From NCBI RefSeq assembly GCF_001267535.1, contig NZ_JRXE01000010.1, positions 115,185 to 151,327 on the forward strand: 36,143 bases of DNA. Direction: 5' to 3'. The notes under the pieces were generated by a model. The model ran no database searches and was not told where the DNA came from. It saw nothing but the letters and a program-made list of their open reading frames with translations. This DNA is from Winslowiella iniecta. GTDB taxonomy: Bacteria > Pseudomonadota > Gammaproteobacteria > Enterobacterales > Enterobacteriaceae. A program made the position numbers and the translations under genes. How positions within the stretch are numbered: the stretch's first letter is position 1; each line of letters opens with the position of its first letter. This document shows, one piece after another, positions 1 through 36,143 of the stretch.

Positions 1-2
1 CC

Positions 3-317
3 GCAACCGTTACTCCATCAGAGCCTGCACCGACTGCTGAGAAATCTGAGCCTGCTCAGACATCAGATACCGTGCAGAAGCCGGAAATAGCGCAGGTCAT
101 GGAAGCGGCACAGCCAGCAGAAACCGCTACAGCAGCAGAGACGGCGCAAGCAACAGAGGCCGCTGCGGCAGCAGAAACCGCACCGGCAGCTGAACCGGCC
201 CAGGCGACAGAAACCACGCAGACCACTGCAACCTCTGAATCTTCAGCGAGCAGCCAGCCACCGGAAACCGCAAAAACCTCAGAGCAAGCATCAGCCGCCG
301 AGACACCTCAGTCGTAA
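3..317 (+). CDS. C-terminal part of an Ala/Glu/Thr-rich low-complexity protein (5' end outside window)
   Basis: The frame is open from the first bases of the window and ends at TAA 315-317, so this is the last 104 residues of a longer protein. The visible part is almost entirely Ala, Glu, Thr, Pro, Gln and Ser, in imperfect repeats built on the unit A-E-T-A or A-x-E-T/P-A. It has no hydrophobic segment, no cysteine and almost no aromatic residues. This is typical of a disordered, acidic linker or tail such as those on RNase E-like, Rnf-like or cell-envelope proteins. The family cannot be told from this piece. A GTG at 72 lies inside the frame and is unlikely to be the true start. The gene converges on the invertase gene with 24 bases between the stops. 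The repeat composition also explains the long antisense open frame over 127-339, which I do not call. Confidence 0.6.
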   Translation, partial: ATVTPSEPAPTAEKSEPAQTSDTVQKPEIAQVMEAAQPAETATAAETAQATEAAAAAETAPAAEPAQATETTQTTATSESSASSQPPETAKTSEQASAAETPQS

Positions 318-341
318 AAGGGCGCGGCTGATTTATCACTC

Positions 342-1781
342 TCAGTGAGCGGCCAGCGTCCAGTGGTCGCCACTCAGCAATGCGGCCTGACCATTTTCAG
401 CAAACAGCGCCAGCGGGCGTTGTTCAGGCTCAGGCCAGATGCGGCTGCTGAGCGTCGCTTCCCCCTGATTCACAAATACTTCCACTGATGAGCTGTCGAT
501 AAATATCCGCAGCTCCAGCGTACCATGCGTTGGCAAAGGGACGCTGCGATAACCCTGAATGCCGTGCTGCGGATAGTGGCGTTGCAGCGTCAGCCGCTGC
601 GCCTGGCTATCGACGGCGATTTTCAGGCCGTCACCGAGTTTCAGGCCAAAGCTCTCGGCAGAAGAAGCACTAAGATCCCACCGGGTAATGATTTCAAGCG
701 CCCCGGCATCCGCGATCAACGGTTCGCTGCGGTTATGTATCTGGCTGGCGGCGATGCTCTGATGCGTGCGACGCAGCGTGGTCAGCTCGGCCACAGGCGT
801 GATGCGCAACCGATCGTTTTGCAGCCGCAGCTCACGCGGAAGTGTCATACAGCCCGCCCAGCCACCGGCTTTTGACGGCATCACGGACTCCCACATATCC
901 ATCCACGCGATAATGATCCGGCGTCCATCTGCGGCGAGAAATGACTGTGGCGCATAGAAGTCATGCCCGTGATCCAGCTCGCTAAACGCATGGCTGATAA
1001 CAAAATCGTCTCCCGGCTGCCACTCACCGCGCAGATAACCGCTCTGAAACAGATTGCGATAATCATAGCCGCGCGCCCGGATACCCTGTGGAGAACAAAT
1101 CAGCAGATGTTCCTCGCCAAGGGCAAAAAAGTCCGGGCACTCCCACATATAGCCACTGTGCTCAACGGCCTGCGCCAGCACGCGATCCAGCTGCCAGTCG
1201 CGCAGGCTGCTGCCCCGATAAAGCAGCACCTGACCACGGTCGTCAGCGTCGCGTGCGCCAATGACCATCCACCAGCTGTCACCCTCGCGCCACACCTTCG
1301 GGTCGCGGAAATGCATAATGCCCGGCGGTGGCGTCAGCACCACGCCCTGTTTGGTAAAGTGAATGCCATCATCACTGGTCGCGAGGCACTGGACTTCGCG
1401 AATCGCACTGTCATTGCCTTCACCTTTCAGCCAGACGTGGCCGGTATAAATCAGGCTGAGAACACCATTGTCGTCCACCGCGCTGCCGGAGAAACAGCCG
1501 TCGCGATCGTATTCTTCGCCGGGTGCCAGTGCAATTGGTTGATGCTGCCAGTGCACCATATCAGGGCTGGTGGCGTGCCCCCAGTGCATCGGCCCCCAGT
1601 TTTCGCTAAACGGATGATGCTGATAAAACGCATGATAGCGTCCCTGGTGATAAATTAAGCCGTTAGGATCGTTCATCCATCCCGCCGGGGGAGCCAGATG
1701 GAAGTGCGGATAAAAAGCAGCATCACGCTGCTTTACCGCGGTGCGCAGCGCATCTTCGGCGCGTTCCAGTCGCTGTTTCAT
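342..1781 (-). CDS. cscA: GH32 sucrose hydrolase (invertase), CscA type
   Basis: Cytoplasmic invertase that hydrolyses sucrose to glucose and fructose. The 479-residue length fits the family (E. coli CscA is about 477). Seen in the sequence: the GH32 nucleophile motif W-M-N-D-P-N-G at residues 35-41 (Asp38), the R-D-P motif at 159-161, the acid/base motif E-C-P at 214-216, and a C-terminal beta-sandwich with an F-I-D-S-S-S-V-E-V-F-V stretch typical of GH32. There is no signal peptide. The whole sequence resembles E. coli CscA as I recall it. The start ATG overlaps the permease stop (ATGA at 1778-1781), so the pair is translationally coupled. With a proton symporter as partner rather than a PTS, the substrate should be free sucrose. 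A ScrB-type sucrose-6-phosphate hydrolase is the alternative but no PTS gene is seen. No fructokinase gene is present. Confidence 0.92.
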   Translation of the reverse strand: MKQRLERAEDALRTAVKQRDAAFYPHFHLAPPAGWMNDPNGLIYHQGRYHAFYQHHPFSENWGPMHWGHATSPDMVHWQHQPIALAPGEEYDRDGCFSGSAVDDNGVLSLIYTGHVWLKGEGNDSAIREVQCLATSDDGIHFTKQGVVLTPPPGIMHFRDPKVWREGDSWWMVIGARDADDRGQVLLYRGSSLRDWQLDRVLAQAVEHSGYMWECPDFFALGEEHLLICSPQGIRARGYDYRNLFQSGYLRGEWQPGDDFVISHAFSELDHGHDFYAPQSFLAADGRRIIIAWMDMWESVMPSKAGGWAGCMTLPRELRLQNDRLRITPVAELTTLRRTHQSIAASQIHNRSEPLIADAGALEIITRWDLSASSAESFGLKLGDGLKIAVDSQAQRLTLQRHYPQHGIQGYRSVPLPTHGTLELRIFIDSSSVEVFVNQGEATLSSRIWPEPEQRPLALFAENGQAALLSGDHWTLAAH

Positions 1782-3028
1782 AAAGACTCACTTTGATTCA
1801 GTTGCAGAGAAGGGGGCGTGCTGGGTTTTTCACCCAGCAACAGGAAGCAGGAGATCAGGGTCAGGACCAGTACCAGCAAACCCATAATCATATAGGTGTC
1901 GGCAAAACCGATCAGGTCATAACCGTGTCCGGCCAGAGGTGAGAGCACGCTGGCGCACACCTGGGTGACAAACTGGAAACCGACCAGGTAAAGTGTGGCG
2001 GAAAGCCGTGCGTCGAAGCGGGTAGTGATATATTTAAACATGGCGATCAGCAGAATCGGCAGTTCGACCGCATGCAGCAGTTTCATCAGGGAAATGGTCA
2101 CCGCATCGGCCGCCAGTCCCGACCCAATTACGCGTAGTGCCATAATCAGCCCACTCAGCAGCAGGCCATTTTTGGCACCGATACGGTTAACCACCAGTGG
2201 CGCGAGGAACATTCCACCGGCCTCAAGGAACACCTGGAATGAGTTGAGGAAGCCGTACATCTCATTACCATTTTTCACATCAGAAAACAGCGACGCGAAG
2301 TAGACCGGGAATTGTTGGTCGTAGACGTTGTAAACACTGACGCCAGAGACAAAGACGATCAGCGCCCAGAAACGAGGTAAGCGGAGCAGGGCAGCGACGT
2401 CAGCCAGCGTCAGGCTGTCGGGTTTACCATATTCAAGCTGGCTTAGCGCATCGGTTTTCACTTCGCGCAGGCAGGCTAATAACAGCAGGAAAACCACCGC
2501 CGCTGAGGACGCCATCCAGAAGTTGAGGTTGGGATCGATATTAAACAGAAAGCCGGCGCAGAAGGTGGCGGCTGCCCAGCCGAGCGAACCCCACATCCGC
2601 GCTTTACCGAACTCAAAACCGAGAATGCGGCTGACGCGTTCGGTATACGACTCCAGTGCGCCAATACCGGCAAAGAAGGTTGCGCCGACATACAGGCCGC
2701 CGGCCAGCGCACCGAGCAGGATATTGATTTGCAGCAGCGGCGCAAAGACAAAAATAAAGAACGGTCCGCTGATCAGCAGCAACCCGCCAATCATCCACAG
2801 CAGGTTTTTCCGCAACCCGAGTTTGTCCTGAATAAAGCCGTAAAGCGGTTGGGCGCAGAGCGCTGTCAACGCGGTGGCAGAAAAGATCAGTCCGGTTTCG
2901 CTACCGCGTAGGCCCACTTTCTGGCTCAGCCATAAAGAAATCAGTGAGAACGCCGAGGACCAGGTATAAAAAAAACAAAATAGCAGACCGCTAAGCAAGG
3001 TGTAGTGACGACGTTTACTGGTATTCAT
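1778..3028 (-). CDS. cscB: LacY-family oligosaccharide:H+ symporter, probable sucrose permease
   Basis: A 416-residue, 12-helix inner-membrane transporter of the oligosaccharide:H+ symporter branch of the MFS (LacY, CscB, RafB, MelY). Family features seen: an F-x-x-Y-x-W-S start of helix 1, the loop G-F-I-Q-D-K-L-G-L-R-K after helix 2 (residues 65-75), the acidic-aromatic patch Y-D-Q-Q-F-P-V-Y around residue 233, a N-S-F-Q-V-F-L-E-A-G segment, and K-L-L-H-A-V-E-L-P in helix 10. These are conserved in LacY and CscB, including the His and Glu used in proton coupling. Sucrose is inferred from the coupled invertase; raffinose or another sucrose-containing sugar is possible. The ATG at 3028 has only a weak, distant Shine-Dalgarno sequence. 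Transcription should start from the divergent region that carries the LacI-type and CRP-type palindromes. Confidence 0.82.
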   Translation of the reverse strand: MNTSKRRHYTLLSGLLFCFFYTWSSAFSLISLWLSQKVGLRGSETGLIFSATALTALCAQPLYGFIQDKLGLRKNLLWMIGGLLLISGPFFIFVFAPLLQINILLGALAGGLYVGATFFAGIGALESYTERVSRILGFEFGKARMWGSLGWAAATFCAGFLFNIDPNLNFWMASSAAVVFLLLLACLREVKTDALSQLEYGKPDSLTLADVAALLRLPRFWALIVFVSGVSVYNVYDQQFPVYFASLFSDVKNGNEMYGFLNSFQVFLEAGGMFLAPLVVNRIGAKNGLLLSGLIMALRVIGSGLAADAVTISLMKLLHAVELPILLIAMFKYITTRFDARLSATLYLVGFQFVTQVCASVLSPLAGHGYDLIGFADTYMIMGLLVLVLTLISCFLLLGEKPSTPPSLQLNQSESL

Positions 3029-3068
3029 GATGCGTTTTATTCCGCTTATCTACGATGTTATCTGCATT

Positions 3069-3145
3069 GTTAACGTTAACTTTATTTTTTTTAAAGTCAT
3101 CATATAGCCATTACGTGATGTTAATCACGTTTGTTAACGTTAACA
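3069..3145. promoter_or_regulatory. Paired LacI/GalR-type operators in the divergent region
   Basis: The 12-bp palindrome GTTAACGTTAAC occurs twice, at 3069-3080 and 3133-3144. The second copy extends to a perfect 14-bp palindrome TGTTAACGTTAACA at 3132-3145; the first matches 13 of 14. The central AACGTT core is characteristic of LacI/GalR-family operators. The copies are 64 bp apart, about six helical turns, which would suit looping or cooperative binding. They lie between the sucrose permease/invertase operon (minus) and the dehydrogenase/lactonase genes (plus), so one repressor could control both. No LacI-family gene is present in the window. Confidence 0.75.
3113..3130. promoter_or_regulatory. 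CRP (cAMP receptor protein)-like site between the two operators
   Basis: A perfect inverted repeat, ACGTGAT and ATCACGT around a 4-base centre. It contains GTGA and TCAC separated by six bases, as in the CRP consensus TGTGA-N6-TCACA; the outer T and A are replaced by C and G. It lies directly between the two LacI-type palindromes. A carbon-catabolite-controlled promoter for sugar genes is the simplest reading. Confidence 0.65.
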
Positions 3146-3280
3146 TTGATGCATTGTGATGCCCCTCACACGTCTCACGGCAGTGTGATAGTTAAAAGGT
3201 ATCGTGGCAGGGTGAAGAAAGTATTTTATCTGCTCAGTGCCATTCATCACACTGAAGAGAACAGTGACTGAGGAGAACTG

Positions 3281-4147
3281 ATGATTCAATTTACAGATAA
3301 AGTGGCTTTGATAACCGGCGCAGGGCGAGGACTGGGGCTGGCTTATGCCCGGGCGCTGGCAAACGCTGGCGCCACGGTTTATCTTCACGATTCCGGCACC
3401 TCCGCGACGGGCGAGGGAGAGGACTCTGGCATCGCACAACGCGCGGCTAACAGCGTAACGTCCAGTGGTGCCACGGTATATGCGCGAAACGACACTATCA
3501 CCCGCATTGAAGGTTGTCAGAAATTACTGGCAGATATCAGCAATCAGCAGGGGCGGCTGGATATCTTGATTCATAATGCCGGTTGGGTAGGTTATGAGCC
3601 GATTGAACAGCTGCGAGAAGAGACCTTTGACCGGATGATGGCGATTACCGTTAAAGCGGGCTTATGGCTGTCGCAGGCGGCGTGGCCTCTGATGCGCGAA
3701 TCCCGTGGCGGGCGAATTATTCTTACCACTTCCGACCGGGCGATCTATCCACAATATGCGCAGGTCGGGTTATGCAGCTATGCCGCAGCCAAAATGGCGG
3801 TGACCGGCATCGTCAATGTGCTCGGCCTGGAAGGCCAGCCGCACGGTATCGTGGTCAATGCCATTTCCCCGGTAGCGAAAACCCGCATGTGGGGGATCAC
3901 GGCTGAGCCGGAAGATCTTCGTCCGCAGGATGTGGTGCCCGGCGTGCTGTTTCTGGCTTCAGAACAGTGTCGGGAAAGTGGCTGGATTCTGCGCGCCAGT
4001 AACGGTCAGTTTCATGCAACCAGAGCCAGCGAGACGCGCGGGGTAAACTATCCGTTTGATCTCAATGCCCCGCGCGCTACTACCGCAGAAGAGGTGGCTG
4101 CCGCCTGGCACATCATCGCTCCACAAGTGGCTGAAAAACGAGGATGA
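3281..4147 (+). CDS. Short-chain dehydrogenase/reductase, MFE-2-like subgroup
   Basis: A 288-residue cytosolic NAD(P)-dependent oxidoreductase. Seen: the Rossmann motif T-G-A-G-R-G-L-G at 12-19, N-A-G at 99-101, and the active-site pair Y167-x-x-x-K171 in S-Y-A-A-A-K, with Ser151 as the likely catalytic serine, slightly further from Tyr than usual. The insertion after the first strand and the Y-A-A-A-K context recall the hydroxyacyl-CoA dehydrogenase domains of multifunctional enzyme type 2. The ATG has a good ribosome site (GAGGAG, 3271-3276). The next gene, a lactonase-like protein, overlaps its stop, so the two should act together, for example oxidising a sugar to a lactone that is then opened. 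The substrate is unknown. Its position divergent from the sucrose genes and shared operators suggest a sugar or sugar-derived substrate; this is inference. Confidence 0.8.
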   Translation: MIQFTDKVALITGAGRGLGLAYARALANAGATVYLHDSGTSATGEGEDSGIAQRAANSVTSSGATVYARNDTITRIEGCQKLLADISNQQGRLDILIHNAGWVGYEPIEQLREETFDRMMAITVKAGLWLSQAAWPLMRESRGGRIILTTSDRAIYPQYAQVGLCSYAAAKMAVTGIVNVLGLEGQPHGIVVNAISPVAKTRMWGITAEPEDLRPQDVVPGVLFLASEQCRESGWILRASNGQFHATRASETRGVNYPFDLNAPRATTAEEVAAAWHIIAPQVAEKRG

Positions 4148-4962
4148 TACCAGCGGTTCGCAGCATTTTAGGCGAAAGTCCGTTATACAGCCGTGCCAGA
4201 GATGCCATTATCTGGGTGGATACGTACGGTGGAAAACTGCACTTTCTGCATCCGGTCAGCCATAGCTACCGCTGTATTGATGTGCCTTCACCGATTGGCT
4301 TTGTTGCAGAAGATACCAACGGCAGGTTGTTGACCGGGATTGGATGCGAAATCTGGCTGCTGAATAATCACGATCGCCTGGAGCGGCTTACGGTATGCCC
4401 CGCCGCCAGGGAGGGATACCGACTCAACGATGCGCGTTTTGATGTGGCAGGGCGTCTGTGGATCGGGCTGATTGATGAAAGGCTGACTCCGGGCAGCGGC
4501 CAGCTATTTCGTTATGATGCGGATGGCAGCTGGCATGATATCGACGGGGATTTTACCCTGATTAACGGTCTTGACTGGAGCCTTGATGGGCGCAGCCTGT
4601 ATGTCACGGAATCCCATGGCGGCACGATTTATGCCTACGACTTTGATCCCGCAACCGGTCGTGCCGCGTCAAAGCGTAATGTTTTTTCTGTTAATCCTGC
4701 GGAAGGTAAACCGGATGGCCTGCTGGTTGAGCCATCCAGCTGTCTGCTATCGGTATTGTTTGACGGCGCGGCAATACTGCGAATTACCCCCGATGGTCGG
4801 ATAGCGAAAAGATATGCTCTGCCGGTTCCCCGGCCAACAAGCTGCGCATTCTCTGCGGATTACGATACACTTTTCGTCACATCAGCCACTCTCGGGCTGA
4901 GCGAGAGCAGCCTGGCCGCCTGCCCTCTGTCCGGCAGCCTGCTGGCTTTGCCCTGGCCCTGA
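4144..4962 (+). CDS. SMP-30/gluconolactonase/LRE-family lactonase-like protein
   Basis: A 272-residue six-bladed beta-propeller hydrolase family member that usually opens sugar lactones with a bound divalent metal. The expected ligands are visible: Glu11 in G-E-S-P, Asn141 in N-G-L-D-W-S and Asp191 in K-P-D-G-L; the substrate-side N-D pair is at 95-96 in R-L-N-D-A-R-F-D. There is no signal peptide, so it should be cytosolic. The start ATG overlaps the dehydrogenase stop (ATGA), indicating coupled translation and a shared pathway. The C-terminus is a little shorter than some relatives but the metal site is intact. The precise lactone cannot be told from the sequence. Confidence 0.85.
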   Translation: MIPAVRSILGESPLYSRARDAIIWVDTYGGKLHFLHPVSHSYRCIDVPSPIGFVAEDTNGRLLTGIGCEIWLLNNHDRLERLTVCPAAREGYRLNDARFDVAGRLWIGLIDERLTPGSGQLFRYDADGSWHDIDGDFTLINGLDWSLDGRSLYVTESHGGTIYAYDFDPATGRAASKRNVFSVNPAEGKPDGLLVEPSSCLLSVLFDGAAILRITPDGRIAKRYALPVPRPTSCAFSADYDTLFVTSATLGLSESSLAACPLSGSLLALPWP

Positions 4963-4980
4963 TAACGGAGACGCCGCACC

Positions 4981-5907
4981 ATGCCTGATTTACGTCAGCT
5001 ACGCCAGTTTGTTGCTGTGGCCGAAGAACTGCATTTTCATCGCGCGGCTAAACGTCTCAATATGTCACAGCCTCCGCTGACCGCCGCGATCCGCAAGCTG
5101 GAAGAAGAGATCGGTGCGCCGCTGATCCTGCGGGAGAATCGCACCGCCGGGCTGACCGCCGCTGGCAAGGTTTTGCTGCTGGAAGCGAAAAGAGTCCTCC
5201 AGCAGTTTGATCAGGCGATACAGCTGACGCGTGACACGGCGAACGGCCATGCCGGACATCTGCGTCTGGGTTATGTTGGCAGTGCGCTGTATGGCCGTTT
5301 TCCTGAATTTATCCGACAGTTTCGCCAGCAATTTCCGCAAATTAGGCTGGAACTGATTGAAAGCACCTCTTCACAACAGATCTCTCTCATCCGCAACGGC
5401 AGTCTGGATATCGCGCTGGTCATTCCGCCGATCAGCGAGGCTGAGGATTTTCGACTGCTGCCTTTCGATAGCGATCGACTGGCGATCGCCATTGCCAGAG
5501 GCCATCCCCTGGCGGCGCACCCTGCGCTCACGCTGGCTGAGCTGAAAGATGAAGATTTTGTGCTGTGGCCAGCGCGCGAGGGGCGAGGGTTTTATCATCG
5601 GGTGGTTAAACTCTGCACCGATGCCGGATTTGTCCCGCAGACCGTTCAGGAAGCACACGGTATGCATGCGGTACTGTCGCTGGTGGCGATTGGCACTGGC
5701 GTTTCCATTGTGCCAGCCAGTATGTCGCGCTTTCGCAGTGATAAAATCCGCTATTTCCCGCTGGCGTCGGCGGAGGCGAGTTTTGAACTGGCATACTGCT
5801 ATCGTGCTGGCATGCTCTCTCCGGCTGCCGGATTGTTGCTTGAAAAGGTCAGTCAGCCGCAGGTTAAATCAGGCCAGCCGGTGTTATCCCACGGTAAAGC
5901 GTATTAA
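4981..5907 (+). CDS. LysR-family transcriptional regulator
   Basis: A 308-residue regulator with an N-terminal winged helix-turn-helix (residues 2-62, including L-R-Q-L-R-Q-F-V-A-V-A-E and N-M-S-Q-P-P-L-T-A-A-I-R-K-L-E) and a LysR substrate-binding domain from about residue 90. It belongs to the subgroup with S-Q-P-P-L-T in the recognition helix (BenM/CatM-like). It begins 18 bases after the lactonase stop, with a GGAG ribosome site, so it is probably transcribed with the dehydrogenase and lactonase. Regulators of this family usually control a neighbouring or divergent gene; the pathway here is an obvious candidate but no LysR-type T-N11-A box was assigned with confidence. Confidence 0.9.
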   Translation: MPDLRQLRQFVAVAEELHFHRAAKRLNMSQPPLTAAIRKLEEEIGAPLILRENRTAGLTAAGKVLLLEAKRVLQQFDQAIQLTRDTANGHAGHLRLGYVGSALYGRFPEFIRQFRQQFPQIRLELIESTSSQQISLIRNGSLDIALVIPPISEAEDFRLLPFDSDRLAIAIARGHPLAAHPALTLAELKDEDFVLWPAREGRGFYHRVVKLCTDAGFVPQTVQEAHGMHAVLSLVAIGTGVSIVPASMSRFRSDKIRYFPLASAEASFELAYCYRAGMLSPAAGLLLEKVSQPQVKSGQPVLSHGKAY

Positions 5908-5980
5908 CCACAAATTTATTCAGGTTGTTACCGCGCCGTCAATCAGGGAAAATCCTCGCCTTCTGCGATAAGATTTTGTT

Positions 5981-6001
5981 ATGACTGAGCGACATAAGTA
6001 A
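5981..6001 (+). other. Six-codon upstream mini-ORF overlapping the HPP gene start
   Basis: An ATG at 5981 opens a six-codon frame (M-T-E-R-H-K) whose TAA shares one base with the ATG of the HPP gene (TAATG, 5999-6003). The HPP gene has no clear ribosome site of its own, so ribosomes ending the mini-ORF could restart there. It may equally be chance. Confidence 0.25.
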
Positions 6002-6729
6002 TGAAACAACAACCCCCCTCCAGCCGGAAGGAAAAATTAACCCTCTTTTTAGGGCGGCTGTGGCCGCATCCGCTGGCCGTGGCGCGCAAACAGATACTGC
6101 TGGCCAGTCTGGGGGCGGGAATAGGCCTGGCCATCACCAGCTTGTTTAGCCACTGGTTGCTGGGAGAGGTCAATCTCTGGTTTGTGGCACCGATGGGCGC
6201 CTCTGCGGTGTTGTTGTTTGGCGTACCGAACAGCCCACTGGCACAGCCGTGGTCGGTAGTTGGCGGCAATTTTATCTCTGCGCTGACCGGTGTCACCGTC
6301 AGTATGTGGATCAGCAATCCGGCGGTTGCCTGTGGCGTTGCCGCCTGCCTGGCCATTGCGTTGATGTTCCAGCTGCGCTGTCTGCATCCGCCGGGCGGCG
6401 CGGTAGCATTAACCGTGATACTGGGCGGAGCTACCACCCACCAGGCCGGCTATCTTTTTGCCTTCACCCCGGTATTGCTTAACTCGGTGTCATTGGCGCT
6501 GCTGGCGATCGTATTTAATAACCTCGCAGGCCGTCGCTACCCGCATCCGCTGGCAGCGACAGAAGCCAAACCGCAGCCGGTTGCCATGGATGTGCCGATT
6601 ACCCGTCATGATCTGCATGAAGCGCTGATGAAGGGGCAATTGCTCGATATCGATGAAGATGACCTGCAGGAGTTGTTGCAGCAGGCCGAGCAAATTGCCG
6701 TGCGCCGCCAGTTATCCCGCGCAGGGTAA
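6001..6729 (+). CDS. HPP-family integral membrane protein
   Basis: A 242-residue protein with the HPP domain: hydrophobic segments at about 33-52, 60-76, 88-105, 108-124 and 150-172, the motif P-M-G-A-S-A-V-L-L-F-G near residue 64, and the name-giving H129-P-P in C-L-H-P-P-G-G-A-V-A-L. The last 50 residues are charged and acidic (D-I-D-E-D-D-L-Q-E-L-L-Q-Q) and probably cytoplasmic; they replace the pair of CBS domains found in longer family members. HPP proteins are membrane proteins of uncertain function; a plastid member has been linked to nitrite transport. It is flanked by a LysR gene on the same strand and by the convergent thi operon. No substrate can be inferred. Confidence 0.85.
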   Translation: MKQQPPSSRKEKLTLFLGRLWPHPLAVARKQILLASLGAGIGLAITSLFSHWLLGEVNLWFVAPMGASAVLLFGVPNSPLAQPWSVVGGNFISALTGVTVSMWISNPAVACGVAACLAIALMFQLRCLHPPGGAVALTVILGGATTHQAGYLFAFTPVLLNSVSLALLAIVFNNLAGRRYPHPLAATEAKPQPVAMDVPITRHDLHEALMKGQLLDIDEDDLQELLQQAEQIAVRRQLSRAG

Positions 6730-6739
6730 TTCCCTGCGC
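6719..6739. terminator. Hairpin between convergent HPP and thiF genes
   Basis: GCGCAGGG (6719-6726) and CCCTGCGC (6732-6739) form a perfect 8-bp stem with a 5-base loop that contains the HPP stop codon. It sits exactly at the meeting point of two converging genes, but neither side has a T-run, so it is a stem-loop of possible bidirectional terminating or RNA-protecting role rather than a standard intrinsic terminator. Confidence 0.4.
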
Positions 6740-6743
6740 AGGC

Positions 6744-7727
6744 TTAGCCCTGGGAGTGATCGGCGGGCAAAATAGCCAGTTGTCGGTAACCGCGCTGCTC
6801 CAGCTCGCTGGCGGCGCGCGCGGCGCGTATCCCGCTGGCGCATACCAGTACAATCCGGCGATCGGCAGGGGGCTGCCAGTCAGCCATTTGCCGGGGCAGC
6901 AGCCGAATAACACTGGCGGCGACGCTGAGCGGCGCTTCTTCGTCACTGCGTAATTCCACAATACAGTCTCTGGCATCTAACATGCCGCTATCGATAAACG
7001 GCACCACGGGTTCGCTGGGTTCGGGCGCGCCATCAAAGCGAAACTGGCTGAAATGCCAGCGCACAAAATCACAATTCACCACGCATCCCAAGGGGGACGG
7101 TGACAGTTCCAGCAACACGCTTAGCGCCATCTGCGCCTGCATAGCACCGAGGGTTGAGACGGCCGGCCCCATTACCCCCGCAGTATTACAATTCGCCGCG
7201 GCTTTCGGCAGGCTGGGAAACACTGCCCGATAACTTGGTGCCGTGGCGCAAAATCCGCCCAGATAGCCTTGCCGCCCGAGTGCAGACGCGCTGATCAGCG
7301 GCAAGCTGAGGGGATAACAGGCATCGGATAACTGATAAGTCACGGCAAAATTATCCGCTGCGTCGATCACCAAATCGATATCGGCCAGCGCGTCTGCCAG
7401 ATTGCTGCCGCAAAGCCGTTGTGATACGGCCTCAACCTGGCACTCTGGATTCAGCTTGCTGAGTGCGCGACTGGCACAGACCACCTTCGGCAAATGCAGA
7501 TCGTTCATGCTAAACAGCGTCTGGCGGTGCAGGTTATGCAGTTCAACCTTATCCGCATCATAGATACGCAGATAGCCGACACCGGCACCGGCCAGCAGCG
7601 GCAGAATCACCGAGCCAAGACCTCCCGCACCGACCACCAGCACCCGCGCCTGTGCCAGGCGTTGTTCGCCCTGCGGACCCACTTCGGGCAGCATGGTCTG
7701 CCGTTGATACCGGCTCACAGGCTGCAC
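6744..7727 (-). CDS. thiF: ThiF adenylyltransferase with rhodanese-like C-terminus
   Basis: An E1-like enzyme that adenylates the C-terminal glycine of ThiS and passes sulfur to it for thiazole synthesis. Seen: the nucleotide-binding G-A-G-G-L-G-S at 33-39, the R-x-x-L-F region after H-N-L-H-R-Q, D-A-A-D-N-F, and a cysteine in N-C-N-T-A-G-V. The two C-x-x-C zinc motifs of standard ThiF/MoeB are not apparent. The last 80 residues look like a short rhodanese domain with the active-site loop C-A-S-G-I-R-A. It is the last gene of the thiO-thiS-thiG-thiF operon, 21 bases after thiG. No ATG start exists: GTG 7727 gives 327 residues, and GTG 7718 (M-S-R-Y-Q-R-Q), preceded by an AGGTG, is equally likely. 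Confidence 0.9.
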   Translation of the reverse strand: MQPVSRYQRQTMLPEVGPQGEQRLAQARVLVVGAGGLGSVILPLLAGAGVGYLRIYDADKVELHNLHRQTLFSMNDLHLPKVVCASRALSKLNPECQVEAVSQRLCGSNLADALADIDLVIDAADNFAVTYQLSDACYPLSLPLISASALGRQGYLGGFCATAPSYRAVFPSLPKAAANCNTAGVMGPAVSTLGAMQAQMALSVLLELSPSPLGCVVNCDFVRWHFSQFRFDGAPEPSEPVVPFIDSGMLDARDCIVELRSDEEAPLSVAASVIRLLPRQMADWQPPADRRIVLVCASGIRAARAASELEQRGYRQLAILPADHSQG

Positions 7728-7748
7728 CTGCTGACTGATTTTTTCATC

Positions 7749-8510
7749 TCAGTTAAACTCCGCCAGACCAAAGATCGGGGTGGACGCCACCGCCATATCA
7801 CGCTTCTCCATCAGTCCGGCTTGCCACGCCTGCTGCCCTGCACGAATCGCATCCTGAAACGCCGCGGCCATCCGTACCGGATCGCGAGCTTTGGCAACGG
7901 CGGTATTCAGCAGAATGCCGTCAAATCCCATCTCCATTGCCTGCGCCGCCTGGCTTGGTGCACCTATTCCGGCATCAATAATCAGTGGAATATCGTTAAA
8001 CCAGGCACGCATGGTGCGCAAGCCTTCCGGGTTACGCAGACCCTGTCCCGAACCAATCGGCGCACCCCAGGGCATCAGTAACTGGCAGCCAGCCTCAAGC
8101 AGTTTTTCGCCGATAATCAGATCCTCGGTGGTATAGGGGAAAACCTCGAAGCCCTCAGCACATAAAATCGTGGCGGCTTCAACCAGTGCAAAAGGATCCG
8201 GTTGCAACGTATCGGCATGACCAATCACTTCCAGTTTTATCCAACGGGTATTAAACAGCTCACGCGCCATATGTGCGGTGGTAACCGCCTCTTTTACCGA
8301 GTGACAACCGGCCGTATTCGGCAGAATGCGCTTATCCAGTTGCGTCAGCAGATCGCGGAAAGCGCCGCCGGTTGCCCCCTCACGACGTAAGCTGACGGTG
8401 ATAATTTCGGTGCCGGAGGCTTCGATAGCCTGCTGGAGTATTTCAGGTGACGGATAACCGGCGGTACCTAATAAAAACGGTGACTGCGGCTGAAAATCAT
8501 ACAGCATCAT
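7749..8510 (-). CDS. thiG: ThiG thiazole synthase
   Basis: Forms the thiazole phosphate ring of thiamine from 1-deoxy-D-xylulose 5-phosphate, dehydroglycine and ThiS thiocarboxylate. The 253-residue TIM barrel has the Schiff-base lysine K92 in W-I-K-L-E-V-I-G, the N-T-A-G-C segment, and the phosphate-binding [12 protein letters not shown] and [10 protein letters not shown] motifs. The frame stays open to 8576, but the start is set at the ATGATG of 8510-8505: GGAGG (8520-8516) lies at the right distance and the upstream extension has no similarity to ThiG. The gene begins just after the thiS stop. The A-x-F-G-L-A-E-F-N ending is complete. Confidence 0.95.
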
Positions 8511-8511
8511 C

Positions 8512-8709
8512 TTAACCTCCCTGCATCGGTGCCAGCACTTCCAGCTGACAACCCGCTTCAATCGGTTGGGTGGCATACTGGCCGCGCGGAATAAAATGTC
8601 CGTTTAAGGCACAGGCCACGCAGCTGATATCAATTTGTTGCAGGTGCAGTAATTCTGCCAGCGTGCTGGCTTCGGTATTAATGACCTGACCATTTAATTC
8701 AATTTTCAA
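8512..8709 (-). CDS. thiS: ThiS sulfur carrier protein
   Basis: A 65-residue ubiquitin-like protein that ends in Gly-Gly (M-Q-G-G), the site that ThiF adenylates and converts to a thiocarboxylate. The N-terminus M-K-I-E-L-N-G and the central [12 protein letters not shown] segment fit the family. The start ATG overlaps the thiO stop (ATGA at 8706-8709) and the stop lies next to the thiG ribosome site, so all three are coupled. Confidence 0.95.
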
Positions 8710-9638
8710 TGCTGTGTCTCCTGTGCCAGTTGCTGTATCAGTTTTTCCGCCATAATCGGTGCCAGTAAAAACCCGTGTCGGAACATGCCATTAAGATAGA
8801 AAACACCGTCCCGATAGCGGATTTCCGGTAAATTATTGCGCCACGATGGGCGTAAACCGCTGCCGGTTTCGACAATTTTGGCTTCGGCGAAAGCGGGATC
8901 GATCGCATATGCCGCGCTGAGCAGTTCCATCGTGGCGCGGGCGGTAATCGGCCCGCTGTCATTGCTCTCAACCATGGTTGCGCCCAGCATAAAGCGTCCC
9001 TCGGTACGGGGAACCAGGTAACAGGGGAAGCGAGGATGCAATAATCGGATCGGGCGGGAGAAGTGAATTTCAGGGCTGTGTAATATCAGCATTTCGCCAC
9101 GTACTGCTCGGAGATCCGGCAGCGCGTCAATCGCCTGCATGCCACGGCAGTCGATCACTTTACCGGTCGGTTTGCCGCTGTGAAAACGGATGCCCGACTG
9201 TAATAACTTGTCGCGCAGTTCCTTGAGCGCATGGCGCGGATCAAGATGGGCTTCAGAGGGAAACCAGAGACCGCGGGAAAATCTGCCGGATAATCTGTCC
9301 TCAATATCGCCAGGGGAAACCCACTGATGTGCGCGGGTCATGCTGGCGAAACGGGTGAGTTCCATGCTGTCGCGCGGCGGAGCCACCACCAGAGTTCCCT
9401 GGCGCTCGACGCCACTGACGTGTTGCTGCCACCAGTCAGCCGAGCGCTGGCCCCAATTCACCACCTGTTCAGGTGCACTTTCGCCTTCGCAGTAAGGAGC
9501 CAGCATGCCGCCAGCCCAGTGCGAGGCGGGGCAATGATGTTCGGCGGTGATGACTTCAAGTTTTTCCCCGTGTTTTGCCAGCATCGTCGCGATACATAGC
9601 CCGGAGACTCCGCTACCAATGACCGACCAGTGGCTCAT
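8706..9638 (-). CDS. thiO: ThiO glycine oxidase (FAD-dependent)
   Basis: Oxidises glycine to the imine (dehydroglycine) needed by ThiG, using FAD and oxygen; it replaces the tyrosine lyase ThiH of E. coli. The 310 residues begin with the dinucleotide-binding motif V-I-G-S-G-V-S-G-L (residues 6-14), have a W-A-G-G-M-L-A-P motif, and end with a DAO-type segment G-L-R-P-S-W-R-N-N-L-P-E-I-R and H-G-F-L-L-A-P. The frame is open to 9677, but the ATG at 9638 starts right before the Rossmann fold and has a GGAG 8 bases upstream. It is the first gene of the operon, about 165 bases below the TPP riboswitch aptamer. Confidence 0.93.
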   Translation of the reverse strand: MSHWSVIGSGVSGLCIATMLAKHGEKLEVITAEHHCPASHWAGGMLAPYCEGESAPEQVVNWGQRSADWWQQHVSGVERQGTLVVAPPRDSMELTRFASMTRAHQWVSPGDIEDRLSGRFSRGLWFPSEAHLDPRHALKELRDKLLQSGIRFHSGKPTGKVIDCRGMQAIDALPDLRAVRGEMLILHSPEIHFSRPIRLLHPRFPCYLVPRTEGRFMLGATMVESNDSGPITARATMELLSAAYAIDPAFAEAKIVETGSGLRPSWRNNLPEIRYRDGVFYLNGMFRHGFLLAPIMAEKLIQQLAQETQH

Positions 9639-9802
9639 AACTGAGCTCCGGCATCGGCGCGAGGGAGGGGATAACAAAGGTGCATTTCGGCCTCTCAGAT
9701 AACTTATGAGACCCGTGACACAGAGAAGGGAGAAGATCGCGAACAGTTGAATGCACGCCTGCGCGATCGGTATCTCTTGAGAACGGAGAGCAAGAGACAG
9801 GT

Positions 9803-9900
9803 CTTCCTACGCCAGTATCAACTGGGTCAGGTTCGAAGGGTCGCTAAACCGCGATAAATCGCTATTAGCCTCTCAGTCTCTTCGGCGAGACTCCCCTGAC
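9803..9900 (-). promoter_or_regulatory. TPP (thiamine pyrophosphate) riboswitch, THI element
   Basis: Read on the minus strand, the segment starts GTCAGGGGAGTC, continues through CTGAGAGGC and ACCCTTCGAACCTGA, and ends ACTGGCGTAGGAAG. These are the conserved pieces of the TPP aptamer in the right order. The P3 arm is a long GCGATTTATCGC stem. It lies upstream of thiO on the same strand, so thiamine pyrophosphate should lower expression of the operon. The roughly 160-base leader that follows is pyrimidine-rich and has no clear intrinsic terminator, which favours control of translation initiation at thiO. A weak promoter (TACAAT as -10) and a GACGC-ATCA-GCGTC inverted repeat (9923-9936) lie upstream. 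Confidence 0.95.
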
Positions 9901-10040
9901 AGTTTCTTTTTTTATTGTATATGACGCATCAGCGTCAAGCACTTGCGTAATTTATTTTCATTCCAGCCAGAAAAAACGGCGCAAGCAGGGGCAGGGTGAA
10001 AACAGCAGACGACACCTTGTGCCGCCTGGCGTTTACGCGA

Positions 10041-10805
10041 TTATGCCTGCTTAGGCTGGCCGTTGGATGCTGTCAGTCCGCCATCAACCGGCAAATTAAC
10101 CCCGGTAATATAACGCGCGTCATCGCTGGCGATAAAGGTCACCGCCGCGGCGATATCTTCAGGTTTACCGGCGCGAGCCAGCGGAATACGTTCGTAAAAC
10201 TTATTCAGTAATTGCTGATTACTTTCCACTTCTTCCGTCAGCTCAGTAAGGGTGAAACCGGGGCAGACGGCATTGACGCGCACGCCATCGGTGCCGTAGT
10301 CCATCGCCAGCGCGCGGGTAAAGTTGGTGACTGCACCTTTAGCGGCATTGTAGACGCTCATTCCCCAGTCGCCGCCTAAACCTGAGACGGAGGAGATATT
10401 CACCACATTACCTTTGCTGCTTAACAGTGCGGGCATAAAGTAGTGAATGCAGTGGAAAACGCCGTCCAGATCCACTTTCATCAACTGTTTCCAGTCGTCG
10501 AGCGCCACTTCATGGATGCGCCCCTGAACAATCACCCCGGCATTATTAACCAGGACGTCAACCTGACCATATTTTTCCAGCACGCTGCGTGACAGGGTTT
10601 CAACCTGGTCTGCCTCGCCCACATCACAGGGGGCAACCAGATGATTGCCGGGGGGCAGTGTCGCCAGGGTTTTTTCCAGTTTCTGCTGGGTGCGGCCGAC
10701 TAACACCACCGCCGCGCCCTCACTGGCAAAGCGTTTCGCTGTAGCGGCACCAATACCTGAACCGGCACCTGTGACAACCACGACTTTTTGCTGAAAACGT
10801 GCCAT
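10041..10805 (-). CDS. Classical SDR-family oxidoreductase
   Basis: A 254-residue NAD(P)-dependent short-chain dehydrogenase of the classical type. Cofactor motif T-G-A-G-S-G-I-G at 12-19, N-N-A-G at 87-90, and the full catalytic set Ser139, Tyr152 and Lys156 (Y-N-A-A-K). The C-terminal V-N-L-P-V-D-G-G-L-T-A-S-N-G-Q is typical of this family. The basic residue at the end of the second strand (V-G-R-T) suggests NADP preference. It is transcribed alone towards the thi operon, with a 140-base gap before the riboswitch. The substrate is not evident; candidates range from sugar alcohols to 3-oxoacyl compounds. Confidence 0.88.
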   Translation of the reverse strand: MARFQQKVVVVTGAGSGIGAATAKRFASEGAAVVLVGRTQQKLEKTLATLPPGNHLVAPCDVGEADQVETLSRSVLEKYGQVDVLVNNAGVIVQGRIHEVALDDWKQLMKVDLDGVFHCIHYFMPALLSSKGNVVNISSVSGLGGDWGMSVYNAAKGAVTNFTRALAMDYGTDGVRVNAVCPGFTLTELTEEVESNQQLLNKFYERIPLARAGKPEDIAAAVTFIASDDARYITGVNLPVDGGLTASNGQPKQA

Positions 10806-10998
10806 TTATGACTCCTTGTTCGCTGCTTTTGTAGGTTAAAACACTGTATTAACCCTGGCAGTCAGCATGAGGAGCGCAAGCGCGGCTGGCGGATCTAATT
10901 ATAACCTGTTGTTATGAATCATAGTTTTACATGTCAGAAAATGTTAATAAGCTATCAGGGGTGTTGGCTGGCGGATTAAGGCGTTACGGCAGAACACT

Positions 10999-11232
10999 TT
11001 ACAACCGACCATTGATACGCTGATTGTCTCGGAGCACATCAATCGCCGTCTGCATGGCAATTTTGTCGTCGCGGCGCTTTTGGTTATTCTGGGCGACTTG
11101 CAGATACTCCAGCAGCGTGCGGGTATTGATCGGACGGCCAAGTTTGCAAATCTCAAGAATGGCGTTGCCAAGAATGATTTTTACCGGTGGGAGCTGGGCT
11201 GGATACCAGTCAAGCGTGTCTTCTGATTTCAT
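10999..11232 (-). CDS. Small AriR/YmgB/YcgZ-like regulatory protein
   Basis: A 77-residue protein with the pattern L-G-N-A-I-L-E-I-C-K-L-G-R-P-I-N-T-R-T-L-L-E-Y-L, then a charged stretch and A-I-D-V-L. It resembles the short helical proteins of the enterobacterial AriR/YmgB/YcgZ group, which act as connectors in biofilm, acid-resistance and Rcs control. There are no membrane segments. The frame extends two codons to a TTG at 11238; the ATG at 11232 is preferred, although the GGAAA upstream is better spaced for the TTG. It stands alone between the SDR and the acetyltransferase. The family call rests on pattern memory only. Confidence 0.6.
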   Translation of the reverse strand: MKSEDTLDWYPAQLPPVKIILGNAILEICKLGRPINTRTLLEYLQVAQNNQKRRDDKIAMQTAIDVLRDNQRINGRL

Positions 11233-11385
11233 CTGCAAAATTTCCGGGATGGGCAGTATAGCACATAAACTGCTGTATCACGGCAACCGGTCATGAGTTG
11301 TCACCAAAGCCACGGCACTTTTCGCGTAATAATTTTGATGTTAACTTTATGTCATAAATCAGAATGTTAAATAAAAAGAATCGCC

Positions 11386-11937
11386 ATGCAAATTCACTCT
11401 TCCCGACTGCACTATCATCCCCTCAGCCTACAGGACTGGCCGTTTTTTTGCGCACTCAACCTTGATCCACAGGTGATGCGTTATGTGTCTGATCCCCGTA
11501 ATGAGGATGAAATACGCCGCCAGTCATTTGAGATCCGTTTGCCACGCTGGACGCCAGGTAGCACGCACTGGCTGTGCCTGGTGATGCGTAAAAAAGAGGA
11601 TGATACCCCGGTGGGGGTGACGGGTTTTATCGATCGCGGCGCGGGCGTGGCAGAAGTCGGCTTTCTGCTGGCGAGCGCCTTTCAGGGCAAAGGTTACGGC
11701 ATCGAGTCGCTGCGCGCGCTGTGTGAAGGGGCATTTTCGCTATCAAACTTTCGCAAATTAACCGCGACGGTAACGGCCGGAAATCTGGCCTCAAAAGCGC
11801 TGCTGGAAAAAGCGGGCTTTGTGCAGGAAGGTACACTGCGGCAGAGTTATTTCCTGCATGGCCGTTGGCAGGATGACTGGGTATTTGGGCTGCTGAAAAC
11901 GGAGTTCAGACAGGGGAGTCAGCCGCAATCCCAATAA
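11386..11937 (+). CDS. GNAT-family N-acetyltransferase, RimJ/RimL-like
   Basis: A 183-residue acetyl-CoA-dependent N-acetyltransferase of the Acetyltransf_3 group. The N-terminus (S-S-R-L-H-Y-H-P-L-S-L-Q-D) and the acetyl-CoA loop A-F-Q-G-K-G-Y-G-I-E-S-L (motif Q/R-x-x-G-x-G/A, about residues 100-110) are typical. The following F-R-K-L-T-A-T-V-T-A-G-N-L-A-S-K-A-L-L-E-K-A-G-F segment, with N-x-A-S and the G-F ending, is the usual motif B. Family members modify ribosomal protein N-termini, amino sugars or antibiotics; the substrate is not evident. A strong stem-loop follows 5 bases after the stop. Confidence 0.88.
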   Translation: MQIHSSRLHYHPLSLQDWPFFCALNLDPQVMRYVSDPRNEDEIRRQSFEIRLPRWTPGSTHWLCLVMRKKEDDTPVGVTGFIDRGAGVAEVGFLLASAFQGKGYGIESLRALCEGAFSLSNFRKLTATVTAGNLASKALLEKAGFVQEGTLRQSYFLHGRWQDDWVFGLLKTEFRQGSQPQSQ

Positions 11938-11942
11938 TACTT

Positions 11943-11967
11943 AGCGTGCACCGGGCGGGTGCACGCT
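11943..11967 (+). terminator. Stem-loop after the acetyltransferase gene
   Basis: AGCGTGCACC (11943-11952) and GGTGCACGCT (11958-11967) form a perfect 10-bp, GC-rich stem with a 5-base loop, beginning 5 bases after the acetyltransferase stop. The sequence after it is AT-rich but has no T-run on either strand. It lies between the acetyltransferase and the convergent metallo-beta-lactamase remnant and probably serves as a terminator or 3'-end protector. Confidence 0.5.
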
Positions 11968-11973
11968 GATAAA

Positions 11974-12129
11974 TCAATGTGCCAGTTGCGGGGTATCATT
12001 CGACGCGACCCGGCGATAGCCTTCAGCCTCTTTCTTCCCATGCCCGAGCCCCGGGAAGGCAATATGCGCTGCTGCCACCCAGTAAGCCTGCTCTGCGGCC
12101 TGCGCCAGCACTTTTTCCCGGATGAGCAC
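11974..12129 (-). pseudogene. C-terminal remnant of an MBL-fold metallohydrolase gene
   Basis: On the minus strand a 51-codon frame ends at TGA 11976-11974. Its product contains A-E-Q-A-Y-W-V-A-A-A-H-I-A-F-P-G-L-G-H and then G-Y-R-R-V-A-S-N-D-T-P-Q. The stretch A-A-A-H-I-x-F-P-G-x-G-H followed by G-Y-x-x-V is, as I recall it, the C-terminal signature of metallo-beta-lactamase-fold hydrolases, including their last metal-binding histidine. The frame is closed just upstream by a TGA (next to the GTG at 12129), and the first 200 or more residues of such a protein, with the H-x-H-x-D-H motif, are absent. What lies upstream is AT-rich DNA, so this is the decayed end of a lost gene. It is shorter than the usual length cut-off for gene finding. 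Confidence 0.65.
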
Positions 12130-12355
12130 GCGTCAGACTGGCTGATTCCCTTACTAAAGTTATTGAAAAAAAACGACCGGAATGATAGGATTATCGCCAT
12201 TGTTTCTGGAAAGTTTGCGTGTAAATGCCGCAGTGAAATAACGGCCAGAACGCTAATCGGTTCCGTTAAGATGACAAAAAAATGAGTAAAATGTCAGCCT
12301 GACTGAACAGTGAAGATTAGAAAGAATAAATCAAAGCAATATGTAGTAATGTCGT
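12130..12355. other. Non-coding stretch before the orphan terminator
   Basis: No coding frame is convincing on either strand. The stretch becomes AT-rich from about 12160, with runs of A (12167-12173 and about 12275). Candidate promoter elements for a plus-strand transcript ending at the terminator below include TAAAAT near 12286, with no good -35 at normal spacing. It is a possible small RNA gene or the decayed 5' part of the metallohydrolase region. Confidence 0.35.
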
Positions 12356-12378
12356 AACCGCCGAAAGGCGGTTTTTTT
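12356..12378 (+). terminator. Intrinsic terminator without an upstream gene
   Basis: AACCGCC (12356-12362), a GAAA tetraloop, GGCGGTT (12367-12373) and five further T bases: a textbook Rho-independent terminator on the plus strand. The closest plus-strand gene (acetyltransferase) ends more than 400 bases upstream and has its own stem-loop. It therefore probably ends a short non-coding RNA. On the minus strand it would lie directly after the 41-codon ORF, but the T-run is then on the wrong side. Confidence 0.8.
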
Positions 12379-12396
12379 CTGCCTGAAATCCCGCGT

Positions 12397-12522
12397 TTAA
12401 TGCCCTTCCATTACATCCTTGATAAATTGTAGCGATAAGATTAAACGCTGCTCCTCTGCTGAGTAATAGATTTCTGCTGTAATTAAAAGTTTTAAATCAG
12501 AATTAAAAGTCATATTTTTCAT
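12397..12522 (-). CDS. Candidate 41-residue small protein
   Basis: On the minus strand an ATG at 12522 opens 41 codons ending at TAA 12399-12397. The product begins M-K-N-M-T-F-N-S-D-L-K-L-L-I and ends L-I-L-S-L-Q-F-I-K-D-V-M-E-G-H. It has two amphipathic helix-like halves joined by Y-Y-S-A-E-E-Q-R. Codon use is AT-rich like the surrounding DNA. No Shine-Dalgarno sequence is visible before either ATG, which is the main argument against it. It may be a small regulator, a fragment of a lost gene, or chance. I do not recognise a family. Confidence 0.3.
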   Translation of the reverse strand: MKNMTFNSDLKLLITAEIYYSAEEQRLILSLQFIKDVMEGH

Positions 12523-12735
12523 TAAGTTAAATTTATTACTTACAAAAATTTACAGATCATATTGCGTTCAATCCCCTACTTTTTATGATGATGATCTACC
12601 TTATACACTTAAGCAATACTTATTAATGTTGCTTATATGTTAAAACCGGCTGGTATGGAACCTTACGGCGCAAAGCGGGCTGGCTAAGGTTTACTGGCGA
12701 GGTCATTTCTGACTGAAATTTAGTGGGGACGCACT
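12523..12735. other. AT-rich intergenic stretch
   Basis: Strongly AT-rich until about 12640, with an AAGCAA/TTGCTT inverted repeat around 12613-12636 and an ATGATGATG run near 12590. From 12650 the composition returns to normal. It should hold the promoter of the small membrane protein that follows. Nothing else is recognisable. Confidence 0.4.
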
Positions 12736-12873
12736 ATGACGTATTCAGCTATCGTAAAAATCGTAACGGGCGCACTGGCGGCGCTGACTTCACTGTTTTT
12801 TGCGGCGATGTTGGTTTTCATACTGCTACAGGCTTTGGGTATGACTCATCGTTGGCCTTGTCCGGTGCATTGA
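12736..12873 (+). CDS. Small single-span membrane protein, 45 residues
   Basis: ATG 12736 to TGA 12871-12873. The product starts M-T-Y-S-A-I-V-K-I-V-T-G, has one continuous hydrophobic segment of about 21 residues (A-L-A-A-L-T-S-L-F-F-A-A-M-L-V-F-I-L-L-Q-A), and ends with a short tail rich in His, Trp, Pro and Cys (M-T-H-R-W-P-C-P-V-H). A GTGGGGA ribosome site lies 7 bases upstream of the ATG. A longer frame exists over the same bases (12723-12938) but starts without a ribosome site, has no coherent features and crosses the hairpin at 12914. The combination of ribosome site and transmembrane helix makes this a good small-protein candidate. Function and family are unknown to me. Confidence 0.6.
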   Translation: MTYSAIVKIVTGALAALTSLFFAAMLVFILLQALGMTHRWPCPVH

Positions 12874-12913
12874 CACTGCGTGCAGTGCCGATGAAGGGTG
12901 TGAATCATCAGTT

Positions 12914-12935
12914 CGGGCGGCGAAGCTGCCGCCCG
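12914..12935. terminator. GC-rich hairpin between the small membrane protein and fepE-like gene
   Basis: CGGGCGGC (12914-12921) and GCCGCCCG (12928-12935) form a perfect 8-bp stem with a 6-base loop, 40 bases after the small gene and 50 bases after the end of the convergent fepE-like gene. No T-run on either side. A terminating role between converging genes is plausible. Confidence 0.4.
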
Positions 12936-12984
12936 TGAAGCAGAAGCAGAAGCGTGAGCGGCTGAGAGGTTATTCCAACTGGCA

Positions 12985-14118
12985 TTAACCTGCGCCGGGA
13001 AGCTGTAGTTCTGCACGCTGCCTGATTTTTGTATTGATCAGCACATATCCGCTACTACCCAGTATTCCGGCCAACGCGAACAAGATAATCAGCAGCTTGC
13101 GCTGCGATTTATCCTGTTTCAGCGGCTCATAAGGCTGACGCATATATTTGAACGGAAGAATTTCCATCTCATTGATTTTCAGTGCATTAAGCTGACCAAT
13201 ATACAGACGGCGATTAAGCAGATCCGGATTGAGCTGCGCAACATCCTGTAGTGAGCGTTCAATTTCCAGTTTACGCAGGAGGCCATTTGCCCCGAGAGTC
13301 ACAGAGTAATCCGGGTCGTCCTTAATGCTGCTGCCATTGCTCCAGGACGGGTGTTTCAGGCCAGCGGAGTTGGCAATCGATAAGGCATAGTTCAGACGCT
13401 GCAGCTTAACCTGATGGGCATTTTCTGCCCGTGCCAGTTCCAGCTCATATTCGCCTTGTGCTTTGCCTTTCAGCAGGTCGACCTGATAATTGATTTTCTG
13501 ATGCAGCTCATCCTCGACGACTTGCGTAACATAGCTGATATAACCTTCCAGCAAATCACGTGCCGCCGTAGCGTTTTCCGCAGTATAGCTAACCTTATAA
13601 TAGCGATACTCTTTTTTATCTTCGGCTTTATCCTGGCCGGAACTGTGGGAAGCAATATTGCCATCAAGAATAGTGTCAATCAGACGGCTGGTTTCCTGTG
13701 GTGAACCCTGTTGTTCTTTCACCAGTTGTGTAAAGTAATGAGTATTGACCAGGTACTTCTCACGCAGGTCGCGTGAGTCAAAGTTACGCATAAAATCGGA
13801 GAGCAAAGAGTCGGGAGTGATATCGGCAGAAATCCCCAATACGGCTAACTGCGTGATGGTTTTATCCATACTGCGTAACTCTTTTGGTGAGGGCGCCACA
13901 ATAATGGCGTGACTGGTCCAGCGTGGGGTCAACAGCAAACTACAGCCAACACCCAGCACCACTGCCAGCAACGTGGTGACGATAATCGTGGTTTTACGTT
14001 GCAAAATAATAGTGAGAAAGCTAATTAAATCGAGATCATCATCTTTATCGGGTAAATGACCGGTCAGTGAGGGCGTATGCGGTTGCAGCATATCGCTTTT
14101 ATAAATGATGTTACTCAT
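12985..14118 (-). CDS. fepE: Wzz-family polysaccharide chain-length regulator, FepE type
   Basis: A 377-residue inner-membrane protein that sets the length of O-antigen or a related surface polysaccharide during Wzy-dependent polymerisation. Topology is that of the polysaccharide co-polymerase family: transmembrane helix at about 38-58 after D-L-I-S-F-L-T-I-I-L-Q-R-K-T-T, a large periplasmic domain with helical segments rich in Gln, Ala and Glu, and a second helix at about 343-363. The segment K-H-P-x-W-S-N-G-x-x-I-K-D-D-P-D-Y-S-V-x-L-G-A-N-G and the I-L-P-F-K-Y-M before helix 2 match FepE as I recall it. There is no O-antigen or capsule gene nearby, so it is an orphan. The AT-rich flanks on both sides suggest transfer. 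Confidence 0.85.
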   Translation of the reverse strand: MSNIIYKSDMLQPHTPSLTGHLPDKDDDLDLISFLTIILQRKTTIIVTTLLAVVLGVGCSLLLTPRWTSHAIIVAPSPKELRSMDKTITQLAVLGISADITPDSLLSDFMRNFDSRDLREKYLVNTHYFTQLVKEQQGSPQETSRLIDTILDGNIASHSSGQDKAEDKKEYRYYKVSYTAENATAARDLLEGYISYVTQVVEDELHQKINYQVDLLKGKAQGEYELELARAENAHQVKLQRLNYALSIANSAGLKHPSWSNGSSIKDDPDYSVTLGANGLLRKLEIERSLQDVAQLNPDLLNRRLYIGQLNALKINEMEILPFKYMRQPYEPLKQDKSQRKLLIILFALAGILGSSGYVLINTKIRQRAELQLPGAG

Positions 14119-14590
14119 ACTTTATTCCTGTAAGAAATATGCTGGCACAGCAAACCAATCCATTAGCCGGGGAGTGCTCACGAATACAGGTGCTTAATTG
14201 TTGCGATAACAAGGAATGGGAGCCATAAAATGTGCAGAAATAAAAACACAGTGGCAGGATATAATCAACTGAAATGTAAGTTGGTTATTTTTGTGCTACA
14301 GGAATTGCCCGGCTGGTCATGGAATGGATTAATTTAGTGGTCTGGTTCCGGAAATATGAGTCAAAAATTAAGACCAGGGTTTATCAGAAACGGTGTGATG
14401 CTCAGGATAACGAAAGCTTAAATGGCGGGGGAGGTGGTCATAATATAATTTGGAGCTGATTAAATATAACAATTATTAATTATCATTAAATACTATTAGC
14501 CCGACTTTATATTCCCGGATGATTTTCACCAGGCTGGATACTATACTGTCAGCCAGGTTCTTTGAAAATCTTCCGGCGGCGATACATTGA
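14119..14590. other. AT-rich intergenic region upstream of the fepE-like gene
   Basis: About 470 bases without a convincing long gene. A 35-codon frame at 14230-14337 on the plus strand (M-C-R-N-K-N-T-V-A-G-Y-N-Q and ending W-N-G-L-I) has a GGGAG 7 bases upstream and a short hydrophobic stretch (L-V-I-F-V-L); it may be a small protein or chance. The rest (14440-14520) is very AT-rich with the repeated words TATAAT and TTAATTATCATTAAAT and probably includes the fepE-like promoter, perhaps subject to silencing by H-NS. Confidence 0.4.
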
Positions 14591-14632
14591 CCGGCACGCT
14601 ACGCCAGCGAGATTAGGTGTGTAGCGTGCCGG
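14591..14632. terminator. 12-bp inverted repeat after the amidohydrolase gene
   Basis: CCGGCACGCTAC (14591-14602) and GTAGCGTGCCGG (14621-14632) are perfectly complementary, with an 18-base spacer, and lie 6 bases beyond the amidohydrolase stop. It can form a strong stem-loop at the 3' end of that transcript. There is no T-run, so it may act as a Rho-dependent end or 3' protector; a mobile-repeat origin is also possible. Confidence 0.5.
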
Positions 14633-14638
14633 AAAGGG

Positions 14639-16036
14639 TTAAGCCTGAGTCACACCGCCAAACACTAACCGGCCCTGATGGAATGTGGCTTTTACGTCTG
14701 AAACGCGCGCCACCGCTTCGGCAGAGCAGCTGGCATCAACCAGAATCATCTCAGCGTCATCATTCACCGCAGGCCACTGACGCTTGCCGTTGTTATCCAG
14801 TGGCAGCACGTCGCCGGTGGCGATCGCCAGTGAACGCGTCAGGCCAAATTCGTCAGAATTACCGTACAGCTGCGCATACAGGCTGGCTTTTTCCAGCATG
14901 CTGCCGCTGCCAAACGGCGACCAGTGATCGACAACGCTGTCAGTGCCGGTCATGACGTTCACGCCTTGCGCACTCAATTGCGGCAGCGGCATGGTCAGCT
15001 TCCCCAACGGAATGGTCGACGCGACGCTAAACTGCTGCTCAGCCATGCCACGAATCACGGTATCCAGCTCATCGCCACTGAGTGTGGCCAGCGCAAAGCC
15101 GTGACTGAGCGTGACTTTACCTTTCAGCTGCGGGTTTTCTTTAACGGTTTTGATCATATATTTGACGGCCGCTACGCCAGCCGGGCTGGTTTCATGCAGA
15201 TGAATATCCACGCCGGTATTGGTGTCGAGCGCAATGCGGAACATCGCGTCGAGCGATTTTTCCATCGCACCATCAACATTGGTTGGATCGAGGCCGCCCA
15301 CAAACTGCACGCCCATCTGCATCGCTTCACGCATCAGACCGTCGACCTGTGAGTGCAGTAAACCATGCTGTGGGAAAGCGACAATTTCACAACTGAAGTC
15401 ATTACGATGTTTTTCCAGCGCAATTTGCAGATGTTCGAGACTTTTCAGTCCGCTAACCGGATCGATATTACAATGGCTGCGAGCCACCGTAGTGCCTTTG
15501 GCATGTAGCAAGTCGATGATCGCTTCAGCGCGCGCCACCGAGGTGGGCAGCAACTGCGGGATTAATTGCTGTTCGCGTGCAATCATATCCATAATCGTTT
15601 TGCCTTTACGCGGTCGCGGTGCCTGCCACGGGCCGCCGTAAAAGGTCTTATCAAGATGGATATGCATATCGCGGGTAGCGGGTAACAGTAACAAGCCACC
15701 GGCATCATAGGCTGGCAGTTGGCTGTCAGTTGCAGAGTTAGCGGGCTGAAGTGCGACAATCTTGCCGTGGTTGATCTCCAGCGTCCACAGCCCGGTGCGG
15801 GTGCCGATAATCATCTCCCCCTCGCGTTCGAAACCCTCTTCCAGTCGCACATTGCGCAGCAGATAGTGGCTGGCGTCAAACTGCGTTACCCGGCGCGGAT
15901 CATCAGTACAAGTTACATTGTTTGCCGGAGCGGGCGCGGCTCCCGCCATGCCGGATGCCAGTAACACGCCGCCAGCGGTAACTCTGGCACTTTGTGAGAG
16001 AAAGTTTCTGCGACTCGGTTGTTGCGGGTTTTGCAC
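14639..16036 (-). CDS. Tat-exported amidohydrolase, cytosine-deaminase-like
   Basis: A metal-dependent hydrolase of the amidohydrolase superfamily, closest in pattern to CodA-like cytosine/isocytosine deaminases. The metal motif H-x-H is in D-M-H-I-H-L-D-K, followed by R-S-H-C-N-I-D-P, the metal ligand H in D-I-H-L-H-E-T, L-S-H-G-F-A-L, and G-T-D-S-V-x-D-H-W-x-P-x-G. The N-terminus has a twin-arginine signal, S-R-R-N-F-L-S, then A-R-V-T-A-G-G-V-L-L-A-S-G-M-A-G-A-A, so it should work in the periplasm, unlike CodA. GTG 16036 is chosen because AAGGAA precedes it at good distance and places the twin arginines at residues 9-10; an ATG at 16075 gives 13 more residues. A LysR gene lies just upstream on the same strand. 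The substrate is unknown. Confidence 0.85.
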   Translation of the reverse strand: MQNPQQPSRRNFLSQSARVTAGGVLLASGMAGAAPAPANNVTCTDDPRRVTQFDASHYLLRNVRLEEGFEREGEMIIGTRTGLWTLEINHGKIVALQPANSATDSQLPAYDAGGLLLLPATRDMHIHLDKTFYGGPWQAPRPRKGKTIMDMIAREQQLIPQLLPTSVARAEAIIDLLHAKGTTVARSHCNIDPVSGLKSLEHLQIALEKHRNDFSCEIVAFPQHGLLHSQVDGLMREAMQMGVQFVGGLDPTNVDGAMEKSLDAMFRIALDTNTGVDIHLHETSPAGVAAVKYMIKTVKENPQLKGKVTLSHGFALATLSGDELDTVIRGMAEQQFSVASTIPLGKLTMPLPQLSAQGVNVMTGTDSVVDHWSPFGSGSMLEKASLYAQLYGNSDEFGLTRSLAIATGDVLPLDNNGKRQWPAVNDDAEMILVDASCSAEAVARVSDVKATFHQGRLVFGGVTQA

Positions 16037-16150
16037 ATCGATTTCCTTAATCAGGCGAATGGAAAGGGTTTGCATAGCCTTATCACCCTAAAAGAATCGG
16101 CGACCGCTGGCTGTGATATTTTCCACTGGTTATCAGTGGAAAATGCACTG

Positions 16151-17005
16151 CTAAGTCAGCTGGCAAAATTGCCGCAGTTTTTCTGCCAGCTCCAGCTGCG
16201 CCGCAGAGGCGTTATCGCGATAAAACAGCGCCAGCTCAAAATTATCAACCGGCGGCAGGGTGCTTTCTACGCCCAGAATTCGGTGCTGCGGCAAACGGCA
16301 GCTGGCGGGCAGTAAGGTGACGCCAAGACCGGCAGCGCTGGCGGCAACCAGTGCCGCGAGGCTGGCGCTGCTGTAACTGATGCGCCAGCGGCGGCCCAGC
16401 GCATCCATCGCCTGACACAGCTCATCACGATATAAACCGTTTTGTGGAAACAGTACCAGCGGCACCGGCGACTGCTCAAAAGTGGGCCATTCGGCGCTGT
16501 CCAGCCATAACAGCGGTTCACTGCGTGCCGCTTTCGGTTTCTCGCCTCTGGCTTGTTTAATCAGAATGATATCCAGCTCTTCCCGATGCCAGGCGCTGCG
16601 CAGCTCATTACTTAATCCACTGGAGACATCCAGCCGCAGCTGCGGATGTGTGCGGCTGAACTCGGCCAGTAGCGCAGTGGTGGGCGCCGCAAAATCTTCC
16701 GGCATGCCGAGCCGTACCACGCCGTCGCGCCACAGATCGGTCAGCGCATCATGCGCTTCACCATTTAGCGCAATAATTCGCCGTGCATAGCCCAGCAGTT
16801 TTTCGCCTTCCTCGGTCAGCAACACCTGATGTGACGAGCGCTCCAGCAGCGCTTTGCCCAACATCTCCTCCAGTCGGCGCACCTGCTGACTGACCGTCGA
16901 CTGCGAGAGAAACACCCGCTCGGCGGCGCGGGTAAAGCTGCCGCTTTCACAAACGGCAACAAAACTCAGTAACTGCTGCGGACTGAACATCGGATAGCGA
17001 TTCAT
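16151..17005 (-). CDS. LysR-family transcriptional regulator
   Basis: A 284-residue regulator with the winged helix-turn-helix at the N-terminus (F-S-P-Q-Q-L-L-S-F-V-A-V-C-E-S-G-S-F-T-R-A-A-E-R-V-F-L-S-Q-S-T-V-S-Q-Q-V-R-R-L-E) and a LysR effector domain after residue 90 (V-V-R-L-G-M-P-E-D-F-A). The frame is open to 17083, but the ATG at 17005 or 16990 begins right before the DNA-binding domain; the first 26 codons of the long form show no similarity. It lies 75 to 115 bases upstream of the amidohydrolase on the same strand, so it may control and be co-transcribed with it. The sequence recalls the IciA/YwbI-like group that senses nutrient compounds, but no target is provable. Confidence 0.88.
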   Translation of the reverse strand: MNRYPMFSPQQLLSFVAVCESGSFTRAAERVFLSQSTVSQQVRRLEEMLGKALLERSSHQVLLTEEGEKLLGYARRIIALNGEAHDALTDLWRDGVVRLGMPEDFAAPTTALLAEFSRTHPQLRLDVSSGLSNELRSAWHREELDIILIKQARGEKPKAARSEPLLWLDSAEWPTFEQSPVPLVLFPQNGLYRDELCQAMDALGRRWRISYSSASLAALVAASAAGLGVTLLPASCRLPQHRILGVESTLPPVDNFELALFYRDNASAAQLELAEKLRQFCQLT

Positions 17006-17204
17006 TTTTTCACTGTTAAATAGACTGATATTCGATTTGACAATACTAACCGTTGCAGGCTGGCTGGCAAGTGCTGTCGCCACGACACATCATCTTCAAG
17101 GTAACGTAATGAAATGTCAGCCAATGTAATGCAATTAAAGCCCGCTTGAGCGCGTCGGGGCTGGCGGGTCTAATTGCGCTTCTGTTAACCGAAGGGCAAG
17201 TAAC

Positions 17205-18083
17205 ATGTCGCGTCGAGCGCTACTTTTCATTAACCGTCAGTCACGCAATGGCGCACGCTCTGCCGATATGGCGATGGCCGCTCTGCGCCAGCATGATATT
17301 GAGATTGTTCATCCCGATCCGTCGTTAACCTTAAGCGAGGCGATTTATGCCAGCGCCGGGCATGTTGACCTGATCATTGTCGGTGGCGGTGATGGCTCAC
17401 TAAACGCTGCGGCCAATGCATTAATCGCCACCGGTTTGCCGCTGGGGATTCTGCCGCTGGGAACTGCGAACGATCTGGCGCGCACGCTGGCGATCCCAAA
17501 GGATCTGAGCCGTGCCGTGGCGATAATCGCCGCCGGAAATCTGCGCCAGCTGGATGTTGGCATGGTCAACGAGCGGCCTTTTTTTAATGTTGCCAGCATC
17601 GGTTTCTCTGCCTCGCTGGCGAAAAATCTGACGGCAGCGTCGAAACGGCGTTGGGGCGTACTGGGTTATGCGTTTGCCGCGCTAAAACTGTTCCGTCAGA
17701 GTCGTCCGTTTACCGTATATATTGATCACCATGGTCAGCAGGAAAAGGTGAAAACCCTGCAAATTTCGGTCGGTAACGGCCGCTACTATGGCGGTGGCAT
17801 GACGGTGGAGCAGAGCGCCGCGCCCGACGACGGCCAGCTGGATGTTTACAGTCTGGAGCTGAATCACTGGTGGGAGATGCTGGCGCTGGCACCTTATCTG
17901 CGACGGGGTACGCAGGGAAAATGGCGTAAAGTGCGTGCTTTCCCGGCGACTGTGTTAACCCTCACCACCCGTCGTCCGCATGAGATTAATGCAGATGGCG
18001 AAATTGTCGGCACCACCCCCGCGCACTTTTCCATTCGCCCGCAGGCGGTAAAGGTTTTCGCACCGCAGCCACCTGTCCGCTAA
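17205..18083 (+). CDS. YegS-like lipid kinase (diacylglycerol kinase catalytic domain)
   Basis: A 292-residue soluble lipid kinase of the YegS/DgkB type that phosphorylates a lipid using ATP. The DAGK catalytic motif V-G-G-G-D-G-S at 59-65 is followed by N-A-A-A-N-A-L and G-I-L-P-L-G-T-A-N-D-L-A-R-T-L, the nucleotide-binding core. The C-terminal half is a beta-sandwich (Y-Y-G-G-G-M-T-V, D-D-G-Q-L-D-V-Y, N-A-D-G-E). The ATG at 17205 is close to the fold start. It stands alone, divergent from the LysR gene, with about 200 bases of non-coding DNA before it and 170 after it. The physiological lipid is unknown; YegS prefers phosphatidylglycerol in vitro. Confidence 0.9.
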   Translation: MSRRALLFINRQSRNGARSADMAMAALRQHDIEIVHPDPSLTLSEAIYASAGHVDLIIVGGGDGSLNAAANALIATGLPLGILPLGTANDLARTLAIPKDLSRAVAIIAAGNLRQLDVGMVNERPFFNVASIGFSASLAKNLTAASKRRWGVLGYAFAALKLFRQSRPFTVYIDHHGQQEKVKTLQISVGNGRYYGGGMTVEQSAAPDDGQLDVYSLELNHWWEMLALAPYLRRGTQGKWRKVRAFPATVLTLTTRRPHEINADGEIVGTTPAHFSIRPQAVKVFAPQPPVR

Positions 18084-18183
18084 GTGAAGAGGGCAGCGAA
18101 GCCGTGTTTTAGCTTTCGCTGCTAAACTTCTTTTGCCCGCCTGAAATATGCCACGTTGTGCACAATCACCGCCGGCTGTGATC

Positions 18184-18242
18184 TTCACAACGGGTTTTTT
18201 GCTTGCGTATAATGACGGCTATAATTTAGTTAGATATCTAAC
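18184..18242 (+). promoter_or_regulatory. Promoter and MarR-type operator of the efflux operon
   Basis: A TTCACA (18184-18189) and a perfect TATAAT (18208-18213), 18 bases apart, form a good sigma-70 promoter; a second TATAAT lies at 18220-18225. The perfect 14-bp palindrome GTTAGATATCTAAC (18229-18242) lies directly downstream, 14 bases before the marR start codon. The placement over the transcription start is typical of autorepression by a MarR-family protein. Confidence 0.75.
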
Positions 18243-18256
18243 CATCAGGCATCTAT

Positions 18257-18691
18257 ATGTTGGATACCCAGCAACGCAACTTCTCCCGTTTGCTTCACCT
18301 TACCGCCCATGCGTGGCGGCTGGCGATCGACCGGCGTTTAAAAGGCAATGGCCTGAGTATGAATAGCTGGTTAGCGGTGGCCACTATCGCCAGCAAAAAT
18401 GAACCCATGACGCAAAAAGCCCTGGCACAGGTTCTGGGGCTGGAAGAAGCCAGCGTGGTGCCATTAATCGATCGGCTGGTCAGAAAAAATCTGGTGCAGC
18501 GCGTTCAGCCAGAAGAGGACCGACGTAAGCGGCTGCTGCTGGTGACCGAGCAGGGCAGCGAGGTGTTTCGTCGCGTGAAAATCGAAGCCGATGCGCTACG
18601 CAATGAACTGTTAGCCAATATCGATGAACAGGATCTGGCGGTGACCGAGAAAGTGTTACAGCAATTACTGACGGCAACCGGAGCGAACTGA
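18257..18691 (+). CDS. MarR-family transcriptional repressor of the efflux operon
   Basis: A 144-residue winged helix-turn-helix regulator. The fold markers are M-T-Q-K-A-L-A-Q-V-L-G-L-E-E-A-S-V-V-P-L-I-D-R-L-V (recognition helix) and the wing R-V-Q-P-E-E-D-R-R-K-R-L-L-L-V-T-E-Q-G, with the D-x-R family motif. It is the first gene of a four-gene unit with the MFS pump, adaptor and outer-membrane channel; the pump starts 2 bases after its stop. It is expected to bind the palindrome just upstream and to be released by a small aromatic or phenolic ligand, by analogy with MarR, EmrR and SlyA. Confidence 0.93.
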   Translation: MLDTQQRNFSRLLHLTAHAWRLAIDRRLKGNGLSMNSWLAVATIASKNEPMTQKALAQVLGLEEASVVPLIDRLVRKNLVQRVQPEEDRRKRLLLVTEQGSEVFRRVKIEADALRNELLANIDEQDLAVTEKVLQQLLTATGAN

Positions 18692-18692
18692 C

Positions 18693-20375
18693 GTGGCGAA
18701 AAATAGCCCTTATGCGCCGCGCGACTGGCAGCCACATGAAAAACCGATGCTGCCGGGATCGCCGTCGACGCCGATCCACCCCGGTCATAAACGTATTGCC
18801 TTCGGCCTGATTGGCCTGCTGATTTCCATTACCGGTGCGCTGAGTAACGCGCTGGTGACCGCCAATCTGACCAATTTACAGGGCACTTTTGGCGCGTATT
18901 CCAATGAGATTGCCTGGCTACCGGCAGTCTATGTGATGGGCAATATCTCGATTAACTTACTGCTGGTGAAATTTCGCCAGCAGTTTGGCCTGCGTATTTT
19001 TACCGAAGCCTTTCTGGTGCTGTATGTGCTGGTGGCGTTTTTCCATCTGTTTGCCAACGATCTGAGCTCGGCAATTATCGTGCGTGCCGCGCATGGCATG
19101 GTGGGGGCGGCGCTCAGTTCACTGGGTATTTATTACCAGATTCAGGCATGGCCGGCGAAGCATCGTCTGAAAGCGCTGACCATCGGTATCTGCGCCTCAC
19201 AGCTGGCTATTCCGCTGGCGCGGCTGTTTTCCACCGAGTTATTACAGCTGGAAGAATGGCGCGGGCTGTATCTGTTTGAGCTGGGGCTGGCAATGATTGC
19301 GCTTGGCTGTGTTTTGCTGCTGAAACTGCCGCCTGGCGATCGCAATAAGGTGTTTGAAAAAACCGACTTTCTCACCTTTGTGCTGCTGGCTCCGGGTATG
19401 GCGCTGCTGTGCGGCGTGTTGTCGCTGGGGCGCATTGAATGGTGGTTTACCACGCCGTGGCTGGGGATCTGCCTGGCGTTGGCGCTGGTACTGATTGTTG
19501 CTGCGGTGGTGGTGGAGCATAACCGCACCAATCCGTTAATCAATACCCGCTGGCTGGGCAGCGGAGCCATTGTGCGGCTGGGCATTGTGATGATTATGAT
19601 GCGCGTGGTGCTGGCCGAACAGAATACCGGCGCGATTGGATTTTTGCAGCAGATTGGCCTGCAAAACGATCAGATGCGTGGCCTGGCGCTGGCGATTATC
19701 GCCGGGGTTATCATTGGCATTATTGCCAGTGCATTGACGATTAAACCCACCCACCTGAGCTGGCCAATTGTGATTTCACTGTTGATTATGATGGTGGCTT
19801 CGCTGATGGATGCGCAGTCCAACCCGCTGACGCGCCCGGATAATATGTATTTCAGCCAGTTTTTACTCGGTTTCAGTAGCGCCTTTTTCCTCGCCCCGGC
19901 GATGCTGCTGGGTATCGGCGGCGTGGTGACGCAACCGAAAAACCTGGTCAGTTTTGTGGTGCTGTTTGGTATGAGCCAAAATCTTGGCGGGCTGATTGGC
20001 TCGGCGATCCTTGGCACTTTCCAGACCTGGCGAGAGAAATACCACTCCAGCCTGCTGGGTGACCAGCTGTCGCTGCTTGATCCTAATGTCACCGAGCGGC
20101 TCAGCCAGTATAGCGCGCTGTATAACAGCCTGATTGGCGACGGCATTCTGCGTAATGCCGAGGGCGTGGTGCAGCTACAAACCGTGGCCACCTTGCAGGC
20201 CAATGTGCTGGCCTGGAACGATACCTATTTACTGACTGCGGGGATGGCGCTGTGCACCCTGATGTGGGTGCTGTGGCGCTTGAGCCGTTTGCGCTACCTT
20301 AACTGGCGCCAGGCGAAACGTGATCGGCAGGCAGCACAACAAACACCAGCAATAACTGAATCTGGCAGGGATTAA
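18693..20375 (+). CDS. MFS drug efflux pump, DHA2 family (14 TM, EmrB-like)
   Basis: A 560-residue inner-membrane proton antiporter. Hydropathy shows about 14 helices. Helix 1 follows a 34-residue cytoplasmic start; G-L-L-I-S-I-T-G-A-L-S-N-A-L-V-T-A-N-L-T-N-L-Q-G and the loop F-R-Q-Q-F-G-L-R-I-F-T are typical of EmrB/YieO-type pumps, although motif A is degenerate. Proteins of this family pump small organic compounds across both membranes when coupled to a HlyD adaptor and an outer-membrane channel, both encoded next. The start is GTG 18693, with GAG 12 bases before it. The C-terminus is charged and cytoplasmic. It belongs to the FusBC-like/EmrB group of aromatic exporters; the substrate is unknown. 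Confidence 0.9.
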   Translation: MAKNSPYAPRDWQPHEKPMLPGSPSTPIHPGHKRIAFGLIGLLISITGALSNALVTANLTNLQGTFGAYSNEIAWLPAVYVMGNISINLLLVKFRQQFGLRIFTEAFLVLYVLVAFFHLFANDLSSAIIVRAAHGMVGAALSSLGIYYQIQAWPAKHRLKALTIGICASQLAIPLARLFSTELLQLEEWRGLYLFELGLAMIALGCVLLLKLPPGDRNKVFEKTDFLTFVLLAPGMALLCGVLSLGRIEWWFTTPWLGICLALALVLIVAAVVVEHNRTNPLINTRWLGSGAIVRLGIVMIMMRVVLAEQNTGAIGFLQQIGLQNDQMRGLALAIIAGVIIGIIASALTIKPTHLSWPIVISLLIMMVASLMDAQSNPLTRPDNMYFSQFLLGFSSAFFLAPAMLLGIGGVVTQPKNLVSFVVLFGMSQNLGGLIGSAILGTFQTWREKYHSSLLGDQLSLLDPNVTERLSQYSALYNSLIGDGILRNAEGVVQLQTVATLQANVLAWNDTYLLTAGMALCTLMWVLWRLSRLRYLNWRQAKRDRQAAQQTPAITESGRD

Positions 20376-20377
20376 AA

Positions 20378-21463
20378 ATGAGTCAACAGGAACAGGCGCA
20401 AGCCTCTGAACGCGAGAGAAACAACAAGTTGCGTATTTTGTCGATTGCTGTCGGCAGCGGCATTGCAATTGTTGGGGTACTGGTGATTTTGTACGCCTGG
20501 CAGCTGTGGCCTTTTACCAGCAGCGCGCAGAGTACCGAAAATGCCTATGTCCGTGGCCAGATCACCTTTATCAGTCCGCAGGTTAATGGCTATGTCACCT
20601 CAGTGAAGGTGCTGGATTTCCAGCCGGTCAGGCAAGGTGAGGTGCTGATGACCATTGATGACCGCATCTACCGTCAGCGCGTTCATCAGGCGCAGGCGCA
20701 GCTGGATATGAAAAAAGCCGCACTGGCGAACAATATTCAGCAGCGTCGTAGCGCCGAAGCGGTGATTGCGCGCAATCAGGCGGCGCTGACCAATGCAAAA
20801 GCGCAGGCAGTAAAAAGCGGGCTGGATCTGAAGCGGGTGGAGAACCTGGTATCAGACGGTTCGTTATCGGTGCGTGAGCGCGATGCGTCGCGCGCCAGTA
20901 ACAGCCAGACCGCCGCCGATGTGCAGCAGGCGAAAGCGACCCTTGATGTGTCACGGCAGGACTTGCAGACGGTGATTGTCAATCGCGCCTCACTGGAAGC
21001 CGATGTGGCTAATGCGCAAGCGGCGCTGGAACTGGCGCAAATCGATCTCGATAATACGCGCATTATTGCGCCACGCGACGGGCAGCTTGGACAGATCGCG
21101 GTGCGGCAGGGGGCTTATGTCACCGCCGGTACGCGCCTGACATCCCTGGTGCCCGCACAACTGTGGGTGATTGCCAATATGAAAGAGACGCAGATGGCGC
21201 GGGTTAAACCGGGCTTGCCGGTCACTTTCCGTGTTGATGCGCTGGATGGCGAACGCTTTAGCGGTGAAGTGGAGTATATCTCACCGGCGGCCGGTTCCGA
21301 GTTCAGTGCCATTTCGCCGGATAACGCCACCGGTAACTTTGTCAAAATTGCCCAGCGCATTCCGGTGCGGATTAAAATCACCAGTGAAAATCATGCGCGG
21401 CTGCGTCCGGGCATGTCGGTGCAACTGACCATCAATACTGATGCTGCTCAGGAGAATCCATAA
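20378..21463 (+). CDS. HlyD-family periplasmic adaptor (EmrA-like)
   Basis: A 361-residue membrane-fusion protein that links the MFS pump to the outer-membrane channel. One N-terminal transmembrane helix (residues 24-46), then a lipoyl half-motif (N-A-Y-V-R-G-Q-I-T-F-I-S-P-Q-V-N-G-Y-V), a long coiled-coil hairpin rich in Ala, Gln and Lys (residues 90-200), the second lipoyl half (D-N-T-R-I-I-A-P-R-D-G-Q-L-G-Q-I-A-V-R-Q-G-A-Y-V) and a beta-barrel ending with L-R-P-G-M-S-V. It starts 2 bases after the pump stop and its TAA overlaps the ATG of the next gene (TAATG). Confidence 0.93.
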   Translation: MSQQEQAQASERERNNKLRILSIAVGSGIAIVGVLVILYAWQLWPFTSSAQSTENAYVRGQITFISPQVNGYVTSVKVLDFQPVRQGEVLMTIDDRIYRQRVHQAQAQLDMKKAALANNIQQRRSAEAVIARNQAALTNAKAQAVKSGLDLKRVENLVSDGSLSVRERDASRASNSQTAADVQQAKATLDVSRQDLQTVIVNRASLEADVANAQAALELAQIDLDNTRIIAPRDGQLGQIAVRQGAYVTAGTRLTSLVPAQLWVIANMKETQMARVKPGLPVTFRVDALDGERFSGEVEYISPAAGSEFSAISPDNATGNFVKIAQRIPVRIKITSENHARLRPGMSVQLTINTDAAQENP

Positions 21464-22845
21464 TGCGCTGGCAACCGCGTATGCTGGCGCTGCTGATACC
21501 GCTGGCGCTGGCAGCCTGTTCCACTGAGGTGGAAAAAGCGCCGGCATCATTGCTGATTCCGGCCGAATGGCGTAACCAGGTCGGCCCGGCCGCCACGCCG
21601 GAAGCCAGCTGGTGGCAGGCGTTTGGCGACAGCAATATGAATCGTCTGGTGGAGCAGTCGCTGCGTAATAACCCGGATATTCTTACCGCGCGTTCACGGG
21701 TCGATCAGTATCGTGCCCAACTGCGCGCCGCACAGGGCGATAACTTGCCGACGCTGGATGCTGGCGTCAGCGCCACGCGCGCGCGCACGCTTTCAGCGGC
21801 AACCGGTTTACCGGGCGATCACACAGTGTTCCAGGGATTGTTGCAGGCGAACTACGATGTCGATATCTGGGGGGCGCGCAGCAGCAGCATTGATGCCGCA
21901 CAATATTCACTGGCCGCGCAGCAGGCAGCCGCCTCAGCAGCGGAACTGACGGTGGCCAGCTCGGTGGCGTCCGGCTATCTGACGCTTTGCGCACTGGATG
22001 AGCAACTGCGCGTCACCGAGGCGACGCTGGCTTCGCGTGAAAATTCATTAAATCTGGCGAAACGGCAGTTTGAAACCGGTTATACCTCACGGCTGGAGTG
22101 GGTGCAGGCGGCGTCGGAGTATCAGACCGCCAAAGCGCAGATACCGCAATTGCAGCATCAGATTACCGAGCAGGAGAACGCGCTGAGTATTCTGGTCGGA
22201 ATGAATCCGCGTCAGATCGCCCGTACACCGCACTTTAACCAGATTAAACCGCAGCAACTGCCAACGTTGCTGCCTTCAGAGCTATTACAGCGGCGGCCGG
22301 ATATTGTACAGGCTGAGCGCCTGCTGCTGGCGGCGGATAAGACGCTACAATCCTCGCAGGCTAATCTGCTGCCGTCACTGAATCTGACCGCTTCCGGTAC
22401 GCTGCAAAGTTCGGTACTGCATCAACTGGTGGATAATCCGTTCCGCCTGTGGAGCGTGGGGGGCAGCGTGCTGGCACCGCTGCTGAATCGCGAAGCCTTA
22501 ACCGCGCAGGTGGATGTGTCGATGGCCTCCCGTAATCAGGCGCTGTACAACTATGAGAAAGTGGTGCGCAATGCCTTTAGCGAGGTGAATAACGATATCG
22601 ATGCAATCCAGCGCACCGGCGAACAGCTGAGTGAACTGGAGAAACAGCAGGCGATCGTCAGTGAAGCGCTGCGCATTGCCCGCAATCGCTATCAGAATGG
22701 CTATGCCTCTTACCTGGATGAACTGGACGCCCAGCGCACGCTGTTCAGCACCCAGCTCAGTGTGGTGCAGTTAAAAAATACGCTGCTGCTGGCGCAGATC
22801 GATCTTTACCGCGCATTGGGCGGCGGCTGGAAGCCTGTGCCATAA
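21463..22845 (+). CDS. Outer-membrane efflux lipoprotein, NodT/RND-OMF family
   Basis: A 460-residue TolC-like channel with a lipoprotein signal peptide: M-R-W-Q-P-R, hydrophobic core, lipobox L-A-L-A-A-C with lipidation at Cys19. The mature part begins with the usual P-x-x-W-x-x-F-x-D repeats (W-W-Q-A-F-G-D-S-N-M-N-R-L-V-E-Q-S-L) and has the two OEP repeats with R-x-x-x-A/L-R-A-A-Q-G-D and L-L-P-S-L-N-L-T-A-S-G. It completes the tripartite efflux machine with the two genes upstream. A terminator follows 7 bases after its stop, so this is the operon end. Confidence 0.93.
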   Translation: MRWQPRMLALLIPLALAACSTEVEKAPASLLIPAEWRNQVGPAATPEASWWQAFGDSNMNRLVEQSLRNNPDILTARSRVDQYRAQLRAAQGDNLPTLDAGVSATRARTLSAATGLPGDHTVFQGLLQANYDVDIWGARSSSIDAAQYSLAAQQAAASAAELTVASSVASGYLTLCALDEQLRVTEATLASRENSLNLAKRQFETGYTSRLEWVQAASEYQTAKAQIPQLQHQITEQENALSILVGMNPRQIARTPHFNQIKPQQLPTLLPSELLQRRPDIVQAERLLLAADKTLQSSQANLLPSLNLTASGTLQSSVLHQLVDNPFRLWSVGGSVLAPLLNREALTAQVDVSMASRNQALYNYEKVVRNAFSEVNNDIDAIQRTGEQLSELEKQQAIVSEALRIARNRYQNGYASYLDELDAQRTLFSTQLSVVQLKNTLLLAQIDLYRALGGGWKPVP

Positions 22846-22851
22846 TCACGC

Positions 22852-22887
22852 CCGGCGGCGTTTTCGCCGCCGGCTCTCCTCTTTTTT
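22852..22887 (+). terminator. Intrinsic terminator of the efflux operon
   Basis: CCGGCGGCG (22852-22860), a TTTT loop and CGCCGCCGG (22865-22873) form a 9-bp GC stem followed by a CT-rich stretch ending in six T bases (22882-22887). It directly follows the channel gene. Confidence 0.8.
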
Positions 22888-23053
22888 CCTCTGCCAAACC
22901 TGTCCCTGTCACAGTTTTTAAGTAAACGACTGCTCAAAATGTGATCGCTACCGATAAAGCATTCAAGATTACTTGTATGGTAGTAAACCAATGGCTAACT
23001 TTCCTGTACCCATAATAACGCCGCCGAAAGCGCGGTGGCACAACGAGGTTGTT

Positions 23054-24619
23054 ATGATCAATCGTGCGCAGGAAAAGCCTATCGGGCTGAAAAATATGCT
23101 GGCGTATGGCGGCGGGGACGTTTTCGGTGGCGGCAGTTTTGCCGTGCTGGGTCTCTGGCTGATGTTCTTCTATACCACCTACGGCGGGTTAAGTCCGGCG
23201 GAGGCCGGTGCTGTCATTGCTATTGCCCGCCTGCTGGATGCGTTTTTCGATCCACTAATGGGATATGTCACCGATAACTTTTATCGCACAGCTCTTGGTC
23301 AGCGCTTTGGCCGTCGTGGCTTTTTCTTTTTGCTCGGTGCGCCGCTGGTGTTTATCAGCTATGTCGTGATGTGGGTCAGCGATATGGGTTTTGGCTATTA
23401 TCTCGCGACTTACATCCTGTTTTATGCCGCGTATACGCTGGTAATTGTGCCTTACGAAACGCTGGCGGCGGAGATGACCCACGACTTCCGCGTGCGTTCT
23501 AAGCTCACCGGCGTGCGGATGTTCTTCTCCATGGGAGCCGGTATTCTCGCCGCCTGGCTTCCGGGAGCGATTATTGCCGTACTTGGCGAGGACTCCTCCG
23601 CCTCCTTCCTTTATATGGGGATTATTTTCGCCACGCTGTTCGCCATTGTGATTGTTTGCCTCTACCTGTTTACCTGGGAGCGGCCTATCCAGCTGGAGTG
23701 CAAACCGCAAAAAGTTGAATTCCGCCGGGATATGAGCGCGCTGTTTCGTTCGCTGCTGTCGACCTTCAAAGTGCGGACCTTCCGCCAGCATGTCGGCATG
23801 TATCTCGGTGCTTATGTGGCACTCGACGTGCTGGGTGCGGTACTGGCGTACTACATTATTTTTGTGCTGGGCCACAGCACCGTCGATGCCGCCAACGGCA
23901 TGACATTTATGTCGATAGTGCAATTTTTCTGTATCGCCGCATGGATACCGCTGTGCATTCGCATTGGCAATGGCGCGGCTTATAAACTGGCGCAGCTATT
24001 TATGCTGAGCAGCGTGGCGCTGTTTATCAGCATCTATGCCTTTGAACTGCCCTCCACGCTATGGCTGATGTGGCTGGCGGCGCTGATTATGGGGATGGGG
24101 CGTTCCGGTACTCAGTATGTTTGCTGGAATATCTACAGCTTTATCCCTGATGTCGATGAAATGCTGACCGGCGAACGCCGTGAAGGGATCTTTGCCGGGG
24201 TGATGACCTTTGTCCGCAAAGCGGTACAGGCGGTGGCGCTGTTTATCGTCGGCATGGTACTTCAGGCTTATGGTTTTGCCGGTAAGGGCGCGGCACAGCA
24301 ACCCCCCGAAGCGATTCACGGCATTGCGCTGGTGTTTGGCATCGGCGCGGTAGTGTTCCTCGCTGTCGGGCTGTTCAGCTCACTGAAATTCAGTCTGAAT
24401 CGCCATAACCACGCGCTGTTAATTGAGGAGATCCAGCGTCGCAAACAGGGTGGTGCGGCATCTGAGGTCTCGGCAGAAGCCAGAGCGGTGGCCGAAAAAC
24501 TGACCGGCTGGCCTTATCCTCAGTTATGGGGAAACAACCCAATCATGCGCAGCATCGACCCGATGCGCCGCGCCCCAGAGATGCAAAGAGAGATAAAACA
24601 TGATGCGAATAGCCTTTGA
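23054..24619 (+). CDS. GPH-family (glycoside-pentoside-hexuronide) sugar symporter
   Basis: A 521-residue, 12-helix sodium- or proton-coupled sugar transporter of the GPH family (MelB-like). Seen: the N-terminal G-G-G-D-V-F-G-G-G-S-F-A-V-L-G, the cation-site region with D-A-F-F-D-P-L-M-G-Y-V-T-D (residues 55-67) and R-F-G-R-R-G after helix 2, and P-Y-E-T-L-A-A-E-M-T in the middle. The frame is open to 22973, but the ATG at 23054 has a GAGG 6 bases before it and starts at the conserved domain; the upstream part has no similarity. Its stop lies 20 bases inside the next gene, a 2,3-diketo-L-gulonate reductase, so the two share a pathway. The most probable cargo is a hexuronate or an ascorbate-derived acid. 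Confidence 0.88.
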   Translation: MINRAQEKPIGLKNMLAYGGGDVFGGGSFAVLGLWLMFFYTTYGGLSPAEAGAVIAIARLLDAFFDPLMGYVTDNFYRTALGQRFGRRGFFFLLGAPLVFISYVVMWVSDMGFGYYLATYILFYAAYTLVIVPYETLAAEMTHDFRVRSKLTGVRMFFSMGAGILAAWLPGAIIAVLGEDSSASFLYMGIIFATLFAIVIVCLYLFTWERPIQLECKPQKVEFRRDMSALFRSLLSTFKVRTFRQHVGMYLGAYVALDVLGAVLAYYIIFVLGHSTVDAANGMTFMSIVQFFCIAAWIPLCIRIGNGAAYKLAQLFMLSSVALFISIYAFELPSTLWLMWLAALIMGMGRSGTQYVCWNIYSFIPDVDEMLTGERREGIFAGVMTFVRKAVQAVALFIVGMVLQAYGFAGKGAAQQPPEAIHGIALVFGIGAVVFLAVGLFSSLKFSLNRHNHALLIEEIQRRKQGGAASEVSAEARAVAEKLTGWPYPQLWGNNPIMRSIDPMRRAPEMQREIKHDANSL

Positions 24620-25619
24620 AGAGATGAAATCCACCGTAGAGCGCGCACTGCTGAATGCGGGGTTGGCGGCAGAGCAGGCGGCGATCTGCGCGCAAATCCA
24701 TACCGAATCCAGTTGCGATGGGATCTATTCACACGGGCTGAACCGCGTGCCGCGCTTTGTCGAATATTTGCATAAAGGCTGGGTTCGGGCTGATGCGCGG
24801 CCAGAAAAGATTAAAGCGTTGTCAGTGATGGAGATTTGGGATGGTCATCAGGGGCCGGGGATCACCAATGCGCTGCTGGCCATAGAGCGTGCGATGGAAC
24901 TGGCGAAACAGCACGGTATCGGACTGGTAGCGATGCGCAACAGCAGCCACTGGATGCGCGGTGGCAGCTACGGCTGGCGCGCGGCAGAGCAGGGAATGGC
25001 CGCGATTTGCTGGACCAATACTGAATCCTGTATGCCAGCATGGGGTGGCAAAGATACCCGTGTCGGCAATAACCCATTTGTGATGGCTGTACCGGGTAAA
25101 CCCGGCCCGCTGGTGCTGGATATGGCGATGTCACAATACTCGTATGGCAAGTTGCAGGTCACCCGCCTGAAAGGCGAGAGTCTGCCCTATCCCGGCGGTT
25201 ATGATCAGCAGGGCAATCTGACCTGTGAGCCCGGCCCGATAGAAGCCTCAATGCGTATTTTACCGGCGGGCTACTGGAAGGGCTCGGGATTCGCCATTTT
25301 GCTGGATGCCATGGCGGCGTTATTGTCGGCAGGCTATGCCACACCGCAAATCGATCGGTTGGGGCGCGGCAGCGGTACCGGCGCCAGCCAGATCTTTATG
25401 GTCTTTGATCCTGAGCAGCTGGGCGGGGGAGATTTCACTGAACGCATGGCGCAAAGTATTGGCGATTATGTAAACAGTTCTCAACCGGCGGAAGGGATTT
25501 CGGCGGTAACCTGGCCGGGACAGCGTCAGCGCAGCACGCGCGAAGACAATTTACGCCACGGCATCCCGGTCGATGACGGTGTATGGCAGCAGGTGCAACA
25601 ATTAGCCATCGCAGGTTAA
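24600..25619 (+). CDS. dlgD: 2,3-diketo-L-gulonate reductase, YiaK/DlgD type
   Basis: A 339-residue NAD(P)H-dependent reductase of the malate/L-lactate dehydrogenase (Ldh_2) family. It resembles E. coli YiaK (DlgD), which reduces 2,3-diketo-L-gulonate to 3-keto-L-gulonate in L-ascorbate and lyxose-related metabolism. Matching segments: Y-S-H-G-L-N-R-V-P-R-F with the catalytic His (H45), H-W-M-R-G-G-S-Y-G-W-R-A-A-E (118-131), S-Y-G-K-L, I-L-P-A-G-Y-W-K-G-S-G and the C-terminal G-I-P-V-D-D-G-V-W. It starts at the ATGATG of 24600-24605, within the end of the transporter gene. The remaining enzymes of the pathway (kinase, decarboxylase, epimerases) are not in the window, so the product must feed into enzymes elsewhere. 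A related Ldh_2 substrate cannot be excluded. Confidence 0.85.
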   Translation: MMRIAFEEMKSTVERALLNAGLAAEQAAICAQIHTESSCDGIYSHGLNRVPRFVEYLHKGWVRADARPEKIKALSVMEIWDGHQGPGITNALLAIERAMELAKQHGIGLVAMRNSSHWMRGGSYGWRAAEQGMAAICWTNTESCMPAWGGKDTRVGNNPFVMAVPGKPGPLVLDMAMSQYSYGKLQVTRLKGESLPYPGGYDQQGNLTCEPGPIEASMRILPAGYWKGSGFAILLDAMAALLSAGYATPQIDRLGRGSGTGASQIFMVFDPEQLGGGDFTERMAQSIGDYVNSSQPAEGISAVTWPGQRQRSTREDNLRHGIPVDDGVWQQVQQLAIAG

Positions 25620-26039
25620 ATTGCCAGACTCGTGACGTCAGTTAAATAACATTAATCTGTCGGCGTAACGTTGCTTTTATGCCGACAGATCACGCCTGTG
25701 ATCCCGCGCTTCACCTTTCTTAACCTTTGGTGCTATTATGCGCGCGCTTTTCCGCACCGTAACCCATTACAATATCAGTTACCCAGGTTGGCAAAACTCA
25801 TTGGTCAGCGGCGGCTCTTCGCTCAGGCGCATAAATAATCGCTGTTTAACCACGGTTTTTTATTCGATGGTTAATATCGGCTAAAGTTTTTACTTTGTCA
25901 GCCGAAAATGGCTGATTAACCGGGTCAGTTGCTGACAGCAAATTTCTGGCAAATACGGTGGAATCCGATCGTATTAGTTGCTTCCTGGCGTCATGCTGGG
26001 GCTCGCGGCAATGAATGACGTCTGAAGAAGAATAACGGT
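25620..26039. other. Intergenic region with the aryl polyene operon promoter and leader
   Basis: 420 bases without a convincing gene. Near the reductase end, ATCTGTCGGC (25655-25664) and GCCGACAGAT (25681-25690) form a 10-bp stem, and GATCAC-GCCT-GTGATC (25688-25703) overlaps its end; there is no T-run. A 48-codon frame from ATG 25738 lacks a ribosome site. Around 25898-25915 a TCAGCC/GGCTGA hairpin, and at 25925-25935 a TCAG/CTGA hairpin, suggest a structured leader before apeC. Promoter elements are not clear enough to assign; a -10-like TATTAT lies near 25734. Confidence 0.45.
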
Positions 26040-26768
26040 ATGAATCTGCATTTCAATCTCATCGACTGGCAAGCCAGCGCACCAGGGCTGTCTGAGCCAG
26101 CTGACTGGCACCACTGGGCGCAGCACGAGGCGGTCATTGATGCCACACTGCCGCTGGCAAAATGTCGTCAGTTACCGATGATGACCGCCCGCCGCCTGAG
26201 TAGCGGCAGCCGACTCGCCGTCGATTGTGGACTGACACTGATTCGGCGTCAGCAGGTTGATGCGATTGTTTTTACCAGCCGCCACGGTGAACTGGAGCGC
26301 AATTTACGCATTCTCACCACGCTGGCGGAACAGCAGAGTGTATCGCCGACGGATTTTGCCATGTCGGTGCATAATGCGGCGGTGGGCAGCCTGACCATTG
26401 CCGCCGGCGCGCCGATTGTCGCCACCTCGCTGGCTGCCGGTGTCGACTCCTTCCAGCAGGGGCTGGTGGAAGTGGCTGCGCTGCACAGTGCAGGTTATCA
26501 GCAGGTGTTGCTGGTCGATTTCGATGGCAGCGTGCCGGAATGCTACCAACCGTGGTTGGCCGCCGATGCGCCGCGCTGGCCGTATGCCGTTGCGCTGCTG
26601 CTGGCAACCGGCGAGCAGCTGCGTTGCAGCACGGCTGCCGTGAATGAGTCAGCCAGTAGCGCGTGGCCGCAAAGTTTGCAGTTTCTCCATGCGCGTCTGG
26701 CCGCGCGCCGTCAGTTTATTATTCACGGTGCGCAACTTAACTGGTGCTGGGAGTGCGATGATGTCTGA
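26040..26768 (+). CDS. apeC: ApeC: ketosynthase-like chain-length factor of aryl polyene synthesis
   Basis: A 242-residue protein of the short beta-ketoacyl-synthase-like family (Ketoacyl-synt_2), about half the size of a normal ketosynthase. It keeps the N-terminal thiolase-type fold, with V-D-A-I-V-F-T-S-R-H-G-E, the M-S-V-H-N-A-A-V-G segment and A-T-S-L-A-A-G-V-D-S-F in place of the active-site region, where the catalytic Cys is absent. In studied APE systems ApeC pairs with the ketosynthase ApeO, like the KS/CLF pairs of type II polyketide synthases. It opens the operon and overlaps apeD. Gene letters here and below follow the published APE naming as I recall it; the order C to O matches. 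Confidence 0.85.
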   Translation: MNLHFNLIDWQASAPGLSEPADWHHWAQHEAVIDATLPLAKCRQLPMMTARRLSSGSRLAVDCGLTLIRRQQVDAIVFTSRHGELERNLRILTTLAEQQSVSPTDFAMSVHNAAVGSLTIAAGAPIVATSLAAGVDSFQQGLVEVAALHSAGYQQVLLVDFDGSVPECYQPWLAADAPRWPYAVALLLATGEQLRCSTAAVNESASSAWPQSLQFLHARLAARRQFIIHGAQLNWCWECDDV

Positions 26769-27582
26769 TTCCGCGCGCAGTCGCGGCGGCTCGCGCCTGA
26801 ACTACGGCTGGCGATTGTTGATGACCGCCTGCAGTTTTACCCTGTTCAGCGTCGGCGGACTGCTGCTGTCACTGGTGTGGTTTAATCTGCTGCTGCTGTT
26901 TCAGCGCGACCGGCATCGCCGTCGTCAGCTGGCACGTAAAAGCATCTCATTTAGTTTTCGCTGCTTCCTGCGCTTTTGCCGGGCAATGGGCGTTTACGAC
27001 TATCAGATTGACGGTGCCGAAACCTTGAGGGCCGATCGCGGTTGTCTGGTGGTCGCAAACCATCCTTCACTGATCGATTATGTCCTGATCGCCTCGGTGA
27101 TGCCGGATGTGGACTGCCTGGTTAAGGCCGATCTGCAACATAATATCTTCTTTCGCGGCGTGATTCGTGCGGCGGATTACCTGATTAACAGTCAGGCAGA
27201 AACGTTGTTGCCGGAAAGCCGTCAGCGTCTACAGCGCGGCGATACACTGCTGATCTTTCCGGAAGGAACGCGCACTCGTTACGGCGAGCCATTAGAACTT
27301 CAGCGCGGCGCGGCAAATATTGCGGTGCGCTGTGGCTGTGAACTGCGCGTCGTGCATATTACCTGCACCCAACGGATGCTGGATAAGCAGAGCCGCTGGT
27401 ATCAGATTCCGCCGGTAAAACCGGTATTTACTGTCAGCGTCAAACAGCGCATCGACAGCTTACAATTTATGGCGCAGGACGACGCGGCATCGCCGCTGGC
27501 AGCACGTCGTCTGACGCGCCATTTGCAGCAAGTATTAACACCAGAACATTTGGAAACCGGGCATGAACCCATTAAACCTTGA
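26761..27582 (+). CDS. apeD: ApeD: PlsC-type 1-acyl-glycerol-phosphate acyltransferase-like protein
   Basis: A 273-residue membrane-anchored acyltransferase. One transmembrane helix at about 25-47, then the PlsC motif H101-P-S-L-I-D106 (H-x4-D) and F-P-E-G-T-R at 166-171. In APE clusters it is thought to load the lipid anchor or move the polyene to a glycerolipid-like acceptor. The long open frame begins at 26644, but ATGATG at 26758-26763 follows GGGAG and starts at the conserved N-terminus; it overlaps the apeC stop. Its own end overlaps apeE by 20 bases. Confidence 0.85.
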   Translation: MSDSARSRGGSRLNYGWRLLMTACSFTLFSVGGLLLSLVWFNLLLLFQRDRHRRRQLARKSISFSFRCFLRFCRAMGVYDYQIDGAETLRADRGCLVVANHPSLIDYVLIASVMPDVDCLVKADLQHNIFFRGVIRAADYLINSQAETLLPESRQRLQRGDTLLIFPEGTRTRYGEPLELQRGAANIAVRCGCELRVVHITCTQRMLDKQSRWYQIPPVKPVFTVSVKQRIDSLQFMAQDDAASPLAARRLTRHLQQVLTPEHLETGHEPIKP

Positions 27583-27832
27583 AATTAAACAAATGATTAT
27601 CGATACGCTGAATCTTGAAGATATCAGCAGTGATGAGATCGATAGCGAAGCACCGTTGTTTGGTGACGGGCTGGGTCTCGACTCTATCGATGCACTCGAG
27701 TTAGGTCTGGCGGTGAAAAATCGCTACGGAGTGGTACTTTCTGCCGAAAGTGAAGAGATGCGTCAGCATTTCTATTCGGTTGCTTCGCTGGCCGCGTTTA
27801 TTACTGCCCAACGTAGCGCACCGCGCGCCTGA
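27563..27832 (+). CDS. apeE: ApeE: acyl carrier protein
   Basis: An 89-residue ACP. Ser41 in G-L-D-S-I-D-A-L-E-L is the phosphopantetheine attachment site (D-S-I/L motif). The acidic, four-helix pattern is clear. It carries the aryl starter or growing polyene as a thioester; in characterised APE systems the ligase ApeH loads 4-hydroxybenzoate on ApeE. It begins inside apeD. Confidence 0.9.
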   Translation: MNPLNLEIKQMIIDTLNLEDISSDEIDSEAPLFGDGLGLDSIDALELGLAVKNRYGVVLSAESEEMRQHFYSVASLAAFITAQRSAPRA

Positions 27833-27855
27833 TCATTTACCGAAACGAGTGACCT

Positions 27856-28119
27856 ATGAATAAGCAAGAAATCTATCAGGAAGTCAGCGGGCTGCTGGAA
27901 ACCCTGTTTGAAGTGGATGCTGAAGCTATCCAGCCGACGTCGCGTCTGTACGAAGATCTGGAACTCGACAGTATTGATGCCGTCGATATGGTGGTGCATC
28001 TGCAAAAACGCATCGGCCGTAAGATTAAGCCAGAAACCTTTAAAACCGTGCGCACCGTACAGGATGTGGTCGACGCGGTTGACCAGTTGATCCGCGAAGA
28101 CGCATCAACGGCTGATTGA
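27856..28119 (+). CDS. apeF: ApeF: second acyl carrier protein
   Basis: An 87-residue ACP with Ser39 in E-L-D-S-I-D-A-V-D-M as the pantetheine site. Two tandem carrier proteins are a hallmark of APE clusters; by family knowledge ApeF may serve elongation while ApeE serves loading. It follows apeE by 23 bases and its stop overlaps the apeG start (TGATG). Confidence 0.9.
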   Translation: MNKQEIYQEVSGLLETLFEVDAEAIQPTSRLYEDLELDSIDAVDMVVHLQKRIGRKIKPETFKTVRTVQDVVDAVDQLIREDASTAD

Positions 28120-28682
28120 TGCCCTTACTGCTGCGTCTTCTGCCGTGGGTGATCACTTTCGCCTGGCCATTTCTGGTCTGGCTGGCGGTAAGTCATCCGC
28201 AACTGCACGGGCTGCTACCGCTACTGGCGCTGCTGTTTCTGCTGCGCTGGCAGGGAATTCGGAGCAGCAGTGGGGCGTTTGCCCGTTGCGGCCAGCTGCT
28301 GGCCCTGGCCGGGGCGGTATTGTGTCTCGCCAGTTTTCTGCTGCGCGCGCATCAGTTGCTGCTGTGGTATCCGGTGGCGGTTAACCTGGTGATGCTGCTG
28401 TTGTTTGGCGGATCGCTGTTCAGTGCGATGCCGCTGGTGGAGCGTCTGGCTCGGCTGCGTGAGCCGCAGTTGCCGCCGCAGGCGGTGCGCTGGACGCGCC
28501 GGGTGACGCAAATCTGGTGTCTGTTTTTTATCTTTAATGGCAGCGTTGCCACGTTTACCTGTCTGTCCGGAAATCTGCACGCGTGGACGCTATGGAATGG
28601 CTTCATCAGCTATCTGCTGATGGGCACCCTGATGGCGAGCGAATGGCTGCTGCGTCAGCGTAGACTAAGGCGAGTCGGATGA
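28119..28682 (+). CDS. apeG: ApeG: inner-membrane protein of the aryl polyene cluster
   Basis: A 187-residue integral membrane protein with about five or six hydrophobic helices (roughly 5-24, 29-43, 55-75, 79-97, 128-146, 152-172) and an Arg-rich cytoplasmic end. It matches the uncharacterised COG4648-type membrane protein found at this place in APE clusters. ATG 28119 shares bases with the apeF stop, and its TGA overlaps the apeH start. A TTG one codon earlier is unlikely to be used. Function unknown; lipid or polyene handling at the membrane is likely. Confidence 0.8.
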   Translation: MPLLLRLLPWVITFAWPFLVWLAVSHPQLHGLLPLLALLFLLRWQGIRSSSGAFARCGQLLALAGAVLCLASFLLRAHQLLLWYPVAVNLVMLLLFGGSLFSAMPLVERLARLREPQLPPQAVRWTRRVTQIWCLFFIFNGSVATFTCLSGNLHAWTLWNGFISYLLMGTLMASEWLLRQRRLRRVG

Positions 28683-30025
28683 TGACCCGAGCGCTGGCTA
28701 TCAGCGACTGGCTCAGCCCGTCACGCCCGGATTATCTGGTCTGCTGGCATCATGGAGAGCCGCTGACGCTGCATCGGCTGCGTCAGCAGGTTCAGCGCTT
28801 ATGTGCCGTGCTGCTTGTACGGCCAGAGCAGCGCTGGGCGCTCTGTTTTGACGACAGCTATCAGTTTACCGTTGGCTTACTGGCGGCGCTGCATGCCGGA
28901 AAGACCGCGATTATCCCCGGCCACAGTCGCCCGTCGTTATTGCAGGAGCAGTCGGCCACTTTTGATGCTCTGCTGACGGACATTGAGTTAGCGCCGTTCT
29001 GCCCGCAATTAACGCCGGACGCGGTGACGCACTCTGTCGGCGCTGAACTGCCGGCTATCGCACCGGATGCGCAGGTGGTGCTGTTTACCTCCGGTTCGAC
29101 CGGTGAGCCGCGCCAGGTGGTAAAGCCGGTAGCCGGTCTTGATCTTGAAGCGCAGTGGCTGGCTGCGCTGTGGGGAGAACGTTTACGGGATTGTTGTGTG
29201 GTGGCGTCGGTCAGCCATCAGCATCTGTACGGCCTGACATTTCGCATTATGCTGCCGATGGCGCTCGGATTGCCCTTTGCCCGTTATCAGCTGTTGTACA
29301 GCGAGCAACTGAGCGCGCTGCCTGCCGATCGTCCGTGGGCTTTTATCAGCAGCCCGGCATTTTTACGCCGCCTCGATCTCTCCCTGACTGCGCCTTGCTG
29401 CCGCCTGATCGTCTCTGCCGGTGGCATGCTGACGGATCAGGCTGCTGCTGCGGTTGCCAGCTGGTGTCGGCTGCCGGTCGATGAAATTTACGGCAGCACG
29501 GAAACCGGTGTGCTGGCGTGGCGTTCACATGCAGAAGCCAGCCGCTTATGGCAGCCGTTTGCCGGTGTTGAATTCAGTTGCGATCGACAAAGGCGCTGGC
29601 AGGTACAATCGGCGCTGATTGCGCAATCCGACGGCTTGCCGCTGGATGATAAGCTGGAATTTGCCGAGAGCGGCAAATTCCAGCTGTGTGGCCGTCACGA
29701 CCGGGTGGTGAAAATTGAAGATAAACGTATTTCACTGAGTGAAATTGAACGGCGTCTGCTGGCGATTGCTGGCATCACCGATGCGGTGGCGCTGCCGGTG
29801 ACCCGCTACGGCCGTCACGGGATTGGCGTGGTGCTGGTGCTTGACGAACAGCACAGTGCCAACCGGCTGGCGCAGTTAAAACTACAATGGAAGCGGGAGT
29901 TGCAGCGCTGGCTGGAACCGGTGGCCATACCGCGTTTCTGGCGGGTGGTCAATGTGATCCCGCAAAACAGTCAGAGCAAACCTGCCTGGCCGCAAATAGA
30001 GGAGCTGTTTAGTGTTGCCCGTTGA
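28679..30025 (+). CDS. apeH: ApeH: AMP-forming aryl:ACP ligase
   Basis: A 448-residue ANL-family adenylating enzyme, shorter than most. Seen: the P-loop-like V-V-L-F-T-S-G-S-T-G-E-P-R (133-145), the I-Y-G-S-T-E-T-G-V motif near 272, L-C-G-R-H-D-R-V-V-K-I-E-D-K-R-I-S-L hinge and a C-terminal lysine in N-S-Q-S-K-P-A-W-P. In APE synthesis it activates the aryl starter, 4-hydroxybenzoate or a relative, and puts it on the carrier protein. The first ATG overlaps the apeG stop; its end overlaps apeI by 14 bases. Confidence 0.88.
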   Translation: MMTRALAISDWLSPSRPDYLVCWHHGEPLTLHRLRQQVQRLCAVLLVRPEQRWALCFDDSYQFTVGLLAALHAGKTAIIPGHSRPSLLQEQSATFDALLTDIELAPFCPQLTPDAVTHSVGAELPAIAPDAQVVLFTSGSTGEPRQVVKPVAGLDLEAQWLAALWGERLRDCCVVASVSHQHLYGLTFRIMLPMALGLPFARYQLLYSEQLSALPADRPWAFISSPAFLRRLDLSLTAPCCRLIVSAGGMLTDQAAAAVASWCRLPVDEIYGSTETGVLAWRSHAEASRLWQPFAGVEFSCDRQRRWQVQSALIAQSDGLPLDDKLEFAESGKFQLCGRHDRVVKIEDKRISLSEIERRLLAIAGITDAVALPVTRYGRHGIGVVLVLDEQHSANRLAQLKLQWKRELQRWLEPVAIPRFWRVVNVIPQNSQSKPAWPQIEELFSVAR

Positions 30026-30359
30026 ACTGTCACGCAGCCAACACGCCACACAACTGGAGGTGGTACTGCGTATTGATGCCGATCTGTTCTGGTTCCGCGG
30101 CCATTTTCCGCAGCAACCGTTGCTGCCGGGCGTGGCGCAACTGGACTGGGTGATGCACTACGGCATCGGCTGTCTGGCCGCCGGTAAACAGTTCTCGGCG
30201 GTGGAGAATATTAAATTCCAGCAGCCGGTATTGCCGGGCAGCTTGCTGAAGCTGCAACTGGAGTGGCATGAAGCGAAAAATCAGCTTAGCTTCCGCTATC
30301 TGCGGGTCCTGAACGGTGAAGAGTCGGTGACCAGCAGCGGGAAAATTCGCCTGTGCTGA
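30012..30359 (+). CDS. apeI: ApeI: hotdog-fold 3-hydroxyacyl-ACP dehydratase
   Basis: A 115-residue FabZ-like dehydratase. The catalytic His31 sits in F-R-G-H-F-P-Q-Q-P-L-L-P-G-V-A-Q, the classical FabZ/FabA motif. In APE clusters ApeI acts with the second dehydratase ApeP (beyond the window) to form the conjugated double bonds. It starts at GTG 30012, with GAGGAG 6 bases upstream, inside the end of apeH. Confidence 0.85.
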   Translation: MLPVELSRSQHATQLEVVLRIDADLFWFRGHFPQQPLLPGVAQLDWVMHYGIGCLAAGKQFSAVENIKFQQPVLPGSLLKLQLEWHEAKNQLSFRYLRVLNGEESVTSSGKIRLC

Positions 30360-32050
30360 GCGCGGAATTTAAGCCCTGTGTGGTGATCCCCTGCTATAAC
30401 CACGGCGCGACGATGGCGGCGGTGCTGGCACGTCTGGCTTCTTTCAATTTACCGCTGCTGATTGTCGATGATGGCAGCGATGCTGCCACGCAACAACAGC
30501 TGGAAGCGTTGGTTTGTGACGGTGTCACGCTGCTGCGGCTGGCGCAAAACAGTGGCAAAGGGGCGGCGGTTAAATATGGCCTCGAAGCGGCTGCGGCACG
30601 AGGTTACAGCCATGCCTTACAGATTGATGCGGATGGCCAGCACCAGATTGAGGACTGCCCGCGGATGCTTGCAGAGGCGGCGGCCTGGCCTGAGGCGCTG
30701 ATTTCCGGCCAGCCAGTCTATGATGATTCGATACCCAAATCCCGCCTGTACGGCCGTTACGCCACCCATGTCTGGGTGTGGATTGAAACGCTTTCGCTGT
30801 CGTTGAAAGACAGCATGTGCGGTTTTCGCGTCTACCCGCTGGCCGCGACGATGACGCTGCTGCGGCAGGGTTCCCTCGGCAAACGCATGGATTTCGACAC
30901 CGAAATCATGGTGCGGCTCTATTGGGCCGGCACCCCCAGCCGTTTTATTCGCACGCGGGTTACCTATCCGCCGGATGGCCTGTCGCACTTCGACGCGCTG
31001 CGCGATAATTTGCGGATTTCATCGATGCATACCCGACTGTTTTTCGGCATGTTACCGCGTATTCCGTCACTGCTGGCGCGTAAACGTCGGCAGCAGCACT
31101 GGTCAGGCATCAGTGAACGTAAAGGGCTGCACGGAATGCGTTTTATGCTGGCGGTCTACCGTTGGTTTGGCCGTGGGGTGTTTACACTGTTGCTCTGGCC
31201 GGTGATTGCCGTCTACTGGCTGACCGGCCGCAGCCAGCGCCAGGCTTCGCAGCAGTGGTTAAAACAGATTGCCGGTTATGCCCGGCAGCAGCAGGTGCCG
31301 TTACCTGCGCCACTCGGCAGCTATTTTCATTTCCTGCGTTTTGGCGAAGCGATGCTGGATAAAATTGCCAGCTGGCGCGGCGATCTGCGCTGGGGAAAAG
31401 ATATCGATTTTGCGCCGGGAGCCGAAGCGGCGATCACCGGCGCTGCGCCCGGTGGACGGCTGATTCTCGCGTCACATCTCGGTGATATCGAAGCCTGTCG
31501 CGCAATGGCACAGCAGGTCAGCGGACTGGTAATTAATGCGCTGGTCTTTACCGATAACGCGCCGCGTTTTCGTCAGATACAGGAAGAAATTGCGCCCTTA
31601 TCAGGGGTGAATCTGCTGCCGGTCAGCGATATTGGCCCGGAAACCGCCATCCTGTTGCAGCAGAAGCTTGATGCCGGTGAATGGGTGGCGATTGTCGGCG
31701 ATCGCACGGCGATTAACCGTCAGCGCGGCGGCTCCCGTCGCGTGATATGGAGTGAATTTCTTGGCCGCCCGGCACCGTTTCCGCAAGGGCCGTTTATCCT
31801 TGCCGCCGCGTTGCGTTGTCCGGTTTTGCTGATGTTTGCGCTTAAGCAACGCGGCAAACTGCGGATTTACTGCGAACCGTTTGCCGATCCGCTGTTATTG
31901 CCGCGCGCCAGCCGTCAGCAGGCGTTGCAGCAGGCGGTGGATCGCTATGCCGGTCGGCTGGCGCATTATGCGCTGATTTCGCCGCTCGACTGGTTTAATT
32001 TTTTCGATTTCTGGACGCTGCCTGACACGCAACCGGAGAACAAGGAGTGA
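30353..32050 (+). CDS. apeJ: ApeJ: family-2 glycosyltransferase fused to LpxL-type acyltransferase
   Basis: A 565-residue two-domain protein. The N-terminal part (residues 8-240) is a GT2 domain, with V-V-I-P-C-Y-N-H, the V-D-D-G-S loop at 38-42 and D-A-D at 92-94. The region 260-292 has hydrophobic stretches. The C-terminal part (about 300-565) is an LPLAT acyltransferase with H375-L-G-D-I-E380 (H-x4-E) and G-D-R-T around 446. The fusion is a regular feature of APE clusters and points to sugar and acyl transfer to the polyene or its lipid anchor. Start GTG 30353 overlaps the apeI stop. The two halves could alternatively act on separate substrates. Confidence 0.88.
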   Translation: MLSAEFKPCVVIPCYNHGATMAAVLARLASFNLPLLIVDDGSDAATQQQLEALVCDGVTLLRLAQNSGKGAAVKYGLEAAAARGYSHALQIDADGQHQIEDCPRMLAEAAAWPEALISGQPVYDDSIPKSRLYGRYATHVWVWIETLSLSLKDSMCGFRVYPLAATMTLLRQGSLGKRMDFDTEIMVRLYWAGTPSRFIRTRVTYPPDGLSHFDALRDNLRISSMHTRLFFGMLPRIPSLLARKRRQQHWSGISERKGLHGMRFMLAVYRWFGRGVFTLLLWPVIAVYWLTGRSQRQASQQWLKQIAGYARQQQVPLPAPLGSYFHFLRFGEAMLDKIASWRGDLRWGKDIDFAPGAEAAITGAAPGGRLILASHLGDIEACRAMAQQVSGLVINALVFTDNAPRFRQIQEEIAPLSGVNLLPVSDIGPETAILLQQKLDAGEWVAIVGDRTAINRQRGGSRRVIWSEFLGRPAPFPQGPFILAAALRCPVLLMFALKQRGKLRIYCEPFADPLLLPRASRQQALQQAVDRYAGRLAHYALISPLDWFNFFDFWTLPDTQPENKE

Positions 32051-32052
32051 GC

Positions 32053-32475
32053 GTGAATAACGATGCACGATTTTCTGTCGAGCTGGAGCTGACCGTGCCG
32101 TTCCACGATGTGGATGCGATGGGCGTGGTGTGGCACGGCAACTATTTCCGCTATTTTGAGGTGGCGCGTGAAGCGCTGCTGGCGAAATTTAATTACGGCT
32201 ACCGTCAAATGAAAGCATCCGGCTATCTCTGGCCGGTGGTGGATACGCGGGTGAAATATCGCGGCACGCTCAGCTTTGAACAGCGTATTCGGGTGCAGGC
32301 CACCATCGAAGAGTATGAAAATCGTCTGCGTATCGCTTATCAGATCTTTGATGTTGCCAGCGGTAAACGCACCACTACCGGTTATACCATTCAGGTGGCG
32401 GTCGGGATTGCGTCGCAGGAGATGAGTTTTGTTTCGCCTGCGGTACTGTTTGAGCGCCTCGGGGTGACGCCATGA
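32053..32475 (+). CDS. apeK: ApeK: 4-hydroxybenzoyl-CoA thioesterase-like protein
   Basis: A 140-residue hotdog thioesterase of the YbgC/FadM type. The motif D21-A-M-G-V-V-W-H-G-N-Y contains the catalytic aspartate. In APE synthesis it may release the finished chain or clear mis-loaded carriers. The start is GTG 32053: AAGGAG (32042-32047) lies 5 bases upstream. The earlier GTG 32047 would lie within this ribosome site. Its stop overlaps the apeL start (ATGA). Confidence 0.85.
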   Translation: MNNDARFSVELELTVPFHDVDAMGVVWHGNYFRYFEVAREALLAKFNYGYRQMKASGYLWPVVDTRVKYRGTLSFEQRIRVQATIEEYENRLRIAYQIFDVASGKRTTTGYTIQVAVGIASQEMSFVSPAVLFERLGVTP

Positions 32476-33077
32476 GAAAACGATTTCTCTGTGCGCTGGC
32501 GCTGTTTAGCCTGAATGTGCAGGCGGTAACGCTGGATCAACTGCAACAGCGCTTTGCCAGTCAGCCGGTGGTGCGCGCCGATTTTACCCAGCAGCGCGAG
32601 ATTAAAGGGATGGCGCAGCCGCTGAAATCCAGCGGTAAACTGTTAATTGCGCAGGATAAAGGATTGTGGTGGCAGCAGGCGAAGCCATTTCCGTTAACCC
32701 TGGTGCTGGATGAGCAGCGTATGGTGCAGGTAATGAACGGCCAGCCGCCGCAGATTATCACTGCCGACAGCAATCCGCAGATGTTCCAGTTTAACCATCT
32801 GCTGCGCGCACTGTTTCAGGCCGATCGCGCGGTGCTGGAGCAAAATTTTGCCATCGATTTTAGCGCGCTGGCGAATGACCGCTGGCGGATTATCCTGACG
32901 CCAAAAAGCGCTCCGCTGGATAAGTTATTTAATAACATTACCCTGCAAGGGAAAAGCCAGCTGGATGCTATTGAGCTGAATGATAAACAGGGCGATGTGA
33001 CTGATATCCACTTCACCAATCAGCAGCTGACGCCACGGACATTAAGCGAAGATGAAAAACAACGCTTTGTTTTCTGA
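32472..33077 (+). CDS. apeL: ApeL: LolA-like outer-membrane lipoprotein carrier
   Basis: A 201-residue periplasmic protein with a signal peptide (M-R-K-R-F-L-C-A-L-A-L-F-S-L-N-V-Q-A, cleavage after about residue 18). The mature part has the LolA fold pattern: T-L-D-Q-L-Q-Q-R-F-A-S-Q-P-V-V-R-A-D-F-T-Q-Q-R, then S-S-G-K-L-L-I-A-Q-D-K-G-L-W-W-Q. In the APE operon it probably ferries the aryl polyene lipid across the periplasm, replacing LolA. The gene ends 26 bases inside apeM. Confidence 0.88.
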   Translation: MRKRFLCALALFSLNVQAVTLDQLQQRFASQPVVRADFTQQREIKGMAQPLKSSGKLLIAQDKGLWWQQAKPFPLTLVLDEQRMVQVMNGQPPQIITADSNPQMFQFNHLLRALFQADRAVLEQNFAIDFSALANDRWRIILTPKSAPLDKLFNNITLQGKSQLDAIELNDKQGDVTDIHFTNQQLTPRTLSEDEKQRFVF

Positions 33078-35370
33078 GCGTCTGCGCATTGCGGCGGCCG
33101 GCTGGCTCGCCGTCTGCCTGCTGCTGCTGGCGACGCTGGCGTTGCTGCTGCCGCGCGCGACGATCAACAGTAGCGTGCTGGCGCTGTTACCCAAACAGGC
33201 GATGGGCGCGATCCCGGACGATTTACAACAGGGATTTATGCAGCGGCTCGACCGGCAAATGGTCTGGCTGATTAGCCCCGGCGAGCAGGGCGATACGGCG
33301 GTGGCTGACGACTTTCTGCATGCGCTACAGGCGATGCCGGCGCTAAAAAATGTTAAAGGGCCGGTGGATGCGCAACAGCAGCAGCAGTGGGGGCAGTTTG
33401 CCTGGCAGCAGCGTAATGGTCTGATTGATCCGGCGACCCGCCAGCGGCTGGCGGACGGCGGCGGCGCGCAGGCAGACTGGATTCTGGCGCAGCTCTATTC
33501 GGCGTTTGCCGGGGTCAGCGGCAAGGAGCTGGCGAACGATCCGTTACTGCTGGTGCGCGGCGCTCAACTGGCGATGCAGCAGAATGCCAGCCAGCTGACG
33601 CTGCGCGATGGCTGGCTGATGGCGCACGATAAACAGGGGCGTCAGTGGTATTTTATCCATGGTGAACTGGCGAGCAATTCGTTTGATATGCAGCAGAGTC
33701 ATGCGGTGGTGCAGCAGTTACACTCCCTGGCCTCCCGCCTGCAACAACAGTATCCCGACACCCGGCTGCTGACACGCGGCACGGTGTTATACAGCGATTT
33801 TGCCAGTCAGCAGGCGCGCCATGATGTCGCGACGCTGGGCGTAGCGACGGTAATCGGCGTACTGCTGCTGGTATTTTCGGTGTTTCGTTCGCCGCGTCCG
33901 TTGCTGTTATGTGCGCTGTCGGTCTCGATTGGCGCGCTGGCCGGTACCACCATCACCTTGTTGTGCTTCGGCGAGCTGCATCTGATGACGCTGGTAATGA
34001 GCATCAGTATTGTCGGCATCTCGGCGGACTATACCCTCTATTACCTGACCGAACGCATGGTGCACGGTGCCGATGTCAGCGCGCAGCAGAGCTTGCAAAA
34101 AGTGATGCCCGCGCTGCTGCTGGCGCTGGCCACCGCCGCCATCGCTTATCTGATGATGTTATTCGCGCCCTTCCCTGGACTGCGCCAGCTGGCGGTATTT
34201 GCCGCCAGTGGCCTGACCGCCTCTTGTCTGACGGTGGTCTGCTGGTATCCGTGGCTGGTGCGCGGTTTGCCGGTGCGTCCGGTACCGGCGATGTTGCTGA
34301 TGGCGCGCTGGCTGGCGGCCTGGCGGCGTCAGCGCTGGCTGAAATTCGGCTTACCGCTGCTGGTGGCGCTGATTTCTGTCTCCGGCCTGGCGATGCTGAA
34401 GGTAGATGACGATATTTCGCAGTTGCAGGCGCTGCCGCCGCAGCTGTTGCAGCAGGATGCGCAACTGACGCAGCTCACCGGGCAAAGCGCCGATCAGACC
34501 TGGTTTATGGTGTGGGGTAACAGCGCGGAACAGACGCTGCAACGGCTGGAAGCCCTGGCTCCGCAACTGCAACATGCACAGCAGCAGCGGTCGCTGACCT
34601 CCTGGCGTCTGCTGCCGCTGGCCTCGCAGGCGCAGCAGCAACGTGATGTAGCGCTGCTGAAACAGGCTGCACCCACGGTGATGGCGCAGCTCCGGCAGGC
34701 GGGTGTTGAGATCGCCGAACCTGACCTGCGCGCAATGACGGTGACGCCAGAAGCGTGGCAGCGTAGCCCGAACAGTGAAGGCTGGCGGCTGTTATGGCTG
34801 AGTCTGCCAAATGGCCGCAGTGGCGCGCTGGTGCCGGTCAGCGGCGTGCAGAACAGTGCGCAACTGGCAGAGCTGGCGCAGGCGCTGCCGGGCGTGGCGT
34901 GGATCGATCGCAAAAGTACCTTTGACCAGTTGTTCAGTTTTTACCGCGTGATGCTCGGCTGGCTGTTACTGGCGGCGCTGGCGTTTATCGCCCTCAGCTA
35001 TATGCTGCGGCTGGGTATCCGGCGCGGTCTGGTCAGCGTGCTGCCTTCAGTATTATCTCTCGGGGGCGGGCTGGCGGCGCTGGCATTCAGCGGTCATTCG
35101 CTAAATCTGTTTTCACTGCTGGCTCTGGTACTGGTGCTGGGAATTGGCATCAACTACACGCTGTTTTTCAGTAATCCGCGTGGTACGCCGATCACCTCGC
35201 TGCTGGCGGTATCGCTGGCGATGAGCACGACGTTACTGACGCTGGGGATGCTGGTATTCAGCCAGACGCAGGCTATCAGCAGCTTTGGCATTGTGTTATG
35301 CAGCGGTATTTTTACCGCCTTTTTATTGGCACCGCTGGCGTTACCCGAATCCAGAAGGAAAAAACGATGA
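33052..35370 (+). CDS. apeM: ApeM: MMPL/RND-type exporter
   Basis: A 772-residue inner-membrane protein of the RND/MMPL family. Topology: helix 1 at about 12-33, periplasmic loop to about 255, five helices (260-410), a helix near 435-452 and a second periplasmic loop (455-620), and five closing helices to 768. The sequence I-S-I-V-G-I-S-A-D-Y-T-L-Y-Y near 320 and the G-I-G-I-N-Y-T-L-F-F segment near 700 are the paired central motifs of this family. It should take the polyene product from the inner membrane and hand it to the LolA-like carrier. The Gln-rich loop 470-540 is repetitive. Its TGA overlaps the apeN start. Confidence 0.9.
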   Translation: MKNNALFSERLRIAAAGWLAVCLLLLATLALLLPRATINSSVLALLPKQAMGAIPDDLQQGFMQRLDRQMVWLISPGEQGDTAVADDFLHALQAMPALKNVKGPVDAQQQQQWGQFAWQQRNGLIDPATRQRLADGGGAQADWILAQLYSAFAGVSGKELANDPLLLVRGAQLAMQQNASQLTLRDGWLMAHDKQGRQWYFIHGELASNSFDMQQSHAVVQQLHSLASRLQQQYPDTRLLTRGTVLYSDFASQQARHDVATLGVATVIGVLLLVFSVFRSPRPLLLCALSVSIGALAGTTITLLCFGELHLMTLVMSISIVGISADYTLYYLTERMVHGADVSAQQSLQKVMPALLLALATAAIAYLMMLFAPFPGLRQLAVFAASGLTASCLTVVCWYPWLVRGLPVRPVPAMLLMARWLAAWRRQRWLKFGLPLLVALISVSGLAMLKVDDDISQLQALPPQLLQQDAQLTQLTGQSADQTWFMVWGNSAEQTLQRLEALAPQLQHAQQQRSLTSWRLLPLASQAQQQRDVALLKQAAPTVMAQLRQAGVEIAEPDLRAMTVTPEAWQRSPNSEGWRLLWLSLPNGRSGALVPVSGVQNSAQLAELAQALPGVAWIDRKSTFDQLFSFYRVMLGWLLLAALAFIALSYMLRLGIRRGLVSVLPSVLSLGGGLAALAFSGHSLNLFSLLALVLVLGIGINYTLFFSNPRGTPITSLLAVSLAMSTTLLTLGMLVFSQTQAISSFGIVLCSGIFTAFLLAPLALPESRRKKR

Positions 35371-35936
35371 AATTAGCGTGGATGGCGATGCTGGCCGCCT
35401 TGCTGCTCAGCGGCTGCGCCAGTCACAGTGACCCGACGCGCCCGCAGGCGTGGTTGAAACCCGGGGTAAAAGTGACGCTACCCGCGCCAGGCATAGAACC
35501 GCCGTTTAACCAGCAGCAATTGTTAACCGGTCACTTTAAAAGCAAACAGCAGTCACTGCTGGTGATGCTGAGTGCTGATCCGCAGCAGCTGACGCTGGTC
35601 GGGCTGTCATCCCTTGGCATTCGTTTGTTCCGCGTCAGTTATGACAGCAAAGGCATTGAGACTGAACAATCGATCGCGCTGCCGGAAATGCCGCCCGCCA
35701 GCCAGGTTCTGGCGGATATTATGCTCAGCCACTGGCCGCTGACGGCGTGGCAAAAGCAGCTACCGGCAGGCTGGACGCTGCGTGATATTGACGACCGCCG
35801 CCAGCTGCGTGATGCCAACGGCAAGCTGATTACCGAGATCCGTTACCTGATGCGCGGCGAGCAGCGTCAGCCGATTAGCGTGCAGCAATTTGCGTTTGGT
35901 TATCAGATCCTTATTCAACAACTGGATGCCTCATGA
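35367..35936 (+). CDS. apeN: ApeN: DUF3261-type outer-membrane lipoprotein
   Basis: A 189-residue lipoprotein: M-K-L-A-W-M-A-M-L-A-A-L-L-L-S-G-C with the lipobox L-L-S-G-C and Cys17 as the lipidated residue. The mature part fits the DUF3261 family that stands in APE and flexirubin clusters, and probably receives the product at the outer membrane, as LolB does for lipoproteins. The frame is open upstream to 35298 but the ATG at 35367 gives the signal peptide and overlaps the apeM stop (ATGA). The same overlap joins it to apeO. Confidence 0.8.
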   Translation: MKLAWMAMLAALLLSGCASHSDPTRPQAWLKPGVKVTLPAPGIEPPFNQQQLLTGHFKSKQQSLLVMLSADPQQLTLVGLSSLGIRLFRVSYDSKGIETEQSIALPEMPPASQVLADIMLSHWPLTAWQKQLPAGWTLRDIDDRRQLRDANGKLITEIRYLMRGEQRQPISVQQFAFGYQILIQQLDAS

Positions 35937-36143
35937 TCTACTTCTCCGCCGTGGGCATGCTGAACGCGCTGGGTAACTCGCTGGATGATATTGCCGCTAA
36001 CCTGGTGCGTGGTTATGCGCCTGGCATGCGGCCTGCTGCCGACTGGCTGACCGGCGGGCGCAGCTGCTGGATTGGTCATGTTGATGACGAACTGCCGCCG
36101 CTACCGGCTGAACTGGCACCGCATAACAGCCGCAATAACCGCC
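35933..36143 (+). CDS. apeO: ApeO: beta-ketoacyl-ACP synthase, first 70 codons (3' end outside window)
   Basis: The ATG overlaps the apeN stop. The visible 70 residues, M-I-Y-F-S-A-V-G-M-L-N-A-L-G-N-S and later I-G-H-V-D-D-E-L-P-P-L and H-N-S-R-N-N-R, fit the N-terminus of the FabB/FabF-like ketosynthase that follows DUF3261 in APE clusters. The active-site cysteine is beyond the window. It should form the working elongation pair with ApeC. Confidence 0.85.
   Translation, partial: MIYFSAVGMLNALGNSLDDIAANLVRGYAPGMRPAADWLTGGRSCWIGHVDDELPPLPAELAPHNSRNNR

Follow-up and report, generated by a model that had tools for sequence, protein, structure and literature searches.

The window analysed here, a stretch of 36,143 nucleotides of Winslowiella iniecta, corresponds to bases 115185–151327 of contig C10; the contig is 151327 bases long, and the end of the window is thus the end of the contig. 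Between positions 26040 and 36143, on the forward strand, it carries the genes apeC, apeD, apeE, apeF, apeG, apeH, apeI, apeJ, apeK, apeL, apeM and apeN and the start of apeO, in this order. Aryl polyenes (APE) are yellow membrane pigments, protective against oxidative damage in other bacteria. The features of the locus are the following:

25710..25739, + strand, predicted operon promoter: TTCACC, 18-base spacer and TG-preceded TATTAT (consensus scan)
25755..25841, + strand, decayed 3' remnant of the lipoprotein gene apeA (similarity to apeA of the same-genus genome G018)
26040..26768, + strand, apeC, ketosynthase chain-length factor (PF13723, 2.4e-66; Xenorhabdus doucetiae ApeC chain 6qsp_B, 2.2e-83)
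26758..27582, + strand, apeD, PlsC-type acyltransferase (PF01553, 3.4e-18; start read from the bases)
27563..27832, + strand, apeE, acyl carrier protein with LDSI serine motif (PF00550; NF006617 above cut-off)
27856..28119, + strand, apeF, acyl carrier protein with LDSI serine motif (PF00550; NF003757 above cut-off)
28116..28682, + strand, apeG, membrane protein (place, and 49–75% identity to the same gene in relatives)
28679..30025, + strand, apeH, aryl:ACP ligase (PF00501, 1.8e-14; 49–63% identity to relatives, syntenic place)
30012..30359, + strand, apeI, hotdog dehydratase (PF22818 ApeI-like, 2e-31; 3esi_A, 1.1e-37; 6qsr_A, 1.4e-33)
30353..32050, + strand, apeJ, family 2 glycosyltransferase with acyltransferase-like C-terminus (PF00535, 2.8e-18)
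32047..32475, + strand, apeK, thioesterase (PF13279, 1.3e-15)
32472..33077, + strand, apeL, LolA-like carrier (PF19574, 2.1e-12)
33052..35370, + strand, apeM, MMPL/RND exporter (PF03176, 1.4e-10)
35367..35936, + strand, apeN, DUF3261 lipoprotein with LSGC lipobox (PF11659, 7.4e-40; lipobox read from the sequence)
35933..36143, + strand, apeO, first 70 ketosynthase codons, truncated where the contig stops (NF006618, 3e-11; as a fragment it scores well below the cut-off)

The open reading frames from apeC to apeN are intact, and apeO is represented by the first 70 of its approximately 390 codons. Consecutive genes overlap at 11 of the 12 junctions from apeC to apeO, the sole gap being the 23 bases between apeE and apeF; with apeD read from the ATG at 26758, the junction distances are -11, -20, +23, -4, -4, -14 and -7 from apeC/apeD to apeI/apeJ, and -4, -4, -26, -4 and -4 from apeJ/apeK to apeN/apeO. 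The start of apeD lies at 26758 or 26761 (26644 for the long open reading frame), that of apeG at TTG 28116 or ATG 28119, and that of apeN at 35367. The initial annotation had described thirteen genes, apeC to apeO, on one strand in the known order and mostly with overlapping stops and starts, a description that is confirmed by the reading frames, gene families, relatives and measured overlaps.

Pfam and NCBIfam back the named function of all ape genes in the window with two exceptions, apeG and the part of apeJ that encodes the C-terminal half. The product of apeG matched neither a Pfam nor an NCBIfam family; its identity is supported by synteny, that of the others by family and structure matches. 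The C-terminal part of ApeJ reached 19 bits in NCBIfam, below the cut-off, without a Pfam match, and the PDB structure search with ApeJ gave no result. APE proteins were among the top three PDB matches, namely 6qsp (ApeC and ApeO), 6qsr (ApeI and ApeP), 7f27 (ApeR) and 7caw (ApeQ); other matches were 3esi for ApeI, 4ewg for ApeR, and 4iiu and 7czc for ApeQ. The entry 6qsr is presumably the structure of an APE-pathway protein. According to the publications, 6QSP is ApeO–ApeC of X. doucetiae and 7F27 is ApeR of Acinetobacter baumannii (PMC8358021), and 7CAW is ApeQ of A. baumannii (PMC8041823).

The initial annotation considered the right end of the operon to be missing, and the window does stop inside apeO. 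The continuation was found at the end of contig C47, on the minus strand, where 167 codons of the C-terminal part of ApeO are followed by apeP (158 aa; PF22817, 4.7e-48), apeQ (243 aa) and apeR (409 aa). The three genes proposed for a downstream check are thus all present, and the remaining ketosynthase, ketoreductase and dehydratase are not absent from the assembly, since they are encoded on C47. On the 3' side of apeR, C47 shares the next four genes with G018 and then diverges; these four shared genes tie C47 to C10.

The two ApeO pieces match residues 1–70 (90% identity) and 224–388 (84%) of the uninterrupted ApeO of G018. For residues 71–223 of the latter, the remaining matches in the assembly were 26–39% identical and correspond to other ketosynthases; no contig contains the middle of apeO, a stretch of about 153 codons in which the active-site cysteine is expected. 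As the pieces begin 669 bases apart in G018, G031 and G020, approximately 459 bases are unassembled, and an insertion or deletion may lie inside them. No overlap was found between the contig ends, and the assembly contains no repeat of the last 144 bases of C10 (best match apart from the self-match 36 bases, E 0.007). An insertion sequence is unlikely to have caused the break, given that the C10 end has no repeat, C47 ends within apeO and no insertion-sequence DNA was seen. Genome G003 lacks apeN–apeR and keeps only 65% of apeM, at a run of Ns in the scaffold beyond which unrelated genes follow; its missing genes are taken as an effect of assembly and not as a loss. Such gaps therefore arise without biology. 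Directly after apeR, C47 (L045, 5202–10369) carries FhuD/FhuB-like genes and a TonB-dependent receptor gene, recognized by eye, whose homologues are in the same order in G018 and G020.

The features that characterize an APE cluster were found in the two contigs: the ligase ApeH, predicted to act on an aryl substrate, the dehydratases ApeI and ApeP, the reductase ApeQ, a second ketosynthase (ApeR), two acyl carrier proteins with the phosphopantetheine serine, and the Lol/RND-like export genes apeL, apeM and apeN. The pair of ketosynthase and chain-length factor is present as well, ApeC matching 6qsp_B and the C-terminal part of ApeO matching 6qsp_A strongly, with the N-terminal part of ApeO assigned to NF006618. 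Position 185 of ApeQ is a leucine; it aligns with the leucine that has been tied to recognition of the aryl group in ApeQ of A. baumannii (PMC8041823). Two further features differ: ApeA is represented by a remnant only and ApeB is absent.

The 420 bases between the reductase gene and apeC contain no apeA open reading frame. A consensus scan of the region gave three promoter sites against 0.7 expected. The 65 bases at 25691–25755 are 88% identical to the promoter region of G018 (score 49; the highest among 300 shuffles was 20), and the promoter core TGCTATTAT is present upstream in 11 of 14 same-genus loci, the exceptions being G010, G029 and G030, the last of which carries a one-base variant. 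G031 and G020 match only the promoter part of the interval (scores 31 and 33), and the other ten apeA stretches reach at most 22 anywhere in it. The operon is probably transcribed from this one promoter, at about 25710–25739.

In the remnant, the 5' part of apeA including start and lipobox is gone, and there is a second, internal deletion. Compared alone with apeA of G018, it scored 29 (61 bases, 74%) and 24 (36 bases, 83%), against a maximum of 18 in 1000 shuffles; among the other 12 apeA stretches the best was G022 with 14, below the shuffle maximum, so that only G018 exceeded the control. A protein search placed ApeA residues 81–108 at the same spot (46%, E 0.47), which alone is not significant. 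Searching the assembly with ApeA of G018 gave nothing better than E 0.086; the suggestion that apeA might lie elsewhere is therefore replaced by a decayed copy in front of apeC.

Upstream, the window contains at 22973–25619 a GPH-type symporter and 3-dehydro-L-gulonate 2-dehydrogenase pair, located between an efflux operon and apeC. The initial annotation was right that a sugar-acid reductase precedes apeC; G031 and G020 have the same pair in the same place, and there an intact apeA comes next. G018, a closer relative, has an intact apeA between efflux operon and apeC, and the pair is absent from this place. The symporter–reductase pair was rejected as part of the operon because it lies upstream of the predicted promoter. 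The efflux operon itself (18257–22845) comprises a MarR regulator, an MFS pump, an HlyD-like adaptor and an outer-membrane factor. A functional link between it and APE was also rejected: 32 of the 36 genomes of the genus have its MFS gene (E at most 1e-100), and 18 of these 32 lack ApeH; the operon is thus a chromosomal neighbour.

The initial annotation also left room for apeB, the gene of the head-group methyltransferase, elsewhere, but searching the assembly yielded only one ApeB match, a methyltransferase on contig C8 with 27% identity. Within the genus, apeB is present in G029 and absent from the other 13 of the 14 loci, the window locus included. It also occurs in E. coli, in 5 of the 32 named loci and in two distant members of the order, which have apeA and apeB upstream on the other strand. 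From this sparse occurrence apeB is regarded as accessory and not defining. Given its absence, the head group, and hence the APE product of this locus, is probably unmethylated.

The search for apeA was positive in 11 of the 14 loci of the genus and in 24 of the 32 named ones; a locus was scored as lacking it when tblastn gave no match at E 1e-4 in the 3.5 kb preceding apeC. Since it was not found upstream of apeC in 10 other loci of the 48 in the tree either, it is likewise considered accessory. The same-genus loci G028 and G030 lack it as well; both keep the promoter-like motif (with one base changed in G030) and resemble G003 and G022 at the apeA 3' end and in the apeC leader. The remnants show loss of apeA in this genus. 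The tree was a quick one, built on six proteins and with long-branch warnings; it left out L043, which is broken, and G013, whose contig starts inside apeD. It requires at least six changes of the apeA state, which may be gains or losses, and well-supported branches force five of these. The sister of the window locus is G018, with apeA present; the window is nearest to the same-genus loci and, among the named ones, groups with the Erwiniaceae.

A genome scan found apeC–apeR complete and in order in 31 of 32 named relatives, with one or two ape genes in more than one reading frame in L018 and L041. The exception is L043 (7692–16650), from Pantoea sp. Eser, a stink-bug symbiont, whose ape cluster is broken: apeH, apeJ, apeL and apeM are each split over more than one reading frame, and apeP–apeR were not found in the stretch. 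In E. coli, the apeO–apeR region was matched in 809 of 5426 complete genomes, in 808 of them over at least 80% of its length. ApeH (E at most 1e-119) was detected in 15 of the 36 same-genus genomes among 60 searched. In all six genomes examined out of the 21 without ApeH, the same efflux operon comes before the gene block found beyond APE in G018 and G022, whole or in part, which indicates a module coming and going at one place. As exceptions, the efflux MFS gene is missing from G010 and has another genomic location in G029.

All 17 ape pieces are stop-free, and their dN/dS values, computed with apeD from 26752, two codons before its start, are 0.02–0.24 against G018 and 0.05–0.25 against G031, which argues, for the assembled parts, that the pathway works. 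These data bear on the reading that the cluster is decaying, with the gap in apeO hiding a real insertion or deletion and no pigment being made. That apeA is already a remnant, that C10 and C47 both end inside apeO with 153 codons missing from its middle, and that L043 offers a clear example of a broken cluster fit this reading, but we consider it quite improbable, since the other genes, apeP, apeQ and apeR included, are intact and under low dN/dS, no insertion-sequence DNA was seen at the contig ends, a simple insertion would not be expected to take away 459 bases, and the G003 scaffold is also interrupted inside the ape cluster, by Ns. Least plausible of all is a related but different product, a type II polyene that is non-aryl or has another starter and comes from enzymes of the same kinds: the ketoreductase of ishigamide, a non-APE polyene, also has a leucine at the ApeQ 185 position, and dN among the 17 pieces is highest for ApeH (0.141 and 0.206 against the two relatives), but the ApeI-like and ApeP-like families, the full synteny from apeC to apeR with the E. 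coli cluster and the presence of UbiC all speak against it.

The locus is thus very probably a standard APE operon of enterobacterial type, apeC–apeR, cut by an assembly gap in apeO, with apeA as a remnant and apeB absent. The proposal of an APE biosynthesis and export operon is supported by the gene families, by their order and by apeP–apeR on C47, and the apeC–apeR cluster is an ordinary example of a common, well-known family. Among the closest known systems is the APE cluster of E. coli CFT073 (apeA–apeR), which has apeC–apeR in the same order and orientation (Johnston et al. 2021, PMC8253772). The proteins of E. coli 2013C-4282, the strain compared directly, are 48–83% identical to the Ape proteins of this genome; with respect to E. 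coli, the window locus lacks apeB, has only a remnant of apeA and has different chromosomal neighbours. The X. doucetiae cluster, compared through structures and literature, includes a methyltransferase according to the same publication (PMC8253772), whereas the window locus has none. Within the genus, the G018 cluster has 77–98% identity from apeC to apeR, the same upstream efflux operon and the same next four downstream genes.

In E. coli 2013C-4282 apeR is followed by acpT. Here, no phosphopantetheinyl transferase (PPTase) gene adjoins the 3' side of apeR, a point counted against the standard-operon reading; the absent or weak family matches of ApeG and of the ApeJ C-terminal half, the unassembled middle of apeO and the lack of both apeA and apeB weigh on the same side. 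The genome encodes four PPTase-family proteins, two of which were compared with E. coli AcpT: that on C25 gave a match of 31% (E 1.7e-13) and that on C34 none. A second ketosynthase-rich cluster, which is not part of APE, is located on contig C18 (L046, 5657–19000); it encodes a ketoreductase, a FabA-like dehydratase, a GcvT-like protein, a fused double ketosynthase, an additional ketosynthase, a protein of 354 aa that matched no Pfam family, another SDR and a LolA-like protein. Inspection by eye adds genes for an FtsX-type permease and an ABC ATPase, and a PPTase-family protein is encoded nearby (C18:61267).

By analogy with work on E. coli, Xenorhabdus and Acinetobacter, 4-hydroxybenzoate, made by the UbiC that the genome encodes, would be loaded onto an acyl carrier protein by ApeH and extended by the ApeO–ApeC ketosynthase pair and ApeR. 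The conjugated double bonds would result from reduction by ApeQ and dehydration by ApeI/ApeP. ApeK, ApeD and ApeJ would mediate release and attachment to a lipid, and ApeG, ApeL, ApeM and ApeN transport to the outer membrane, where the pigment may quench oxidants. The scheme drawn from E. coli and Xenorhabdus has ApeH for loading, ApeO–ApeC and ApeR for condensation, ApeQ for reduction, ApeI and ApeP for dehydration, ApeD and ApeJ for attachment and ApeL, ApeM and ApeN for export (PMC8253772).

According to the same publication, deletion of apeA in E. coli leaves near wild-type pigment but stops at immature APE acids, with no mature APE lipid, and deletions of apeB and apeK also stop at these acids (PMC8253772). 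Since loss of either apeA or apeB stops short of the mature lipid in E. coli, a locus without both may give a different end product. A literature search, with subscription journals mostly outside it, found nothing on clusters without apeA or apeB. Tentatively, and with more doubt than confidence, the lineage could be taken to carry a trimmed APE system, in which the head group stays unmethylated and attachment to the lipid naturally bypasses ApeA (and ApeB). The recurrence of apeA changes across enterobacteria, together with deletions that in this genus spare the promoter or its core, suggests that the pigment is maintained by selection and ApeA given up, or that free APE acids suffice. In view of the E. 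coli deletion results, a locus that has naturally lost apeA and has no apeB is worth a direct chemical test. The window locus and its sister G018 constitute a natural experiment: they share apeC–apeR, both lack apeB and only G018 keeps apeA, and a comparison of natural isolates with and without apeA would tell whether ApeA is needed to anchor the pigment.
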